DNA of 64,000 bases from Methylorubrum sp. B1-46 (GTDB lineage: Bacteria > Pseudomonadota > Alphaproteobacteria > Rhizobiales > Beijerinckiaceae). Both the position numbers and the translations under genes were made by a program. The stretch lies in assembly GCF_021117295.1 (NCBI RefSeq), contig NZ_CP088247.1, forward strand, positions 4,045,001-4,109,000, in the 5' to 3' direction. Under the pieces are notes generated by a model, which saw only the letters and a list, made by a program, of their open reading frames with translations, made no database searches and was not told the origin of the DNA. Below are positions 1 through 64,000 of the stretch, one piece after another. Position 1 is the first letter of the stretch. The number at the start of each line of letters is the position of its first letter.

Positions 1-1
1 G

Positions 2-1039
2 GCGCTCGTCGAGGCGGGCCGCCTGCGGCCCCTCGGCGCCTTCGGCCCGCGCTTCACCGCGACCTCCTCGCTGCGCACCGTCTACGCCGCCGAGAGCCCG
101 TGGATGGCAAAGTTCTCGCTGCCCGTCACCCTCACCAACTCGCTGCGGGTGAACCGGCTCGCCGAACTCAAGGCCGGGGTCGCCATGGCACGGCTGCTGG
201 CAAAAAGCGGGTTCGGCGCGCGCCATCCGAATTTCCGGATCCTGGCCGACCCCGCCTATCTCACCCTGCATTGTCCCGGCCGCGAGGAGAGCGGCTTCGA
301 GACGGTCCTGCGCGAAAACCCCTTCCGGAACGGCGCGGAGCGGGGCGTCGCCACCCTGGCGGCACTCACCGCCGAGCCGCTGCCGGGCCGCCTCTCGCGG
401 CTGGAAGCGCTCCTGCGGCAGATCTGCCCGGAGGGCGCGGCCGACCGGGCCCAGGCCGCCCGCACGTGGTTTAGCCGCTATCTCGATTGCATGCTGGAGC
501 CCGTCGTCGCCCTCTACGACGGGCACGGCATCGCGCTGGAGGCCCACCAGCAGAACGCCCTGCTGGATGTGGCCTCCGGCTGGCCGGAGCGCGGCATCTA
601 CCGCGACAACCAGGGCTTCTACCTCTCGGAGGCCGCCCGCCCGCGTCTCTTGCGCGACGCGCCCGAGACCGGTTCGATCGCCTCGCTCTACTTCGCCGAC
701 GGAGAGATCCGCCGACGCCTCGCCTACTATCTCGTGGTCAACCAGATCTTTTCCGTGATCGCCCGGATGGGCCATGACGGACTGGCGCGCGAGGAAACGC
801 TCCTCGACGACCTCGCCCGCCGCCTGGAGGCGATGGCGCGCCGCCTGACCGGCGCCGGCCGCGCCTTCGCCCGTTCGGTGCTCGACGGGCCGACGCTCTG
901 CACCAAGGCCAACCTGCGGGTGCGCCTGTGCGACCGCGACGAACTCGCCTCGGGCGACGGCCGCGGCAACTACATCGACATGCCGAACCCGCTTCGCGCG
1001 GCGGCTCGGGGCGAGGCCGGCCATGCCCTCGCTTCGTGA
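2..1039 (+). CDS. mllA: NIS siderophore synthetase, IucA/IucC family (AsbA/MllA-like), 5' end outside window
   Basis: This is the C-terminal ~345 residues of an IucA/IucC-family NRPS-independent siderophore (NIS) synthetase. Such enzymes use ATP to condense a carboxylate, usually citrate, with an amine such as spermidine. The frame is open from the first bases. Family motifs seen are TSSLRTVY and LTNSLRVN near the left edge and the H/E-A-H-Q-Q-N signature (GIALEAHQQN) about halfway. The stop lies inside the start of the next gene (17-base overlap), so the genes are coupled. The order AsbA-like, AsbB-AsbC fusion, AsbD-AsbE fusion, AsbF matches petrobactin/rhodopetrobactin-type clusters, and the fusion pattern is the one I recall for the M. 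extorquens methylolanthanin (mll) locus. Family is certain; the mll name rests on architecture and memory. Confidence 0.85.
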   Translation, partial: ALVEAGRLRPLGAFGPRFTATSSLRTVYAAESPWMAKFSLPVTLTNSLRVNRLAELKAGVAMARLLAKSGFGARHPNFRILADPAYLTLHCPGREESGFETVLRENPFRNGAERGVATLAALTAEPLPGRLSRLEALLRQICPEGAADRAQAARTWFSRYLDCMLEPVVALYDGHGIALEAHQQNALLDVASGWPERGIYRDNQGFYLSEAARPRLLRDAPETGSIASLYFADGEIRRRLAYYLVVNQIFSVIARMGHDGLAREETLLDDLARRLEAMARRLTGAGRAFARSVLDGPTLCTKANLRVRLCDRDELASGDGRGNYIDMPNPLRAAARGEAGHALAS

Positions 1040-4001
1040 CGAAAGGGAGCCGCCGGAGACGCGCGTCCTGCGCCAGTTGGCGGAGGCCGTCCTGTTCGAG
1101 GGGCTGGCCGAGCGCGGACCTGTCGGCGCCTCCGATCGGATCGCATGGCGTCTCGGCCCACACCGCTTCCGCGCGACGGGCACGCTCGGCGCCTTCGGCC
1201 GCCCTCGCCTCGCCCCCGGTTCGGTCGAGATGGCGAACGGGGAGGGGGGCTGGAAACCGGCCGATCTCGCCGCCCTCGTCGAGGCCCTGCCAGCCGCTCC
1301 CGAGCACCGGGCGCGGCTGCTGGCGGAGCTTGACCAGACGGTCGAACTCTGCCGCTGGAACGCCGAAAACCTGTCGCTGCCGGAGCGCCGCACTCTGCCC
1401 TTCGCCGCGCTGGATGCAGCGCTCTGGGAAGGCCATCCCTACCATCCGAGCTTCAAGGCCCGCACCGGCTTCAGCCTGGAGGATCACCGCCGCTACGGGC
1501 CCGAGGCCGCTGCGCCGTTCCGCCTCGCATGGCTGGCGATCCGCCGCGACACGATCGCTCTCGCAGGACCGGCCGCGGAAGCCGCGTTCTGGCGGGCCGA
1601 ACTCGGCGGGGAATGGGACGTGCTGGCCGACCGTCTCGGCACGGCCGGGCACACCCTCGGCACGCACGCGCTGCTGCCGGTCCACCCTTGGCAGATGCGC
1701 CGGCTCGAAGGCGACGCCCTGCGCCCCTGGCTGGCGGAGGGCCGTGCGGTCGCCCTCGGCACCGCCGGCCCGCGCTACGTCGCGAGCCAATCCCTGCGCA
1801 CCCTGCACAACCACGACGATCCGTCCGCCGCGAGCGTGAAGCTGTCCTTGAGCGTGGTCTCGACCTCGAGCCTGCGCATCCTCGATCCGCATTTCGTGCT
1901 GACCGGCCCGGCCCTGTCGGACTGGCTCGCGGAAATCGTCGCCGCCGACCCCACACTGCGTAAGCAAGTGACGGTGCTGCGTGAATACGCCGCCGTGCTA
2001 GCCGACCGGGACGGGCCGCTCGCCGGCCATCTCGCCGCGATCTGGCGGGAGAGCCCGCGCCTCGCGCCCGACGAGGCGGCCGTGCCCTTCAACGCGCTGG
2101 CCGTGTGCGAGGCGGATGGCCGCTCGTTCGTCGGGCCCTGGCTCGAACGGTACGGCCGCGACGCTTGGCTCGACCGTCTGGTCGCAGTCGCGGTGCTGCC
2201 GGTCTGGCACCTGCTCGCCGCCCACGGCGTCGCCCTGGAAGCGCACGGCCAGAACATGATCCTGGTCCACCGCGACGGCTGGCCGGAACGGGTGATCCTA
2301 CGCGACTTTCACGAGAGCGCGGAATACACCCCCGACTTCGTGACTGACCCGGCAGGCGTGCCGGATTTCGGGGCGATCGACCCCGCCCATGCCGGCCCGG
2401 CCGACGACCGCTTCCACGCCATGCGCTCAGCCGCGACGCTGGCCGAACTCGTCACCGACAGCCTGTTCGTCTTCAACCTCAGCGAGATCACTAGCCTTCT
2501 GACGCGCCGGCACGGCCTCGACGAGGCGGGCTTCTGGCGCCAGCTCGGCCGGCGGTTGCGGCGCCACGCTGCGGAGCACGGGCTGGAGGCGCGCTTCGCC
2601 CGCCTCGCCGTCGAGGCGCCGCGGCTGCGGGTTGAGGCGCTGCTGTCGCGCAAGCTCGGGCTCGGCGAGGCGCGGAGCAGCCTCCACGCACCCAACACCC
2701 TGTTTCCTTGCCCCGACGCCCCTTCCGGAGCCTGCATGATCGAGATCGACGGCCGCACCATCCCAGCAGACGAGATGGAGGCCGCCCTCCGGCGCGTCGC
2801 GGACGCGGCGGCCCTGCGCGGCGGCAGCGGCGAGCGCATCGCCGCGCGCTTCCGCGACACCGCCCAGAGCCTCGCCTTCATCCTCGCCGCCCGCCGGCAT
2901 GGCGCGAGCCTGCTGCCGATCCATCCGGCGCTCCCGGATGAGGGCGCACGCCGGCTCGCCGAACGGGCCGGCTGCCATCGCCTGTTCCTCGACAGCCTGG
3001 AAGGCGAGGCCCTCACCGCCGCCCCCCCGCCGGCACCGGGGGAGGGCGAGCTGCTCCAGATGAGTTCCGGCACCACCGGCGCGCCCAAATGCATTGCCCG
3101 CCCCTGGAGCGCGGTCGAGCGGGAGGTCGAGAGCTACGTCTCGTCATTCACCGAACCGGACGGGATGACTCCCGTGATCGCCTGCCCGATCACCCATTCC
3201 TACGGGCTGATCTGCGGCCTGTTCGTGGGCTTACGCCGCGGTCGCGTGCCGGTGATCGTGGACACCACGAATCCAAAGTATCTCCTGCGCCGCCTGCGCG
3301 AGATCGAGCGCCCGGTGCTCTACACGGCGCCGGCCATGCTGCACACGCTGGCCCGGCTGATGCCCGAGGGCGAGACGATCCACGCGGCGATGGTCTCGGG
3401 CACGCTCCTGCCCGCGCCTTGGTTTGCCGCCATCCGGGAGCGCGTCACCCACCTGTTCCAGCAATACGGCTGCTCGGAAGCCGGCTGCATCGCGATCAAT
3501 CCGTATCTGCGCCGCGCCGACGCCATCGGCCGCCCGCTGCCGCATCACCGCGTCCGCGCGGGAACGGGTCCCGAGGCCCCGGCGGAGATCGTGGTCGAGG
3601 GGGAGGGCGGCACGATTCGCACCGCCGATCTCGGCTATCTCCAACCCGACGGCATGCTGGTCTTCGTCGCGCGCCGGGACGACATGATCAACGTCTCGGG
3701 CCTCAACGTCTATCCCGGCGAGGTCGAGGACGTGGTGATGGCGCTGCCCAGCGTCACCGACGCCGTCGCCTTCGCCCGGCCCGATCCGTTCGCGGGCGAG
3801 CGGGTGACGCTGCTGTTCAGCGCCGACACCCCCGTGCCGCCCCGCACCCTTCAGGACTGGTGCCGCCGCTGGCTCGCCGGCCATCAGGTGCCGGTGGAGG
3901 CGGTGCAGGTCGGCGCGATCCCGCGGGAGGCCAACGGCAAGATTTCGCGACGCGCGGTCGCCGCGCAGTACCGGGACGGCGGCCTGGAGGCGGTGGCGTG
4001 A
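1023..4001 (+). CDS. mllBC: Fused NIS synthetase (AsbB-like) and aryl-AMP ligase (AsbC-like), MllBC-type
   Basis: A 992-residue two-enzyme fusion. Residues ~1-560 form an IucA/IucC synthetase (LRTLHNHDDPSAASVKLSLS, GVALEAHGQN, RDFHESAEY). Residues ~570-992 form an adenylation domain: phosphate loop SSGTTGAPK near 680, YGCSEAG near 815, the hinge block DDMINVSGLNVYPGE near 890 and the C-terminal catalytic ANGKISRR near 970. In petrobactin-type pathways these are two proteins: AsbB condenses the second polyamine arm onto citrate, and AsbC activates a hydroxybenzoate and loads it on the carrier AsbD. The gene overlaps its upstream neighbour by 17 bases, and its stop shares bases with the GTG start of the next gene. 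Which benzoate is activated cannot be read from the sequence. Confidence 0.88.
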   Translation: MPSLRDEREPPETRVLRQLAEAVLFEGLAERGPVGASDRIAWRLGPHRFRATGTLGAFGRPRLAPGSVEMANGEGGWKPADLAALVEALPAAPEHRARLLAELDQTVELCRWNAENLSLPERRTLPFAALDAALWEGHPYHPSFKARTGFSLEDHRRYGPEAAAPFRLAWLAIRRDTIALAGPAAEAAFWRAELGGEWDVLADRLGTAGHTLGTHALLPVHPWQMRRLEGDALRPWLAEGRAVALGTAGPRYVASQSLRTLHNHDDPSAASVKLSLSVVSTSSLRILDPHFVLTGPALSDWLAEIVAADPTLRKQVTVLREYAAVLADRDGPLAGHLAAIWRESPRLAPDEAAVPFNALAVCEADGRSFVGPWLERYGRDAWLDRLVAVAVLPVWHLLAAHGVALEAHGQNMILVHRDGWPERVILRDFHESAEYTPDFVTDPAGVPDFGAIDPAHAGPADDRFHAMRSAATLAELVTDSLFVFNLSEITSLLTRRHGLDEAGFWRQLGRRLRRHAAEHGLEARFARLAVEAPRLRVEALLSRKLGLGEARSSLHAPNTLFPCPDAPSGACMIEIDGRTIPADEMEAALRRVADAAALRGGSGERIAARFRDTAQSLAFILAARRHGASLLPIHPALPDEGARRLAERAGCHRLFLDSLEGEALTAAPPPAPGEGELLQMSSGTTGAPKCIARPWSAVEREVESYVSSFTEPDGMTPVIACPITHSYGLICGLFVGLRRGRVPVIVDTTNPKYLLRRLREIERPVLYTAPAMLHTLARLMPEGETIHAAMVSGTLLPAPWFAAIRERVTHLFQQYGCSEAGCIAINPYLRRADAIGRPLPHHRVRAGTGPEAPAEIVVEGEGGTIRTADLGYLQPDGMLVFVARRDDMINVSGLNVYPGEVEDVVMALPSVTDAVAFARPDPFAGERVTLLFSADTPVPPRTLQDWCRRWLAGHQVPVEAVQVGAIPREANGKISRRAVAAQYRDGGLEAVA

Positions 4002-5311
4002 GCAACGAGACGTTGATCGCCGCGATCGGCACGGTCCTGCGCGAGGAGATGCGCCATCCCCATCTCGATGGGTTCGGGCCCGACGCACGGCTGAACGAGG
4101 ATCTCTACCTCGATTCCGTGCAGTTGCTTCAGCTCATCCTGGCACTGGAGATGACGCACGGCGTGGCGGTGCCGGAAGAGGCGATCAACCGGCAGGACGT
4201 CTCGACCGTGGCCGACCTCGCCCGCCTCCTGGCACCGGGCGCGGAAGCGGTCGCACCGGTCGCCGCCGAACCGGAGGCCCCCTCCGAGGGCGTCCACGGG
4301 GCGATGCCCTACGATCTGAAGATCCACTGCTTCGTCAGTTGCGTCTGCGACGGGCTGAAACGCCGCGGCATCGATCACCGTCCGTTCTACGCCCTGATCT
4401 GGGATGCCGAGTTCGCGATCACCGACGGGTCGAAGCTCGCCTACCACTCGGACGCGATGGATCACGAGTCGTTCCGCTACTGGTTCGAGCGGCTCTACGG
4501 CGTGCCGCTCGTGCCCTGGTACGACCATTCCCGCTCGAAGGACGAGAACGTCGCCACTCTGCTCGACCTGATGGAGCGGCGGGAACCGAACGAGTGCATC
4601 ATGGTGATGCTCGACATGTTTCACCTCCCGGAGCGGGAGAACAAGTTCAACCAGAACCCCTTCCCGCACTACCTGCTGGTGTCGCTCTCCGGCGATCCCG
4701 ACCTCTGGCAGGTGCGCGACCCCGACTTCCGCTGGGAGGGCATGATCGAGCGCGAGCGGATGCTCAACGCCATCCGCCAGCCGAGCGTGGCCGGCGGCTA
4801 CCGCTTCGATCCCTCGCGCGCCCATCCGCCGAGGGACACGGATCTGGCGGCCTTCTTCGATGCCTGCTTCCGGCTCGACGCCAACCCGCTGATCGATGCG
4901 GCGCGGGCCATCGTGCTCGCCCATGCCGAGGGGCGCGGCGGCCTGAAGCTGACCGATCTCGGCGAGGCGTTGCGCGAACTGCCGGTCATCACCATCCGCA
5001 AATGGGCCTACGAGCACGGCTTCGCCTTCTTCTGGCGCGCCTTGCGCTGGCCGGACCCGGAATTCCAGCGGATCTGCGACGAGATCGAGGCCCTGGTGAA
5101 CGGCCTCACCGCCCTGCACTACGCCGTGCTGAAGCTCGCCCGGACAGGGGACGCGGCCGAACTCGCCCCCGTCCTCGCGCGGCTCGATGCCCTCGATGCG
5201 CAGGAATTCGCGATCAAGCGGCAGCTCGCCGCGGCCTACGCCGCGTGGCGGCAGAGAAGCCCTGACCTCGGAAACGCCGCGCCGCCCTCCCGCGAAAGGC
5301 TCCCCGCATGA
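3998..5311 (+). CDS. mllDE: Fused aryl carrier protein (AsbD-like) and AsbE-like condensing enzyme, MllDE-type
   Basis: A 437-residue fusion starting at GTG 3998, which overlaps the previous stop (GTGA). Residues 1-~80 are an acyl carrier domain with the phosphopantetheine serine in YLDSVQ (Ser40 by this start). After an Ala/Pro/Glu linker, residues ~105-435 match AsbE of petrobactin synthesis (begins LKIHCFVSCVCDGLKRRGID). AsbE is thought to transfer the carrier-bound hydroxybenzoyl group to a polyamine amine. Fusing carrier and acceptor enzyme would keep the thioester local. The stop overlaps the ATG of the next gene. An open frame upstream of 3998 is the shadow of mllBC. Confidence 0.87.
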   Translation: MSNETLIAAIGTVLREEMRHPHLDGFGPDARLNEDLYLDSVQLLQLILALEMTHGVAVPEEAINRQDVSTVADLARLLAPGAEAVAPVAAEPEAPSEGVHGAMPYDLKIHCFVSCVCDGLKRRGIDHRPFYALIWDAEFAITDGSKLAYHSDAMDHESFRYWFERLYGVPLVPWYDHSRSKDENVATLLDLMERREPNECIMVMLDMFHLPERENKFNQNPFPHYLLVSLSGDPDLWQVRDPDFRWEGMIERERMLNAIRQPSVAGGYRFDPSRAHPPRDTDLAAFFDACFRLDANPLIDAARAIVLAHAEGRGGLKLTDLGEALRELPVITIRKWAYEHGFAFFWRALRWPDPEFQRICDEIEALVNGLTALHYAVLKLARTGDAAELAPVLARLDALDAQEFAIKRQLAAAYAAWRQRSPDLGNAAPPSRERLPA

Positions 5312-6144
5312 GAGTTGCCCTCTGCACCATCAGCTTTCGCCATCATCTCGTGTCGATCGGCGAACTCGCCCGCTTCGCCCGCGGCCACGGCTTCGACGGG
5401 ATCGAGTTGTGGGGGGTTCACGCCCGCAATCTCGGCCCCGGCGACCACGCCGAATGGCTCGCCGCCTACGGCCTGCGCGTGCCGATGCTGAGCGACTACC
5501 TGCCCCTCGACGCACCGCCAAAGACCCTGACCGAGCGGACGGCCGAACTCGCCCGGCTCGCGGGAAGCTGGGGCGCGCCGCGCCTGCGCACCTTCGCCGG
5601 CACCAAGAGCAGCGCGGACGCCTCGGCGGAGGAGCGGGCGCAGGTCGCGGCACGCCTGCGGATGGCGGCGACCCAGCTCGCCGATCACGGCCTGCGGCTG
5701 GTGGTCGAGACCCATCCCGGCACGCTCGCCGACACCACCACCTCACTCCTCGACCTGCTGGCTTCGGTCGATCACCCGAACCTCCGGGTGAATTTCGACA
5801 CGCTCCACGTCTGGGAGGGCGGCGACGATCCGCTCGCGGCTCATGCCCGGCTGAGCCCCTATATCGACTATTACCACCTCAAGAACGTGCGCAGCCGGGC
5901 CGACCTGCCGGTGTTCGAGCCGGCCAACGTCTACGCCGCGGCCGGACGGCGCGAGGGCATGACCGCTCTGTTCGAGGGCGCGCTGGATTACGGCGCCTTG
6001 CTGAAGACGCTGCCGCCACAGGCGGAAGCCTCGCTCGAATGGTTCGGCGACGCCTCGTTCGCGGTCCTGCCGACCGACCTTTTCCGCGTGCGCAGTGCCA
6101 CCGCCGGCCGTCGCGCCGCCGGCCCCCGCCACGCCGCGCGCTGA
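5308..6144 (+). CDS. mllF: 3-dehydroshikimate dehydratase-like TIM-barrel enzyme (AsbF/MllF-like)
   Basis: A 278-residue protein of the AP-endonuclease-2/xylose-isomerase-like TIM-barrel superfamily, the size of AsbF. Metal-ligand positions are visible in VVETHPG, NFDTLHVWEGGDD, YYHLKN and a C-terminal SLEWFGD. AsbF converts 3-dehydroshikimate to 3,4-dihydroxybenzoate with a divalent metal, supplying the catechol arms of petrobactin. ATG 5308 overlaps the upstream TGA. If the operon makes methylolanthanin, reported to carry 4-hydroxybenzoate, either the product differs from AsbF's or another step removes a hydroxyl. Confidence 0.82.
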   Translation: MRVALCTISFRHHLVSIGELARFARGHGFDGIELWGVHARNLGPGDHAEWLAAYGLRVPMLSDYLPLDAPPKTLTERTAELARLAGSWGAPRLRTFAGTKSSADASAEERAQVAARLRMAATQLADHGLRLVVETHPGTLADTTTSLLDLLASVDHPNLRVNFDTLHVWEGGDDPLAAHARLSPYIDYYHLKNVRSRADLPVFEPANVYAAAGRREGMTALFEGALDYGALLKTLPPQAEASLEWFGDASFAVLPTDLFRVRSATAGRRAAGPRHAAR

Positions 6145-6183
6145 GCAGACACCGAAGCGCGAGGAGATCGCCAGGAGATCGCC

Positions 6184-6462
6184 ATGACCGAGAGCCACGC
6201 CGTCGTCAGCACCCCGCATGCCGGCCGCTATCTCCAGCAGCTCTGCAAGCACTGGGCCCACCGGTTCGAGACCGAGTTCAGCGCGACGAACGCCCGGATC
6301 GCCCTGCCGCTCGGCGAGACGCGTCTGTCCGCCGACGCCGAGACCCTGACGATCGATCTGACCGCACAGGACGCCGCCAGCCTGCCCGGCCTGCGCGACG
6401 TGGTCGTGCGCCACATCGAGCGCTTCGCCTTCCGCGAGACGCTGCGCTTCGACTGGACGTGA
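6184..6462 (+). CDS. DUF2218-family small protein
   Basis: A 92-residue acidic protein recognisable as DUF2218 (SRYLQQLCKHW-like N-terminus, a central F-x-A-x-x-A-x-I-x-L-P block, a closing HIERFAFRE). The family often sits beside iron-uptake genes and has no assigned reaction. It has no signal peptide or membrane segment, so it is probably cytoplasmic. It lies 39 bases after mllF on the same strand with GGAGATCGCC before the ATG, so it is likely the last gene of the operon. A role in metallophore handling is inference from position only. Confidence 0.75.
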   Translation: MTESHAVVSTPHAGRYLQQLCKHWAHRFETEFSATNARIALPLGETRLSADAETLTIDLTAQDAASLPGLRDVVVRHIERFAFRETLRFDWT

Positions 6463-6513
6463 GCACCGTCGCACGAGCCGGCCGGCCTGCGTTGTTTTGG
6501 CAAGCACAGCGTA

Positions 6514-6644
6514 CCTCATGCTGAGGCGCCGAGCTGAAAGCTCGGCCTCGAAGCACGCCTGAACGATCGCCCCGCGGCATCGGGTTGCCGGGAGAACCGT
6601 CGCGATGTGCTTCGAGGCTGCTGACGCAGCACCTCAGCATGAGG
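6514..6644. repeat. REP-like extragenic palindrome pair
   Basis: An inverted repeat with outer arms CCTCATGCTGAGG (6514-6526) and CCTCAGCATGAGG (6632-6644) and inner arms GCCTCGAAGCAC (~6545-6556) and GTGCTTCGAGGC (~6607-6618). This is the style of repeat found between genes in Rhizobiales/Methylobacterium. It separates the mll-type operon from the GNAT gene and may also stop transcription. Confidence 0.7.
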
Positions 6645-6717
6645 AGCATTCAGATTGCCTGAGCAAAACAAGGCAACATCTTCGACAAATTCTGAAATCA
6701 GCGGCACGAGGAACGAT

Positions 6718-7218
6718 ATGGACCTGACGATACGGGCCATGCGCGAGGACGATGCGCAGGATCTCTTCGAAATCTACAATCAGCCCGCCTTCCGCTTCGG
6801 CACCCTGGCACTTCCTTACGAATCCTTCGAGGCCGTGAAGAAGTGGGCCGAGCCGCGCTCGCCGCGCGATCTCCACCTCGCGGCGGAGCGGGAGGGACGC
6901 CTCGTCGGGGCGGCGGCCCTGCGCCCCTTCTACGGCCGGCGCGCCCACGCGGCGGAGTTCTGGATCGCGGTACACGAGGATTTCGCCGGCAACGGCATCG
7001 GCTCGCGGCTCCTCGCGGCGGTGATCGACACCGCGGACAACTGGATCAATGTCTCGCGCATCGAGATGACGGTCTTCACCGACAACACCCGCGCCATCGC
7101 TCTCTACGAGAAATTCGGCTTCGTCATCGAGGGCACGCACCGGGCCGCCTCGTTCCGCAACGGCCGCCTCGACGACGTGCATTGCATGGCCCGCCTGCGC
7201 CCGACGAGCGGGCACTGA
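6718..7218 (+). CDS. GNAT-family N-acetyltransferase
   Basis: A 166-residue acetyltransferase with a full GNAT fold. The acetyl-CoA pyrophosphate loop is FAGNGIGSRLL (~residues 89-99), followed by the beta-5/alpha-4 region VFTDNTRAIALYEKFGFVIE typical of RimJ/RimL or PhnO-like enzymes. Substrate unknown. I chose ATG 6718 because GAGGAA lies 5 bases before it; an upstream TTG at 6655 would add 21 residues reading into the REP element. Confidence 0.85.
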   Translation: MDLTIRAMREDDAQDLFEIYNQPAFRFGTLALPYESFEAVKKWAEPRSPRDLHLAAEREGRLVGAAALRPFYGRRAHAAEFWIAVHEDFAGNGIGSRLLAAVIDTADNWINVSRIEMTVFTDNTRAIALYEKFGFVIEGTHRAASFRNGRLDDVHCMARLRPTSGH

Positions 7219-7372
7219 ATCCGGTACGGATCGCCCGAGCGTCTTCGAGCGTCGAAGCCCCTGGATCCCAGGAACATTGCTGATTTCGCGAAGGTTTCGC
7301 CCGTCAGACTCCGGCACCGCTCCCAGACAATCGGCGCCTGGCTGTCGTATCCAGACCGGGAGATCCGATACC

Positions 7373-8062
7373 ATGCATCGGCGCGATTTTCTGACGACTC
7401 TGCTGACCGCAACGGCCGCGCTGGCGGTGACCCGCACGGCGCTGGCCCAACCGGCGCCGGCCGGTGCCATGCCGACGCCCGTCTATCTTGCCATGGCGAC
7501 GAAGGGCGGCCTGTTCCTCGAGAACACGGCGCGCGACGCCCACGCCAAGACCCGCAATCCGCGCGTCAAGGCCTTCAGCCGGGCCGAGGTGACCGAGCAG
7601 GTCAACCTCGCCCGCAAGCTCGACCCGTATCTCGGTGCCGCGCCGATGGCGGGCGGCGCACCCGCCGGTCCGGGCGGCCTCGTCGGCGGCTTGGTCGCCG
7701 CGCCGCTGGCGGTGGCCGGCGGTGTCGCGGGGGCGACCGTCGGCGCGGTGGGCGGGGTCGTCGGCGGCGCCCTGGGTGTGCCCGGCGGGGCCGGCCCCGG
7801 TGCCATGACCACGGACGAGCAGAAGGCCCAGATCCTGTCGCAGCTCTCGGGGATGCAGCCCGGCCCCGACTACGACGCCATGTTCGTCAATGCCTCGCTC
7901 CAGGGCCATCAGGAGGCGTACCAGATCCACGGCTCCTACGCGCAGGCCGGCGAGGACCCGGCCCTGCGCCGCATCGCGGCGGGCGCGCTCCCGCTGATCC
8001 AGCGCCACATCGCCCAGCTCTCGCGGATGCAGGCAATGATGGGCGGCGCCCGGCAAGGGTAG
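7373..8062 (+). CDS. DUF4142-type exported protein with a Gly/Val-rich insert
   Basis: A 229-residue protein with a Tat-like signal (MHRRDFLTTLL, hydrophobic stretch, cleavage near ALAQP). Two segments match DUF4142: GLFLENTARDAHAKTRNP followed by KAFSR near residue 60, and a C-terminal helix with MFVNASLQGHQEA and PLIQRHIAQL. Between them (~105-140) is an unusual low-complexity stretch of Gly, Val and Ala. The family is predicted ferritin-like and periplasmic, function unknown. ATG 7373 gives the signal peptide, whereas the longer frame from 7277 adds residues without family resemblance. Confidence 0.75.
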   Translation: MHRRDFLTTLLTATAALAVTRTALAQPAPAGAMPTPVYLAMATKGGLFLENTARDAHAKTRNPRVKAFSRAEVTEQVNLARKLDPYLGAAPMAGGAPAGPGGLVGGLVAAPLAVAGGVAGATVGAVGGVVGGALGVPGGAGPGAMTTDEQKAQILSQLSGMQPGPDYDAMFVNASLQGHQEAYQIHGSYAQAGEDPALRRIAAGALPLIQRHIAQLSRMQAMMGGARQG

Positions 8063-8072
8063 GCCTGAACCT

Positions 8073-8116
8073 GCGGCGCACCGTCCCCGATCGCGCTCTC
8101 GGGGATGATGCGCCGC
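8073..8116. terminator. Hairpin between convergent genes
   Basis: Interrupted inverted repeat, outer arms GCGGCGCA/TGCGCCGC and inner arms TCCCCGA/TCGGGGA, between the converging DUF4142 and cytochrome b561 genes. There is no T-run, so intrinsic termination is only a suggestion. Confidence 0.45.
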
Positions 8117-8148
8117 GACCAGGGCTCGTGTTCACGGCCAAACCGGCG

Positions 8149-8745
8149 TCACCCGCGCATCGTCCGCCGCGGATCCTGCTCCGGCAGCATCCGGTCGAGC
8201 ACGCCGTCGCGGCGGATCGCGACGTGCCACACGGTGCCGGCAATGTGCAGCCCCACCAGGACGTAGACGGCCCATTGCCCGGCGAGATGGACCGACTGGA
8301 AGAGGTTGCGCAGCGCCTCGTTCTTCTCGAAGCCGGGGATGGGGAAGAGATAGAAGAACTGCGTCGTGCTGCCGTTGAAGGCACTGAGCAGGAAGCCGCT
8401 CACCGGCATCAGCAGGAACACCGCGTAGAGCAGCCAGTGGCTGATCTTCGCGATGAGGGCGAGGCCTGCCGGCTCGCTCACCTAAGGCGGCGGCGGGTTG
8501 AAGGCGCGCCACAGGATGCGGACGACCACCAGCCCGAGAATCGTGAGCCCGACCGATTTGTGAAATTGGAACAGCACCGGCTTGGCCGCCGCCTCCTTGG
8601 CGAGGCTCGTGGCGACCCACGCCAGCGGCAGGACGGCGAGGACGAGAACCGAGGTCAACCAGTGCAGCGCCTGCGCCGTGCGGGTGTAGCGCGGGAAGGC
8701 AGGGACGGGCTTCGGAGCGACGCCGGGGGCGGCGGTTGACGTCAT
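8149..8745 (-). pseudogene. Cytochrome b561 family protein interrupted by an in-frame amber codon
   Basis: Read through, this is a 198-residue cytochrome b561 (di-haem membrane electron carrier) with four helices. The haem-ligand histidines are present: ALHWLTS and FHKSVG before the break, ISHWLLY and VGLHIAG after it. A TAG at 8482-8484 follows FNPPPP, a conserved loop in the family, and the frame resumes directly as VSEPAGLAL. A single C-to-T change (CAG to TAG) would explain it. As written, translation yields only an 87-residue half. Re-initiation at GTG 8481 is possible but unlikely to make a working protein. A sequencing error or amber suppression are alternatives. Confidence 0.8.
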
Positions 8746-8896
8746 GGGCCTGAATCTCCCGTCGATGCGGAGAATTCAGATAGGGCCCCTCCCGGCCGCG
8801 CCCATCACAGATTGCATCGAACAGTCAGAACCAGCACAGGCGTTTCATGCGGTCGTCGTACTGGCGGCGCGGCAACGAACGCTCCCTGCAAGCTCA

Positions 8897-9217
8897 TCAC
8901 GGCCCGAACGGCGATCGAGCGCGCGATCGCGGCGCGAAGAGCACCGACGCGTCTTTGCCCTCGGCTGCCAGGGTTTGAACCGTCTCCCAGTACTGTTTCA
9001 GCCACCGCCGGGCCTCGAGCACGCCGACGACGATTCCCATCGTCGCACCGATCACGGCGCCGATGACGATCTTCGACGAATCCCAATGCAGCAGATACTC
9101 ATCAGGGCCAGGTCCCGGCCGGATCATCGCGCCGATCCCCGAGGCCGACCCCACCAGTGCGAAGAAAGCAATCTTCTCCGCTACGATCGATGCAAATTTT
9201 CGATACTTGGACTGCAT
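8897..9217 (-). CDS. Small predicted membrane protein
   Basis: A 106-residue open frame with two likely membrane helices (AFFALVGSASGIGAMI and IVIGAVIGATMGIVVGV), charged ends and a basic C-terminus. The Gly-rich second helix resembles small Gly-zipper proteins. No family recognised. Real coding is supported by the hydrophobic periodicity, but the C-terminal 15 residues (RSRARSPFGP) look like chance sequence. Monocistronic. Confidence 0.5.
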   Translation of the reverse strand: MQSKYRKFASIVAEKIAFFALVGSASGIGAMIRPGPGPDEYLLHWDSSKIVIGAVIGATMGIVVGVLEARRWLKQYWETVQTLAAEGKDASVLFAPRSRARSPFGP

Positions 9218-9363
9218 GGGCGAGGCATCCCACCGAAGCGCTCGCTCTCAAGAAGCACAACCGCGGGATGAACCCGTTAAGATGGCATTTGTCGGTGGGG
9301 TTACACACAGCGCCGGGGAAGGCGGCACTCCAGCGCCGCCCCTCCCGCTCGAAATCCCGCCGC

Positions 9364-10158
9364 TCAGATCGCCGCGGCCGGGTCGCGATCCTCCGGGTCG
9401 CTCGCGGGCGGCGTCCGGTCGTTGCGGGGGCGGCGCTCCATCAGGGCGCGGCCGAGGGCGCGCAGGGGCGCGGTGAGGCGGCGGGCATCGTCGGCGCGCT
9501 CCATGAGGGTCTCGCCGCGGCGGATCTCGCGGTCGAGCTTGGCCATGGTGCGGGCGAGCGCCGGATCGTCGTCCTCCAGCCAGACCTCGACGGTGCGGGC
9601 GAAGGCGATCACGGTGCCCTGAAGCTTGAGCCGACCGAGCGGCCCTTCCGTGTCGATGCCGGCGGCGGCCAGCATGTAGCGGTGCGAGTTGAGGGCGACC
9701 CCGTTGAGCGCCAGCATGGACAGCACGTCGCCGCGCAGCGCGAAGGCGATGCGGCGTAGGGCCGGCTTGTAGGGCGTCATCGCGTCGAGCCGGCGCATCA
9801 GCACGTCGAACAGGCGCTCGCGGGCGGGCTCGTCGGCGAGGTCGGCGGTGTCGACTTCCAGAACCTTGCGGTCGATGATCCGCGACAGGCCGCCGAGCAC
9901 CGCCCCCTTCGAGGGGAAGAGGTCGCGCAACTCGGCAAGGCTCAGATCCGCCTCGCGGGCGATATCGCCGACCTCGATGTCGTTCCAGGGCTGCTCGGCG
10001 GCGAGCCGCATCAGCGCCTCGACCGCGGCCTCGCGCGGGTTGGGCTTGGGCAGATTGGACGAGGCGCCGGATTGCGACGAACCGGACTTTCCATGGGTCT
10101 CGGACTTGCCACCAGCCTCGGACTTGCCGCCGGTGTTGGACTCGGGGGCCGTCGCCAT
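9364..10158 (-). CDS. TetR-family transcriptional regulator
   Basis: A 264-residue TetR-type regulator. After a disordered Ser/Gly/Lys-rich N-terminus of ~38 residues comes the helix-turn-helix (REAAVEALMRLAAEQPW, then DIEVGDIAREADLS and LRDLFPSKGAVLGGL). The rest is an alpha-helical ligand domain like that of TetR proteins near COQ9-type proteins. ATG 10158 is chosen over the longer frame because upstream residues are basic low-complexity. It lies 70 bases after proC on the same strand. Confidence 0.78.
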   Translation of the reverse strand: MATAPESNTGGKSEAGGKSETHGKSGSSQSGASSNLPKPNPREAAVEALMRLAAEQPWNDIEVGDIAREADLSLAELRDLFPSKGAVLGGLSRIIDRKVLEVDTADLADEPARERLFDVLMRRLDAMTPYKPALRRIAFALRGDVLSMLALNGVALNSHRYMLAAAGIDTEGPLGRLKLQGTVIAFARTVEVWLEDDDPALARTMAKLDREIRRGETLMERADDARRLTAPLRALGRALMERRPRNDRTPPASDPEDRDPAAAI

Positions 10159-10228
10159 GATCCGTGCTCCGTGTTCGGTTCGACGTCTCATGTAGGAGCG
10201 AAGTCGCCGGGTTGAACCCGCCGCGGCG

Positions 10229-11059
10229 TCAGCCGGACAATTCGCCCGCCCGGCGCTTGGCCGCGGCGACCGCCTCTTGCATCAGGGCGGGGAGGGCGCC
10301 CTCGCGCATCAGCACGGCCAGCGCCGCCGCGGTGGTGCCGCCCGGCGAGGTGACGTCCCGGCGCAATTGCCCGGCCTCGCGTGGATCGGCGTCGAGCAGG
10401 GCGCCGGCGCCCGCGACGGTGGCACGGGCGAGCTGCGCCGACAGATCCGGCGGCAGCCCCGCCGCCACGCCGGCCTCGGCCAGCGCCTCCGCCAGCAGGA
10501 AGACGTAGGCCGGTCCCGAGCCCGAGACTGCGGTCACCGCATCGATCAGCGCCTCGTCGTCGAGCCATGCGACGAGGCCGGAACTGGCGAGCAGCGCGTT
10601 CGCTCCCGCCCTCGCCAGGTCCCCGACCTCGGAGCTGCCGACGGCGCCGGTCGCGCCCCGGCCGATGCTGGCGGGGAGGTTGGGCATGACGCGCACCACG
10701 GCGCGGGCCGAGGGCAGGCGGCGCTTCAGGTCGGCAATGGTCTTGCCCGCCAGGATCGAGACGACGAGGGTGTCGGGACCGATCCAGGCCGAGAGCGCCG
10801 GGGCGGCCTCGTCGAGGACCTGCGGCTTGATGCCGAGCACCAGGGCCCCGGCCGGGGCGGCGGCGGGCGGGTTGAGGCGCAGGCCCTGCTCGGCGCAGAG
10901 CACGGCGATCTCAGAGGAGGGCTGCGGATCGATCACCGTCACGGCGGCGGGGTCGAGGCCGCCCGCGAGCCAGCCCCGCAGCAGGGCCGCTCCCATCTTG
11001 CCGGCACCGGCCAGAACCAGGGGCGTGGGGAACGGGGGCGGGGCGTGGTCCTGCGTCAT
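10229..11059 (-). CDS. proC: Pyrroline-5-carboxylate reductase
   Basis: A 276-residue enzyme for the last step of proline synthesis, reduction of 1-pyrroline-5-carboxylate with NAD(P)H. Rossmann loop LVLAGAGKMGAALL at ~14-27, GIKPQ near 95, VRVMPNLPA near 140, and the family signature AVSGSGPAYVF plus DVTSPGGTT in the C-terminal dimerisation domain. ATG 11059 is used; the open frame to 11188 is the shadow of the next gene. It follows the YbjN gene by 22 bases. Confidence 0.95.
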   Translation of the reverse strand: MTQDHAPPPFPTPLVLAGAGKMGAALLRGWLAGGLDPAAVTVIDPQPSSEIAVLCAEQGLRLNPPAAAPAGALVLGIKPQVLDEAAPALSAWIGPDTLVVSILAGKTIADLKRRLPSARAVVRVMPNLPASIGRGATGAVGSSEVGDLARAGANALLASSGLVAWLDDEALIDAVTAVSGSGPAYVFLLAEALAEAGVAAGLPPDLSAQLARATVAGAGALLDADPREAGQLRRDVTSPGGTTAAALAVLMREGALPALMQEAVAAAKRRAGELSG

Positions 11060-11081
11060 CGGTTCTGATCCCGCGCGGCGC

Positions 11082-11588
11082 TCACGCCTCGCCTTCGGTC
11101 TCGAACAGCACCGCGTCGAGGGCCTCGCGGGCGCTCTTGCCGGCCCAGAGCACGAACTGGAACGCCTGATAGTAGCGCTCGCAGGCATCGGCGGCGGTCT
11201 TCATCATCATCGCGCACTGGCCTTGCGTCGGCGCGATGCCGTCGGTGAGCAGCAGCGAGTGACGGAACATCACGACACTGTCGGACGACCACAGGTCGAA
11301 ATGGCCGATCCAGAGCTGCTCGTTCACCAGCGCCACGAGGCGCAGCATCTCGGCCCGGCGCCGCTCCGGCACCTTGAGGTCGAAGGCGGCGGCCACGTGC
11401 AGCGACTCGACTTCCTCGATCCAGGTGAAGGCAACGTGGTATTCGGCCCAGCGCCCCGAAACGGAGACCGACATCTCGTCCGTCTCGATCCGATCGAAGA
11501 TCCAGTCCCGCAGCGAGGCGAGGCGCTCGACGACATCGAGCGGGTGCTCCGGCCGGTCGCTGTCTTCGATGAGGCTAAGCTGGGTCAT
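11082..11588 (-). CDS. YbjN domain-containing protein
   Basis: A 168-residue cytoplasmic protein of the YbjN family, which has a type III secretion chaperone-like alpha/beta fold. Diagnostic stretches are HPLDVVERLASLRDW, LVALVNEQLWIGHFDLW and FRHSLLL. In alphaproteobacteria it is commonly encoded before proC, as here, and probably transcribed with it. Biochemical role unknown. Confidence 0.85.
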   Translation of the reverse strand: MTQLSLIEDSDRPEHPLDVVERLASLRDWIFDRIETDEMSVSVSGRWAEYHVAFTWIEEVESLHVAAAFDLKVPERRRAEMLRLVALVNEQLWIGHFDLWSSDSVVMFRHSLLLTDGIAPTQGQCAMMMKTAADACERYYQAFQFVLWAGKSAREALDAVLFETEGEA

Positions 11589-11926
11589 GGCGATCCAAGT
11601 TGTCGACCCGGTCGATGCGCTCGATCGGGCCGGCGGTCAAAGCAGGGCCGTGACGGGAATCGAGGCGACGCCCGTCGATCTCCGTCCTGCGGAGGGGTTC
11701 AATCCAGATTTCACCGCCCCAGGGTTTGGTTCCACCTTTCCGCCGGGGCGAATCAACTTCGGATCGTTTATAGCCCGCGCCGCCCGCGGGCTTCAAAGCG
11801 TCGCCCCGGCATCAGCGGTGGGCAACGCGGCTATCCACCGATGCTTCCTGTGCAAAGAAATCCGGATTCCGCGTTTTCCCCCAAGGGTGAGTCTTTGCCG
11901 AGTCTCCGGCGAGTCGGCGCCGCCGC
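11589..11926. other. Intergenic stretch without a supported gene
   Basis: 338 bases between the YbjN gene start and the ubiK stop. It must hold the YbjN/proC promoter, but I see no convincing hexamers and no coding frame. Confidence 0.4.
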
Positions 11927-12208
11927 TCAGACCGATTCCGTGCTGCCGGCGCTCCCCGCCTCGGCGCCGAGGCGGGCCTCCAAGGCGCTGACGCGGGCGG
12001 CGAGCGCGTCGTTCTGGCTGCGCAGGGCCGCGACGAGGTCGCGCAGCACGTCCACCTCCTCGCGGGTGGCGACGTCCATGTCGCGGATCAGGCGCTCGAC
12101 CTGCCCCTTGAACATCGTCTCCGCCTCGCGGCGCACCCCTTGGGCCGCTCCGGCGGCATCGGTGAACAGGCGGGCGACATCGTCGAAAAGGCGGTTCGAG
12201 CCTTGCAT
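11927..12208 (-). CDS. ubiK: Ubiquinone-biosynthesis accessory factor UbiK/BMFP family
   Basis: A 93-residue protein of the UbiK (BMFP, YqiC-like) family: an amphipathic N-terminus (NRLFDDVARLFTDAAGAAQG), a middle helix, and a C-terminal coiled coil with leucine spacing (VLRDLVAALRSQNDALAARV). In other proteobacteria it helps the late hydroxylation steps of ubiquinone synthesis in a soluble complex. ATG 12208 is preceded by GGAGATCCCC. Stand-alone gene. Confidence 0.82.
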   Translation of the reverse strand: MQGSNRLFDDVARLFTDAAGAAQGVRREAETMFKGQVERLIRDMDVATREEVDVLRDLVAALRSQNDALAARVSALEARLGAEAGSAGSTESV

Positions 12209-12450
12209 GGGGATCTCCTCCCGCGCCCGGACCTGTTCGAGCACGTTCCCACGACATAAGAATCGGCGGCCGGCAGGGCAATCGAGGGGCGCTCACGAAA
12301 CGCTCCGGGCGCCGGCACCGGCGGGGAGCGGAAGTCCAGGCCGGATCGTTGCCGCAGGTGTCGGGCCAGGCAGCGGAAACGCGGGGTTACAATCTTGCGC
12401 CGCGGCCATACTTCCGGGCGGGGAGGGCGCAGGCGTAAGACTGTCCCGTC

Positions 12451-13173
12451 ATGACCACGAACCAGCCGACGCCCCACATCCTCGTCGTCGAGGACGACCG
12501 CGAGATCAGCGCGCTCGTCGCGCGCTACCTGCGCGCCAACGAGTGCCGGGTGAGTCTGGCGGGCGATGGGCGCGAGATGGACCGGGTGCTGGCCGATGCC
12601 CGGGTCGACCTCATCGTCCTCGACCTGATGCTGCCGGGCGAGGACGGCCTGAGCCTGTGCCGGCGCCTGCGGGCCGCGTCGCAGGTGCCGATCCTGATGC
12701 TCACGGCAAAGTCCGAGGAGATCGACCGGATCGTCGGATTGGAGATCGGCGCCGACGACTATCTCGGCAAGCCGTTCAACCCGCGCGAATTGCTGGCGCG
12801 CATCCGGGCGATCCTGCGGCGCAAGGGCGCCGAGCCGCAGGACGGGGACGGCGCGCGCCGCTTCCAGTTCGCGGGCTGGACCCTCGATGTGGGCCTGCGG
12901 CAGGTGCTGAGCCCTGAGGGCGCGCGCATCGCCATGACGGGGGCCGAGTTCGACCTGCTCCACGCCCTCTGCCTGCGGCCCGGCCGGGTGCTCTCCCGCG
13001 ACCAGCTCCTCGATCTGACCCAAGGGCGGGCGGCGGGTCCGTTCGAGCGCAGCATCGACGTGCTGGTCTCGCGCATCCGCCAGAAAATCGAGCGCGACCC
13101 GCGCAACCCCGAGATCATCCGCACGATCCGCTCGGGCGGCTACCTGTTCGCGCCGGAGATTGCCCGGACATGA
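12451..13173 (+). CDS. OmpR-family response regulator
   Basis: A 240-residue two-domain regulator. The receiver has the acidic pair Asp15/Asp16, phospho-acceptor Asp58 (VLDLMLPGEDG), Thr85 and Lys107 (LGKPF). The C-terminal winged helix has TGAEFDLLHALCLRPGRVLS and the final IRTIRSGGYLF. It is translationally coupled to the histidine kinase downstream (ATGA overlap at 13170). The pair resembles OmpR/EnvZ-type systems; the signal cannot be told. Confidence 0.92.
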   Translation: MTTNQPTPHILVVEDDREISALVARYLRANECRVSLAGDGREMDRVLADARVDLIVLDLMLPGEDGLSLCRRLRAASQVPILMLTAKSEEIDRIVGLEIGADDYLGKPFNPRELLARIRAILRRKGAEPQDGDGARRFQFAGWTLDVGLRQVLSPEGARIAMTGAEFDLLHALCLRPGRVLSRDQLLDLTQGRAAGPFERSIDVLVSRIRQKIERDPRNPEIIRTIRSGGYLFAPEIART

Positions 13174-14657
13174 GCCCCGCCGGAACCACCGCCGGGCCGG
13201 CGCAGGCCCCGCCCCCCGCCGCCGAACCGGGCCGTCCGCGACGACCGGCCTGGCTGCACCGTCCCTGGCCGCGCCCGAAGAAGGCCGCCGGGCAGATCGC
13301 GCTCCTCGTCGTGACGGCCCTGCTCTGCACCCATGGGCTCGCGGCGGTCATGCTGGTGGCGCTCCGCGAGCCGTGGCGGCCGGACGAGCGGCCGGGGGTG
13401 GCCGCGACGCGGCTTTCCGTGGTCGCGCGGCTGCTCGATACCGCCGAGCCGGGCGAGCGCGACGGGATCCTCCGGGCGGCGGCGCGCAGCCTGCCGACCC
13501 TGCGCATCGCCCCCTGGGACGGCGCCGTGCCGCCGGCCGGCCAGGGCGACGAGGAGGACGAGATCGGGCGCCACCCGCTGATCGAGCGCCTGCGCGACGG
13601 CTTCGGCCGCGCGCTGCCGGTGACCGATCTCTCCCCCGGCCATGACCGGGGAAGGACGGGCCTGCTGCAGATCGGCATCACCACACCGGCCGGTGCCCGA
13701 CTGCAGGCGGTGCTGCCCGACGACTTTCCCCGTCCGCCGGCGCAGGGGCTGATCATCTTCACCTTCGTCTCCCTTGGAGTGAGCCTCACGCTGCTCTCGT
13801 TCTGGGCGACGCGGGCACTCACCGCGCCGCTCGCCGGGCTCGCCGCGGCGGCGGAAGCCTTCGGCACGGCGGAGGAGCCGCCGCCGCTGCCTCAGCGCGG
13901 GCCGGAGGAGGTGCTGGCGCTCGCCCGCGCGCTCGACCGGATGCGCACCCGCCTGCTGCGCCTGCTCGACGACCGCACGCAGATGCTGGCCGCGATCAGC
14001 CACGATCTGCGCACCCCGATCACCCGCCTGCGGCTGCGCGCCGAGTTCATCGAGGACGAGCGCGCCCGCGAGATGACCCTGCGCGACCTCGACCAGATGA
14101 ACGGGCTCGTGGAATCCGCGCTCTCCTATGTCCGGGACGGGCAGGGCGCGCCGGGGGAGGGCCAGACCACGCTGATCGACCTCGCCTCGGTGGTGCAGAC
14201 AGTCTGCGACGGGTTCAGCGACGTCGGCGCGGCGGTGAGCCTGGAACGGACCCGCCACGTCCTCGTGCGCGGCCGCCCCGACGACCTGCAGCGGGCGATC
14301 ACCAACCTCGTCGACAACGCCGTGAAGTATGGCGGCGGCGCCCGCCTCGTCATGGGGCCGGCGGGCTCCGGCGACCATCCCGGCGTGGCGGTGGAGGTGA
14401 TCGACGACGGCCCTGGCATTCCCGACACCGAGCGCAGCGCCATGCTCCAGCCCTTCGTGCGCGGCGACCGCGCCCGCAACCTCGATGCGGCGAGCGGATT
14501 CGGCCTTGGCCTGTCGATCGTGCTCGCCATCGTCGAGGGGCATGGCGGGCGGCTGACCTTGGAGAACCGCCCCGGCGGCGGCTTCTGCGCCCGCATCGAG
14601 CTCCCGCTCGCCGCCGGGCGGACGGGGGAGGCGGGGGCCGCGACCCAGTCGGCGTAG
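13170..14657 (+). CDS. EnvZ-like sensor histidine kinase
   Basis: A 495-residue inner-membrane kinase: Pro-rich basic N-terminus, TM1 ~42-65, a periplasmic loop of ~125 residues, TM2 ~193-212, HAMP, DHp with phospho-acceptor His278 (ISHDLRTPITRLRLR), and an HATPase domain with NLVDNAVKYGG, IDDGPGIP and GFGLGLSIV. Architecture matches EnvZ rather than hybrid kinases. It overlaps the regulator gene by four bases. Confidence 0.92.
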   Translation: MSPAGTTAGPAQAPPPAAEPGRPRRPAWLHRPWPRPKKAAGQIALLVVTALLCTHGLAAVMLVALREPWRPDERPGVAATRLSVVARLLDTAEPGERDGILRAAARSLPTLRIAPWDGAVPPAGQGDEEDEIGRHPLIERLRDGFGRALPVTDLSPGHDRGRTGLLQIGITTPAGARLQAVLPDDFPRPPAQGLIIFTFVSLGVSLTLLSFWATRALTAPLAGLAAAAEAFGTAEEPPPLPQRGPEEVLALARALDRMRTRLLRLLDDRTQMLAAISHDLRTPITRLRLRAEFIEDERAREMTLRDLDQMNGLVESALSYVRDGQGAPGEGQTTLIDLASVVQTVCDGFSDVGAAVSLERTRHVLVRGRPDDLQRAITNLVDNAVKYGGGARLVMGPAGSGDHPGVAVEVIDDGPGIPDTERSAMLQPFVRGDRARNLDAASGFGLGLSIVLAIVEGHGGRLTLENRPGGGFCARIELPLAAGRTGEAGAATQSA

Positions 14658-14855
14658 CCCTCGTCCGCGAGGAACGTCCGGGCAGGGCCGCGCCCTGCGA
14701 CGCCGCCCCCCCGGCCGAGGGCATGATTTCAGTTCAGTTCCGTTCGGCAAAGAAGGTTAGCCCGAGGATAATCAGTCCGCGACCGTCTTTGTAAGACTTC
14801 GGCAACCCCGCTGCTTTAGCCGTGAGCCGCCCAGAGCAGCTCGGTCCTCGCCTCG

Positions 14856-16028
14856 ATGAGTCTCTCCCGTTCCGGACCCATCGACGGTGAGTTCGCAAGC
14901 CTCAACCAACTGCGCTTCTCGCCCCCGATCGAGGCGCTGTTCGAGAAGGCAGGGCTCCCCCAGCGCATCGAACTCGGCCGGACGACACTCGCCGTTGCCA
15001 CCCTCCTCTACGACGTCTTCCTCCTGGCCGATTGGGTGATCCTGCCGGACGTGTTGTGGCCGCTCACCGTGATGCGCCTGGGCATCGCCACGCCGCTGGC
15101 CCTTCTGATCATCTGGATCCTGCCGCGCAGCCGACACGTCTGGCAGGTCGACGGCCTGCTGGTGTGGACCTCCGTCCTCTCGGTGCTGATGCCCTCGACG
15201 ATCATCTCGTTCGGCACGTCGCACTATGTCGCGATCTATCAGTTCGGGGCGATTCTCATCATCATCTACTTGGTTCTGGTGCAGCGTGTCCGGTTCCGGC
15301 TGGCCGTCCTCGGACTGGTGCTCATCGTCCTCATCCAAATCGCGACCATCGCGAGACGGCCCGAGGTGGATGCCGCGACCTTCTGGTACATCGTAAGCTT
15401 CTACATCCTCGCGTCGGTCATCCTCCTCCTGGGATCGTTCGTGCTGGAGCGGACGGAGCGCTACGGCTTCCTCCAACGGCTCCGGGCCGATTCGATGATC
15501 GAGCACAACGAGGCGATGGCCCGGACGGATCAACTGACGGGCCTGTTCAACCGGCATCATCTCGCGACGATCGGCGCCGATCTCATCCCCAAGAGCGCCG
15601 CCGAGCCTCTCGGGGCGCTCCTGATCGATATCGACCACTTCAAGCGGTTCAACGACACCCAGGGGCATCTGGCGGGCGACCGCTGCATCCGTGCCATCAG
15701 CGATCTGTTGCGCGAGATGCTGGCTCCCGCCAACAAGAACACGCCCCCGCTGGGAACGGCCGTGCGCTTCGGCGGCGAGGAGATCCTCGTGCTGCTCCCG
15801 GGCATGACGGCCGCGCAGGCCGCCGTGCTCGGGGACGCCATCCGCCGCCGCGTGGAAGGCGTGCGCATTCCCCATCCCGGTCTCGGGCCCGCGGGCGTGG
15901 TGACGCTGTCGATCGGGGTCGCCGACTGGAAGAACGGCGACTCGGAACTGGATGCGCTCGTGAACGCCGCCGACGCCGCCCTCTATCGAGCGAAAGACCT
16001 CGGCCGCAATCGCGTCATGGTAGCCTGA
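14856..16028 (+). CDS. Membrane-anchored diguanylate cyclase (GGDEF)
   Basis: A 390-residue protein with ~six hydrophobic helices in residues 45-210, then a GGDEF domain from TDQLTGLFNRHHL. The active-site loop is GGEE (306-309, RFGGEEILVLL), compatible with making cyclic di-GMP from GTP. I see no RxxD inhibitory site five residues before it, so product feedback at the canonical site is probably absent. The membrane part may be a MASE-like sensor; its ligand is unknown. Monocistronic. Confidence 0.9.
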   Translation: MSLSRSGPIDGEFASLNQLRFSPPIEALFEKAGLPQRIELGRTTLAVATLLYDVFLLADWVILPDVLWPLTVMRLGIATPLALLIIWILPRSRHVWQVDGLLVWTSVLSVLMPSTIISFGTSHYVAIYQFGAILIIIYLVLVQRVRFRLAVLGLVLIVLIQIATIARRPEVDAATFWYIVSFYILASVILLLGSFVLERTERYGFLQRLRADSMIEHNEAMARTDQLTGLFNRHHLATIGADLIPKSAAEPLGALLIDIDHFKRFNDTQGHLAGDRCIRAISDLLREMLAPANKNTPPLGTAVRFGGEEILVLLPGMTAAQAAVLGDAIRRRVEGVRIPHPGLGPAGVVTLSIGVADWKNGDSELDALVNAADAALYRAKDLGRNRVMVA

Positions 16029-16245
16029 TCCGTGCGCCGCCCGGCGCCGACGCTTCCCTTACCAGCCCCCGCCGTCGCCCCGATGCCCACCGCGCCGGCG
16101 GCGCTCAGTGTCTCTCGCAACACGCCCGCCACGCTGTCCTCGCCCAAGCGGAAACGGTCGGTGACCGGGAGCTTTGTGAGGCATCATCTCGTTGTTTGTG
16201 CATCGTCTTTTCCGAAAGCCGGCAACCACCTTTCGGCACGATGCT

Positions 16246-16902
16246 CTAAAACTCCATGTCGAGTTCCTCGATCTCCTCCGGCTCGCTCTCGGCAAGGGCC
16301 GCCCACTCGTTCATCAACTCCCAGGCGAGGATCGTGTCGCGGTAGGTCGCGGCGGTGAAGGGGAGGGCGACGTCGTAGGTGCGGAAGCGGGTGCAGACGG
16401 GCGCGTACATCGCATCCGCCAGGGTCGGCCGCGCCCCGAACAGGTAGGGGCCGCCCGAGCGCGACAGGCAATCCTCGAAGATCGCGCAGATGCGCTCGAT
16501 GTCGCCCTTGGCGCCGTTGAAGATCTTGAAGCCGCGATGGAGGCTACGCAGGTTCATCGGCAGGGCCGAGCGCAGGTTGACGAAGCCGCCATGCATCTCG
16601 CCCGAGACGGCGCGGCAGCGGGCGCGCTCGGCGGCCGCCTCGGGCAGGAGGCCGGCCTCCGGCCGGATCTCGTTGAGATATTCGGCGATGGCGAGCACGT
16701 CCCACACCGTGATCGCGCCGTGTTCGAGCCGCGGCACCAGGAAGGATGGCGACAGGTGGAGCAGTTCGGCCCGCGTCGCCGCGTCCGAGCCGGACAGAGT
16801 CGTCACCGAGAGATCGAGCCCGGCCATCCGGCACAGCAGCCAGCCGCGCAGGGACCAGGACGAGTAGTTGCGGCTGGAGATCGTGAGCGTCGCCTCGGCC
16901 AT
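16246..16902 (-). CDS. Glutathione S-transferase family protein
   Basis: A 218-residue two-domain GST. The thioredoxin-like N-domain has ISSRNYSSWSLRGWLL, where the serines are the likely glutathione-activating residues, and the cis-Pro/Ser motif SFLVPRLEHG...VWDVLAIAEYL. The helical C-domain contains RPTLADAMYAPV, the conserved N-capping box. Substrate unknown. An acidic tail ends the protein. Confidence 0.9.
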   Translation of the reverse strand: MAEATLTISSRNYSSWSLRGWLLCRMAGLDLSVTTLSGSDAATRAELLHLSPSFLVPRLEHGAITVWDVLAIAEYLNEIRPEAGLLPEAAAERARCRAVSGEMHGGFVNLRSALPMNLRSLHRGFKIFNGAKGDIERICAIFEDCLSRSGGPYLFGARPTLADAMYAPVCTRFRTYDVALPFTAATYRDTILAWELMNEWAALAESEPEEIEELDMEF

Positions 16903-17047
16903 GACTCTTCTCCGGATTGCGCGTCCGCCCGAGCCTGCGGCTCAAGCCCCGGACTTCAAGCCGGCATCCAAGACTCGTGCCGGGCGCCCTGCCTCGGCCT
17001 CCACTTTTCCGGCAAAAGAATTCTCCTTCTCCCGGTAGACGTGCAAA

Positions 17048-17065
17048 GTGATGCATCCGCATCAC
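17048..17065. promoter_or_regulatory. 18-bp inverted repeat between GST and phaZ
   Basis: GTGATGC-ATCC-GCATCAC is a perfect 7-bp inverted repeat with a 4-bp centre, in the 347-base gap between the divergent GST and phaZ genes. This is a plausible regulator site for one or both. Nothing else stands out in the gap. Confidence 0.4.
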
Positions 17066-17249
17066 AGCCCTGCGCGATATACTTTTGTTCGGTTGCGCCC
17101 AACTCAGAACCGCTTAGCCTGTTCGTCCGGCATCGGCTCCTCAGGGCGGTAGGACGAGGCAGGAAGCGAAGCGGGCGAATCCGGGCCATTCGGGACGTTC
17201 GCGAGAGATTGGCGCGTGCAGGCACCTTGCGCGCTTGGAGTTCGGCCCG

Positions 17250-18464
17250 ATGCTCTACCAAGCTTTCGATGTCCAATCGGACATCGCCCGGCAGACCCGA
17301 CAATGGGGGCGCCTCCTGCAGGAAGCCTCCGCGCCGTGGATGCGGACGCCCTGGCATGACGCCGCGAAATGGTGGTCGGCGGGGGCGCGCATGATGATGC
17401 GCGCCGGCCTCACCTTCACGCGGCCGGCCTACGGCATCCATTCCGCCATGGTCGGCAACCGCGAGGTGCCGGTGATCGAGGAACCGGTGCTCGCCACGCC
17501 CTTCGGCACCCTGCTCCGCTTCCGCAAGGATATCGACACCGTTCAGCCCAAGGTGCTGGTGCTCGCCCCCCTCTCGGGCCACTTCGCTACGCTGCTGCGC
17601 AGCACCGTGCGCACCCTGCTGCCCGACCACGACGTCTACATCACCGACTGGCACAACGCCCGTGACGTGCCCCTCTCGGAAGGGCGCTTCGGCTTCGACG
17701 ACTACGTCGATCACGTGGTGCGCTTTCTGGAGACCGTCGGTGAGGGCGCCCACCTCATGGCCGTGTGCCAGCCCGCGGTGCAGGCGCTCGCCGCCACGGC
17801 GCTGATGGCGCATACCAAGAACCCGGCGCAGCCGCGCAGCATGACCCTGATGGCCGGGCCGGTCGATTGCCGCGTGAGCCCGACCTCGGTGAATGCGCTC
17901 GCGACCTCGAAGCCGATCGAGTGGTTCGAGAAGAACCTGATCGAGACGGTGCCCGGCCGCCACAAGGGCGCGGGGCGGCGGGTCTATCCCGGCTTCACGC
18001 AGGTCTCCGCCTTCGTCTCGATGAACGCCAAGCGCCACAGGGACGCGCATACGGACCTGTTCTGGCACTATGTCGACGGCAGCGCCGACAAGGCGCAGGC
18101 GATCGAGACCTTCTACGACGAGTATTTCGCCGTCCTCGACCTCGCCGCCGAGTTCTACCTCGAGACGGTCAAGATCGTCTTCCAGGATTACACCCTCGCC
18201 CGCAACCAGCTCACCTATCGCGGCGAGCCCATCGATATGGGCGCCATCCGCCGCACCGCCCTGATGACGGTGGAGGGTGAGCGCGACGATATCTGCGCGG
18301 TGGGACAGACGATGGCCGCCCACGACCTCTGCTCGGGTCTGCCGCCGCACATGAAGAGCCACCACCTCCAGGCGGGGGTGGGCCATTACGGCGTGTTCTC
18401 GGGGCGCAAGTGGGAAGCACAGACCTACCCGATCGTGCGCAACTTCATCGCCTCGCACGCGTGA
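17250..18464 (+). CDS. phaZ: Intracellular poly(3-hydroxybutyrate) depolymerase
   Basis: A 404-residue PhaZ of the intracellular, native-granule type (PHB_depo_C family), which releases 3-hydroxybutyrate oligomers from storage polymer. The catalytic nucleophile is Cys173 in VCQPAVQ, as in R. eutropha PhaZ1, with ITDWHNARDVP and a late histidine (GVGHYGVFSGRKW). No signal peptide, fitting cytosolic granules. ATG 17250 has TTGGAG ten bases upstream; a TTG at 17235 would add five residues. Fits the PHB cycle of methylotrophs. Confidence 0.93.
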   Translation: MLYQAFDVQSDIARQTRQWGRLLQEASAPWMRTPWHDAAKWWSAGARMMMRAGLTFTRPAYGIHSAMVGNREVPVIEEPVLATPFGTLLRFRKDIDTVQPKVLVLAPLSGHFATLLRSTVRTLLPDHDVYITDWHNARDVPLSEGRFGFDDYVDHVVRFLETVGEGAHLMAVCQPAVQALAATALMAHTKNPAQPRSMTLMAGPVDCRVSPTSVNALATSKPIEWFEKNLIETVPGRHKGAGRRVYPGFTQVSAFVSMNAKRHRDAHTDLFWHYVDGSADKAQAIETFYDEYFAVLDLAAEFYLETVKIVFQDYTLARNQLTYRGEPIDMGAIRRTALMTVEGERDDICAVGQTMAAHDLCSGLPPHMKSHHLQAGVGHYGVFSGRKWEAQTYPIVRNFIASHA

Positions 18465-18472
18465 GGCGCCTC

Positions 18473-18562
18473 CGTCCTTGCGAGCGGAGCGAAGCAATCC
18501 GGCGACGGCCCATCCGGAAAGAACACGTCCTGGATCGCTTGCGCCAAGCCTCGCGATGACGG
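18473..18562. repeat. REP-like palindrome
   Basis: Imperfect inverted repeat of the common alphaproteobacterial type: left arm CGTCCTTGCGAGCGGAGCG... with AGCAATCC, right arm GGATCGCTT... with CTCGCGATGACGG. It lies in the 336-base gap between phaZ and rpsU. No coding frame is supported there. Confidence 0.65.
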
Positions 18563-18800
18563 CTGAGAGCGAAAACCACCCGGCGCCGCGCTTGCAAGAG
18601 GCTTTCGCGCACTTCCAACACGAACCTGTTTCGTGTATGCCGCGCGCTCAGGTGCAATTCTTTCGCACCGATTCGGCTGCCGTCACGACGCCTCCTCCGG
18701 AACCAAACCGGGGCAGGGGCGCCTGACGGCTTTTTCCCGGTTCCGCCGGGAATCCGAGGCCGGTGCGGTTCGAAACAACAGATCCTAGGGGTTGATTCCG

Positions 18801-19109
18801 TTGCAGGTACTCGTTCGCGATAACAACGTCGATCAGGCGCTCCGCGTCCTCAAGAAGAAGATGCAGCGCGAGGGCATCTTCCGCGAGATGAAGCAGCGCA
18901 AGGCCTACGAGAAGCCCTCCGTGCGCAAGGCTCGCGAGAAGGCCGAGGCCGTCCGCCGCGCCCGCAAGCAGGCCCGCAAGACCGCGATCCGCGAGGGCCT
19001 GATCGCCGCGCCGAAGCCGAAGCCCCGGACCGGCGCCCCGCGCCGCCCCGGCATGCCGAGCTTCTCGCAGCAGCCGGCCGCCGTCCAGGCACCCGCTGCC
19101 GCGTCCTGA
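18801..19109 (+). CDS. rpsU: 30S ribosomal protein bS21
   Basis: A 102-residue bS21: [35 protein letters not shown], then a strongly basic helix. The ~35-residue Ala/Pro-rich tail is longer than in enterics but common in Rhizobiales. I start at TTG 18801 (MQVLVRDNN by alignment with other bS21), with AGGGG nine bases before it. The in-frame TTG at 18792 would add three residues. Confidence 0.93.
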
Positions 19110-19166
19110 GGCGAAACCCTTCGCGACGCGCCGGCCCTGGGATGGGCCGCGCGCGATCCGGACACG

Positions 19167-19203
19167 AAAAAGGCCCCTCCGGTTCGACCGGCGGGGCCTT
19201 TTT
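19167..19203. terminator. Bidirectional intrinsic terminator
   Basis: Strong GC-rich stem (AAGGCCCCtCCGG / CCGGcGGGGCCTT) with loop TTCGA, flanked by A-run and T-run on both sides. It can serve both rpsU (plus) and the receiver-domain gene (minus). Confidence 0.9.
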
Positions 19204-19221
19204 CGCAGGAAGCGAACCGCT

Positions 19222-19611
19222 TCAAGCGGCGCGCGCGGTGAGCGTGGCGCGTTCCGCCTGCCGCAGCAGCTCCAAGGGCAGCCAGGGCTTGCGCATATAG
19301 ACCGCGTGGGGCGGGATCTCGGTGCGGCCCTCCTCGCGGGCCTCGGAGGTCACCACGAGCCGCACCTCCGGCCAGCGGTCCTCGACGGTGCGTGCCAGCG
19401 CCGCCCCGTCCATCGCGCCCGAGAGATGCGTGTCGGCGATCACCATCGCCACCGTCACGTCGCCGCGTTCCAGCACGGCGAGGGCATCCTCGGCGCTCGA
19501 ACAGGCGATGACGTCGAGGTCGGTCTCCTCGATCAGGGCGGTCGCGAGATCGCGGGCGGCCTCGTCGTCCTCGACGAGGAGCGCGACCGGGCTGTCTCCG
19601 GTGTGAGCCAT
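19222..19611 (-). CDS. Single-domain response regulator (CheY-like receiver)
   Basis: A 129-residue stand-alone receiver domain: acidic pair in LLVEDDEAARDL, phospho-Asp in VIADTHLSGAMDG, and a late Lys in YMRKPWLP. No output domain, so it acts by protein contact or in a phosphorelay. No kinase gene is adjacent. The ~300 bases upstream hold no gene. Confidence 0.85.
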   Translation of the reverse strand: MAHTGDSPVALLVEDDEAARDLATALIEETDLDVIACSSAEDALAVLERGDVTVAMVIADTHLSGAMDGAALARTVEDRWPEVRLVVTSEAREEGRTEIPPHAVYMRKPWLPLELLRQAERATLTARAA

Positions 19612-19908
19612 GATATCTCCCTGAAGCTGTGCGAGCGGTTCGGAGCGGCGGCCCGGCCAAGGGCACGTCGCGCAAGGGCAGACCGCGGCGGAATCGGCGG
19701 CGGCATCGATGCTTGCCCTGCGACAACAAGTTCGGGGATGATCGGTTCAGCGAAATTGTGCCGGCATGACCCGCGCGAACCGGGCCGGCTCTTAACGGAC
19801 TGTTCACCACACGAACCGAATTGTTACAGTCCGGCGACGCGAGGCGGTCCGAACGGACCGATGTTTGCATGCGTCGCCCTGGACCGCAAAGGAGGCTCTT
19901 GTCCCACC

Positions 19909-20694
19909 ATGTGCCGCTTCCTCGCCTATCTCGGTGAGCCGGTCCTCCTGAACGAGCTGGTCTGCGCCCCGACCCATTCGCTGGTCCATCAGTCGCTGCA
20001 CGCCTCCGAGGCCAAGACTGAGACCAACGGCGACGGGTTCGGGATCGGCTGGTACGGCGAGCATGCCGAGCCCGGCCTCTACCGCGACATCTGCCCGGCC
20101 TGGTCGGACGAGAACCTCGTGAACCTCTGCCGTCAGGTACGGGCGCGGACCTTCTTCGCCCATGTCCGCGCGGCGACCGGCACGGCGACGACGCGGGCCA
20201 ACTGCCACCCCTTCGCCCATGGCCGGCACCTGTTCATGCATAACGGCCAGATCGGCGGCTATCACCGGATCAAGCGGCGCCTGGAGGCGCTGATCCCGGA
20301 CGAACTCTACGACACCCGCCGCGGCTCGACCGATTCGGAGGCGCTGTTCCTGCTGGCGCTCGCCAACGGCCTCGACACCGATCCCGTCGCCGCGATGGAG
20401 GCGACCTGCGCCACCGTGCGCGGCCTGATGCAGGAGGCCCGGATCACGGAAGCCTTCCGCTTCACCGCGGTGCTCACCGACGGCGAGAGCCTCACCGCCT
20501 TCCGCTGGGCCTGCGACGGCCGCCCGCCGAGCCTGTACTATCGCGAGAGCGAGCGCGGCCTCACCGTCGTCTCCGAGCCGATCGACGGCTGCAAGGAGGG
20601 CTGGACGATCGTGCCCAAGGGCGGAACGCTGCGGGCCAGCCGCGGCGACCGCGCCACCGTCAGCCTGCCGCGCACCGAGCGCGCCGCCGCCTGA
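19909..20694 (+). CDS. Class II glutamine amidotransferase (YafJ-like)
   Basis: A 261-residue Ntn-type glutaminase domain protein of the YafJ/EgtC group. The N-terminal Cys2 nucleophile is exposed after Met removal (MCRFLAYLGEP), followed by NGDGFGIGWY, FFAHVRAATG, NCHPF and FMHNGQIGG. No synthetase domain is attached, so the ammonia acceptor is unknown. ATG 19909 is fixed by Cys2 and by GGAGG at 19891; longer frames upstream are shadow. Confidence 0.88.
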   Translation: MCRFLAYLGEPVLLNELVCAPTHSLVHQSLHASEAKTETNGDGFGIGWYGEHAEPGLYRDICPAWSDENLVNLCRQVRARTFFAHVRAATGTATTRANCHPFAHGRHLFMHNGQIGGYHRIKRRLEALIPDELYDTRRGSTDSEALFLLALANGLDTDPVAAMEATCATVRGLMQEARITEAFRFTAVLTDGESLTAFRWACDGRPPSLYYRESERGLTVVSEPIDGCKEGWTIVPKGGTLRASRGDRATVSLPRTERAAA

Positions 20695-20746
20695 GGCTTG
20701 CCCTGAGCCGGCAGCCATGGTGAAGGTCTCGAAAGGACGAGTCCTT

Positions 20747-20840
20747 GTCAAAGGTGCAGGGCAGAGCCCTGCAAATCGGCTTCGCCGGCGTCAGGACTCT
20801 GCTCTGAAAACCCGCCAAAGGGCTTGAAGCCCTTTGGGAT
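20747..20840. repeat. Two small extragenic hairpins
   Basis: Hairpins GCAGGGC-aga-GCCCTGC (~20757-20773) and CCAAAGGGCTT-gaa-type stem ending AAGCCCTTTGG (20815-20838), the second only a few bases before the next ATG. They look like a species-level intergenic repeat. Proximity to the ribosome-binding region could affect translation of the transporter gene. Confidence 0.5.
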
Positions 20841-20845
20841 CCCCG

Positions 20846-21637
20846 ATGAGTATTGAGCTTGAGACGGTCGCCGGTCTGTTCGGCGTGGCCGTGGTGGCGG
20901 GCGCCGTCGACGCCATCGCCGGGGGCGGCGGGCTGATGACCCTGCCGGCCCTGCTGCTCGCCGGGCTCGATCCGGTGAGCGCGATCGCCACCAACAAGCT
21001 ACAGGGCAGCGCCGGCTCGGTCTCGGCCACGATCGCCTTCGCCCGGCGCGGGCTGATCCGCTGGCGCGAGGCCGCCCCCGCCGCGCTCGGGGCCGGGCTC
21101 GCCTCGGTCGCAGGCGCGCTCTGCGTCAGCCTGCTGCCGCGCCCGGTCCTGGACGCGCTGGTGCCGGTCATGCTCGTCGGCATCGCGCTCTATTTCGCCA
21201 CGGCGCGGCGGATGAGCAACGAGGACGCGGCAGCGCGCATCACGCCGGGCCTGTTCGCCGTGACGCTGGCGCCGGCGATCGGCTTCTACGACGGCGTGTT
21301 CGGGCCCGGTGCCGGCTCGTTCTACATGATCGGCTTCGTTACCCTGCTCGGCCTCGGCGTGGTGCGCGCCACCGCCCACACCAAGCTCTCGAACGCCGCG
21401 AGCAATGTCGGCAGCCTCGCCCTGTTCACGCTCCAGGGCGCGGTGATCTGGCCCGTGGGGCTCGCCATGGCGGCCGGCGCCTTCCTCGGCGCCCAGGTCG
21501 GCTCGGCGCTCGCCGTGCGCCTCGGCGCCCGGCTGATCCGCCCGCTTCTCGTGCTCATCGCCTGCGCGATGGCCCTGCGCCTGCTGTCGAACCCGGCCAA
21601 CCCGTTGCGTCAGGCCGTGGCCGGGTTCTTTTCGTAA
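20846..21637 (+). CDS. TSUP-family (TauE/SafE) membrane permease
   Basis: A 263-residue integral membrane protein with ~8 helices. The family repeat is GGGGLMTLPALLLAGLDPVSAIATNKLQG, echoed in the second half by FGPGAGSFYMIGF and ATAHTKLSNAASN. TSUP proteins export sulfite, organosulfonates or related anions; the substrate here is not readable. ATG 20846 chosen; a TTG at 20834 sits inside the hairpin repeat. Confidence 0.88.
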   Translation: MSIELETVAGLFGVAVVAGAVDAIAGGGGLMTLPALLLAGLDPVSAIATNKLQGSAGSVSATIAFARRGLIRWREAAPAALGAGLASVAGALCVSLLPRPVLDALVPVMLVGIALYFATARRMSNEDAAARITPGLFAVTLAPAIGFYDGVFGPGAGSFYMIGFVTLLGLGVVRATAHTKLSNAASNVGSLALFTLQGAVIWPVGLAMAAGAFLGAQVGSALAVRLGARLIRPLLVLIACAMALRLLSNPANPLRQAVAGFFS

Positions 21638-21665
21638 GCGTGTCAGCCCCTTGCGGGCCGATGCT

Positions 21666-22712
21666 TCAGCGCGGGATGAAGGCCCAGTAGTCGAGATCGA
21701 GGATCACCGACGGGTCGTAGCCCTCGCCCTGCCGGTCTGGATAGGCGCCGCAGGGCTGGTTCTTGGCTGCCACCGTGCGCAGGCGAAGCGCCCCGATATC
21801 GCTGCGGCCGGGCAGTTCGGCCGTCTCCAGCACCTCGGACCAAGCGTAGACCGTGTCGCCGGCAAACAGCGGCGCGACGTGGCGGCCGGCATTGATGCCG
21901 CCGATGGCGAAGGCGTTGGCGAGCCCGTTGAAGCTCAGCGCCCGGGCGAGCGAGATGACGTGGCCGCCATAGATCAGCCGCTTGCCGAACTTGGTCTCCC
22001 GCGTCGCCACCGCGTCGAAATGGACCTTGGCGGTGTTCTGGAACAGGCGCGTGGCGATCTGGTGCTCGGCCTCCTCGACGGTCATGCCGTCGACGTGGTC
22101 GATCTTCTCGCCAACCGCGTAATCCGAAAACCGGTGCGGGCTGCCGGCGAGCGCATCATCGTAAGCCGCCGGATCGAGCGGGGGCAGGGCGTTCGCGAGG
22201 TCGGCCGGGCTCACGACCTTGGCGAGCTGGGGCACGTGCTCTTCGGCGATCTTCGCCTCGGGATCGCGCTTGCGCACGAGCACCCAGCGGCAATAGCTCA
22301 GCACGGTCCGGCCCGAGGCATCCGAGCCGGTGGAACGCACATAGACCACGCCGGTCTGGCGGTTGGAGCTCTCCTTCAGGCCGATCACCTCGGAGACGGT
22401 GGAGAGCGTCTCGCCGGGATAGACCGGTCGGTGGAAACCGCCCTCGGCATAACCGAGATTGGCCAGCGCGTTGAGGGAGATGTCCGGCACGGTCTTGCCG
22501 AACACCACGTGGAAGGTGAGCCAATCGTCGAGCGGGCTTGCCGGATATCCGATCGCACGCGCGAAGGCGTCCGAGGACTGCACGGCGAAGCGCGGGCCGT
22601 AGAGGGCGGTGTAGAGTGCGACGTCGCCCGTGGTGACGGTTCGCGGCGTGGCGTGGCGGATGGTCTCCCCGAGGCGAAAATCCTCGAAGAAGCGGCCGGG
22701 ATTGGTCTTCAT
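21666..22712 (-). CDS. mcd: Mesaconyl-CoA hydratase (double MaoC)
   Basis: A 348-residue protein with two MaoC hot-dog domains (start FFEDFRLGETIRHATPRTVT; second from FSDYAVGEKIDHVDGMTVEE). It matches mesaconyl-CoA hydratase, which adds water to mesaconyl-C1-CoA to give beta-methylmalyl-CoA in the ethylmalonyl-CoA pathway of glyoxylate regeneration in Methylobacterium and Rhodobacter. Hydratase residues are in FQNTAKVHFDA and YGGHVISLARAL. Start at ATG 22712 (MKTNPGRFF); an in-frame ATG at 22760 would add 16 basic residues. The ~300 bases upstream show no gene. Confidence 0.9.
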   Translation of the reverse strand: MKTNPGRFFEDFRLGETIRHATPRTVTTGDVALYTALYGPRFAVQSSDAFARAIGYPASPLDDWLTFHVVFGKTVPDISLNALANLGYAEGGFHRPVYPGETLSTVSEVIGLKESSNRQTGVVYVRSTGSDASGRTVLSYCRWVLVRKRDPEAKIAEEHVPQLAKVVSPADLANALPPLDPAAYDDALAGSPHRFSDYAVGEKIDHVDGMTVEEAEHQIATRLFQNTAKVHFDAVATRETKFGKRLIYGGHVISLARALSFNGLANAFAIGGINAGRHVAPLFAGDTVYAWSEVLETAELPGRSDIGALRLRTVAAKNQPCGAYPDRQGEGYDPSVILDLDYWAFIPR

Positions 22713-23014
22713 GGCGCGCGCATCGCTCCCTGTGCGGCTCTTGCTGGCCGAACGGGGCATCGTCTTGAATACCGTATTCAGAACGAGGCCCTAAACGTCT
22801 GCTATTGCATCGTCTTCTCAGATCAGCCGATGCCCGCCCGCCTTAGCAACGAGCCCGGCGCTCGCGCAATGCCGCGCTTCGTGTCCAGAGCCGTACCCGA
22901 CCCGATTGCGTTAGGCCGGCGGCTCCAGCCCATTGCTTTGTCGTGCTCTCTTTCGACGAACCGGCCTACCCTTCGTCGGAACGCATTCGAGGCGGGTGAA
23001 CGCCGGAGGCGGGG

Positions 23015-23305
23015 TCAGAAGGCCAGTTGGACGTAGAGGTCGGTGGCGAGCTTCTGCGCGAACAGCAGGAGCAGGATCAGGATGATCGGCGAGATGTCGA
23101 CGCCGCCCAGATTGGGCAGCAGGTTACGGATCGGCCGCAGCACCGGCTCGGTGACGCGGTAGAGGAACTCGCCGATCTGCGAGACGATCGGATTGCGCAC
23201 GTTGACCACGTTGAAGGCCACGAGCCAGCTCAGCACGGCGCTCGCGATGAGGACGTAGATATAGAGCTGGATGATGGTGTTGAAGAGCCAGAGCAGGGCG
23301 TTCAT
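23015..23305 (-). CDS. YggT-family membrane protein
   Basis: A 96-residue protein with two hydrophobic helices and the family block [23 protein letters not shown] in the middle. YggT proteins are linked to osmotic tolerance and, in plastids and some bacteria, to membrane protein assembly. Monocistronic, directly left of the tRNA gene. Confidence 0.88.
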
Positions 23306-23427
23306 GCGGGGGGTATCGGTCCTCGTCGCCCCGCACGGAGACCCGGCGTGAGGGACGCGGGCGCGGCGGGAAATTTCCGGAATTGACAGGCCGAAGCGGA
23401 CAAGCCTACAAGGCCCTCGCCTCGGAC

Positions 23428-23503
<76 letters not shown>

Positions 23504-23797
23504 CCGACTTTCGCTTGAAAATTGGTGTGTGGCATCAAGGACTTGGGGAGTGGCAGCTCCCGGATAAATCCCAATTCCTCCCACGCTTCCGGTTCGCTAA
23601 ATCCCAGGCGTGGTCCGGTTTTCGACAGGATATCCACACCACCCCCGCGCAGCTACGGGGGCAACCCTTGCTGTGCCTGACCCACGCCGTGCGCGTTGGT
23701 AGAGGGCGCGCCGGCCGGTGAATATCGAAGCCTGCACCGGCTTGGCGGGACCGCCGTCGTCCGGACCGGATGATCCAGGGATTCCGAGCGGCGGGGG

Positions 23798-24577
23798 CTA
23801 CAAGGCCGCGCCGAGCCCGATTCGGAGGCGGTACTGCCACGTCAGCGAGAGGCAGACGCCTTCGAGGCTGGCCCAGATGTGGGCCGCATCCACGCCGAGC
23901 TGGAACAGGTTGCGCTGGAAGACCGCGCGGGTGTCCCGCGGGATCTCGAAGCTGTTCTCCGCCATGCCGGGCGGCGTCCACGCCGAGGCCGGATCGGGGT
24001 GGGCCGAGAACAGGCCCTTCTGGCTCGCGATGCGGGGCGCCAGGGCGGAGGGCAGCAGGAAGCCGACCTCGGCGATCTCGAAGGGGCCGGGACCCCGCTC
24101 GGGGTCGATCATGGAACTGCCGCCGAGCGGATGCGCGTACACGATGGCGTCCTCGTTCGCGGGCTGGCTGGCAACGGCGAAGAAGCAGGCGATGAGCGGA
24201 TTGGTCGTCCAGTCGAGCAAGCGGGTCGGGAGACCGTAATGCTGACCCAGCGCCAGCCAGTCCCAATCCGTCGCCCCGGGCATCGCGACGTGCAGCCTGG
24301 CCTCGCGCTTGAAATCCTGGAACAGTTGCCGTTCGTGGCGCGGGTCGAACTCGGCGCCCCGGCCGGCGCTGGGCTTGCACTCGAAGGCCTTCGACGCGCA
24401 GCCGCGGAACACCCATCGTGAGTTCATGCGTGCCGCCAGGAAGGCGTGGAACGCCTGCCAGCGCTCCTGCGCCGGCCCGCCCTCTCCATCGCCGGACCCC
24501 GATGGTCCGGACGGGGACGGCGTGCGATCAGGCGCCCGCAGGCGCGCCGGAGCGGGTGGAAACCGTGGCGGCCTCAA
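23798..24577 (-). CDS. FRG-domain protein, last gene of the QueC/PfkB-NDT operon
   Basis: A ~259-residue protein with the FRG domain (named for its Phe-Arg-Gly motif): SRWVFRGCASKAFECKPS, an E-x-x-x-F-K acidic helix, then the highly conserved ALGQHYGLPTRLLDWTTNP and ACFFAVA. FRG proteins are often found in phage-defence and mobile loci and have been suggested as effectors; no reaction is established to my knowledge. Start uncertain: TTG 24577 has GGGAGGG six bases upstream, while GTG 24619 would overlap the preceding stop by 20 bases. The first ~50 residues are Pro-rich. Nothing coding is seen between its stop and the tRNA. Confidence 0.78.
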   Translation of the reverse strand: MRPPRFPPAPARLRAPDRTPSPSGPSGSGDGEGGPAQERWQAFHAFLAARMNSRWVFRGCASKAFECKPSAGRGAEFDPRHERQLFQDFKREARLHVAMPGATDWDWLALGQHYGLPTRLLDWTTNPLIACFFAVASQPANEDAIVYAHPLGGSSMIDPERGPGPFEIAEVGFLLPSALAPRIASQKGLFSAHPDPASAWTPPGMAENSFEIPRDTRAVFQRNLFQLGVDAAHIWASLEGVCLSLTWQYRLRIGLGAAL

Positions 24578-24599
24578 CGGGTGCCCTCCCGGCCGCCGA

Positions 24600-25787
24600 T
24601 CACCGCAGGCATGCCACACACGTCCGGTAGAGCGCCGTGGCGAGATCGTGCGTCACCTCGCAGCCGCTTCCCGAGAACATCGTCAAATCCCCGCCGGAGG
24701 CCGTCTCGGCGAGCAGCACCACCGGCATGCCGTTGGCTTGCGCGTAGCCGACGTGAAGGTTCGTCCCGAGGTCGGCGACGTCGCCCAGGGCTAGGAGGGC
24801 TGAATGGGGCACGCGAGGCCGGGGCGGCCAATTCGCTCGCGTGGGTGAGCGGGGGCCGTCGTCCGCAAACGCCGTCTCCGTCCTGAACCCGAGCGCGTCG
24901 AGGTAAGCGGCCGCCTCGTCGAAGAGCCATCTTTGGGCCATGGTCCGGCGCGGTCCGGACAGGTAGACCCGGCAACCCGACGCGGGGCGCCCGGGCACCG
25001 CCTCCATCCCTTCGAGCTCGTCCGGCGGAGGCAGCGGCAACCGAGCCCCGTCGTTGAACCACGCCACGCAGCGGGACGCGAGGTCGGCCGCCCCCACGGC
25101 GTCGAAGCCACGCTCGCCCCAATAATGCGCGAAGGCCGCGCAGAAGACGTCGCCGGCCCCGATCCTGAACCAGCGGCGGGCGGCGTACGCCGGCACCGGG
25201 ATGCCGGGGGCGTCGCCCCGGTACACCGTGGCACCGCCGAATGCGTGGCGCGACACGACGAGCGTGGCGCCCTCGCGGGCCATGACGCCGGTCGCGGCGT
25301 CGCGCGGGTCCGGGAGCGGCCCGAGCCGGACCAAGTCGGCATCCTGCACCACGTAGGCGAGTTGCTCCGTCGCCCGCGAGCCGGAACGCACGAAGGAGGA
25401 CGCGGGGTCGGCGGAGCGCGGGTCGTAGACCGCCCGGCCGGCCGTGAGCCGGGCCGTGCCCTCCAGCATGCCGAACCCGAGCACGACGTCGCCGGTGACG
25501 GCCAGGTCGGCGTAGCGCCGGCCGGCCTCGGGAACCCAGCTCTTGCGAAGGGGATGCCAATACTCGAATTCGAGCCGCTCCCCGATGGCGACGATGTCCG
25601 TCTCGACCTCGAAGGCGGCCATGGTCGCCCGGAGGTCGCCGGCCGACTCGGCGTAAGCATACGTGCTCAGGCGGGTGCCCGGGGACAGCGCGCTCACCGC
25701 CATGGCGGCGCGCGCGCCCGAACCGAACAGGCCGGCCCAGGCGGGGAACGCGCAGCTCTCGAAATATGTGCCGCCGACGACGTTCAC
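24600..25787 (-). CDS. PfkB-like kinase / nucleoside 2-deoxyribosyltransferase-like fusion, copy 2
   Basis: A 395-residue fusion. Residues 1-~265 resemble a PfkB/ribokinase domain: GGTYFE start, GSGARAAMAV, GGATVYRG and the anion-hole/catalytic block IGAGDVFCAAFAHYW. From ~274 (VYLSGPRRTMAQRWLFDEA) a Rossmann-like nucleoside 2-deoxyribosyltransferase (NDT) domain follows. Its motif reads LGTNLHVGYAQA, with His345 where the nucleophilic Glu of NDTs is expected, so this NDT domain is probably not a transferase. GTG 25787 shares bases with the stop of the preceding small gene (GTGA). Paralogue of the gene at 26782-27966. The long open frame upstream of 25787 is shadow. Confidence 0.8.
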   Translation of the reverse strand: MNVVGGTYFESCAFPAWAGLFGSGARAAMAVSALSPGTRLSTYAYAESAGDLRATMAAFEVETDIVAIGERLEFEYWHPLRKSWVPEAGRRYADLAVTGDVVLGFGMLEGTARLTAGRAVYDPRSADPASSFVRSGSRATEQLAYVVQDADLVRLGPLPDPRDAATGVMAREGATLVVSRHAFGGATVYRGDAPGIPVPAYAARRWFRIGAGDVFCAAFAHYWGERGFDAVGAADLASRCVAWFNDGARLPLPPPDELEGMEAVPGRPASGCRVYLSGPRRTMAQRWLFDEAAAYLDALGFRTETAFADDGPRSPTRANWPPRPRVPHSALLALGDVADLGTNLHVGYAQANGMPVVLLAETASGGDLTMFSGSGCEVTHDLATALYRTCVACLR

Positions 25788-26137
25788 GCCTCGGCCCTCG
25801 TGACCGTAACGGTGCAGCGCGTCGCGCCGACATCCTCGATGAGGGCCTCGAACCGCACCCCCTGGTCGAGGCAGCCGAGCAGGCTCACGAGGCCGCGGAA
25901 CGCGGCGAGGGCGCCGACGGTCGCCCCGTCGGCGGTGCGGCAGACTGCGGTGCTGGCGCCCGCGCCGGCCACGAGGTCCACCTCCAACACGTCTCCGGCC
26001 TGCAGGCCGCGCGTGGCGTCGCGGCGGACACCGATCAGGTCGACCGTGAAGGTCAGGTCGCACTCGTCGGACCCTGTCCGGACCTGTCCCATGCCGTACG
26101 GCATGCGGCGGCGTTTGGGTGGGAGCCCTCCGCCCAT
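25784..26137 (-). CDS. Small beta-rich protein, copy 2 (HIRAN-like, tentative)
   Basis: A 117-residue protein paralogous to the one at 27963-28364. Both share the order C-D-L-(T/S)-(F/Y)-x-V-x-L-x-G-V-R, a G-D-V-L-(E/D)-V strand, AVCRT, then (V/T)-G-(A/T)-L-A and a closing L-L-G-C-L. The alternation of strands with a G-x-L-A turn recalls HIRAN-type DNA-end-binding barrels, but I cannot confirm that. ATG 26137 has GGAGGG upstream; its stop overlaps the start of the following PfkB-NDT gene. Confidence 0.7.
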   Translation of the reverse strand: MGGGLPPKRRRMPYGMGQVRTGSDECDLTFTVDLIGVRRDATRGLQAGDVLEVDLVAGAGASTAVCRTADGATVGALAAFRGLVSLLGCLDQGVRFEALIEDVGATRCTVTVTRAEA

Positions 26138-26140
26138 TCG

Positions 26141-26785
26141 TCAACCCTCCGCCCGCGCCGCGTCCGGTCGGTCCGGGGCCGCGCGGGATGCCTTCACGTC
26201 GGACCGCAGGCCGAACGACCGCAAGGTCTCGCGATGCTTCTCGCATCCGCGGCACTGCCCGCAGGCATATTCCATGACGTGACAGGAGAATGTCGCACCG
26301 AGCGCCGAGGCGGGAAGGCCGGACGCCGCGAGAAGGGCCGGCCCGCTCAGGTGCCGTGCGGGCGCCACGACGCGCACCCCACCCTCCTGGAGCCGCATCA
26401 GTCGGTCGAGCGTCCGCAGGAATGGGGCGCGTCCGTCGGCGTGGACATCGGTCGCCACCGTTCCGATGAGGATCTCCGACAGGCCTTCCGCGACGAAGCG
26501 CATGCCTGCGAGGGTGACCAGGATCTGGTTGCGGTAGGGCCACCATTCGGGGGCACGCGCGAGCGCGGCGGGCTCCCCGCCGGCCAGGGGCCCGAGGCCA
26601 AGCCCGGACAGGTCGACCTGAAGCGTTTCGAGCCGCAGCCCGAACTCGGCCGCGATGGACGTCGCAGCCGCCCTTTCGCCCGCCGCCGGCCGCTGGCCGT
26701 AATCGACGAACAGGCAGGCGTCCGGCCTCTGCCACCAAGCGAGGGCGGTCGAATCGAGGCCGCCGGAAAACAGCAGAACCCTCAT
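26141..26785 (-). CDS. QueC-like PP-loop ATPase (7-cyano-7-deazaguanine synthase family)
   Basis: A 214-residue QueC-type enzyme. PP-loop SGGLDS at 7-12 binds ATP; FVDYGQ follows; the C-terminal zinc site has four Cys (FSCHVMEYACGQCRGCEKH). QueC converts 7-carboxy-7-deazaguanine to preQ0. No QueD, QueE or QueF is nearby, so this is not a queuosine operon. QueC-like proteins serve in the Qat and type IV CBASS anti-phage systems, where deazaguanine-protein conjugation has been reported. ATG 26785 overlaps the TGA of the upstream PfkB-NDT gene, so it is translationally coupled to it. All catalytic and zinc residues are intact. Confidence 0.88.
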   Translation of the reverse strand: MRVLLFSGGLDSTALAWWQRPDACLFVDYGQRPAAGERAAATSIAAEFGLRLETLQVDLSGLGLGPLAGGEPAALARAPEWWPYRNQILVTLAGMRFVAEGLSEILIGTVATDVHADGRAPFLRTLDRLMRLQEGGVRVVAPARHLSGPALLAASGLPASALGATFSCHVMEYACGQCRGCEKHRETLRSFGLRSDVKASRAAPDRPDAARAEG

Positions 26786-27966
26786 CGCAGCGAGGCCCAC
26801 ACGACCCGATAGAGGGCGGAGGCGAAATCGTCGACGACCTCGCAGCCGGTGCCGGCCAGCATGGTCAGGTGATGCTCGTCGAGGCGTTCGGCCAGCACGA
26901 CCACTGGGATGCCGCGCGCCCGCGCATGTCCAACCTCGAAGATCGAGCCCGGGTCCGCCCCGTCGAGCAGGGCGAGCACGGCTTGGCAGCCGTCGAGCCC
27001 CGCGAGGTCGGCGGTGGCGAGGGCGACGGCGCCGCCCCCCGTGCCCACGTCGTGCAACGGCGAGAAGACAGACGCGCCGAGGGCGTGCAGCCGGTCCCGT
27101 GCCTCCTCGACGAGCCAGCGTTGGGCGATGTGGAAGAACGGGGCCGCGAGGTAGACGCGGCCGGGCTCCCCGCCCACGGGTGCGAGCGCCTGGTCGGCGA
27201 GGTCGGCGGCCGCGGGCAGCGGCAGCGAGCGCGTGTCGACGAAATGGTGGACCGCGCGCGACGCCAGGTCGGCCGCCGCCGCGGCGTCGAGGCCGCGCTC
27301 GCCCCAGTGATGCGCGAAGGCGGCGCTGAAGACGTCGCCCGAGCCGATCTTGAACACGCGGGCGGATCGATAAGCGGGCACCGCGACGGGGTCGCGACCA
27401 GGCCGGTGGACGGTCGCGCCCGAGCAGCCACGCTTGACCACGACCACGTCGGCCGCGTGCAGGGCGAGAACGGCCTCGCCTGCGGCCGGCCCCTCCTCGC
27501 CCGTCGCCCCCTCCGCCTCCCCCTCGTTCAGGACTACGGCCAGGGCCTCGGCCCGGGACCCGTTGGCGCGGAACGGGACAACGTCGTCGCCCTGCGGGTC
27601 GTGGACCGCCCGCTCCGCGGACACGACCGCGTCGCCCTCCACGAAGCCGAAACGCAGCACGACCCGCCCGTCGACCGAGAGGGCCGGGTGTCGCGTCGGC
27701 ACGCCGGGCCGCAGCGTGGCCGGCGACAGGGCATGGAAGTAGCCGAAGCTGATCTCCTCGGCGATGGGCATTACCGTCGCCGTCACCCCGCAGGCGTGCA
27801 TCGAGCTCTCGACGTCGCGGGCCCAGCCTGCGAAGGCATAGGTGTGAAGGCTGCTGCCCGGCGAGAGCTGCCCGACCGCCGCGGCGGCACGGCCGCCCGA
27901 ACCGAACAGCCGGCGCCAGCGCGGGATCTCGCAGATCTCCAGGTAGGACCCTCCGGCGACGATCAA
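26782..27966 (-). CDS. PfkB-like kinase / nucleoside 2-deoxyribosyltransferase fusion, copy 1
   Basis: A 394-residue fusion. The PfkB/ribokinase-like half (1-~265) shows GGSYLE, FGSGGRAAAAVGQL, GCSGATVHR and the catalytic IGSGDVFSAAFAHHW. The NDT half (~271-394) starts VYLAAPFFHIAQRW and retains DGADPGSIFEVGHARA, including Asp and the nucleophilic Glu344 expected of transferases. Together they suggest phosphorylation of a (deoxy)ribose moiety plus base-sugar cleavage or exchange, substrate unknown. TTG 27966 overlaps the stop of the preceding gene (TTGA), and the stop overlaps the QueC start. Confidence 0.82.
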   Translation of the reverse strand: MIVAGGSYLEICEIPRWRRLFGSGGRAAAAVGQLSPGSSLHTYAFAGWARDVESSMHACGVTATVMPIAEEISFGYFHALSPATLRPGVPTRHPALSVDGRVVLRFGFVEGDAVVSAERAVHDPQGDDVVPFRANGSRAEALAVVLNEGEAEGATGEEGPAAGEAVLALHAADVVVVKRGCSGATVHRPGRDPVAVPAYRSARVFKIGSGDVFSAAFAHHWGERGLDAAAAADLASRAVHHFVDTRSLPLPAAADLADQALAPVGGEPGRVYLAAPFFHIAQRWLVEEARDRLHALGASVFSPLHDVGTGGGAVALATADLAGLDGCQAVLALLDGADPGSIFEVGHARARGIPVVVLAERLDEHHLTMLAGTGCEVVDDFASALYRVVWASLR

Positions 27967-28364
27967 CCCAGCACCGGTGCGATGGCGACGCGACAGAGGA
28001 GGCGGCCGACCTGCGTCACGGTCGCCGCGTAGCGGTGGTGGGTGCGCAGGCAACCGAGAAGTTCGTCGAGGCCTTCGACGTTCGCCAGCGTGCCGACCAC
28101 CTGCCCGGCGGGGCGGGTACGGCACACGGCGGTCTCGAACGCACCCGCCCTGTGCAGCGCGACGTCCAGGACGTCGCCGATGCGCACGACGGCGACGACG
28201 TCGGCCCGGACCCCGGTCAGTTCGACGTCGTAACTGAGGTCGCAGGGCGAGCCCGTCGGCGCATTCCCGCCCTCCGATCCGGCGGTCGAGCTCGGCGCGC
28301 CCGGCCCTGCACCGGCCGGCGCGACCAGGCGACGGCCCGAACTTTTCTTGCTGCCCCCCGACAT
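27963..28364 (-). CDS. Small beta-rich protein, copy 1 (HIRAN-like, tentative)
   Basis: A 133-residue protein with a disordered basic, Gly/Ser-rich N-terminus (~45 residues, begins MSGGSKKSSGRR) and a C-terminal ~85-residue domain shared with the gene at 25784-26137 (DLSYDVELTGVRADVV, RIGDVLDVAL, GQVVGTLANVEG). ATG 28364 has AAGCGGG upstream. The pairing of this gene with a PfkB-NDT fusion occurs twice, so the products probably act together. No family assigned with confidence. Confidence 0.7.
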   Translation of the reverse strand: MSGGSKKSSGRRLVAPAGAGPGAPSSTAGSEGGNAPTGSPCDLSYDVELTGVRADVVAVVRIGDVLDVALHRAGAFETAVCRTRPAGQVVGTLANVEGLDELLGCLRTHHRYAATVTQVGRLLCRVAIAPVLG

Positions 28365-28425
28365 CCCGCTTGCCCGGCCACTGGTGAAGGAGACCTGATT
28401 TCTTATCGGCCTCCGCCGTCGCCGG

Positions 28426-29160
28426 TCAAACCGGTCCCCGGCCGATGTTGCGCATCGCCCGCCACATGACGGCATCGACCAGCGACGGCTTCGCGTCCAG
28501 GGCCACGCAGAACTGCAGGAAGCGCCGTTCGAGCGCCTCGTAGTCCCGCGGGAGGCGGATCGGCCGCTCGAACAGGCCGATCAGGAGGCCTGCACGGATG
28601 ATGTGAATGTCGAGGATGGCGACCTCGTCCGAGCCCAGCCAGTTCCGGGTGACCCACGAGGCGGTCTTCGGACCGACGCCGGGCAGGCGCATCAGGTGGC
28701 GTCGGAAGGCCAGGGCGTCGCTCGACGGCGGAGGATCGGTCTCGATGAGCGTCAGCGCGTCGGCGAGCCTGCCCGCCCTCTGCTTCGGGAAGCGGTAGCG
28801 CACCGACCTTTCGCCGATGCGGACCGGCCTGCGCAGGAGGGCCTCGATCTCATCGGCCCCGGGACGACGGCCCGGCTCGAAGATCCCATCCGCGGCGAGC
28901 GCGCGATGGACCGCGTGGTTGACCTCGGCCGTGATGCCGTAGCCCCCGAGCAGACAGAAGCCGATCTCGTGGGCCAGGCTGACCTCCCGCCCCACGAACC
29001 CGTCGACCGGCTCGCTGGCCCGACCGACCATGAAAGCCCAGAACGCGGCACTCGGCACCCATTCCGGGCGCCCCCACCGCACCCCCGGCATCAATTCGGC
29101 CTCCGGGTCCGCGGGAATCGTCGCGACCGACCGCGTCCTCCCGGACGTCTGAGCCTGCAT
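28426..29160 (-). CDS. HhH-GPD DNA glycosylase, 8-oxoguanine (OGG)-like
   Basis: A 244-residue glycosylase. The helix-hairpin-helix is LMRLPGVGPKTASWV with the lyase Lys165, and the GPD-loop acid is Asp184 (VAILDIHIIRAG). Both catalytic residues of a bifunctional glycosylase/AP lyase are present. It resembles the compact OGG-type enzymes that accompany QueC-like and TGT-like proteins in type IV CBASS (Cap11). ATG 29160 faces the divergent XRE gene across 45 bases, making this the first gene of the seven-gene operon. It may excise a modified or deazapurine-type base; that is inference. Confidence 0.83.
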   Translation of the reverse strand: MQAQTSGRTRSVATIPADPEAELMPGVRWGRPEWVPSAAFWAFMVGRASEPVDGFVGREVSLAHEIGFCLLGGYGITAEVNHAVHRALAADGIFEPGRRPGADEIEALLRRPVRIGERSVRYRFPKQRAGRLADALTLIETDPPPSSDALAFRRHLMRLPGVGPKTASWVTRNWLGSDEVAILDIHIIRAGLLIGLFERPIRLPRDYEALERRFLQFCVALDAKPSLVDAVMWRAMRNIGRGPV

Positions 29161-29205
29161 CCTGCGCGCCTTGATTATTCGTTATCATTCGATTTTATTG
29201 ACTTC
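29161..29205. promoter_or_regulatory. Divergent promoter of the QueC/OGG operon and XRE gene
   Basis: A 45-base AT-rich gap between divergent starts. It contains TTGATT and TTATCATT-like elements and a repeated ATTCG (twice within 15 bases). It is the only non-coding space for both promoters, so the XRE protein very likely binds here. No clear Shine-Dalgarno precedes the XRE ATG, so its mRNA may have almost no leader. Confidence 0.55.
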
Positions 29206-29538
29206 ATGAGCGGAAGCAAGCGGGCGGCTGACGGCGGGGATGCGCATGCGCTGGCGATTGCCCTCGGTCGCGTGCGTCGAGAGCGCGGGCTTACGCAGGC
29301 TGCCCTTGCCAAGATCCTCGGCGCGAGCCAGGCGACCATATCGAAGCTATTGGCAGGGCAACATAAGCCTAGACCCGCGCTGCATCTCGCCGCGGTTCGG
29401 TTCATCGGTGCGCACCCGTCGGAGGATCCCGCGGCTTTCTCGAACCTGACGCTGCGCGTGGAGGCGGCTGCACGGCAGTCGGTCGCGTTCCGAGCGCTCC
29501 TGGAGGCCGCGGTGGCGCTCTTGAATGAAAACGAATAG
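29206..29538 (+). CDS. XRE-family regulator divergent from the QueC/OGG operon
   Basis: A 110-residue protein with a Cro/CI-type helix-turn-helix at ~18-65 (LGRVRRERGLTQAALAKIL, QATISKLLAGQHKPRP) and a helical tail. ATG 29206 directly follows the shared AT-rich promoter; the open frame upstream is the shadow of the glycosylase gene. Typical control gene for a defence or mobile operon, probably a repressor. The ~375 bases downstream show no supported gene. Confidence 0.85.
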   Translation: MSGSKRAADGGDAHALAIALGRVRRERGLTQAALAKILGASQATISKLLAGQHKPRPALHLAAVRFIGAHPSEDPAAFSNLTLRVEAAARQSVAFRALLEAAVALLNENE

Positions 29539-29915
29539 CCGCGCCGGGCGGTGCGGCAAGGTCGGGAACCGTCGTTCTCGGCGCCGGATGGAACGTGCCC
29601 CGGGACCAGGCCGAGGCGGCGCGCCCGGGCGGCGGGACCCGGCGCCTCGATGACGAGCGCGGGTGCCGCCCCCCCCGGGCCTGGTCGCTCAAACGAATGC
29701 ATCCACGGCGGGTAGGCCCCGGCATGATCGCGGCGCCCGGGCGCCGGCGGCGCTCGGCCCCTTCGGCGTGGGATGACAATGGTCCGGCGTGCGGATACGG
29801 CGTCGGCCGAGGTGTTTGCCGACTTCGAACGGATCGGCTCGCCCTCGGCCTGCCCGACGCGACGTCGCCCGGGCTACGCCATCGCCTTCCCATCGGCAGG
29901 AGCATTTGTCTCGGG
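29539..29915. other. Gap without a supported gene
   Basis: 377 bases after the XRE gene. Open frames are all GC-driven and basic or Pro-rich. AGGAG at 29899 probably belongs to the next gene. Confidence 0.4.
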
Positions 29916-30650
29916 GTGCCCCACGCCTTTCGCATGTTCAAGGCCATGACGGATCTCGGCTTCGCCCAGGGCGAGGCGCTCGCCGTCGGCGGATTGATGG
30001 AGATTTCCCGGCATCCCGATACCCGCTTCGACGGCGAGGCTTGCCTCGACCGGCTGTGCGAGGGAGGCTTCGCCGAAGAGGCCGCGGAGGCGGTGGCCAG
30101 CGCGTTGCGCCACTGCTTCCTGTCGGAGAAGGCCACCGCGCAGTACGAGCGGACCAAGCTGAAGACGGCGCTGGTTCGCGGCGGCATCGCCGCCGCGAAG
30201 GCGGACGCGTTCCTGACGACGCTGGAAGGTTCGGTCGTCACGCGCCGCACGGCCGAGGTCAGGCGGCCGGTTCCGCACGCTCCGAGCCCCGGCCGGGTCG
30301 TGATGTGCGATTTCACCTACCTCGTGAAGCCGGAGATGCAGAAGGAACGGCGGGCGATCGTCGTGTCCTCGCGCTCGGCCGGCGCCGCCGGGCGCTGCAC
30401 GGTGGTGCCGGTGAGCAAGAGCCCGCCCCGGGAGAACAACACCCATCATTTCCGGTTCGAGCCGGGCACGTATCCCTTCTTCCACCAGACCGACCCGGTT
30501 TGGGCCGTCTGCGACCACATCTATACCGTTTCCCTGGTCCGGCTGTGGCAGGTCAACGTGAACCGCCGCCCGGCGCTGCCGTCCATCTCGCCCGCCGAGC
30601 TCGCCGGCATCCGAGCGCTCCTCGGAACCGTGCTGGGCCTCGATCATTGA
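29916..30650 (+). CDS. PemK/MazF-like toxin domain with a helical N-terminal extension
   Basis: About 244 residues. The C-terminal ~115 residues have the MazF/PemK barrel pattern: GRVVMCDFTYL, KERRAIVVSSRS, CTVVPVSKSPP, then VWAVCDHIYTVSLVRLWQV. Such proteins are sequence-specific endoribonucleases in toxin-antitoxin systems. The N-terminal ~110 residues are helical, resembling a small recognition or antitoxin-like domain (ALAVGGLMEISRHPDTRF). No separate antitoxin gene is adjacent. Start uncertain: GTG 29916 (AGGAG 12 bases upstream) or ATG 29934. The longer frame upstream is not protein-like. Confidence 0.68.
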   Translation: MPHAFRMFKAMTDLGFAQGEALAVGGLMEISRHPDTRFDGEACLDRLCEGGFAEEAAEAVASALRHCFLSEKATAQYERTKLKTALVRGGIAAAKADAFLTTLEGSVVTRRTAEVRRPVPHAPSPGRVVMCDFTYLVKPEMQKERRAIVVSSRSAGAAGRCTVVPVSKSPPRENNTHHFRFEPGTYPFFHQTDPVWAVCDHIYTVSLVRLWQVNVNRRPALPSISPAELAGIRALLGTVLGLDH

Positions 30651-30774
30651 CCCGGCGAGGCGGATATGCGATATCCCTCTCACTCGCTGGAGGCGGGTCA
30701 CACCGTCTTTTCAGCTGACCGAAGATGCTCGCCATCGGAGGTCGGGGTTTGCCCGCGGGTATTCCCCTCAAACG

Positions 30775-30800
30775 AAAGCTCCGCTCAGGCGGGGCTTTTT
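30775..30800 (+). terminator. Intrinsic terminator
   Basis: Stem AAGCTCCGC / GCGGGGCTT with loop TCAG, followed by a T-run, 125 bases after the toxin-like gene. Confidence 0.8.
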
Positions 30801-30950
30801 CGTTGGCGGTATGCGCCTCGAACGCACAAGGACCGCCGTACACCCACGCTGCGCTCCTTCCTGGCACACGTCACGGCCCGAGAGGCGAGAGCTTAAGCTT
30901 GGCGAGGGCCGGCCCTGCATCCGGGCGTCGGCGCCATCGGCCGACGCCGG

Positions 30951-31697
30951 CTAGGGCCGATCCGAGGCGGCACCCTGGCAGAACCGAACGAGGTCTGCAG
31001 GATCGACATCGTCGGATACGGCCCAGAACCAATCCAACAACTCGGGCAGCCACTGGCGACCGATGCAGCAGCGCGTGCGCCCGGGCCGACTCAGGTCGAG
31101 GCGCGACAGGGTGCCGGCCATGACCAAGCGCCGCTCTCGATGGACCAGGACGTGAAGTTCGGCACCGCTGCACGCGATCCGAACTCGGGTCTCCGGCGTG
31201 CCGACGACGAGGGCGATTTCATCGCCGCGCATCGAGTCCTTCGCTCCTAGGGAAGCGGTGCACTCGGCGAGGAACCGAACGAGCTTCGGGCCCGTGAGGC
31301 GGGCTTGGCGCGCCGGGAACCGTGCGACGAAGGGTGAGCGCTCGGAATGCGACCGGCGCGGCGGTACGAAGTTCCGCGGCGAGGTCTCGCCGGCGAACGC
31401 GCGCCATGGCGCAGCCAGTGCCTCCAGCACGGACAACCACTCTCCAACGAGGCAGTACCCGGTCGGCGGCGCCCCATCCCTCGCGGTCAAGGAGGCAACG
31501 AGCGTTCCCCGCACGATCAGGCGAAAGGCCCGCGCGCCCGCCGCGGTGACCAGGCCGCGGATGACCATGCCGGGAGCGATCTCGTGCTCGCTCATGGTTC
31601 CGTCGGCGGCCCGGCTGCGCGGCGGCGTCACGACCGAGAGCAGGGCGACGAGAGACAGGACGTGCAGGCGACGCGCGTCGCCGAACGAGGTGGTCAT
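30951..31697 (-). CDS. Hypothetical protein with possible signal peptide
   Basis: A 248-residue frame of unknown family. The N-terminus (TTSFGDARRLHVLSLVALLSVV, then PRSRAADG) could be a signal peptide if ATG 31697, which has GGAGCG nearby, is used. ATG 31595 (MSEHEIAPGM) would give a cytoplasmic 214-residue protein. The middle is beta-rich (FRLIVRGTLVASLTARDG, GYCLVGEWLSVLEAL). Codon use and a stop-free length support coding. Its plus-strand counterpart frames are low-complexity. Confidence 0.5.
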   Translation of the reverse strand: MTTSFGDARRLHVLSLVALLSVVTPPRSRAADGTMSEHEIAPGMVIRGLVTAAGARAFRLIVRGTLVASLTARDGAPPTGYCLVGEWLSVLEALAAPWRAFAGETSPRNFVPPRRSHSERSPFVARFPARQARLTGPKLVRFLAECTASLGAKDSMRGDEIALVVGTPETRVRIACSGAELHVLVHRERRLVMAGTLSRLDLSRPGRTRCCIGRQWLPELLDWFWAVSDDVDPADLVRFCQGAASDRP

Positions 31698-31844
31698 GTG
31701 CGCTCCGAGTCCATGTTTGCGTTGGATGGTCGAACGGGCGGTAGGCCGCGGGCTTGCCGGGTCTCGATCTCCGCCAGCGCCCTGCCTTCCTGCGCAGGGA
31801 GCCGATCTGCGAGGCGATGGATTCGCCTTGCCATGGGCGGGCGA

Positions 31845-32378
31845 TCAGACCCGACCCGGCCCGGCGGGACCGGACCTGCCTTTGCTGCGGGGCCTCTTCG
31901 CCGACGGGCTGTAATGCGTCCCGTCGAAGTCGACCCAACCGGCCTTGCGAAGCCGCCGCATCGCGGCCAGGAGGGAATTGTCGCGCGCCTCGGTCCGCTC
32001 GCCCCCGTCCCAGTCCCTCAGCTGTCCGAGCAGCTCCCGGGATGTCAGGGGCTTGCCTGCGCGCTTGACGAGGTCGTACGCAGCGGCGCTCACCCCCTTG
32101 AGCGGGCGGGGGGACCTCTTGGGCCGAGGACCGGCTTGCGGTGCCGCGACCTCCTTGGCGCTTGGCGGCACCTGCTGCGCAGGCTCCGGGGATGGAGGCG
32201 GCGTGACAGCCTCGGCACCGCGCCCGATGGGCGCCGATGCCAGCCAGTTCGCCAAGGCAGGGGGCACGGCCGCCGTTCCGGACAGGAAGGCGTCGATGAC
32301 GACGCGCTTGAGCACGGGTTCCGCGTGGAGCCGCCAGTATTCCTCAGCCCGCTCCGCCGCCCAATCCGAGTCGCCCAT
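31845..32378 (-). CDS. Putative winged-helix DNA-binding protein
   Basis: A 177-residue protein. Acidic helical N-terminus (DSDWAAERAEEYWRLHAEPVL), a Pro/Ala linker, then a ~60-residue winged-helix-like domain (AAYDLVKRAGKPLTSRELLGQL, SLLAAMRRLRKAGWVDFDGTHY) and a basic tail. ATG 32378 has GGAGGTG upstream. The inverted repeat at 32405-32420 in its leader could be an autoregulatory site. Not assigned to a family. Confidence 0.62.
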   Translation of the reverse strand: MGDSDWAAERAEEYWRLHAEPVLKRVVIDAFLSGTAAVPPALANWLASAPIGRGAEAVTPPPSPEPAQQVPPSAKEVAAPQAGPRPKRSPRPLKGVSAAAYDLVKRAGKPLTSRELLGQLRDWDGGERTEARDNSLLAAMRRLRKAGWVDFDGTHYSPSAKRPRSKGRSGPAGPGRV

Positions 32379-32404
32379 GGTGCCGCACCTCCGTTGCGCC
32401 ACAC

Positions 32405-32420
32405 TAACCTCCGACGGTTA
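32405..32420. promoter_or_regulatory. TAACC-N6-GGTTA inverted repeat upstream of the winged-helix gene
   Basis: TAACC-TCCGAC-GGTTA lies 26 bases before the start of the gene at 32378, with a second related element CTAA-N6-TTAG at 32438-32451. The placement suggests operator sites. The rest of this 400-base gap shows no gene. Confidence 0.4.
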
Positions 32421-32780
32421 CACGTCCACATGGATATCTAAGCGGGGTTAGAGGCGACGCGATTTATCCACAGGGAGTTTCGCGTCACGGCGGAGGGATG
32501 GCCACGGCGGATTGCAGAGATCCTGGTGGACGTGGGTCGGCCGCCGACGTGGGGAAGGCGACAACGTACCCGACCGCTCCCGCGCTCGGCGACGGAACAG
32601 GCGCCCAGGTCGCGGACCAGGTCGCCGCCTGGGCGGCGGCGGTGAAGGGGCAAGGCGCCTTTCCAGCCGGACCTCGTCCTGGCCGGGGCGACCCGAAGCA
32701 GCTTCGGACGCGGCCTTGCCTTGACCGCTCCGTAGCGAGCTGAATCCATTGGCTCACCGTACGCAGTCCCATGGTCCGCG

Positions 32781-33293
32781 ATGTTCCGCCCGTCCTCGAT
32801 CTTCTTCGCAAACCGCAAGGTGCACGCCCTGCGCGCGCAACTCGCCAATGTCCGGCAGCCTATCGCCGAGGCGACCGCTCGACAGGTCGTCGCGCTGGCG
32901 TGGGGGTGGCAGTCCTGGAGCGAGTTGCTTTCGGCGCTTGAAACGCCCGGCACGCCCACGCCGCTCGACGAGGAACTCGTCGGCCCGGATGCCCGGGCCG
33001 GGGCCATGAGCCTCATCAACACGCGTATCGTGGGACAGCGCAGCAAGAGTTCAAGCTGCGCTCTCCAGACCGTCGTCGGCCTGCCGCCGCCAGTTTGCCT
33101 ATCGCTGAGCGCCTTCCTGCGCCTGACCGGACGTCATCCCGTCGGCACTTGGCTGACACCTGAAGCATACCGTGAATTGTACGAAGCATCCGTCGCGCCG
33201 AGGCCGGATTGGGCCCTGGATCTCCTGGACCATAAGCGACGGTCGCGGGAGGTGCCGCAGCGGTTTCCGCTTCCGCCGGATCGACCACGCTGA
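32781..33293 (+). CDS. Hypothetical protein, possibly a decayed glyoxalase-superfamily-type accessory gene
   Basis: A 170-residue frame. Its first 50 residues (ANRKVHALRAQLANVRQPI, AWGWQSWSELLSALE) follow the LR-x-x-L...A...L-A...G-W-x-S-W-x-x-L pattern of small accessory-genome proteins labelled glyoxalase-superfamily. The remainder becomes Ser/Pro/Arg-rich and less protein-like, suggesting a frameshift or a chance extension. No clear ribosome-binding site. Confidence 0.4.
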   Translation: MFRPSSIFFANRKVHALRAQLANVRQPIAEATARQVVALAWGWQSWSELLSALETPGTPTPLDEELVGPDARAGAMSLINTRIVGQRSKSSSCALQTVVGLPPPVCLSLSAFLRLTGRHPVGTWLTPEAYRELYEASVAPRPDWALDLLDHKRRSREVPQRFPLPPDRPR

Positions 33294-34258
33294 TCGAAGG
33301 ACTCCGACGTACAGGTCACGTCGCCCGGGGGGGCAGCGGTTTCGGGCGGATCGGTCACGACTTGGATCAGGTGACCGGGCCATCGCCAGCCTTCCCCGAG
33401 CCGCGGATCGTGGCAAGCTGCCGAGATGGCCGGCCGGTCTGCCGGGTTCCGCTCGCGACCGACCGTATGGGCACGGCTCATGCGCTGCTAGACCCGTATC
33501 GACGCCTCGCTGGCTTGAGACCTGCGCATGCGTCGCCGACGAGGACGACGGCATCATCAGCGAAGCCAATATCGCGCGTGAGCGGCGGCGTCGCTGGGTG
33601 CCCTCGGCCTGTCGCTGATCGGCTGCGGACAGGAGACGGGCGCTGGCGGGCCGGCCGTGCGGGCGGATGACCGAAGTCGCGGTGTTCCACGTCGTGTGCA
33701 TGGACGTGCGTCGCGCCCGCGGGGCGATGGCCCACGAGGGCGCTCGGGATCACACGGATGCTGCGCACTGGCTAATTCCAGTAAGCGCTCGGCCGCGGTG
33801 CTCCGATTGCTGCGGTTAGCAGACTTGAACACCACTCTAGCGACAAGGCGGCGGCAGCCATGCATGGCACGAAACTGCCGAGATGCCGTTCTTCGTTTCG
33901 GTTTCCGGGCCCGGGCGTAGGAGGCCAGTTATCTACTACAGGATCCTGAGGACACGTAACCACCCAAAATCAAAAAAATCGCGCATGTACAGATAGATAT
34001 CGCAGAGAGCAGACATTTGGGCGACCGGCCTCCGCTGGCTCCCAAGCGGAGGCTCGGGAGCCAGCGGAGACCAGTCGCCCAATTTAGAGATGTCTGCCAC
34101 AAATTGTTGAAAGATCAATGACATCGGGTGCTTTGCGCGGCCGCCAGAGGCCGACGTGGACGGGCCACTGCCGCCTGGATGTGGTGCCGAACCGGCCACC
34201 TTATGATGCTCAACCCGGTATTCCGGTGCCGGGCACCATTGTTCTGCACTGAAGCAAC
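33294..34258. other. Gene-free accessory stretch
   Basis: 965 bases with only short GC-driven frames on both strands. It ends in the large inverted repeat at 34009-34097 and an A-rich run near 33970. Probably degraded DNA. Confidence 0.45.
34009..34097. repeat. Long near-perfect inverted repeat
   Basis: Outer arms GCAGACA/TGTCTGC, then GGGCGAC-CGGCCTCCGCTGGCTCCC against GGGAGCCAGCGGAGACC-AGTCGCCC, around a ~12-base loop. The right arm has ~6 extra bases near its outer end. The stem is over 30 bp and stable as RNA or cruciform DNA. No T-run follows. No transposase or reverse transcriptase gene adjoins it. Confidence 0.8.
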
Positions 34259-35539
34259 CTAGAGCGAAGAAGGGGGGCCGTTTCGAAGGCGGCCTTTCGG
34301 CTTGGCTGCTGACGCGAAGCACCTGTTCTTCGAAACCGCCTCGGCCTCGCCAGGGATGCCGACCGCTTCCGGTCGTGTGCCCCACAAGGCGCCTGCCAAA
34401 CCGACGTTCGCGAGCGCGAGCACCGCCAGAAGGGCATAGGCCAAATCGGGGCCGCCGTAGGTGAGGACCGTGGCCCCCAGCGACGGAGCAAGAGCCTGGG
34501 CGATCAGGCTCGGCCGGGCGAGCCGCCCCGCCAGAACCGGGTAGCGTTCCGACCCGAACAGGGCGAGCGGCACCGTGCCTCTCGCGATCGAGTAGATCCC
34601 GTTGCCGGCACCGTAGAGCACCAAGGCGATGCCGACCGCAGGAATGCCCAATGCCAGGATTGCCAGCCCGAACGCCACGAGGGCCATGGCCACGTTTAGC
34701 GTCCAGAGCGGGTGGTGCCGCCCCTTATTGGCCATCTCGACAACGCGGGCTCCGACCTGGGACGGCCCGATCAGGGCGCCGTAGGATACGGCGGCGGCAA
34801 AGGCCACGCCGCGTGCCTGCAGCAAGGTAATCAGGTGGACCGAGATCAACGTCATCACGGTGCCGCCGAAAACCAGCACGCCGGCCATCAGCGCGAAGGC
34901 GCGCCGTTCCCGCGAGGTGAGCGGCGCCTCGCCAAGGTGTTTTACGTCCCCGCCGTTAGCCAAGGCAGGCGCCTCAGGGATCAGACCGAGCACCAGGGGA
35001 AGCGTGACGAAGAGGTGCAGCCCGGCATAGGCAAGACATGTCGAGCGCCAGCCGACCTGCTCGACGAGAAGGGCCGAGAGCGGCCAGCAGACGGTGCTGG
35101 CGAACCCACCCCATAGGGTCAGGGTGGTGATGGCCGGGCGCGCCTCGTCGCCGTAGAGCCGGCCGAGGGTGGCGAAGGCCGGGTCGTAGAGGCCGCAGCC
35201 CATCCCGAGCCCAATGACCAGCCAGCCGGACAGGAACACCGGAAGGTTCGGTGCCAGGCCGATCACCAAGTGGCCACCCGCTAGCAGCAAGGCCGCAGAT
35301 ACAAGGACCGGCCGACCCCCGTGCCGGTGGATGGCGATCCCGACCCGGGGCGAGGCGATTGCCGCGACCAGCAGGCCGACGGACAGCCCCCCGACCACCC
35401 AGGCGAGCGGCCAACCCGTGTCGGCGGCGATGGGCCCCGCGAGCACCGCCGGCAAGTAGAAGGACGAGCCCCAGGCGAGGATCTCCACCACGCCCAGGGC
35501 CGAGATGACGACGAGGCGGTTGTGGACCTCAGACCTCAC
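34259..35539 (-). CDS. MFS transporter of the arsenic operon
   Basis: A 426-residue major facilitator with 12 hydrophobic segments (starts LVVISALGVVEILAWGSSFYLP). It overlaps the stop of the ACR3 gene by 11 bases and is the last gene of the ars operon. MFS proteins of this kind recur in alphaproteobacterial ars operons, and an organoarsenical or arsenite-related substrate is inferred from context. The C-terminal ~30 residues are basic and may be an extension. Confidence 0.83.
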   Translation of the reverse strand: MRSEVHNRLVVISALGVVEILAWGSSFYLPAVLAGPIAADTGWPLAWVVGGLSVGLLVAAIASPRVGIAIHRHGGRPVLVSAALLLAGGHLVIGLAPNLPVFLSGWLVIGLGMGCGLYDPAFATLGRLYGDEARPAITTLTLWGGFASTVCWPLSALLVEQVGWRSTCLAYAGLHLFVTLPLVLGLIPEAPALANGGDVKHLGEAPLTSRERRAFALMAGVLVFGGTVMTLISVHLITLLQARGVAFAAAVSYGALIGPSQVGARVVEMANKGRHHPLWTLNVAMALVAFGLAILALGIPAVGIALVLYGAGNGIYSIARGTVPLALFGSERYPVLAGRLARPSLIAQALAPSLGATVLTYGGPDLAYALLAVLALANVGLAGALWGTRPEAVGIPGEAEAVSKNRCFASAAKPKGRLRNGPPSSL

Positions 35540-36596
35540 GGGAGGCAGGCTTCAGCGCCGCTGCCTTGCCGGCCGCTCCACGCTCGTACCAGCCCTGCGA
35601 GCGGTTCACGATCCATACGACGGAAAGCATGACCGGGACCTCGATGAGGACGCCGACCACGGTGGCCAGCGCCGCGCCCGAGTTGAAGCCGAACAGGCTG
35701 ATCGCGGCCGCCACCGCGAGCTCGAAGAAGTTCGAGGCGCCAATCAGTGCCGAGGGCCCGGCCACGCAGTGCTGCTCGCCCGCGGCGCGGTTCAGGATGT
35801 AGGCCAGTCCCGAGTTCAGGTAGACCTGGATGAGGATAGGTACCGCCAGCAGTCCGATCACCGCGGGCTGCGCCAGGATCTGCTCGCCCTGGAAGCCGAA
35901 CAGCAGCACCAGGGTCGCGAGGAGCGCCACGAGCGAGGCCGGCCCGAGCTTGGCGAGCGACCGGTCGAGCGCCGGCTGCCCGCCCGAGGCGAGGAGGGCG
36001 CGGCGCACGACCTGGGCGATGATCACCGGAACGACGATGTAGAGCACCACCGACAGCACCAGCGTGCCCCAGGGCACGGTGATGGCCGACAGGCCGAGCA
36101 GCAGGCCGACGAGGGGCGCGAAGGCCACCACCATGATGGTGTCGTTGAGCGCCACCTGGCTCAAAGTGAAGTGCGGCTCGCCGCGGGTCAGGTTCGACCA
36201 GACGAACACCATCGCCGTGCACGGCGCCGCCGCCAGGATGATGAGCCCGGCAATGTAGCTATCGACCTGGTCGGCAGGCAGGTAGGGCCGGAACAGGTAG
36301 CCGATAAACAGCCAACCGAGCGCCGCCATCGAGAAGGGCTTCACGGCCCAGTTGATGAACAGCGTCACGCCGATGCCGCGCCAGTGCCGCCCGACGTGGC
36401 GCAGCGAGGCGAAGTCGATCTTGAGCAGCATGGGGATGACCATGAGCCAGATCAGGACGGCGACCGGCAGGTTCACCTTGGCGACCTCAGCGTCGCCGAC
36501 GGCGTGGAAGAAGCCGGGCATGACGTGGCCGAGGGCGATGCCGGCCACGATGCAGAGGGCGACCCAGAGGGTCAGGTAGCGTTCGAAGGTGCTCAT
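35529..36596 (-). CDS. acr3: ACR3-family arsenite efflux permease
   Basis: A 355-residue, ten-helix permease of the ACR3 (BART) family: ERYLTLWVALCIVAGIALGH, the essential cysteine in AAAPCTAMVFVWS, and a C-terminal ALIGASNFFELAVA. It exports arsenite using the proton-motive force. It sits between arsC and the MFS gene in the minus-strand ars operon. Confidence 0.93.
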   Translation of the reverse strand: MSTFERYLTLWVALCIVAGIALGHVMPGFFHAVGDAEVAKVNLPVAVLIWLMVIPMLLKIDFASLRHVGRHWRGIGVTLFINWAVKPFSMAALGWLFIGYLFRPYLPADQVDSYIAGLIILAAAPCTAMVFVWSNLTRGEPHFTLSQVALNDTIMVVAFAPLVGLLLGLSAITVPWGTLVLSVVLYIVVPVIIAQVVRRALLASGGQPALDRSLAKLGPASLVALLATLVLLFGFQGEQILAQPAVIGLLAVPILIQVYLNSGLAYILNRAAGEQHCVAGPSALIGASNFFELAVAAAISLFGFNSGAALATVVGVLIEVPVMLSVVWIVNRSQGWYERGAAGKAAALKPASREV

Positions 36597-36603
36597 GGTG
36601 TCC

Positions 36604-37029
36604 TCAAGCGGTGGCGACGCGGCGGCCGCGCTCGTCGACCACGCGCTCGCCGTCCTCCTTCACGAACTCCCCCTGCTGGGCGGGGAGGAGGTCCAGCACC
36701 GCCTCGGATGGGCGGCACAGGCGCACACCCTTGGGGCTGACGACCAGCGGGCGGTTGAGCAGGACGGGGTGCGCCTCGACCGCGTCGAGGAGTTGCTCGT
36801 CGGTCAGCGCCGGGTCGGCGAGGCCGAGCTCGGCGTAGGGCGTGCCCTTCTCGCGCAGGACATCCCGGACCGAGAGGCCCGCGCGGGCGAGCATCTGCTT
36901 GAGGAGCGCCCGGTTCGGTGGCGTCTTCAGGTACTCGACCACGTGCGGCTCGATGCCGGCGTTGCGGATCATCGCCAGGGTGTTGCGGGACGTGCCGCAG
37001 GCGGGGTTGTGGTAGATGACGACGTCCAT
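36604..37029 (-). CDS. arsC: Arsenate reductase, glutaredoxin-dependent type
   Basis: A 141-residue ArsC of the Spx/ArsC fold with catalytic Cys11 (YHNPACGTSRNTL), a partial Arg triad and PVLLNRPLVVSPKGVRLCRP. Reduces arsenate with glutathione and glutaredoxin. ATG 37029 overlaps the stop of the upstream reductase gene (ATGA). Confidence 0.93.
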   Translation of the reverse strand: MDVVIYHNPACGTSRNTLAMIRNAGIEPHVVEYLKTPPNRALLKQMLARAGLSVRDVLREKGTPYAELGLADPALTDEQLLDAVEAHPVLLNRPLVVSPKGVRLCRPSEAVLDLLPAQQGEFVKEDGERVVDERGRRVATA

Positions 37030-37556
37030 CACGCGACCTCCGGGCGGGCCGAGGTCGCGCCGGCCATCTGGCCGATCTCGCGGACCTTCGACGACAGGGC
37101 GACCTGGTCGAGGCTGCCGAGCGGCAGGGCGACGAAGGCCGCGATCCGATTCTTGAGGTAGCGCTGGGCGGTGACGAAGGCGCGCTTGCGCTCCATCTCC
37201 GAGCCCTCCGCCGCGGCGGGGTCCTCGATGCCCCAGTGGGCCGTCACCGGCTGGCCCGGCCAGTACGGGCACGTCTCGCCGGCGGCGTTGTCACAGACGG
37301 TGAAGACGAAATCCATGACGGGGACTTCGGGACCGGCGAACTCGTCCCACGACTTCGAGCGCAGGCCCTCCGTCGGGTAGTCGCTTTCCCGCAGGACCTG
37401 CAGCGCCAGCGAGTGCGGCTCGCCCTTCGGTCGGCTGCCGGCCGAGAAGGCGCGGAAGCGCCCGCCGCCCTCCTTTTTGAGCATGGCCTCGGCCAGGATC
37501 GAGCGGGCCGAGTTGCCGGTGCAGAGGAACAGGACGTTGTAGACTGGCTCAGGCAT
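37029..37556 (-). CDS. Arsenate reductase, low-molecular-weight phosphatase type
   Basis: A 175-residue ArsC with the LMW-PTP P-loop CTGNSARS at Cys12 (VLFLCTGNSARSILAE) and a late EDP acid. This is a different fold from the neighbouring arsC, and members of this family recycle with thioredoxin or mycothiol/glutathione. Having both types in one operon is common in this group. ATG 37556 overlaps the end of arsR by 8 bases. Confidence 0.9.
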   Translation of the reverse strand: MPEPVYNVLFLCTGNSARSILAEAMLKKEGGGRFRAFSAGSRPKGEPHSLALQVLRESDYPTEGLRSKSWDEFAGPEVPVMDFVFTVCDNAAGETCPYWPGQPVTAHWGIEDPAAAEGSEMERKRAFVTAQRYLKNRIAAFVALPLGSLDQVALSSKVREIGQMAGATSARPEVA

Positions 37557-37908
37557 GGAGGGTGTCCCCGGTGGTGCAGTCGCAGGCGGCGAGCGCGGCG
37601 ACGGCCGGGGCGCACACCTCGGGGTGGCCCTGGCAGCAGTCACGCATGAGGAACTGGACGAGGTCGGACAGGCCGGCGTAGGCGGCGCTGTAGATGACCG
37701 ACTTGCCCTCGCGCCGGGAGGTGATCAGCCCGGCGTGCGAGAGCTCCTTCAGGTGGAAGGACAGGTTGTTGCCGGCGACGTTCACCGTCTCGGCGAGGAC
37801 GCCCGCGGCGAGGCCGCCCGGACCGGCGGTGACCAGGGCGCGCACGACCCGGAGCCTATGCTCCTGGCCGAGGGCGGCGAAGGCGGCGAGGGCTTGCCGT
37901 TCGTCCAT
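37549..37908 (-). CDS. arsR: ArsR-family repressor
   Basis: A 119-residue ArsR/SmtB winged-helix protein (LGQEHRLRVVRALV, NNLSFHLKELSHAGLI). A C-terminal cysteine cluster (RDCCQGHPEVC) is the likely As(III) site, the ArsR2 pattern rather than the CxC of E. coli ArsR. First gene of the minus-strand ars operon, divergent from arsH. Confidence 0.93.
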   Translation of the reverse strand: MDERQALAAFAALGQEHRLRVVRALVTAGPGGLAAGVLAETVNVAGNNLSFHLKELSHAGLITSRREGKSVIYSAAYAGLSDLVQFLMRDCCQGHPEVCAPAVAALAACDCTTGDTLHA

Positions 37909-37923
37909 CGAATGACCTACATA

Positions 37924-37937
37924 TCAACTATCGTTGA
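37924..37937. promoter_or_regulatory. Probable ArsR operator
   Basis: TCAAC-TATC-GTTGA inverted repeat in the 50-base gap between divergent arsR and arsH. ATCAA-type arms with a central AT step are typical of ArsR sites. Confidence 0.7.
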
Positions 37938-37958
37938 AACATAGAGGAGTTAAGCGCC

Positions 37959-38705
37959 TTGGACAAGCCCCAGCAGCCGTTCGCCGACGGGGTGCCGAAC
38001 CTCTCCGAGGCGCATTTCGAGGTGCCGACCGAGGAACGGATGGCGCCGCCGACGCCGCTCGACCATGCGCCTCGATTCCTCGTCCTCTACGGGTCGCTCC
38101 GGGATCGGTCCTTCAGCCGGTTCCTGGCCTACGAGGCGGCACGGCTGCTGGAGGCGATGGGCGGGGAGGTCCGCATATTCCACGCGGACGGGCTACCGCT
38201 GCCCGACGACGCGCCCGTCGAACATCCGAAGGTGCAGGAACTCCGGCAGCTCTCGATCTGGTCGGAGGGGCAGGTCTGGGTCAGCCCGGAGCGGCACGGC
38301 AACATGACCGGGGTGATGAAGGCCCAGGTCGACTGGCTGCCGCTGAGCGAGGGCTCGGTGCGCCCGACGCAGGGGCGGACGCTTGCGGTGATGCAGGTCT
38401 CGGGCGGATCGCAGAGTTTCAATGCGGTCAACAGCCTGCGGGTGCTGGGGCGCTGGATGCGGATGATCACCATCCCGAACCAGTCGTCGGTGCCGATGGC
38501 CTACAAGGAGTTCGATGACGCCGGCCGAATGAAGCCCGGGCCGCTCTACGACCGGGTGGTGGACGTCTGCGAGGAGCTGATGAAGTTCACTCTCCTGATG
38601 CGTGGACGGGCCGACTACCTCGTCGACCGCTACTCCGAGCGTAAGGAGCGCGAGCCCGAGCGCCTCAAGGGCGTCGCCGCCGACATCGGGTTCGTGCAGC
38701 GGTAG
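37959..38705 (+). CDS. arsH: ArsH NADPH-dependent flavin oxidoreductase
   Basis: A 248-residue ArsH: flavodoxin-like fold with FMN loop [40 protein letters not shown] and [11 protein letters not shown]. ArsH oxidises trivalent methylarsenicals. The TTG start at 37959 is supported by GAGGAG nine bases upstream. Divergent from arsR. Confidence 0.95.
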
Positions 38706-38967
38706 ACGGACCGTTCCCCCGTGGAGCGAGCCTCGGTCCCGGCCTGCGGATTGCGCTGTCAGCCTCCCTTACGGGCGTAGCGGCCCTTGTCCCGCGGCTC
38801 GAAACACCGACGGTGGAAGACCCGCACATCCAACTGCCAAGGCTCCTAAGAGGACGGAGGCGCCGTGTGCAAGGAACCGCGGCGGCATCGACGCTTTCCG
38901 TTGGTACCCAGCGCAGCCGAGAGGTACCGGCTGCCTGGATCGAGTTTAGCCGCGAAAGTGATTGCAT

Positions 38968-40308
38968 ATGGATTGGTACGACCGCCGCGAACCATGGCAG
39001 GCCCAGGCCGACGACGCCCGCGATGGGGCCGCCACCGATTACAGCCGGGTCATCCACTCCGCGTCGTTCCGGCGTTTGCAGGGCAAGACGCAAATCCTGA
39101 ACCTCGGCGACAGCGACTTCTACCGGACGAGGCTCACCCATTCGCTTGAGGTCGCGCAGATCGCCGGCGGGATCGCGCGGCGGTTCGAGAAGGTTTATGC
39201 CGACCATTCCGCCCGGCAATACATCCCGGACCTCAGCATGATCCAGGCCGTGGGCATGACCCACGACCTCGGCCACCCCCCGTTCGGCCACGGCGGCGAG
39301 GTCGCCCTGAATTTCTGCATGCGCGGTGCCGGCGGTTTCGAGGGCAACGGCCAGACCCTGCGCATCCTGTCCAGGCTGGAAAAGTTCTCCAAGGCCGCCG
39401 GCGCGAACCTGATGCGGCGCACCCTGCTCGGGGTTCTGAAGTATCCCGTGCCCTTCAGCCTCGCGATGAACGCGGACATCCGCCCCGCCCTCCACGTCGG
39501 CCCGGAGTCGATCCGGATCATCGACCGCGAGGCCTCCAAGCCGCCCAAGTGCTACCTGGATTGCGAGCAAGACGTCGTCGACTGGATCCTCGCCCCACTC
39601 AGCGAAAAGGACCGCAACGCCTTCACCGAGGCCCGCGATCAAGAGGGCAAGCACCGCAAGCCCCTCCACAAGTCGTTCGATTGCAGCATCATGGACGTCG
39701 CCGACGACATCGGCTTCGGCATCCATGACCTGGAGGATGCCCTCGCCCTTGGCCTGGTAACGCAGGTGGATTTCGAAGCGCACGTGACCGAGGAGAAGAG
39801 CTCAAGTTTCCTCAACAGTCTCAAGGAGAAATACCCGGAGGAGTTCGGCAACAACGTCTATGAGGGATTCCTTGATCGGCTGTTCGGTGCCGGCGATACC
39901 CGGAAGAGGTGCATCGGCCGGATGGTCCATCACCTGATCACGAACTGCGTGATCGAGACCAGGGAGGAGTTCGACGAGCCCCTCGTTCGATATCGGGCTG
40001 CCATCGAAGCCGGAGCGAACACCTTCCTGGAAGCGCTGAAGGAACTGGTCCGGGAGGTCGTCATTCGCAGCCCGGGGGTCCAGCACCTCGAATTCAAGGG
40101 TCAGGGTATGGTCGTCGCGGTGTTCGAGGCCCTCGCCTCGGAGCCGAAGTCGTTCCTGCCGCGGTCGACCTACGAGGCGTACGAAAAGGCGCCTGACGGT
40201 CGGCGCGTAATCTGCGACCACGTGGCCGGCATGACCGACGCCTTCCTCATGCGCACTTACGAGCGCTTGTTCAGCCCGAGGATGGGTTCCGTGTTCGACC
40301 GCCTCTGA
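38968..40308 (+). CDS. HD-domain dGTP triphosphohydrolase (dGTPase)
   Basis: A 446-residue dGTPase-like HD hydrolase. Metal-binding set: His58 (RLTHSLEVAQIAG) and His99-Asp100 (MTHDLGHPPFGHGGE), with a later Asp in MDVADDIGF. The enzyme converts dGTP to deoxyguanosine and triphosphate. The N-terminal SRVIHSASFRRLQGKTQIL is characteristic. It stands alone in the accessory region; stand-alone dGTPases deplete nucleotides during phage infection in some bacteria. ATG 38968 is chosen over TTG 38962; no strong ribosome-binding site for either. Confidence 0.88.
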   Translation: MDWYDRREPWQAQADDARDGAATDYSRVIHSASFRRLQGKTQILNLGDSDFYRTRLTHSLEVAQIAGGIARRFEKVYADHSARQYIPDLSMIQAVGMTHDLGHPPFGHGGEVALNFCMRGAGGFEGNGQTLRILSRLEKFSKAAGANLMRRTLLGVLKYPVPFSLAMNADIRPALHVGPESIRIIDREASKPPKCYLDCEQDVVDWILAPLSEKDRNAFTEARDQEGKHRKPLHKSFDCSIMDVADDIGFGIHDLEDALALGLVTQVDFEAHVTEEKSSSFLNSLKEKYPEEFGNNVYEGFLDRLFGAGDTRKRCIGRMVHHLITNCVIETREEFDEPLVRYRAAIEAGANTFLEALKELVREVVIRSPGVQHLEFKGQGMVVAVFEALASEPKSFLPRSTYEAYEKAPDGRRVICDHVAGMTDAFLMRTYERLFSPRMGSVFDRL

Positions 40309-40613
40309 CCGACCCGCCGCCCGGTTTAAGCGAGCAACCCGTGATTCCTTCCTGCTCCCGGCCCACGTCAACCCCAGATGCGTGAGGGCCTCACCGATGC
40401 CGAAGGGGCGGGCAGACCGGGACGACCTCCCTTCCGGCGCCGGCGGAATGCTGAGGCGGCAGCCTCGCCCCGCTCCATCTTGCCGGGGCGCGGCAGCGCT
40501 ACGGCGCCGTGGATCATCGGCATCCGCATAAGACCGTCGAACAGCGTTGCATGTTGCTCGGTTCGGCGGCTGCTCGTCACGACCCCTTTCGTTTCCGACT
40601 TTCGGAGATGCCC
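40309..40613. other. Gap without a supported gene
   Basis: 305 bases between the dGTPase and EamA genes; only GC-driven frames seen. Confidence 0.4.
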
Positions 40614-41051
40614 ATGAAAGCCGTGCTGGCCTCCTGGCAGTTCTGGGCGTTGTTCTCGGCGGCATTTGCCGCGCTGACGGCGATCTTTGCCAAGATCGGG
40701 ATAGAGAACATCAACTCGGACTTCGCCACCTTCATCCGTACGGTGGTGATCCTGTGCGTCCTCGGCGCGCTTTTGGCCGGCACGGGCCAATGGCAACCAC
40801 TCGATTCAGTTTCGGGACGAACATACCTGTTTCTTGTCCTATCGGGGCTCGCCACCGGTGGATCGTGGCTCTGTTACTTCCGCGCCCTGAAGCTCGGGGA
40901 TGCCGCCCGCGTGGCGCCCATCGACAAGTTGAGCGTCGTCCTGGTGGCGGTCTTCGCGACCATCTTCCTCGGAGAACGCCTGACCGTCCCCAACTGGTTG
41001 GGCGTCGGTCTGATAGCGGCCGGCACGATCCTGGTCGCCTACAGGAGCTGA
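40614..41051 (+). CDS. EamA-type half transporter
   Basis: A 145-residue membrane protein with four to five helices and one EamA repeat (begins FWALFSAAFAALTAIFAKIG; closing ERLTVPNWLGVGLIAAGTIL). Single-repeat members probably dimerise, like small multidrug transporters. Substrate unknown. ATG 40614 has CGGAG six bases upstream. Confidence 0.85.
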   Translation: MKAVLASWQFWALFSAAFAALTAIFAKIGIENINSDFATFIRTVVILCVLGALLAGTGQWQPLDSVSGRTYLFLVLSGLATGGSWLCYFRALKLGDAARVAPIDKLSVVLVAVFATIFLGERLTVPNWLGVGLIAAGTILVAYRS

Positions 41052-41218
41052 AGGCTGGCCGCGTGCCCTTTCGCCCGGAGGCGTACGCAGGATAGCGCCC
41101 GGGACGCCGCGACCAGCACGGGCGTTGGCCGATCGCCATCGAGCACTCTCTGCATTCGTTCCTGCGCCCAACGTCCAGACCCTTGACGCTCGCCGTCCAA
41201 GAACACGGCTGGCGGCGC

Positions 41219-43807
41219 CTAGGCCGCGTCCCTCTTCCGCCCGGCAGGCGACTTGCGTCGGCGCGCTCGATGGACGGCCGGGGCCACGCCGCCGTTCCTG
41301 GCGTAGCGCGAGCGCCTGGGTGACGGGCCCTGCCACTGCGCCGAACCCCGGAGCATATTGGCCAAGCGCCCGACATCCAAGTCATCGAGAAGCTCAGGGA
41401 AGCGCAGCGCCCATAGCTCCAGCAACCGGTCCCAACTTCCGCTGCGGACCAGCCGGCGCACGGAATTCGTGAGGTTCCGTTCGTCACCGAACCGCTCCGG
41501 CATCCTGCGCCATGAGAGGCCGGTCCGCAGCGCCAGGATCACCGCCTCCAGAAGCAGCCGGCCGGGAATGCCCGGGGTGCCCTTGAACGAGATCTCGATG
41601 GACGAATGCAACAGCGGCTTCGAGGCCAGCCATTGCTCGTCGGTGAGCGCATCCTGGCCATTCAGGGCGTGGAAGCGTGCGGCCGGCCCCCTGCGCTTGC
41701 GCCAATCATCACCGCCAACCTTCCAGCGCGCCCGCGCGGCCTCGACCGGACCGAGGTCCAGTCCGGCCACGAAGGAAGGGTCCGCCTCGCGAAGGAGGTC
41801 AATCAGGATCTGGTCCCCTGCGGCATAGACGAACCGCGAGAGTGCACGCCGCATCTCCAGCGCGTCGCCGAACGCCGCCGACAGCAAAGGCAGGCCCGTC
41901 CGGAGCCGGAGCAGGAGGGCGTCGACCAGAGCCCGCGTCGGGATGTGGCGCGAGTCATTCCTGTGGCCCGTGACGTCCGGGAGGTGCTTGGCGACGAGGG
42001 CCCAACGCGCGTCGTCGATCCGATAACCTCCGGTTGCCATAAGCCGCTGGGCGTCTTCGCGAAGGCGGACATGGCGTCCCATCGGCTGCTCGACATCGAC
42101 ATGGATCACGTCCAAGCTAACACCGGGCGAGCCGCAGCTCCCGTCCTCCTGTAGGAACGCCAAGAAGTCCAGGTGGATGGCCAGGCCCAAGGTCCCCGCC
42201 GGCCGGCCATCCCGTATGACCACCACCCGCTGGACGAGGCGGGCAAGGGCGGCGGAGACCTTCGCCTCCGCCTCCGTCAAGGCCCTGAATGGCACCCGCT
42301 CGATAAGGTGATCCAACGTGGCGGAAAGTGTTCGAAGCCTCTCACCGGCTTCGTCCACCTCGGGCAGTTCGGCGAGGCCCGCCGAACGGGCCTGAAGGTC
42401 TGCGAGCTCCCCCGTCAGCCGGCTCCTCTCCTCGGACAACAGGTCGGATGGATAGGTCGATTCAAGCTCCTTGACGAGCGCCCGGCGAAGCTGTTCGCGG
42501 GTGACCGCAATCTTACGCGCAACATCCGCACGGGCGGCGCGGCGGGCGGCGGAGGCCTCACGTAGCGAGCGGTCGACGGCAGCCGCGAAATCCTCCTCGC
42601 CGACGAAGGACCGCAGCTTGCCGCAAACGGCGGTGAGGACGGCGCGCTCCACGGTCTCGTGCATAACGGAGTGACGCCTCGCCGGGCAGCAGCCCCCGTC
42701 CGACCAGACGTTGCAGGTTAGCTGTCGACCACCCAAGGTGAACCGCTGGCCTTCGACCCCGGCGCAGTCGCACGTCGCCTTTCCGGCCAAGAAGTGGCTG
42801 TGCTCGAACTTCTGCTTCCCCCGGGGGCGTCGCTTCTCGTTGACAGCGAAAAACAGATCGTCTGGCACAATTCGAAGGTGATCGAAGTAGTTGCGCGTCA
42901 TCTCGCTCGGATGCCGACGCTGGACGGTGACCTTCCCCGATTTGCGGTCGAACGTATTCAAGGTAAATGGATAGTACCATCTACCCGTATAGGCCAACTG
43001 GCCCAAAACGTTCGCAACGGTCGATTTCGTCCATCTGCAATCCTTCGTCGGTCCTGCAACCCCGCGTTCCTTCATGATCCGGCCGATGCTTCGGTAGGAA
43101 ATTCCCGCGGCTGCCATTTCAAAGATTGAAAATATGGTCTTCTCTTCCTCGGGGTGACGCACGAGGAAGCCCCTTTCTTCGCCGTACCGATATCCGAAGA
43201 ACGCACCGGAATGGGCGCCGCCCTGGGCAGCGTGCTGGAACCTGCCCATGCCCATGATCAGGGTGCGACGGTCCCGATCCGCCTCGGCCTTGAGTGCCGC
43301 TTCGATGACCTCCTTCTTGTTCAGTGCCTTGAAGTCGCCGGCGCTATGAAATTCCACGCCAAGCTCATTCAATTCCTCGCATACTTCGACCGCATCGTAA
43401 GTTTCGCGGGACCACCGGTCAAAGTCCTCAACCATGATGACTTTTATCTTGCCAGACCGACAGTCTTCGAGCAAACGCTGCAGGCTTTCACGATCACGCA
43501 TTGATCGGGCACTTCGAGCAGGGTCGTCATACAGCACGTAAATCGCGTAACCAAGCTTCCTCATGTAAGCGGTTACAACCTTGACCTGACGCTCGATGCT
43601 CATCTCCTTCTGCTTATTAGACGAGTAGCGAGCGTAGAGGCCCACGGGCACAAGCTTGTCCGGTGGGCCGAAGCCGTCACGGCGTTCGACATCCAGGTTC
43701 CGTCGAAGGGCCAACCGGTCCAGAGGGCACAATGCCGTCGTATCGACCACCTGCCGCAGATCCACGGCGCCAGGCATCAGGTCGGTCGTCCGTTCACCGT
43801 GGGCCAT
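41219..43807 (-). CDS. Large serine recombinase with two transposase-like (DUF4096-type) C-terminal domains
   Basis: An 862-residue protein. Resolvase catalytic domain from ~55 with Ser62 (GLYARYSSNKQKEMSIERQ) and the Arg-rich FDRWSRETYDAVE; a recombinase domain (~230-330); a zinc ribbon with CDCAG...CPARRH near 360-395; a coiled coil (~425-500). Unusually, it continues with two repeats of the HTH-like domain found at the N-terminus of IS4/IS5 transposases: ARWALVAKHLP with LLRLRTGLPLLSAAFG (~595-670), and DEQWLASKPLL with LALRTGLSWRRMPERFG (~718-800). Serine integrases of this size drive integration or excision of mobile elements. ATG 43807 has GGAGCGG upstream. Confidence 0.85.
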   Translation of the reverse strand: MAHGERTTDLMPGAVDLRQVVDTTALCPLDRLALRRNLDVERRDGFGPPDKLVPVGLYARYSSNKQKEMSIERQVKVVTAYMRKLGYAIYVLYDDPARSARSMRDRESLQRLLEDCRSGKIKVIMVEDFDRWSRETYDAVEVCEELNELGVEFHSAGDFKALNKKEVIEAALKAEADRDRRTLIMGMGRFQHAAQGGAHSGAFFGYRYGEERGFLVRHPEEEKTIFSIFEMAAAGISYRSIGRIMKERGVAGPTKDCRWTKSTVANVLGQLAYTGRWYYPFTLNTFDRKSGKVTVQRRHPSEMTRNYFDHLRIVPDDLFFAVNEKRRPRGKQKFEHSHFLAGKATCDCAGVEGQRFTLGGRQLTCNVWSDGGCCPARRHSVMHETVERAVLTAVCGKLRSFVGEEDFAAAVDRSLREASAARRAARADVARKIAVTREQLRRALVKELESTYPSDLLSEERSRLTGELADLQARSAGLAELPEVDEAGERLRTLSATLDHLIERVPFRALTEAEAKVSAALARLVQRVVVIRDGRPAGTLGLAIHLDFLAFLQEDGSCGSPGVSLDVIHVDVEQPMGRHVRLREDAQRLMATGGYRIDDARWALVAKHLPDVTGHRNDSRHIPTRALVDALLLRLRTGLPLLSAAFGDALEMRRALSRFVYAAGDQILIDLLREADPSFVAGLDLGPVEAARARWKVGGDDWRKRRGPAARFHALNGQDALTDEQWLASKPLLHSSIEISFKGTPGIPGRLLLEAVILALRTGLSWRRMPERFGDERNLTNSVRRLVRSGSWDRLLELWALRFPELLDDLDVGRLANMLRGSAQWQGPSPRRSRYARNGGVAPAVHRARRRKSPAGRKRDAA

Positions 43808-43977
43808 CGCAACGCCGCTCCATGCGAAGAGAAGGGAGAATTGCTTGCCTGAGGACGCGATAGCCGGGACGTGCGCGGGTTCGCTTTACGTCCATCTCGG
43901 TGCGCCGGATGGCTTTCCTTTGACTCCGCCCGAGACCGTCACGTTCTCCTCGACGCACCTGGCCGGGTCGCAAGCGG

Positions 43978-44373
43978 TCATCCTTCCAGGCATCCCGGTA
44001 GCGACCGGCGTTCGAATCCATGCCGCGCGACGCCACGTACGCTTCGGCTCGCTCCCGCCGACAAGCGACTTCGGGCGCTTGGCCGTGATTTTCGTCTCTC
44101 CCGTCCACGGGGCCGGGTCTCCGCTGCACCATCGCGACGTGAATTTCGCATCCTGGCCGGAGCATTTCGCGTCACGGCGACATCTAATTCCAGGTCGCCC
44201 GCGTACAAGTCCCGACCGGCAACTTTCCTATTCTGTCCGCGCGCGACCAGCCTTTGGGCGTCCGACCGTTCGGCGGCCATCCCCACCAAGCCCTCGAACA
44301 ATGCGTCTAAGACCGTGAGCGGCCGTCCTGAACTGGACGATTCGCCCCGAAACCTCTGGATGCCGAACGACAT
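43978..44373 (-). CDS. Hypothetical protein upstream of the serine recombinase
   Basis: A 131-residue frame with ATG 44373 well placed behind AGGGGGAG. The first ~65 residues look coding (GRPLTVLDALFEGLVGMAAE, NRKVAGRDLYAGDLELDVAV) and the rest is Arg/Ser-rich, possibly after a frameshift into the next gene's leader. It lies between palindrome site A (44505) and the recombinase, so it may be the first gene of that operon. No family recognised. Confidence 0.42.
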   Translation of the reverse strand: MSFGIQRFRGESSSSGRPLTVLDALFEGLVGMAAERSDAQRLVARGQNRKVAGRDLYAGDLELDVAVTRNAPARMRNSRRDGAAETRPRGRERRKSRPSARSRLSAGASRSVRGVARHGFERRSLPGCLEG

Positions 44374-44504
44374 CGTTCGCTCCCCCTGTTCCATTGAAAT
44401 TACCCCTGGATCGCGCATGGCGGCTGGCGTACGAGAAACGCGCGTCGGCCGCCCCTTCTGGGACGGCCGCGCCGCATCGACGAAACGTGGGTGAAGTCTC
44501 TAAT

Positions 44505-44519
44505 TATACCGCAGGTATA
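44505..44519. promoter_or_regulatory. Palindrome site A: TATACC-GCA-GGTATA
   Basis: Perfect 6-bp inverted repeat with 3-bp centre in an AT-rich patch, 132 bases upstream of the hypothetical/recombinase genes on the minus strand. It matches sites at 45103, 53697 and 57573 and is probably an operator of the element's XRE regulator. The surrounding 44374-45333 has no convincing gene. Confidence 0.65.
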
Positions 44520-45102
44520 TACAACTGCAATACCGGAGGCCGATCCGGAACTCGTCGCCATGTGCGGCGACCGACGGGACGAAAGGGCATCGCGGCCGCA
44601 CGCGGTGCCGAAGGTAGCCTGTCCAGTTGCAAGAGACCGTTTCCGTTCTCAATGAACCTCAAAGGTCGATGCGGAAGCGGTATGGCGCGTTACGACGCCG
44701 CGGAACCGCCACCTGACTTGCGATATCCGCGAGCGCCACCTCCGACCTTGTCGTCCCAGTCCCCGTTGCGAATGCTCCGTCGGTACGGGCAGGTGTCCAG
44801 GGCGTCGGCTTCGGTCCGTACCAAGCAGCCCGTGAAGGGCATTCACGACGTTTGCCGGGCGGCTAGGCTCGGAGCAATCGGCCTGCTCCTGAGGAGCAAA
44901 AGCACAGCCGCTGACCGAGATGACGTGGGAACCGATGGCCCCCAGGGCCATCCCGGAGAGCACTGACCCTATGCCTGTCGTCGGTGCTGCCGGGCCGTTG
45001 CCGAATTCCCCTTACCGAAGTTCCCGCAATCCACAGGTCGACACGACCATCCTGGTCCGGCGCGGCGAGGGTGATGGTCAAGCAGGCGGATCGGCGGTAG
45101 AA

Positions 45103-45117
45103 TATACTGGCGATATA
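45103..45117. promoter_or_regulatory. Palindrome site B: TATACT-GGC-GATATA
   Basis: Same 15-bp architecture as site A, with one or two mismatches per arm, in an AT-rich island upstream of the small plus-strand gene at 45334. Confidence 0.55.
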
Positions 45118-45333
45118 AATACGACGCTGGTGCCGCCAAGTGCCGATAGGGTTTGGCTGCCCCTGCGCCAGTGGTCGGACGGTATCGCGACGTCGAAGTC
45201 CCCCGGGCGGTAGGCTGCCCCGCCCTGCAGATCAACCGCACCGACCGCGAGCACATGGCCGCGACCGGTGTCAGACGATTTACGACTCCGGTTCCCCAGA
45301 CACGAAGCGCACTCTAGCAACGGGAGTGAGACG

Positions 45334-45648
45334 ATGAGGCACGCGAGTCCGCGCGACGTTGAGCAGGATAAGGCTCCGTCAAGCTCAACCGGAAGGGCCA
45401 CACGCCGGCGCCTTCCGCCGACCAGGGAACGGTTGGGCAGGCTGAGGGCGGTATCAGATCGCGTCGTCGAATCCACCGAATACGATGAGGAGACCCAAGG
45501 AGCCTTCGTCGAGGTGATGGGTCCCGAACTGCTCGACGTCGCGTTCGACGAACTCGGGGACCTCGCCTTGGTCCGAGGCGAGCTATCGGACAGCTTGCGG
45601 CTGCATGTTTCGGCCCTGCAGCGTCTCGACGAGGAGGACCTTTGGTGA
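45334..45648 (+). CDS. Small acidic hypothetical protein
   Basis: A 104-residue protein with a basic first third (RATRRRLPPTRERLGRLR) and an acidic helical remainder (VMGPELLDVAFDELGDLALV). ATG 45334 has GGGAGTGAG just upstream. The minus-strand frame opposite is Ser-rich shadow. No family recognised; preceded by palindrome site B. Confidence 0.55.
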   Translation: MRHASPRDVEQDKAPSSSTGRATRRRLPPTRERLGRLRAVSDRVVESTEYDEETQGAFVEVMGPELLDVAFDELGDLALVRGELSDSLRLHVSALQRLDEEDLW

Positions 45649-45738
45649 CGCAGGGCCGAAGCTGCGCCAATCCTTCCTGAGGTCCAGGTGAGTTTAGCCC
45701 GCCGGCGCTCTCGGGAGGCGCCGGACACTTCGCCAACC

Positions 45739-46034
45739 CTACCCGGCGCGCGTCCGCTTGCCCAGCGCGCCGTCCCAGCCTGGGAGGCGCGCATAGGCGT
45801 CCTTGCCAACCCTCTGGAAGTATCGCTCGTATTCGACGCTGATCTCGATCTTCTTGCGCGGCATCCCCTCGGATAGCGCTTCCTTGACCAAGCGGCCGCC
45901 CTTCAGCGTCGTCATTCGCAGCCGAACCATGATGTCCGCAACCGACATGCTGCCTTGCGCAGGCAGGATCTCGTAGGCTTCGTGCATCACGCGATCCCAG
46001 AACTCCTCAGAACGCACGTGGTCCAAGCGCCGGC
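45739..46034 (-). pseudogene. Gene remnant truncated by the IS630-type insertion
   Basis: A ~98-residue frame (RLDHVRSEEFWDRVMHEAYE, MSVADIMVRLRMTTLKGGRLV) that continues into the IS end at 46035. Its apparent ATG at 46050 lies inside the element, so its own 5' end is probably displaced or lost. The sequence looks coding, with a helical, possibly winged-helix content. Family not recognised. Confidence 0.5.
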
Positions 46035-47221
46035 TAATACCAATCGGCATGGTTCATAACCGATAGGCCCATTCGCGCAGTCCGAGCGACATGATCATCC
46101 AAGGCTGTGCGACGAGCTTGTTCCAAGCCTCGCAGCATTGATCGAGGATGTCCTCGTAGGAGTCGAAGATCCGGTCGCCGAGCCAGTTCTCGCGCAGGAA
46201 CTGCCAGACATTCTCGACCGGGTTGAGTTCGGGCGCATGAGACGGCAGCGTCAGCAAGGTGAAGTTGTCGGGGACGACGAGGTCGGCGGCGACGTGCCAG
46301 CCGGCGCCGTCGAGGATTTGGACGGCGTGCGCGCCGGGATCGACGGCGCGGCTGATTTCGGCCAGATGCGCGTTCATGGCCGGTGTGGCGCAGCGGGGCA
46401 GGACGAGACCGGCGTCCTTGCCCTTCTCGGGACAGATCGCCCCGAAGATGTAGGCGGACGCCGTGCGCTGATCCTTGGGCGCCGTGGGCCGGCTGCCCTT
46501 GCGCGCCCACCGGCGCGGGACCGTGTTCTTCTGACCGACGCGGGCTCTCATCCTGAGGCTCTCGAAGGACGTCCTGCCACCAGAGTTCGAGCGGCGTGTC
46601 GACTGGCAGTTGGGCGCGGATCGCGCTCACGCGGGCGGGGAGGTTTTTTTAAACGCCGTCAGCGCCGCCGGGTCCTGCTGATGATGGCGCGGACGGGCCG
46701 ACAGCTTGGCATAGCCCATCCGCTTCACCTCCCGTCCGACACTGCTCTCGTCGAGGCTGACGCCGAAGCGCGCGAACAGCCAAGCCGCCAAGTCCTTCAG
46801 CCGCCAGCGCACCACGCCGTCCCGTTGCAGGTCCGGCCCTTCCTCGATGGCAACCGCGAGCGCCTGCCGCTGGGCCGCGTCGAGCTTGAACCGCGGGCCG
46901 GGCTTCTTGCGCTCGATCAGGCCGTCCGGCCCGGCCGCGTTGAAGGCCAGCACCCAGTCGCGCACCGTCTGCAGGCCGACCGCGCCGATCCGCGAGGCCT
47001 GCGTCCGGCTCCCACCCTCGTAGATCGCGGCCAGCGCGAGAAGCCGCCGGCTCTGACCGGCATCGCGGCTCTTCCGCGCCAGACGTCGCAGGGTATCCGC
47101 ATCGAAATCCTCGCGCAGATCCACGGCCTTCGACATGGCAAACCTCCTAGCTTGCCACATCGAATCACATCCGCCGCTTCCGCGTAAACCCGCGAGTCCT
47201 CACCCGTACCGATTGGTATTA
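46035..47221. mobile_element. IS630-family insertion sequence, decayed
   Basis: ~1.19 kb element bounded by inverted repeats TAATACCAATCGG (46035) and its complement CCGATTGGTATTA (ending 47221), with TA at both outer ends as expected for IS630/Tc1-type target duplication. It contains a two-frame transposase with a slippery A-run and an additional small insertion. Confidence 0.85.
46054..47136 (-). pseudogene. IS630-type transposase, two frames plus a disruption
   Basis: The first frame (47136 to 46627) is an HTH protein (LRRLARKSRDAGQSRRLLAL, GLQTVRDWVLAFNAAGPDGL). At a TTTAAAAAAA run (~46648) a -1 shift would lead into the catalytic DDE part (VSAIRAQLPVDTPLELWWQD), the family's normal programmed frameshift. 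Directly after WWQD, ~22 bases of REP-like sequence (GTCCTTCGAGAGCCTCAGG, 46546-46570) interrupt the frame. The rest resumes in another frame as RVGQKNTVPRRWARKGSRP to the final WAYRL, with the DDE residues in ILDGAGWH and NPVENVW. The element is therefore probably inactive. Confidence 0.82.
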
Positions 47222-47490
47222 TGGGTACGCTGATTGTGCAGCAGAGATGCGGGACAATTTAAGCGCAGCAATTCCTGGTTGCCTCGCTCGTCGCCGGCTT
47301 TGCGCCGAAAACGGCCGTTTGCGGATCATTTTGGAACGAGACTTCGACTTTTCCGTCCCGTCGAGCGTTACGTGCCTGTAGGAAATGCGCACCCGCCGCC
47401 GCTCGCTGTTCACATCGTCTTCGGCGGCGGTCGTTGAACCTGCCAAGGTCGCCACACGAAATCGATCCCCGTAATTGCGGAGTTTATTCC

Positions 47491-47781
47491 ATGACACGTA
47501 CGTCTAAATTCAGAGCCTCACTCATCGCTGGCTTTGCTGCGCTCGCACTAGGCTTTGGCTTGGCAACAATCCCCGAACCGGCAGCCGCCCAAGGCCATGG
47601 CTACGGTCATTCCCGCGGTCATGGTGGCGGCTACGGCGGTCACGGTGGCGGCGGTCGGCACGGCTATGGCGGCGGACATCGCAGATCGTACAGTGGGCAC
47701 GGCGGCGGTCGGCGACATGGCTATTCCGGTGGGCACGGACGCTCGGGTGGCGGCGGTCATCACAGGGGTGGTGGCCACTAG
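47491..47781 (+). CDS. Secreted Gly/His-rich small protein
   Basis: A 96-residue protein. Sec signal peptide at residues 1-~34 (ASLIAGFAALALGFGLATIP, cleavage at AAAQG), then a low-complexity Gly/His/Arg/Tyr segment of GHGGG-type repeats. CGGAG eight bases before the ATG. His density suggests metal binding or a structural surface role; no family function known. Similar in style to the gene at 48599. Confidence 0.75.
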   Translation: MTRTSKFRASLIAGFAALALGFGLATIPEPAAAQGHGYGHSRGHGGGYGGHGGGGRHGYGGGHRRSYSGHGGGRRHGYSGGHGRSGGGGHHRGGGH

Positions 47782-47979
47782 GGACACAAACTAGAAGCTT
47801 GATCCCGCAAAGATTGTCTTGAGCCCAAGCATTAGGCGAGGTTGGCGGGACTCAGTCATCGGATGACGGCAAATAGTTCGTTACTCAGAATAATTCTCCG
47901 ACGTAACGAAATCCGATCCGGAAGCAAAGCACAGCCATGTTTTTTCTTCCAAATCCGAGCACAGGAGAATGATGTCGTG

Positions 47980-48210
47980 ATGAAAAAGTCAGCAAGAGCA
48001 ATGATCGCTGCGGCCTTTGCCGTATCTCCAACAGCAGTCTTCGCTCAGCATATCGATGTCAATCCGGGCGGGGTTCGGGTGGAAGGCGATAGCCACGGAC
48101 GACGCGTTGTCGAAGAGCGTAGCGAGGGCGGCCATCATGAACCTCGCAGAGAGCACCACGAAGAGCGTCGAGAGGGACACCATGGCGATGCCCCGCGGGA
48201 ACGTCACTGA
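47980..48210 (+). CDS. Secreted His/Glu-rich small protein
   Basis: A 76-residue protein with signal peptide (KKSARAMIAAAFAVSPTAVFA, cleavage before QHIDV), a short HIDVNPGGVRVEGD segment and a His/Glu/Arg-rich tail (HHEPRREHHEERREGHHGD). AGGAG lies 12 bases upstream of ATG 47980. Mature part resembles small periplasmic metal-buffering tails; function unknown. Confidence 0.68.
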   Translation: MKKSARAMIAAAFAVSPTAVFAQHIDVNPGGVRVEGDSHGRRVVEERSEGGHHEPRREHHEERREGHHGDAPRERH

Positions 48211-48598
48211 CGCCTTGAGATAAAAAGAGCTGTGAATAAGCGACGGGTGGCCATTACAGGTCGCCCCTCGTCTACATTTCAACGATATTGTCTAGGCCGA
48301 CTAGCACAGATCAATTCAGTTGCTTCTGAAGCTGACGTACAAACAAGGGGAATTTACAGCTTAGCTGTGGCTATAAAATATATTTTTATTACTGTATAAC
48401 TCTTCACCTTATTTGCTTTCTTCGAAGTCATGTGATGGAACGCTCCTGCCAAGCGCGCGGGCGAGGTGGGATGAAAACACCATTCAGCAGAGCCTGCCGG
48501 ATCGCACCCGTGCGTTCAGGCGTTGGGCAAGGCAGAGGGCCTTGACCCGCTCAAACGAGTCTTCGGGAAGGGACGCGCAACGCAAAGGAGAAATAGTT
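48211..48598. other. AT-rich intergenic region
   Basis: 388 bases, markedly AT-rich near 48360-48400 (ATAAAATATATTTTTATTAC). Likely promoter region for the next gene; no coding frame. Confidence 0.45.
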
Positions 48599-49009
48599 AT
48601 GGCTCGTCTTGGTAGGGTGAAGACGGCACTGAGTGTCGGCCTTCTGACGGTCACGCTCGTCATCAGCCTCGTGGCCATTCCGAGTGCGGCCCAGGCTGAA
48701 GGCCATCATGGCGGCTATGGCGGAGGACATGGGTTTTATGGCGGCCATGGCGGAGGCCACAGGTACTATGGCGGCCACGGTCGCACTTATGGGTATGGTG
48801 GTTTTGGCTATGGGCGCCGCTACTATAGCGGTCGCGGCTACCGCAGAGGACACGGACATTACGGCCATAGGCGGGGTTACTACGGGGTCCCCGTTGCAGC
48901 TGGATTGATCGGTGGCTTGGCGCTCGATGGGCTCGTGGCGCACAGCCCATACTACGGCCACTACGGTTGTGGTTACGCTCCGAGCTTTGATTACCACTAC
49001 GGTTACTGA
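48599..49009 (+). CDS. Secreted Gly/His/Tyr-rich protein
   Basis: A 136-residue protein with signal peptide (TALSVGLLTVTLVISLVAIP, cleavage at AQAEG), long GGHG/GYYG repeats, and a C-terminal hydrophobic patch (VPVAAGLIGGLALDGLVA) as in other Gly-rich exported proteins. AAAGGAG precedes ATG 48599. Third of three such genes in 1.6 kb. Confidence 0.75.
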   Translation: MARLGRVKTALSVGLLTVTLVISLVAIPSAAQAEGHHGGYGGGHGFYGGHGGGHRYYGGHGRTYGYGGFGYGRRYYSGRGYRRGHGHYGHRRGYYGVPVAAGLIGGLALDGLVAHSPYYGHYGCGYAPSFDYHYGY

Positions 49010-49147
49010 GCACGGTCGAGTGTGCCTGCTATACTATTATTTGTCGTCGGGGCCGGATGCTCAACGGTAGATCCGGTTTCGGCTCAGTCTGATATCGATT
49101 TTGCGATCTAGTTGCGTCATCATCTGCGAGGCGACTTCTCATAGTCT

Positions 49148-49645
49148 TCATTTGTTCGTCGTCAGTGTCGCCCGGCTGAGCTCGACCGCAATGCTCAAGG
49201 CTTCGGTTGTCTGAAGCTGGGTTTGCGCGGTGATCACGTCTGAGCGAGCAGCGACACAGGCAGCGTACTGGTTCTGAGTGATCACGAGGCTGCTGTCGCC
49301 GTTCCCGTCCAGGACCAGCATCACGCCGAGGTCCCTGGCGCTCGCGGCACGGTCGAACAGGATCATCTGCCGTGCCTTCGGGCTCGCTTCCGCGGTCTCG
49401 GGCGCGCGCAGGTTGTCGACGACGGCCCGCAGCGAAAGGTCGATGATCTCGACGTTGCGGGCGATGTCGCGTTCGATGACCTGCATGAGGTTCCTGGAGG
49501 TCTGCTCGGCCTTGTCCCAGGCATCGCGACGAAGATCGAGGAGCATCGACGCCGACACGATCAGCACGCCGATAGGTGCCAGGACCCCGAGCGCCACCCA
49601 AGCGCGGCTATATTCAAGTGGTCGCGAAAGGCGCGGCAGGGTCAT
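49148..49645 (-). pseudogene. Chimeric fragment: membrane sensor N-terminus joined to a foreign tail
   Basis: 165 residues. The first ~120 resemble a membrane-anchored sensor of diguanylate-cyclase/PAS proteins (TM at WVALGVLAPIGVLIVSASML; RNLMQVIERDIARNVEIIDLSLRAVVDNL). From ~123 the sequence changes to VITAQTQLQTTEALSIAVEL, like the C-terminal helix of outer-membrane efflux proteins, ending abruptly. No output domain follows. Best read as a rearrangement remnant. Confidence 0.55.
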
Positions 49646-49866
49646 CGGCTGTTCCCCCCTGGGCTTGCTGGCCGTTGCCCGATCCTTCGCACGCCAGCCA
49701 TTACGGTCGATTTACCCCGATGGCTTTCGACGCCTTCGACTCACTCGTGGCTAACGCCCGGTTTTATCGCGGTCTCACGCCGGACCGGCGGATCCGGGCG
49801 CGGGACCTGCGTCCCGCCGCCCGCTCATGGGGCATCCCGAGGATTGGCTACTCCGCGACCCGGCCC

Positions 49867-50883
49867 TCAGGCCCCAAGCGAGCTCCGTCGAGCTCCGTGA
49901 CAGGTGTCCGGACCAGCCACCACCGCACCCGACCCGGTCGTTCGACCCACATGCATCGGCGCGCGCGATCCAGTCCGTCGCCATTCCTGCGCGAAGGCCG
50001 CCAAGTGCGGGCGGGCCGGCCCCTCCGCATCGAGGTAGCGCAGGAATCCCTCCACGGCTGCATCGTGGCCCGCGGCATCCGTCCTGCCCGTCAGATGCGC
50101 CCAGCGCATGAAGATGACGTAGAGGTTCGCCACGTCGGTCTCGCAGTAGTCCCGCACCCGACCGAGTTCGTCGCGCGCGACCAATTCGGCGACGCAGGAC
50201 CCGTGCTCGCCCATCTTGCCCGGTGCGCCGACCGCCGCCGCAGCCTCCTCCAGGGTGAGACGCGAGGCCGCCCCGAAGGCTGAGATCGCATCCATGAGGT
50301 CGAGGTGCCAGTCCTGGGCGTAGCGCTGCCCGTAATTGGCCCAGCGCGTTCCGCGAAGAAACCATGCGGGGGCCGCGAGACCGTGCATCAACGAGCGGGC
50401 GAGGACCACCGGCATGTCGAACGCCCTGCCGTTCCAGGTGACGAGCCTGTAGCGTCCCCCCTCGAAAAGCCGCCAGAAGGCGCGCAGCAGACGTGCCTCG
50501 TCCCATCCCGGTTCGCCGCCGCTGCGGCAGGACCGCAACTCGTAGGTCTCGACCCCCGTGCCCGGCTCCCGACCGACCCCCGCCTCGATCACCGAGATGG
50601 CGACGACCTGATGCCACATGGCCTTTGGAAACCGGTCGGCCGGCCAATCCGCGGGCGTTAGGATCGGGTCCGGAACGGTCTCGATGTCGAGCATCATCAA
50701 CGTGTCCGGGCTGCCCTCGTCGAAGTCGCGGCGGCGCAAGGGATGTCGCATGGTGTCAGGGCGCGGCTCCGCCCCGGGTGAGGCGGCGTCGAACAACGTC
50801 CGTTCCGCGAGCGGGCGACGGGCGGGTGAGCGCGACGCGGACGGGTCCCGGCATGCAATCGGTCGGCGTACGAAGGACGTCAT
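49867..50883 (-). CDS. Predicted 3'-5' exonuclease (PolB-type, DEDD)
   Basis: A 338-residue protein with a DnaQ-like fold of the predicted PolB-type 3'-5' exonuclease family. Exo I is MMLDIETVPDP (catalytic Asp and Glu), Exo II RLVTWNGRAFDMPVV, Exo III VRDYCETDVANLY. No polymerase domain. The first ~55 residues are basic and disordered. ATG 50883 has GGAGAGG upstream and the gene starts 12 bases after the AAA protease stop, so it is the last gene of the operon headed at 53490. Confidence 0.85.
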   Translation of the reverse strand: MTSFVRRPIACRDPSASRSPARRPLAERTLFDAASPGAEPRPDTMRHPLRRRDFDEGSPDTLMMLDIETVPDPILTPADWPADRFPKAMWHQVVAISVIEAGVGREPGTGVETYELRSCRSGGEPGWDEARLLRAFWRLFEGGRYRLVTWNGRAFDMPVVLARSLMHGLAAPAWFLRGTRWANYGQRYAQDWHLDLMDAISAFGAASRLTLEEAAAAVGAPGKMGEHGSCVAELVARDELGRVRDYCETDVANLYVIFMRWAHLTGRTDAAGHDAAVEGFLRYLDAEGPARPHLAAFAQEWRRTGSRAPMHVGRTTGSGAVVAGPDTCHGARRSSLGA

Positions 50884-50895
50884 GGCCTCTCCACT

Positions 50896-52977
50896 TCAGA
50901 TGTCGTGCGTGCGGTGGGCACCGCGGCCCGGACCGGCGCGGCGTCGGGGGGAGGCGGCCTTTCCCGAGAACAACGCCCGAATGGCCGCGTCGTCGAGGTA
51001 GGCCGTGCGGAACAGGGCCTCCGCGATCCGTTCGAGGGCGAGGCGCTCGGTCCGCATGAGGTCGCACGCGCGCTCGTAGGCCAGCCGGAGCCGCTCAAGG
51101 ACCGGGCGCATCAGCCAGGGCATCCGGGCCAGGTCGATGTCCTGGGCGGGGGCCAGGGACAGCAGCGGGAAATCGGCCGAGAACCCCCACGACGCCTCCA
51201 TCGCCGCGGCGCATCGGGTCGCCTCGGCGAGATCCGAGACCGCGCCGGCGGAGACGTCGCCCAGGAGCACCTCCTCGGCCGCGCGGCCCGACAGGATCAT
51301 CACCAGGGACCGTTCGAAGTCGCCCTCGGTCAGGGCTCCGTAGGCATCGACGAGCGCATGCTCGGTCAGGCCGCCGGTCGGGGCGATGGTTAGCGTCACC
51401 GGTCCGCTCGCGCCGCTGGCCAGGAGCGCGACCGCATGCCCGGCCTCGTGGACGGCGCAGCGCATCCGGAGCCCATCCCCGAGCGCCGGCGTCCCATCCG
51501 AGGAGCCTGCCAGGATGTCGTCCACCGTGAGGGTGCGGCCGGCCCGTCGCGCGCTGCCACGCGCCCGCCGCACCAGCGCCTCGACGTCGGCACCCGTCAT
51601 GCCCCGCAGCAGCGGGACCACCGGCGCAAGGTCGAGGTCATCGGCGTCGGTCCCGAGATACTGGACCAGCATGCCGGTCAGCGCGTCGAGACCGGGAAGC
51701 TCGATCCGAAAGTGCCGTTCAAGCCGCCCCGAGCGCAAGATCGCAGGATCGATCCTCGAAGGATGGTTGGTCGTGCCGACGACGACGACCCCTTCGCGGC
51801 CGACGGCGCCGTCGAGGTGTTCCAGGAGGGCGTTGACGACCTGGCTGGAGTAATCGCGATGATGTTCTGAGAAAGTATTCCTATCTCCAAAGGAATCGAG
51901 CTCGTCGATCAGGACCACGCAAGGCGACCGCCGCGCTTCCTCGAAGAACTGCCGCATGGCGCCCAGGGTATGGCCAAGATGTCCGTCACGGGAGCCCTGC
52001 CACTGCGCGAGGGAGCCCGGATGAAGCGGTAGGTTCGCGCTTCGGGCCAGGGCCGCCGCGAACCGTGTTTTGCCCGTGCCGGGCGGCCCGCTGACGAGGG
52101 CGGCCGATTCACAGGCGGCGAACGGGATGATCCCCTCGTGCCACGACCGTAGGTCCGCCACCAGGCCGAGCCCCCAATCCCGGGCGGCTCCGAGACCGAG
52201 CGAGTCCTCAAGGCGGGGCGCGTTCGCGGTGCGCTGCCTCTCTCGCAGGCGCGAACGCCCGAGGCGCTCCAGGGCCTCGGATGCCCCGCGACCCGGGCGG
52301 ATACCGAGCCGAAGGTCGGCGGCGGCCCGGACCGCCACGCAGTCCCCGAGCGCGGCGAGGGGCGGAACCTCGCCGGTCACCGCCTCGATCACCAGGCTCA
52401 GCACCTCGGCGTCGAGCGGAGCGACGAGAACCTCCCGGTCGACGGCGCGCAGGAAGTCGCGCGGCAGCGTCCTGGCGGGATCCGACGCGACGCCGATGAG
52501 CGGGACGCCGGCGACCACGGCCGCGCCGACGGTTTCGTTGCCGCGGTCGGGCCTATGCTCGCGCGAGGCCCCGTCACGCGCGAACACGACGACCTCCCGC
52601 CGGCTGCGGTCGTTCCAGGCCCCGCGCCCGCCCTCGCCATCCCGAACCCTCCATCCCAGTCCGAGGAGGCAGGGTCCCACGACGCACCGCATCGGCTCCA
52701 CCCAATCCGGAGAGGATACGCGCACCAGTAGGACGGGGAAGCCGTCATCGGCCGCGGGAGGTCCTGCCGGAGCGAACGCGCGCCCCAGCATGACCGCGGC
52801 GGCCACGACGTCGGCGGCCAGCCGGGGCATGAGTGATGCCTCCCGCCGGCCGAGCGCGAGCGCGTCGAGCTCGGCTTCGTCCAGGCACCATGATGGATCC
52901 GGGCTCGCGGCTTCCTTCCGCAACGCCTCGACGAAGGCGCGCGCCATCGCGCAGGCCGCCTCGTTCGGTTCGGGCAT
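50896..52977 (-). CDS. Soluble FtsH-like AAA+ ATPase/M41 metalloprotease
   Basis: A 693-residue protein. AAA module: Walker A SGPPGTGKTRF (~295-303), Walker B CVVLIDELDSFGD, sensor TTNHPSRIDPAI and arginine finger RSGRLERHF. Peptidase M41: zinc motif HEAGH near 509 (MRCAVHEAGHAVALL) and the third ligand in AVSDLAEATRCAAAM. Unlike housekeeping FtsH there is no membrane segment; the first ~270 residues are a unique alpha/beta domain. It should unfold and degrade cytoplasmic proteins. It sits between a helical protein gene and the exonuclease gene in a palindrome-linked operon, so it is element-specific, not the host FtsH. Confidence 0.88.
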   Translation of the reverse strand: MPEPNEAACAMARAFVEALRKEAASPDPSWCLDEAELDALALGRREASLMPRLAADVVAAAVMLGRAFAPAGPPAADDGFPVLLVRVSSPDWVEPMRCVVGPCLLGLGWRVRDGEGGRGAWNDRSRREVVVFARDGASREHRPDRGNETVGAAVVAGVPLIGVASDPARTLPRDFLRAVDREVLVAPLDAEVLSLVIEAVTGEVPPLAALGDCVAVRAAADLRLGIRPGRGASEALERLGRSRLRERQRTANAPRLEDSLGLGAARDWGLGLVADLRSWHEGIIPFAACESAALVSGPPGTGKTRFAAALARSANLPLHPGSLAQWQGSRDGHLGHTLGAMRQFFEEARRSPCVVLIDELDSFGDRNTFSEHHRDYSSQVVNALLEHLDGAVGREGVVVVGTTNHPSRIDPAILRSGRLERHFRIELPGLDALTGMLVQYLGTDADDLDLAPVVPLLRGMTGADVEALVRRARGSARRAGRTLTVDDILAGSSDGTPALGDGLRMRCAVHEAGHAVALLASGASGPVTLTIAPTGGLTEHALVDAYGALTEGDFERSLVMILSGRAAEEVLLGDVSAGAVSDLAEATRCAAAMEASWGFSADFPLLSLAPAQDIDLARMPWLMRPVLERLRLAYERACDLMRTERLALERIAEALFRTAYLDDAAIRALFSGKAASPRRRAGPGRGAHRTHDI

Positions 52978-53025
52978 GGCATCCTCCGGCTTCGCACGGG
53001 ACTTCGATGGTGGGGGGCCGATGGT

Positions 53026-53490
53026 TCAGCGGCGGCGAGACTTGCGCATCCTCGGTCGCGCCCATCGCGCCGCGAGCCGCATGAGCCGGCGCTCGTCGGC
53101 GCTGCGCCGTGCCAGCGCGCGCAGGGCGTAGGCGATGACCGCCGGCGCGGTCGCGTCGCCGCGCTCGGCCATCAGCAGGAGATTGCCCATCACGAGATCC
53201 GACGCGACCGAAGCCGCGCCGCACGTGCGGACGTGACGGATGGCGAGCGCCGTGGCCGCGGCCGCGTCCCCGTCCCTTGCCGCGGACCAGCGCGTTTCGC
53301 CGAGTATCGACGTCGTCGCCAGCAGCCGCGCGAGGGCCGTTGCTTCCGCCCGGTCGAGGCGTCCAGGCGGGTACGTCCGCCAAGCCGCCACCACGCCGGC
53401 TTCGACCCTGGGCGGCACGCCGCGCCGCGGGGTTCGGATCGCACGCCGCAAAACCGAACACGAAACCACCCGGCCAGGCTCCGATGCCAT
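53026..53490 (-). CDS. Helical hypothetical protein, first gene of the AAA/exonuclease operon
   Basis: A 154-residue, alanine-rich helical protein (ATALARLLATTSILGETRW, VASDLVMGNLLLMAERGD, basic end PRMRKSRRR). ATG 53490 has GGAGGTG directly upstream. The frame stays open and protein-like for ~30 residues further (FFESVTDSLTALERAGLLEV), so a GTG start is possible. Its C-terminal half resembles the N-terminal region of the metallophosphoesterase fusion at 55096-56370. It is 49 bases ahead of the AAA protease gene. No family recognised. Confidence 0.62.
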   Translation of the reverse strand: MASEPGRVVSCSVLRRAIRTPRRGVPPRVEAGVVAAWRTYPPGRLDRAEATALARLLATTSILGETRWSAARDGDAAAATALAIRHVRTCGAASVASDLVMGNLLLMAERGDATAPAVIAYALRALARRSADERRLMRLAARWARPRMRKSRRR

Positions 53491-53696
53491 ATCCACCTCC
53501 AGCAGCCCCGCCCGTTCCAAGGCGGTCAACGAATCCGTCACGCTTTCGAAAAACTCGGCCGGTGCCCCCGCGGGGAGCCGGAACGACCCGATAGGCGAAT
53601 AGGCGGTCGCCGCGCGGCGGACGGGCTCGGCTTCACAGCCCCCAAACCGATTGGCCCGGCTGTCGAATTGGCCACGACTTTTGAGAATACCTATAT

Positions 53697-53711
53697 TATA
53701 CCTGTGATATA
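53697..53711. promoter_or_regulatory. Palindrome site C: TATACC-TGT-GATATA
   Basis: 15-bp inverted repeat in an AT-rich patch 207 bases upstream of the helical/AAA/exonuclease operon (minus strand), in an otherwise gene-free 400-base gap. It overlaps sequence that could serve as a -10 element (TATAAT on the minus strand). Same architecture as sites A, B and D. Confidence 0.68.
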
Positions 53712-53891
53712 TAATACGATCAAGCCACTGCTGTCTTTGGCGGCTGGGAAAAGTCGTGGCGGCGGCAGCCCGAGGCGGGAAGCCAGCGAAGGGCGCCGTC
53801 CCCGCCCAACCTTTCCCGGCTCCCGATGCCCGTCGGCCTGTCCGAGGAGCTTGGTGCGGGCGGCCCTGGGCCGTAGGTCGACGTTCCCATC

Positions 53892-54908
53892 TCAGGCCTC
53901 GACCACCAAGGCTGAGTCGAAGGCATCGGCCGCATCCCAACGCCGCAAGGGGTTGGCGACCACCCTGGTCCGGCCAATGCGGTAATCCGCCGGGGCGACG
54001 GCCCGGCCGTGGACCCAGAGCGTCGGCGCCCCCCAGGCGTGCATGACATCCTCCAGGTCCGAGGCATGCGAGGCTGCCAGCCAGGCGTCCCCGAGCCATC
54101 CCGTCCAGGCGTCGGGCAGCGAACGGCGTGAAGGCGCGAAGTGGGTGAGCACGACGGCGCGGTCCCCGGGGCGAACACCGGGCACGAGCGTCCCGGGTCC
54201 CCTCGCGACGTTCAGCGATTGACACACGATGCTGGTGAGGGCGTCCTCGATGTATCCCCGCGATCTTGCATGGGCCCCGAGGGCGTCGAGCGGCGACCAC
54301 GGGCGCCCCCGCCGAAGCAGGACGCGCCGGCAATCCGCCCAGCTGTGGCGGGCCGCGACCCTGGCCAGGCGGCCCTCGAAGCTCCCTTCGAGGCACCAGT
54401 CGGTCCACAGGGTCGCCCCGACCACCACGGTCCCGCCGCCGGCCTCGGGACCGATGCGTACCGCGTCGTCGGCGAGCAGGTGGATGCCGAGGTCCCGGGC
54501 GAGCTCCCGGCCGCGGGCGACCGCCTCCACCATGGGCGTCTCGGACCACAACTCCGCGCTGCCCGCCACCATCAGGACGGGCCTGTTCCCCTGTCTGCCG
54601 TCCAGGGCCCGCGCCAACCAGTTCAACGCGACGTCCAGCCCGATGGCCACTCCGCCCGCGACCAGCAGGACGTCGAACTCAGGAAGCGGATCGGGGAGCC
54701 GGAACTCGGGATTGCGGTCGACGAGCAGGTCGGACAGGATCCAGAACCTCGCGTTCTCCCTTCGGCTCCCGACGGAGGCCGGTCCGGGACAGGCCGTCCG
54801 CACCTCGGGCGTCGGGTCGATCCGCGCTCGGGGCCGAAACGGAAGCGGCAACGGCTCCGGGACCTCGGCGCCCGGAACACGACGAGGGGGGCGAACATGC
54901 CGCGTCAT
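53892..54908 (-). CDS. Degenerate metallophosphoesterase-like protein
   Basis: A 338-residue paralogue of the metallophosphoesterase at 55096, alignable along most of its length, with the metal-binding motifs lost. FSDLHID becomes LSDLLVD, VAGDVGE becomes VAGGVAI, GNHE becomes GSAE, VTHHAP becomes LTHFAP, and GHTHTP becomes GRAVAP. The hydrophobic core and spacing (LWVHG, DYRIGRTRVVANP) persist, so the fold is kept but catalysis is unlikely. A ~80-residue Pro/Arg-rich N-terminus precedes it. ATG 54908 follows a G-rich run. Last gene of the operon starting at 57481. Confidence 0.75.
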   Translation of the reverse strand: MTRHVRPPRRVPGAEVPEPLPLPFRPRARIDPTPEVRTACPGPASVGSRRENARFWILSDLLVDRNPEFRLPDPLPEFDVLLVAGGVAIGLDVALNWLARALDGRQGNRPVLMVAGSAELWSETPMVEAVARGRELARDLGIHLLADDAVRIGPEAGGGTVVVGATLWTDWCLEGSFEGRLARVAARHSWADCRRVLLRRGRPWSPLDALGAHARSRGYIEDALTSIVCQSLNVARGPGTLVPGVRPGDRAVVLTHFAPSRRSLPDAWTGWLGDAWLAASHASDLEDVMHAWGAPTLWVHGRAVAPADYRIGRTRVVANPLRRWDAADAFDSALVVEA

Positions 54909-55095
54909 CGTAGCCCCCCGGCGGCCGCCGATCCCGTTCCGGTCGAGCCCGGGGAGCGGAACGGGATGGGATGCGGCGGAGGTGCTCCCCGGCATCCTAG
55001 CGCACGAGGCTCACGGGCGAAGTCCGGCAAGGGCGTCTCCATCGGCTCTCGGCTTGCGGGAGGCAGTCAGGGCGGGGCGGCCGCCCCGGGCGGTC

Positions 55096-56370
55096 TCAGA
55101 CCTCGACGACCAGCCCGGGCTGGAAGCGCGGGTTCTCGCCGGGATATCCTCGCGGGTTGCAGAGCACGCGGGTCCCGCCGAGGCGGTAGTCGAACGGCGT
55201 ATGGGTGTGCCCGTGGACCCAGAGCGAAGGCCGACCGGCCTCGATCAGGTCGTCCAACCGCGACGCGTAGGCGGCATTGAGCGGCTTGCCGAGGAACCGC
55301 GGCGCGACGCTCCCCGCCGCGGGAGCGTGATGCGTGACCACGACGTGCGCCCGCGTCGTCGCGTCCGCGGCGGACCGGAGCGCGGTTTCGAGGAAGCGGC
55401 GTGACGCGAGGTGCAGCGCGAGCGCCTCCTCCGGCCGGAACCGCCGCCACTCCGGCTTGCGGCTCCAGGCGATGAGGCGGTGATCGTTGAGGCCCACGCG
55501 TGCGTCCCGCATGGCGGGGACCCGCGTCGCCGGTCCGTCGAGCTCGTAATCCGTCCACAGGGTGCATCCCGAGACCACGACGTCGCCGAAGCGGACGGTG
55601 TCGTTCTCCAGGAGGTGAATTCCGGCCTCCATCGCGGCCGCGCGCCCCGCCTGCAACTCGTCCGGCAGGCATCGACGGTAGAATTCATGGTTTCCGGCCA
55701 CGAACGCGACCGGCATATGCGGCCGGACCGTCGCGGCGAGCCACGCGATTGACTTGACGAGGCCCTCGCCGACGTCGCCGGCGACCACCGCGAGATCGGC
55801 CCCGGGGATCGAGGCTGGGGTCCATGGACTCCCGATGTCGATGTGCAGGTCCGAAAAGATCCATAGGCGCATCGGTTCTCCCTCGGTGTCGTCACCCGGA
55901 AGCCGCAGCCGGTCCGGCGCCCCGTCGTCGCTCCCGGCGGAGACGCCCGCCGGCTTAAGTTCCACCCGGGACCGCCACGCATAGGCGAACCGGGCATGGT
56001 GCGGTCCGCCCGTCCCGTCGGCGGCGAGACGGTCGAGCGCATCGGCGAGGAACGTCGCGGCAGCCTTTTCGCCGCGAAGCGCCAGCGCGAGCGCCGCGGT
56101 GGCGACCACGTCGACGTCGGGATGCGCCGGACCGCATCGTCCGAGGACCGCCCGGGCGTCGCGGAGCGCCGCCGGGGCGTCTTCCCATTCCGAGGCGGCC
56201 ACGGAGGGACCGGACCCTTGGAGGGCAGCCGTCGCCGCAGCCAGCAACGGCTTGGCCAGATCGGGCGCGAGGGCGCCCGGCCCGACCGTCCGCCACAACC
56301 TGGTGAGGGACGTCGAACCGCCCGCCGCCGGCAGCGCCCAGCGACGTTCGCCTTGGGGGTGCACGGGCAT
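55096..56370 (-). CDS. Helical domain fused to a calcineurin-like metallophosphoesterase
   Basis: One uninterrupted frame of 424 residues from ATG 56370. Residues ~15-130 are alanine-rich helices (TRLWRTVGPGALAPDLAKPL, AALALALRGEKAAATFLADA). From Met167 the frame is a complete calcineurin-like phosphoesterase: FSDLHID, VAGDVGE, GNHEFY, VTHHAPAAG, GHTHTPFDY, all metal ligands present. ATG 55872 (Met167) has its own AGGGAG five bases upstream, so a 258-residue phosphoesterase alone may also, or only, be made. Substrate unknown; family members cleave phosphodiesters of nucleic acids or cyclic nucleotides. Confidence 0.72.
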   Translation of the reverse strand: MPVHPQGERRWALPAAGGSTSLTRLWRTVGPGALAPDLAKPLLAAATAALQGSGPSVAASEWEDAPAALRDARAVLGRCGPAHPDVDVVATAALALALRGEKAAATFLADALDRLAADGTGGPHHARFAYAWRSRVELKPAGVSAGSDDGAPDRLRLPGDDTEGEPMRLWIFSDLHIDIGSPWTPASIPGADLAVVAGDVGEGLVKSIAWLAATVRPHMPVAFVAGNHEFYRRCLPDELQAGRAAAMEAGIHLLENDTVRFGDVVVSGCTLWTDYELDGPATRVPAMRDARVGLNDHRLIAWSRKPEWRRFRPEEALALHLASRRFLETALRSAADATTRAHVVVTHHAPAAGSVAPRFLGKPLNAAYASRLDDLIEAGRPSLWVHGHTHTPFDYRLGGTRVLCNPRGYPGENPRFQPGLVVEV

Positions 56371-56503
56371 CTCCTGACATCCTCGCATGGCCGCCCGGAC
56401 AGGCGGCGAGGGCTCCCCCGCCCACATCTCGACGGGCGGGACCGGCTTCCGCCTTTCGAGCGAGGGAGGGGCGACCCGCCTCGACGGAAAGGGAGACGGT
56501 GCG

Positions 56504-57481
56504 CTACTGCAGGGAGGGACGCGGACCGGCGGGCCGTCCCAGGCGGTAGAGCCTGGAATAGGTGCGCGCCCAGGTACGACGGTCGGAAACGTAGACTTCC
56601 GAGGTTCGGACCCGGCGACCTGGGGGAAAGTCCGGATGGTGCGTGACGCGACCGACGAGCGCCGCGACCGGCCGCATCCCGAACTCCCATTCCTCAAGGA
56701 CGGGGGCGGCGGCGAGCTCCTCCGCGGACGGGTATTCGCCGTCCTCCGCGGCGTCCAAGGCATCGGCAAGGTCCCGGAGCCGGTCCTGCGCGTCGCGGCG
56801 GTCCGCCTCGCCCATCCCGGCCAGGACGGGAGCGATGACGTCGCCGGGATGCCCCGGCATCGGGACCGCACCGGGTACGACCGCGTTCAGCACGCGAAGC
56901 GCAGCGCGAACGGACAGGGACGCGAGCAGGGATCCATGGGCCGGGGCGGCGGCGTCCCGCAGCGGAGCCGGCAGGCCGCGAGGGATCACGCGGATCGAGG
57001 TGTCGTCCAGGCCCGCGGCCGCCGCCGTGTCGCGCACGGTTCGGTCGGACGCTCCGAGTGAGGGGAAACCGCACCCCAGCAGCCAAGGGACGGCGGCATG
57101 CGCGGTCGCGCGCAGCATGGACACGGCCATGGCGCGTTCGAGGACGGACGGTCCGACGGCGATCACCCTGGGACATTCCCCGAGATCAACCGGGCAGTCC
57201 GCCGCCCACCCTGGCGGCAGGTCGAGCACCACGAGGCGTCGCGCGGGATCGGCGGCCGCTTCCCGCGGGAAGTCCTCTGCGAAGGAGGGACCGTCCCTGC
57301 AAAGCTCGACAACGCGCAGCGTGTCCGGCACGCTGTCGAGTCGAGGCAGCCGGGATTCGTGCGCGCCTACGACGCGCAGGAGCGTCGTGGCGGTGCCGAC
57401 CGAGGCTGCGGCACGGGCAATCAGGAAGGCGGCGTGCGTGCCAACGGCACGGCCATCGCCGCCGAACAGCGCGATGATCAT
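56504..57481 (-). CDS. ParA-like protein with degenerate P-loop and DUF6634-like C-terminus
   Basis: A 325-residue protein. The N-terminus has the ParA/MinD start MIIALFGGDGRAVGTHAAFLIARAAA, with the position of the deviant Walker A but no Lys (GGDGRAVGTH in place of KGGxGKT/S), and VVLDLPPG as remnant Walker B. The C-terminal ~90 residues end VRTSEVYVSDRRTWARTYSR and YRLG, which I recall as DUF6634-type. ATP use is doubtful. First gene of the operon reading leftwards, 92 bases from palindrome site D. A partition or regulatory role is inference. Confidence 0.65.
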   Translation of the reverse strand: MIIALFGGDGRAVGTHAAFLIARAAASVGTATTLLRVVGAHESRLPRLDSVPDTLRVVELCRDGPSFAEDFPREAAADPARRLVVLDLPPGWAADCPVDLGECPRVIAVGPSVLERAMAVSMLRATAHAAVPWLLGCGFPSLGASDRTVRDTAAAAGLDDTSIRVIPRGLPAPLRDAAAPAHGSLLASLSVRAALRVLNAVVPGAVPMPGHPGDVIAPVLAGMGEADRRDAQDRLRDLADALDAAEDGEYPSAEELAAAPVLEEWEFGMRPVAALVGRVTHHPDFPPGRRVRTSEVYVSDRRTWARTYSRLYRLGRPAGPRPSLQ

Positions 57482-57572
57482 GGCGAAACCCCAAAGGCGG
57501 AAAGCGGCCCTCCCGCTCGACGATCAGTCGGGCGGGGGCGGGCAGTCGGCGGTGCTTGTTGAAGTTCCCAAT

Positions 57573-57587
57573 TATACCTGTGCTATA
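57573..57587. promoter_or_regulatory. Palindrome site D: TATACC-TGT-GCTATA
   Basis: 15-bp near-palindrome between the divergent ParA-like gene (minus) and the XRE gene (plus), 37 bases before the XRE start. It shares TATACCTGT with site C. The natural reading is an operator through which the XRE protein controls both directions. Confidence 0.7.
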
Positions 57588-57623
57588 AAAATCTTTCAAG
57601 CCTCGCCCGACGCGCCTCGGGGA

Positions 57624-58025
57624 GTGGACTTCGCCTCGGCTGCGGATTTCCCTCCGGACCGGACCGTGCCAGGATACCTATGCCAAGCCGCCCGCCTGCT
57701 GGTCGGTCTCACCCAGCAGGAGCTTCACCTGCTGGCGCGCGTTTCGAAGAAGTCGATCAACGACTACGAGAACGGCTTCATCGCGATCCGAGTCGCGCTT
57801 GCGAAGCGCTTGGTCGCGGCCCTTCGCGGCGCGGGCGCCCGTTTCATCGCGGGCGAGGGATACGTCGGCGTGATCGTGAGCGGGCGGAGAACGGAGGCGG
57901 GCGTCCCGGCGGCTCCCTTCGGACAGGGAGTCCAGGAAGCCGGGATCGTCTCCGACCCGGGTCCCTCGGGCGGTTCCGCCAAGCCGCGCCCCGCCCGCGG
58001 CAGGCGTGCGTCGCAGGGGGATTGA
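57624..58025 (+). CDS. XRE-family regulator of the accessory element
   Basis: About 133 residues. Helix-turn-helix at ~15-70 (CQAARLLVGLTQQELHLLAR, KKSINDYENGFIAIRVALAK), then a beta-like VGVIVSGRRTE and a basic disordered tail. Start uncertain: GTG 57624 or GTG 57666 (VPGYLCQAARLL). The frame left of palindrome site D is the shadow of the divergent gene. Likely the factor that binds the four TATACY-N3-GNTATA sites. Confidence 0.75.
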   Translation: MDFASAADFPPDRTVPGYLCQAARLLVGLTQQELHLLARVSKKSINDYENGFIAIRVALAKRLVAALRGAGARFIAGEGYVGVIVSGRRTEAGVPAAPFGQGVQEAGIVSDPGPSGGSAKPRPARGRRASQGD

Positions 58026-58097
58026 GGCTCGAAATCCCCCGGTGGCGGTTCTCGGCGCGTTCCAGGCTCACCCCGTCCTGCCTTCGAGCCTCGTCAC

Positions 58098-58555
58098 ACG
58101 ACCTTGCCGACGAGGCTCCCGATGCCTGCGGTGACGCCCACGGCGAGTGATCCCCGGAACGTCACCTGTACTGTACCGTCGCCCGCGGCACTGCGGCACC
58201 ACCCGCCTTCGCCCCGAGGGCGCCGAGAATGGCGAGGAACACCAGCGAGGCCGCTACCTCCGTGTATTCGGGCCCGCGCTCGACGTAGATGCGAGCGAGA
58301 TTTTGGCGCTTCGCCAGGGGTCGTCGGTGAGTTCGAGCCGCTCGCGGTCGGCCCGCTCGGTCTCGGACCGGGAATTGACCGAAGGGCACTTCCCGACCGC
58401 CATCGACATCGCGCTAGCCATCAGGATCTCCCCGTTTGTGCGTGGCGGACACCGCGACGCCGACGCTGAGGCTCGCGGTCGATACGGGTCCATCGTTGGT
58501 GCTAAACGCCGCGACGCGAAGCCAGCCGGCACGGTCGATAAGGTGCTGTGCGGGT
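58098..58555 (-). pseudogene. Decayed VIT1/CCC1-family Fe/Mn transporter
   Basis: Pieces of a VIT-family transporter in successive frames, in correct order. RAGWLRVAAFSTNDGPVSTA (near 58530) is followed by MASAMSMAVGK and SETERADRERLEL, then QNLARIYVERGPEYTEVA, and finally VTFRGSLAVGVTAGIGSLVG ending at TGA 58098. At least three frame changes and a short deletion separate them. It lies beside the metal-efflux genes and was probably part of the same metal island. Confidence 0.78.
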
Positions 58556-58723
58556 CCTATTTACGGCTACGGCGAGAACAGCGAGGGTCGGCAGGCCCAA
58601 CGTGTTCATCCGAAAGACCTTTGACCGCAGCACGAGCTGAAACTTTCGTGGCGGATAAACCAGCGCTGCGTCATGGCCGACACGGCGCAAGCTTGCCCGG
58701 CTTTTCCTGAGCAGGTCCCGGAT

Positions 58724-59152
58724 TCAGGAGATGCGGCCGTGCTCATGCGCGCACTGTCGATGGTCGGCCAGCGTCTCGATCACCCGACACTCCCCCACCC
58801 GACCGTGGCCACATGCCTCGACCATGCGCCGCAACTCTCCGCGCAAAGCCACGAGTTGCCCGATTCGACGCTCGACCTCGGCCATGTGTCGACGGGCGAT
58901 GCCGTCCACCTCCGCGCAGGACCGGTCCGGCTCGGTGGACAGAGCCAGCAACTCGCGAATCGCCTGGATCTCGAATCCGAGTTCGCGCGCATGACGGATG
59001 AAATTGAGCCGGGATATCTCTGTCTCCAAATAGCGACGCTGCTTGCCCTCGGTGCGGGTCGGGGCCGGCATCAAGCCTGCTCCCTCGTAGTAGCGGATGG
59101 TTGGCACCTTCACGCCCGTGCGGCGCGACAGCTCTCCGATTGAAATGTTCAT
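58724..59152 (-). CDS. MerR-family regulator 1
   Basis: A 142-residue MerR protein: HTH SIGELSRRTGVKVPTIRYYE, second helix block RTEGKQRRYLETEISRLNFI, coiled-coil dimer helix, and a C-terminal Cys/His-containing tail (VEACGHGRVGECRVIETLADH) that may bind metal. It resembles the merR-type gene at 61581 (~60% by eye). ATG 59152 sits next to the operator at 59165-59181. Monocistronic, reading away from the P-type ATPase. Confidence 0.88.
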   Translation of the reverse strand: MNISIGELSRRTGVKVPTIRYYEGAGLMPAPTRTEGKQRRYLETEISRLNFIRHARELGFEIQAIRELLALSTEPDRSCAEVDGIARRHMAEVERRIGQLVALRGELRRMVEACGHGRVGECRVIETLADHRQCAHEHGRIS

Positions 59153-59164
59153 ATCCCGGCCAAA

Positions 59165-59181
59165 CCTCCAGTCCTTAGAGG
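59165..59181. promoter_or_regulatory. MerR-type operator 1 (CCTCCAG-TCC-TTAGAGG)
   Basis: Inverted repeat 13 bases before the merR-1 start, extended by AA/TT on the outside. Same 7-3-7 architecture as at 61554 and 62062. The 225 bases to the ATPase stop show no gene. Confidence 0.65.
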
Positions 59182-59377
59182 TTGCACTCTCCTTCCTCCT
59201 CGATGGGAAGGGGGCACGAAAGCGGATGGCTCCGACGAACTGTCCGAACGCCATCCGTCACTCGACCGTTTTAAGCCGCCGCAGCCCATCCTTTTGACCT
59301 TGAAGCTTTGCGTGACGCTCTCCCGTTGATGACGTCGCACACGGATGGGACCTCCCATGGTGGGAACGTGAAGGGCC

Positions 59378-61516
59378 TCAGGCGCTCGATCTTCCCTCTC
59401 CAAGGAGCCGCAGCGCGTTTGCCGTCACCAGCACGGTTGCCCCGGTATCCGCCAGGATGGCAGGCCATAGGCCGGTGACCCCTAGAACCGTCGTGACCAG
59501 GAACACTGCCTTCAAGCCGAGCGCCAGGGCGATGTTCGTCCTGATGTTGAACAGCGTCCGGCGCGAAAGCTCGATCATCCGGGCGATGTCTGCGACGCGT
59601 CCGTGCAGGGCCGCCGCATCCGCCGTCTCAAGCGCCACGTCGGCGCCCCCACCCATCGCGATACCGACGTCCGCGGCCGCGAGCGCCGGCGCGTCGTTGA
59701 TGCCGTCGCCGACCTTGGCCACCACGGCGCCAGTGGCTTGGCGCTCCCGCACGATCCGCTGCTTGTCCTCAGGCAGGAGCTCGGCCCACACCTCGATGCC
59801 GAGCGCGGCCGCCACGGCCCAGGCCGTCCGCGCGGTGTCGCCGGTCAGCATGATCGCGCCGACGCCGAGCGACGCAAGGCGGTCGACCCCCTCCCTCGCG
59901 TCGGACCTGGGCTCGTCTCGCATCGCGAGCAGCCCGGCTACCGCCCCGTTCGCGAGGAGCACGGACACGGTCTTACCCTCGCCCTGGAGCCCGGAGACCC
60001 GCTCCTCCTGATCGGGCGTGAACGGCACGCGCGCGCCGGCTTCCCTCGGCGAGCCAAGGAACAAGTCGAGCCCCCCGACCTTGCTGGCGATGCCCTTGCC
60101 GCCGAATGCCTGGGCCCCGAATGCCGGGGGCACCGGCGCTCCGGCCTCGGCGGCCTTGGCCAGCACGGCCCGGGCGAGCGGGTGCGAGGAGCCACCCTCA
60201 AGGGCGCCCGACAGCGACAGCACGTCCCGCTCGGACCTCCCGAATGCCACCACGTTCGTCACGACGGGCTTGCCCTCCGTCAGGGTTCCCGTCTTGTCGA
60301 AGGCGACCGTCGTCACCGAGGCCAGCCGCTCCAGGACGGCGCCGCCCTTGATGAGAAGCCCGCGCCGGGCCCCGGCCGAGAGGCCGGCCGCGATGGCCGC
60401 CGGCGTCGAGATGACGAGCGCGCAGGGGCAGCCGATCAGCAGGATCGCCAACCCCTTGTAGACCCAATCCCCCCACGCGCCGCCCGTGAGAAGCGGCGGG
60501 ACCACCGCCACCAAGGTGGCCACCGCGACGACGGCGGGGGTGTAGACCCTGGAGAACCGGTCGATCAGGCGCTCGGTCGGCGCCTTCGCCTCCTGCGCTT
60601 CCTCCACCAGCTGCACCACCCGGGCGATGGTGTTGTCCTTGGCAGCCGCGGTCACCCGGACGCGGAGCGCCCCGTCGCCGTTGACCGTCCCGGCGAAGAC
60701 TGCGTCGCCAGGCTCCTTGCGCCTCGGCACGCTCTCACCGGTGACCGACGCCTCGTCGACGTCGCTCCCGCCGTCGAGGATGGTCCCGTCCGCCGGGACG
60801 CGGTCACCCGGCCGCACCAGCACGGTGGCGCCGACCTTGAGGCTCGCGGCGGGCACAGATTCAGTCGTGCCGTCGCGTTCCAGCAGCGCCGTCTCCGGGA
60901 CGAGACCGGTCAACCCACGGATGCTCGCCCGGGCTCGACCGGCAGCGACGCCCTCCAGAACTTCGCCGATCAGGAACAGGAAGACGACGGTCGCCGCCTC
61001 CTCGGTCGCCCCGATGACGGTCGCGCCGACGGCGGCGATCGTCATGAGCATCTCGATGGAGAAAGGCGTCCCATGCCGGGCGGCCAAGATAGCTCGTCGG
61101 GCAACCGGCACCAGCCCAACCGCCATGGCCGCGAGGAAAGCCCAGCGCTCGGTAATCGGCGCGACGTGCCCGAGCGCGTAGGCTGTCACCAGGGCCGCGC
61201 CGCAGGAAGCCGCCAGCAGGGCTTTCGGCGCCCTCCACCAAGGTGTCTCAGCGGTATCCCCCAACGCCACGGCGTCCGGGTCCTCGGCCCCGTAGCCGAG
61301 GCCGCGGACGGTGTCAGCGATCATTCTCGCATCGGTCCCGGGTCCGTGACGCACCGCGAGCGTCTCGGCGGCCACCGAGACCTGCACCTGCGCGATGTCG
61401 GGCAGGCGGCGCACGGCGGCCTCGACCTTCGCCGCGCAGGACGCGCAGTCCATGCCGGTCACCCGCAGGCGGGTCGTCGGGACGTCGGTCCTGTCCAGGG
61501 TCGCTGCTTCGGTCAC
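59378..61516 (-). CDS. P1B-type heavy-metal ATPase (Zn/Cd/Pb type)
   Basis: A 712-residue exporter. N-terminal HMA domain with GMDCASC (~25); eight TM helices; actuator TGES; membrane CPC in LIGCPCALVIST; phosphorylation DKTGT; HP motif SSHPLARA; nucleotide/hinge GDGINDAPALAAADVGIAMG. CPC with a single HMA and no His-rich tail fits ZntA/CadA. GTG 61516 is supported by AAGGAAGG eight bases upstream; the frame to 61639 runs into the divergent regulator. Divergent from merR 2 across the 61554 operator. Confidence 0.92.
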   Translation of the reverse strand: MTEAATLDRTDVPTTRLRVTGMDCASCAAKVEAAVRRLPDIAQVQVSVAAETLAVRHGPGTDARMIADTVRGLGYGAEDPDAVALGDTAETPWWRAPKALLAASCGAALVTAYALGHVAPITERWAFLAAMAVGLVPVARRAILAARHGTPFSIEMLMTIAAVGATVIGATEEAATVVFLFLIGEVLEGVAAGRARASIRGLTGLVPETALLERDGTTESVPAASLKVGATVLVRPGDRVPADGTILDGGSDVDEASVTGESVPRRKEPGDAVFAGTVNGDGALRVRVTAAAKDNTIARVVQLVEEAQEAKAPTERLIDRFSRVYTPAVVAVATLVAVVPPLLTGGAWGDWVYKGLAILLIGCPCALVISTPAAIAAGLSAGARRGLLIKGGAVLERLASVTTVAFDKTGTLTEGKPVVTNVVAFGRSERDVLSLSGALEGGSSHPLARAVLAKAAEAGAPVPPAFGAQAFGGKGIASKVGGLDLFLGSPREAGARVPFTPDQEERVSGLQGEGKTVSVLLANGAVAGLLAMRDEPRSDAREGVDRLASLGVGAIMLTGDTARTAWAVAAALGIEVWAELLPEDKQRIVRERQATGAVVAKVGDGINDAPALAAADVGIAMGGGADVALETADAAALHGRVADIARMIELSRRTLFNIRTNIALALGLKAVFLVTTVLGVTGLWPAILADTGATVLVTANALRLLGEGRSSA

Positions 61517-61553
61517 GGCGGGTGCCTTCCTTGTGGTTAAGGCGACCCTACTT

Positions 61554-61570
61554 CCTCTAGCGACTAGAGG
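61554..61570. promoter_or_regulatory. MerR-type operator 2 (CCTCTAG-CGA-CTAGAGG)
   Basis: Perfect 7-bp inverted repeat with 3-bp centre between the divergent P-type ATPase and merR-2 genes. The right end overlaps the GAGGAG ribosome-binding site of merR 2, so binding could also limit its own expression. Confidence 0.72.
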
Positions 61571-61580
61571 AGCAAATATC

Positions 61581-62003
61581 TTGAAGCCCATCGCAATCGG
61601 GGAATTGTCGCGGCAGGCAGCCGTGAAGGTGCCGACCATCCGATTCTACGAGGAGCGCGGACTCCTGCCGCGCGCGTCCCGAACGGAAGGCAACCGGCGG
61701 ACCTACGGCGCGGCCGACGTCCGCAGGCTTCGGTTCATTCGGCACGCGCGTGAACTCGGATTTGAGATCGAGGACATCCGCGCGCTGCTCGATCTCGCCG
61801 AGCAGCCGGAACGCCCGTGCGGGGAGGTAGACGCAATCGCCCGCCGGCATCTCGCTGACATCGACGACCGGATTGCGCGGCTCACCGGGTTGAGGGTGGA
61901 GGTCCAGGCGATGCTGGATCAATGCTCGCGGGGCAGTGTCCGGGAATGCCGCATCGTCGAGGTGCTGGCCGATCACGGTGAATGCCTGCACGAGGTTCAC
62001 TGA
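61581..62003 (+). CDS. MerR-family regulator 2
   Basis: A 140-residue MerR protein: IGELSRQAAVKVPTIRFYEE, TEGNRRTYGAADVRRLRFIR, and a C-terminal DQCSRGSVRECRIVEVLADH with two Cys and a His as possible Zn/Cd ligands. TTG start 61581 with GAGGAG eight bases before it. Likely activates the divergent ATPase and the CDF gene via the shared operators. Confidence 0.9.
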   Translation: MKPIAIGELSRQAAVKVPTIRFYEERGLLPRASRTEGNRRTYGAADVRRLRFIRHARELGFEIEDIRALLDLAEQPERPCGEVDAIARRHLADIDDRIARLTGLRVEVQAMLDQCSRGSVRECRIVEVLADHGECLHEVH

Positions 62004-62061
62004 TGCCTACGGCCACGCGGAATTGGATTTTATGCGCTCACCACGTTCGAAACCCCTTGCT

Positions 62062-62078
62062 CCTCCAGTCGCTAGAGG
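62062..62078. promoter_or_regulatory. MerR-type operator 3 (CCTCCAG-TCG-CTAGAGG)
   Basis: Third copy of the 7-3-7 inverted repeat, 62 bases upstream of the CDF exporter start. Puts the CDF (and probably ZIP) genes in the same regulon. Confidence 0.68.
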
Positions 62079-62140
62079 AATTAGGCGTGCCGCATATGTC
62101 GGACGCCCCGCCGAGGGCATGAAGCCGAGCGGATTTCCCA

Positions 62141-63097
62141 ATGACCGGACACGCAGATCGCTCCGTCCGTGCCCTCCGTGACGGAGGTGGACACGAACAC
62201 GGCCATTCCGGCAATGCTCAGGCATCCTTCGGTTTCGGAAGGGCCTTCGCCGTCGGCATCGGTCTGAACGTCGCCTTCGTGATCGTCGAGGCGGTCTACG
62301 GGTTCTTGAGCAATTCCCTCGCCCTCGTCGCCGACGCAGGCCACAACCTCTCGGACGTACTCGGGCTCGCCGTCGCCTGGGCCGCGGCCATTCTCGGGAA
62401 ACGGGCGCCTAAGCCGCGCTACACCTACGGCATGAAGAGCTCCTCGATCCTGGCCGCCTTGTTCAACGCGGTCATCCTCCTCGTCGCCATGGGCGCCATC
62501 GCCTGGGAGGCCGTCCGGCGCTTCGGTGAGCCCGCACCGGTGGCCGGGACCACCGTGATGGTGGTCGCGGGCATCGGCATCCTGATCAACGGCATCAGCG
62601 CTTGGCTGTTCGCATCGGGGCGCGAAGGCGACCTCAACGTGAAGGGGGCCTTTCTGCACATGGCCGCCGATGCCGCCGTCTCGGCGGGCGTCGTCGTCGC
62701 CGGCCTGCTTATCGCCCTGACGGGTTGGCGTTGGCTCGATCCGGTGACCAGCCTACTCATCGCCGCGGCGGTCGTATGGAGCACTTGGGGACTCCTGCGC
62801 GACAGCGTGCGGATGTCGCTCGCCGCCGTGCCCCCCGGCATCGACCCTGACGCCGTGCGCGCGCATCTGCGGGGCTTGGAGGACGTCACGGCCGTCCACG
62901 ACTATCACGTCTGGCCGATGAGCACGACCGAGGTCGCCCTGACGAGCCATCTCGTAAGGCCGGACGGCACGGACGACGCTTTCCTTATACGAGCCGCACG
63001 CGAATTGAGGGGCCGCTTCGGGATCGTCCACGTCACGTTGCAGGTCGAGACGAGCGAGACGACCGCCTGCGCCCTGGCCCCGGACGGCGTGGTCTGA
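62141..63097 (+). CDS. CDF-family cation diffusion facilitator (CzcD/DmeF-like)
   Basis: A 318-residue exporter. His-rich N-terminus (GGGHEHGHSGN), six TM helices with the metal site motifs LVADAGHNLSD (TM2) and HMAADAAVSAG (TM5), and a cytoplasmic C-terminal domain (VHDYHVWPMSTTEVALTSHL). The H-D-type pair in TM5 fits Zn/Cd/Co export by proton antiport. Eight bases separate it from the ZIP gene, so they are co-transcribed. Confidence 0.92.
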   Translation: MTGHADRSVRALRDGGGHEHGHSGNAQASFGFGRAFAVGIGLNVAFVIVEAVYGFLSNSLALVADAGHNLSDVLGLAVAWAAAILGKRAPKPRYTYGMKSSSILAALFNAVILLVAMGAIAWEAVRRFGEPAPVAGTTVMVVAGIGILINGISAWLFASGREGDLNVKGAFLHMAADAAVSAGVVVAGLLIALTGWRWLDPVTSLLIAAAVVWSTWGLLRDSVRMSLAAVPPGIDPDAVRAHLRGLEDVTAVHDYHVWPMSTTEVALTSHLVRPDGTDDAFLIRAARELRGRFGIVHVTLQVETSETTACALAPDGVV

Positions 63098-63104
63098 ACC
63101 TGCG

Positions 63105-63791
63105 ATGCAAGCCTGGCTCTATACCCTCATCCCGGCAGCCGCCGCCGTCCTCGGCGCCGCGGTCGCCGTCAACATGCGGCCGGGACCCGTCTTGGTCAGC
63201 GCCATCCAGCACTTCGCCGCAGGCGTCGTATTCGCCGCGGCGGCGGGCGAGATCCTGCCTGACCTCAAGCATGCCGGATCGCCTTGGGCCACCCTGGTCG
63301 GCGGCGGCGTCGGTGTTGCCGCCATGCTCGCGGTCCGCACTCTGGAGCGTCGGGTGAAAGGACCAGTCGGTCTACTGACCGTCACCGGAATTGATATCTT
63401 GGTGGACGGGCTCGTCCTCGGCATCGCCTTCGCAGCGGGCGCCAAGGCCGGTTTCCTGCTTACGGTCGCCCTGACCATCGAGGTGCTGTTCCTCGGCCTG
63501 ACCGTCGCGAACGAACTCGGCGAGGGCGGAACCTCGAAAGCCAGGGTGGTCGGCTTGACCGCCGCCCTCGTCGTCCTGCTGCCGCTCGGTGCGCTGCTCG
63601 GCGGCCCGGTCGCCACGCTGCCCGCGGCCATCCGCGGCGGCTTTCTCGCCTTCGGCCTGATTGCGCTCCTCTACCTCGTGACGGAGGAACTTTTGGTCGA
63701 GGCACACGAAACGGAGGACCGTCCATGGGTGACCGCGATGTTCTTCGCAGGCTTCCTGCTATTGCTCTTGCTCGATGAGCTTGTCGGTTGA
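63105..63791 (+). CDS. ZIP-family metal transporter
   Basis: A 228-residue ZIP (ZupT-like) protein with ~8 helices. Metal path residues: QHFAAGVVFAAAAGEILPD in the first half, DGLVLGIAFAAGA and EVLFLGLTVANEL in the second, where HS-type histidines are replaced by Asp/Glu. ZIP proteins usually import divalent cations into the cytoplasm, so its pairing with an exporter is unexpected and direction is uncertain. Confidence 0.83.
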   Translation: MQAWLYTLIPAAAAVLGAAVAVNMRPGPVLVSAIQHFAAGVVFAAAAGEILPDLKHAGSPWATLVGGGVGVAAMLAVRTLERRVKGPVGLLTVTGIDILVDGLVLGIAFAAGAKAGFLLTVALTIEVLFLGLTVANELGEGGTSKARVVGLTAALVVLLPLGALLGGPVATLPAAIRGGFLAFGLIALLYLVTEELLVEAHETEDRPWVTAMFFAGFLLLLLLDELVG

Positions 63792-63850
63792 TGGCGCACG
63801 TGCCGGCCGCGTTTGATGCGTCATCACGAAAGGCTTTCGGGTCGATGACA

Positions 63851-64000
63851 TCAGCTCTTCAGTAGCGCGAGCGTCTTTCCTTTCAGGTCGTCAAAGGTCG
63901 CGATAGTGCGCAGATTGGCCTCGTACGCTCGCATCGCAGAGCGAAGTTCGGACATCTCGACCGTAGGGCGGACATTGGGAAGCTTGAGGTTGCCGCCAGC
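63851..64000 (-). CDS. C-terminal end of a flagellar rod protein-like gene (FlgC/FlgB type), partial
   Basis: The last 49 codons of a minus-strand gene running off the window: LKLPNVRPTVEMSELRSAMR, then AYEANLRTIATFDDLKGKTL before TGA 63851. The P-N-V...E-M...A-x-R-A-Y-E-A-N pattern is that of flagellar axial rod proteins. Whether the gene is whole cannot be seen. No other flagellar gene is in the window. Confidence 0.6.
   Translation of the reverse strand, partial: AGGNLKLPNVRPTVEMSELRSAMRAYEANLRTIATFDDLKGKTLALLKS

Follow-up and report, generated by a model that had tools for sequence, protein, structure and literature searches.

The minus strand of the window (the whole 64,000-nucleotide stretch of Methylorubrum sp. 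B1-46 DNA that was analysed) carries a set of seven genes, which encode, in order, an OGG-like protein, a small protein (B1), a PfkB-NDT fusion (NDT1), a QueC-like protein, a second small protein (B2), a second PfkB-NDT fusion (NDT2) and an FRG protein; an XRE-family gene lies divergently to the set. The regulator gene (29206..29538, plus strand; HTH_31, 8.6e-11) starts 45 bases from the start of the gene for the OGG-like HhH glycosylase/lyase (28426..29160, minus strand; Ogg-HhH PF22175, 4.9e-10). The B1 gene (27963..28364, minus strand; start inferred) overlaps the NDT1 gene (26782..27966, minus strand) at a TTGA. NDT1 matches Nuc_deoxyrib_tr (PF05014, 8.4e-15) and PfkB (PF00294, 5.7e-6), and its gene overlaps in turn, at an ATGA, that of a predicted QueC-like ATP-dependent ligase (26141..26785, minus strand; PF06508, 5.8e-19). 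A gap of 3 bases leads to the B2 gene (25784..26137, minus strand), the product of which has an MGGG start and was recovered with the B profile, and a GTGA overlap joins B2 to NDT2 (24600..25787, minus strand). The FRG gene comes last (23798..24619, minus strand; PF08867, 1e-23; PADLOC PDC-S15, 4.5e-63), and its start is uncertain. The coordinates confirm the seven minus-strand genes with stop/start overlaps, the XRE gene across 45 bases and the nearby tRNA gene of the original prediction, and family searches bore out the identities that it had given to the OGG-like, QueC-like, PfkB-NDT, FRG and XRE proteins.

The operon is part of an island at a tRNA gene. That gene, tRNA-Ala(cgc) (23428..23503, plus strand), is on the attachment side, and homology to three relatives stops at position 23503, where the gene ends. 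The same island carries a serine recombinase ORF (41219..43807, minus strand; PF00239, 3.4e-21; PF07508, 5.1e-19) with an IS5-type stretch (DUF4096) at its end. The far edge was not found within the window; a second, directly repeated copy of the 3' end of the tRNA was considered as its mark, and the rest of the window has none. Genes for TGT, QueC and QueD are present in the host.

NDT1 keeps both the kinase Asp211 and the NDT Glu344. In NDT2, the kinase Asp is kept and His replaces the NDT Glu; the protein gave no Pfam match and only a weak match to an NCBIfam kinase model (4.4e-4). Judged from these residues, NDT2 is probably an NDT pseudoenzyme, with a degenerate NDT domain that lacks catalytic residues. 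The prediction of two PfkB-NDT fusions holds in that the second copy is 45% identical to NDT1, but not as regards the NDT domain of that copy. The OGG-like protein keeps Lys165 and Asp184, both of which are invariant in 25 of 25 aligned sequences. In an alignment, the QueC-like protein has the Cluster 4 motif CHx5CxxCxGCxK; it matches the PADLOC QueC model (2.6e-15) and keeps the base-reading Asp, and the operon QueC profile matches Cap9 (9nto) at 1.5e-20. The protein has His in place of the stacking Tyr, which counts against the conjugation model presented below.

Family searches with B1 and B2 returned nothing over the cut-off (best E 0.5 and 0.11), Pfam searches with 50 B members gave scattered weak matches only (best E 0.0066, in one member), and a PDB sequence search with B gave no match. 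A HIRAN-like fold, an idea formed by eye, was set aside when Pfam, the PDB and the ORFs of four HIRAN loci showed no signal, in what is a weak test. B1 begins with an MSGGS tail, and an M-[SGAT]-G start ahead of a Gly-rich tail is found in 66 of the 76 distinct B N-termini. The frequency of this start in the controls is 0-5% (OGG 0/68, QueC 1/65, NDT 4/82, other ORFs 31/992). It is also present in 116 of 120 database relatives, a count that uses the start calls of the sources and a query that included the tail, and so is not bias-free. Substrates of Cap9 and QatC are marked by a glycine tail and an unstructured N-terminus (PMC13279940). In B, where disorder of the tail was judged from its Gly-rich composition, we find the same two features of the partner proteins in QueC-conjugation systems, an unstructured N-terminus and a terminal glycine motif. 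Conservation of the M-x-G start of B is new here and makes B resemble the substrates of these QueC-family ligases. Conversely, removal of Met would leave Ser, not Gly, exposed in most B proteins, which counts against conjugation. Conservation of the M-x-G tail in the small proteins, which the original prediction does not mention, favours a base joined to the N-terminus of a protein over a free nucleoside.

The set has a four-gene core, OGG-B-(PfkB-NDT)-QueC, which was found again in 79 NDT-anchored loci ranging from Proteobacteria to haloarchaea, with B in all 79, QueC in 77 and OGG in 74. This recurrence is more than chance. The original prediction was to be given up if the genes did not co-occur elsewhere; because the core is seen in 79 loci, they do. 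The core holds one PfkB-NDT, and B2, NDT2 and FRG are accessory, as most loci do not have them (FRG in 18/79). A Dam gene is found in 13/79, and at 16/79 the models of attached genes gave no match. One QueC-like gene (G033) stands alone, and this gene and the 16 loci count against the conjugation model. A second QueC match (G153) was taken as canonical QueC and not the operon type, because the adjoining ORFs resemble QueD and QueE by eye, and several large ORF clusters that resemble antisense shadows of core genes were ignored. CD-NTase and Cap10/TGT are indeed missing, as predicted, from the scanned operon proteins of the window, TGT being seen only in a TIR variant. The further proposal that duplicated kinase-NDT fusions replace them is not supported, since there is a single PfkB-NDT in the core and catalytic residues have been lost from the NDT domain of the second copy.

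The operon has a patchy distribution, with copies in 22 of 5,426 E. coli genomes and in 7 of 398 Pseudomonadota, and it is mobile, with plasmid and island homes. Near the copies that were viewed lie Gabija, Thoeris-like (ThsB), REase and dGTPase genes; an Mrr-type REase gene is 3' of QueC in some loci, and toxin-antitoxin genes are close to some copies. Counts of GajA- and GajB-like genes (5/79 and 7/79) were obtained with broad models of nucleases and helicases, and these genes are not taken as Gabija; the PADLOC scan covered one locus, L125. The context of the viewed copies, patchy, mobile and with defence-type neighbours, supports a defence reading. On this count the defence system of the original prediction is partly supported, without its claim of fusion replacement. 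In E. coli H5, the operon copy adjoins a set of genes that is very probably the tested Clover operon, and because the dGTPase there belongs to a Clover-matching pair, the reading of dGTPase as the effector of the operon was dropped. In Moraxella, the dGTPase gene overlaps QueC and may have an effector role there.

A B-less variant has a ThsB-like TIR protein (ThsB_TIR, 5e-23; PADLOC ThsB, 1.9e-15) that carries an MGGG tail; its neighbours are QueC, OGG and a TIR-TGT fusion. All 13 of the 13 plasmids with the MGGG-tailed TIR also carry PfkB-NDT.

Seen in the sequences are a conserved core, variable attached genes and, on B, a conserved M-[small]-G with a Gly-rich tail. From these we propose, with a probability of roughly 0.55, that the operon is a mobile, modular and probably anti-phage system, a third family of QueC-conjugation immunity. 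The QueC-like ligase would use ATP to join 7-deazaguanine carboxylate (CDG), which the queuosine pathway of the host would supply, to B at its freed N-terminal amine, on the model of Cap9, which tags its CD-NTase. The NDT domain would bind the attached base or add a 2-deoxyribosyl group, filling the place of Cap10/TGT, and the PfkB domain may phosphorylate the NDT product, in a hypothetical order of steps. In this order, equally hypothetical for it, the OGG-like enzyme would work on the same type of N-glycosidic bond, as a sensor or an eraser. The tagged state of B would set an effector free, FRG in the window and TIR in one variant, and B2-NDT2 may be a second B and a non-catalytic reader that couple the core to FRG. 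A more specific form of this proposal, which we hold only tentatively and rather doubt, is a protein-linked deoxynucleotide on B, with its base from QueC, 2-deoxyribose from NDT, phosphate from PfkB and removal by OGG, read by FRG or TIR. The 2-deoxyribose would come from nucleosides freed during infection, and B in its tagged form would serve as an immune signal carried on a protein and sensitive to the turnover of deoxynucleotides.

Members of the PfkB and NDT families are active on nucleosides, and the fusions and the QueC-like enzyme could together serve purine or deoxynucleoside salvage, in which a modified purine is recycled. This reading is in print: a 2026 paper interprets QueC Cluster 4, with its PfkB/NDT partner, as purine salvage, and the accessible part of its account says nothing about OGG, FRG or B (PMC13329287). 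However, the genes are rare and accessory at the above frequencies, they have plasmid and island homes, their neighbours include TIR, FRG, REase, Gabija and dGTPase genes, and salvage leaves the conserved tail of B and the OGG-like gene unexplained. Rarity, mobility and defence-type neighbours argue against the published reading, and we consider salvage unlikely. Dpd, a group of 7-deazaguanine DNA systems, is comparable to another alternative, in which QueC and NDT would make a modified deoxynucleotide, OGG would excise this nucleotide from the DNA, and Dam or REase genes would work alongside. The set does combine a DNA glycosylase with 2-deoxyribosyl chemistry, and both Dam (13/79) and the Mrr-type REase after QueC fit. 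In family scans, however, none of the proteins of the window operon was DpdA-like, Dam and REase occur in a minority only, and the tail of B is again left unexplained, making DNA modification or restriction also improbable. A module for plasmid addiction or of the toxin-antitoxin type, in which FRG is the toxin, would suit the plasmid and island homes, the divergent XRE gene and the toxin-antitoxin genes by some copies; with FRG in only 18/79 loci and at least five enzymes, more than addiction needs, it seems very improbable.

If the conjugation reading is correct, QueC-driven N-terminal tagging would be a general immune strategy of type IV CBASS, Qat, the window system and the TIR variant. 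The published guess of purine salvage would become a testable defence hypothesis with a likely protein substrate and acceptor end named, and the E. coli copies can be cloned into laboratory strains.

Type IV CBASS contains an OGG-like protein, as does the window operon, and the two are alike in having a QueC-like ligase next to a partner with a glycine N-terminus. In the window operon, however, the partner is the small protein B, and PfkB-NDT and FRG are extra. With qatABCD the operon shares the pairing of a QueC-family enzyme with a partner whose glycine N-terminus is unstructured (PMC13279940). In family scans, the proteins of the window operon matched neither the QatA ATPase nor the QatD TatD-like nuclease families, and its QueC lacks the QatC extensions and keeps Asp where QatC has Thr. 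QueC Cluster 4 shares CHx5CxxCxGCxK and a PfkB-PF05014 neighbour with the window; the paper on it prints YGQ(x)6E where the alignment of the window protein shows YGQ(x)5E, although the print may count otherwise (PMC13329287). Finally, one operon variant resembles Thoeris in its ThsB-like TIR and differs from it in that this TIR is glycine-tailed and grouped with QueC, OGG, TIR-TGT and PfkB-NDT.

The original prediction placed seven minus-strand genes (OGG, B1, NDT1, QueC, B2, NDT2 and FRG) and, on the plus strand, a divergent XRE gene at 23798-29538 of the window; all are present, with stop/start overlaps at three junctions and a gap of 45 bases between XRE and OGG. Profile searches bore out the families proposed for them, OGG-like, PfkB-NDT, QueC-like, FRG and HTH, and placed the two small proteins, B1 and B2, in no family above the cut-off. 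Just past the XRE gene, an ORF at 29595-30650 (plus strand) has a PemK/MazF-like C-terminal part (3.3e-9). A PolB-type exonuclease ORF (49867-52977, minus strand) is found next to an AAA/peptidase M41 (FtsH-like) ORF.

The small protein B is part of a conserved core, OGG-B-(PfkB-NDT)-QueC. Genome contigs were searched with PfkB-NDT as the anchor, and the best 80 of 247 encoding stretches were kept, representing 79 distinct loci, from Proteobacteria to haloarchaea, that include several near-identical Methylobacterium copies. Within this set, B was found in 79/79 loci, QueC in 77/79, OGG in 74/79 and FRG in 18/79; both QueC misses and two of the five OGG misses fall at contig ends. OGG lies downstream, in convergent orientation, in many loci of Pseudomonas, Burkholderiales and Myxococcota. 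Viral contigs, searched with QueC as the anchor, gave 12 relatives, of which seven were close; B and NDT accompany six of these and OGG four, and the seventh starts at a contig edge.

Starts of B were picked without regard to glycine, from the Shine-Dalgarno score and the presence of ATG, and the 116 ORFs gave 76 distinct N-termini, four ORFs having no start in range. Position 3 is Gly in 68/76 of the N-termini, and 66/76 begin with M-[SGAT]-G. The same motif was seen in 0/68 OGG, 1/65 QueC and 4/82 NDT N-termini and in 31/992 other long ORFs, controls scored in the same way over somewhat different search ranges, the other long ORFs surely including non-genes. Among the best 120 of 199 database relatives, read from the starts given by their sources, 116 show M-[SGAT]-G and 112 MSG, a set that is biased because the query profile included the tail; for NDT, the motif occurred in 1/109 of the proteins beginning with M. 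Annotated B proteins start with MSGSGGG in E. coli KMi029 and MMSGSGGG in LR-33. Haloarchaeal B proteins (contig regions L095, at 8916-10004, L074, L097 and L103) start with MGGG in three cases and MCGGG in one; that of L095 carries an extended acidic tail and what look by eye like two B domains.

We take Lys165 and Asp184 of OGG, the NDT Glu and the PfkB Asp to be active-site residues. Both OGG residues are invariant (25/25 aligned). All of the 98 distinct PfkB-NDT proteins retain the kinase Asp, and 86 retain the NDT Glu; the remaining 12 are second copies or belong to the TIR-TGT variant described below, and other NDT residues are missing in five more second copies and in plasmid L090. QueC retains SGGxDS, RN, Asp117 and Phe122 (33 aligned).

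Five loci (L100, at 10001-15824, L101, L090, L132 and L142) carry a variant with OGG, QueC, a degenerate PfkB-NDT, a TIR-TGT fusion (TIR_2, 8e-12; TGT, 1.6e-9; PADLOC TGT, 9e-21) and a glycine-tailed ThsB-like TIR that starts with MGGGGGG or MGGGSSG. The B profile had no match in the Rhizobium/Agrobacterium plasmids L090, L100 and L101. That B is absent and the glycine-tailed TIR present indicates that the tail is carried by another partner. All 13 plasmids with the ThsB-like TIR were among the 37 carrying PfkB-NDT, and 115 of the best 120 of its 2,348 relatives start with MGG, the query having included the tail. The pairing of a degenerate NDT with a gained TGT, together with a tail on another partner, suggests that NDT and TGT/Cap10 may have similar jobs. 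The variant is a related and apparently undescribed system of its own.

In the neighbourhoods viewed (17 plasmid and six E. coli regions), the context appears to be of the defence type. Attached or adjacent genes there include those for nitroreductase-like proteins, Dam, dGTPase, an Mrr-type REase, TIR and DUF4231. Of the 79 loci, 42 have a nitroreductase-like gene no more than 3 kb from the core, 13 have Dam, 13 dGTPase and one Mrr, and the TIR and TGT models matched in none; 16 loci had none of these, nor FRG, in that range. In E. coli KMi029, Gabija adjoins the operon (GajA, 1.5e-256; GajB, 3.3e-151), and strain 1585m1 has other genes at that position of the same island. A ThsB protein (2.2e-163) is encoded near a P. 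aeruginosa plasmid copy. E. coli copies were found in no fewer than three settings, namely an island with an integrase beside ssb1, a region near dsdC that resembles a prophage, and an island at selC (tRNA-Sec). In E. coli H5 (contig region L164, 5788-12554) the operon is directly upstream of genes for a dGTPase and a 276-residue protein, the latter, with the same accession in L127, having no PADLOC match. The available text of the Clover preprint describes assays of a dNTPase-NTase pair of E. coli H5 (PMC12265719), and we take the dGTPase pair to be the Clover operon since both it and the fragment cloned there span 2,200 bases. In a Synechocystis plasmid (L099, 6471-11804), Multiubiquitin and ThiF-family (E1-E2, 8.6e-13) genes are shortly upstream of the system.

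The operon region is a tRNA-associated island, whose far edge was not located. The window from 23.0 to 38.0 kb (about 15 kb) is 97-98% identical to M. hispanicum, M. gregans and M. suomiense, and the stretch that aligns next towards the tRNA gene has 84, 85 and 88% identity, respectively; the contrast is weak in M. aminovorans (98.5 vs 95-97%), and M. rhodesianum shows 96% throughout. Weak or short stretches elsewhere excepted, homology stops with the final base of tRNA-Ala (23503) in three other relatives and at 23573 in a fourth. A serine recombinase ORF (41219-43807, minus strand) is part of the same island and continues into a transposase stretch of IS5 type. NDT1 proteins identical to that of the window are encoded in named Methylobacterium and Methylorubrum contigs. 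A QueC-like gene was found in 5/37 own-genus genomes (own genome counted), with B and NDT in four; the fifth has an orphan, Cluster 4-like QueC (L112, 8870-9472, of genome G033) that a nitroreductase-like gene adjoins, with no B, NDT or OGG in 19 kb. PfkB-NDT occurs, at E 1e-40, in 7/398 Pseudomonadota, own genome counted. It was also found on 37 plasmids, of which 19 are conjugative, 4 mobilizable and 14 non-mobilizable, and in none of 50,697 phage records. By blastn, a Citrobacter copy had matches in 22 of 5,426 E. coli genomes at 23 places, all chromosomal, 18 of them with at least 80% coverage.

The own genome encodes TGT, a canonical QueC and, adjoining it, QueD; QueE was not recognised, one adjacent ORF having no family match. 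From the conserved parts and the glycine tail we infer the chemistry and the order of the steps: QueC would ligate CDG, from the host queuosine pathway, to B, NDT would read or deoxyribosylate the attached base, PfkB would phosphorylate the product, OGG would reverse or sense the tag, and an effector would be released. FRG, a member of the ART superfamily, is a proposed NADase effector in the available text of PMC9503650. PMC13329287 names the QueC-PfkB/NDT pairing QueC Cluster 4, reports PfkB-PF05014 for about 89% of the neighbourhoods and reads the pairing as purine salvage. In a literature search whose coverage left out most subscription papers, no paper among those listed treats the gene set as a defence system or describes B, and neither is mentioned in the one passage covered of the DefensePredictor paper (PMC13092281). 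In the profile alignment, YYDC of Cap9 lies over H-x-D-G of QueC; with the Asp reading the base and the Tyr stacking in Cap9, according to the available sections of PMC13279940, the base-reading Asp is retained in QueC and the stacking Tyr is a His. The accessible text of Gao and colleagues gives an unstructured N-terminus and an essential glycine motif as the marks of Cap9/QatC-type substrates (PMC13279940; PMC11996544). Most B proteins would show Ser, rather than Gly, once Met is removed.
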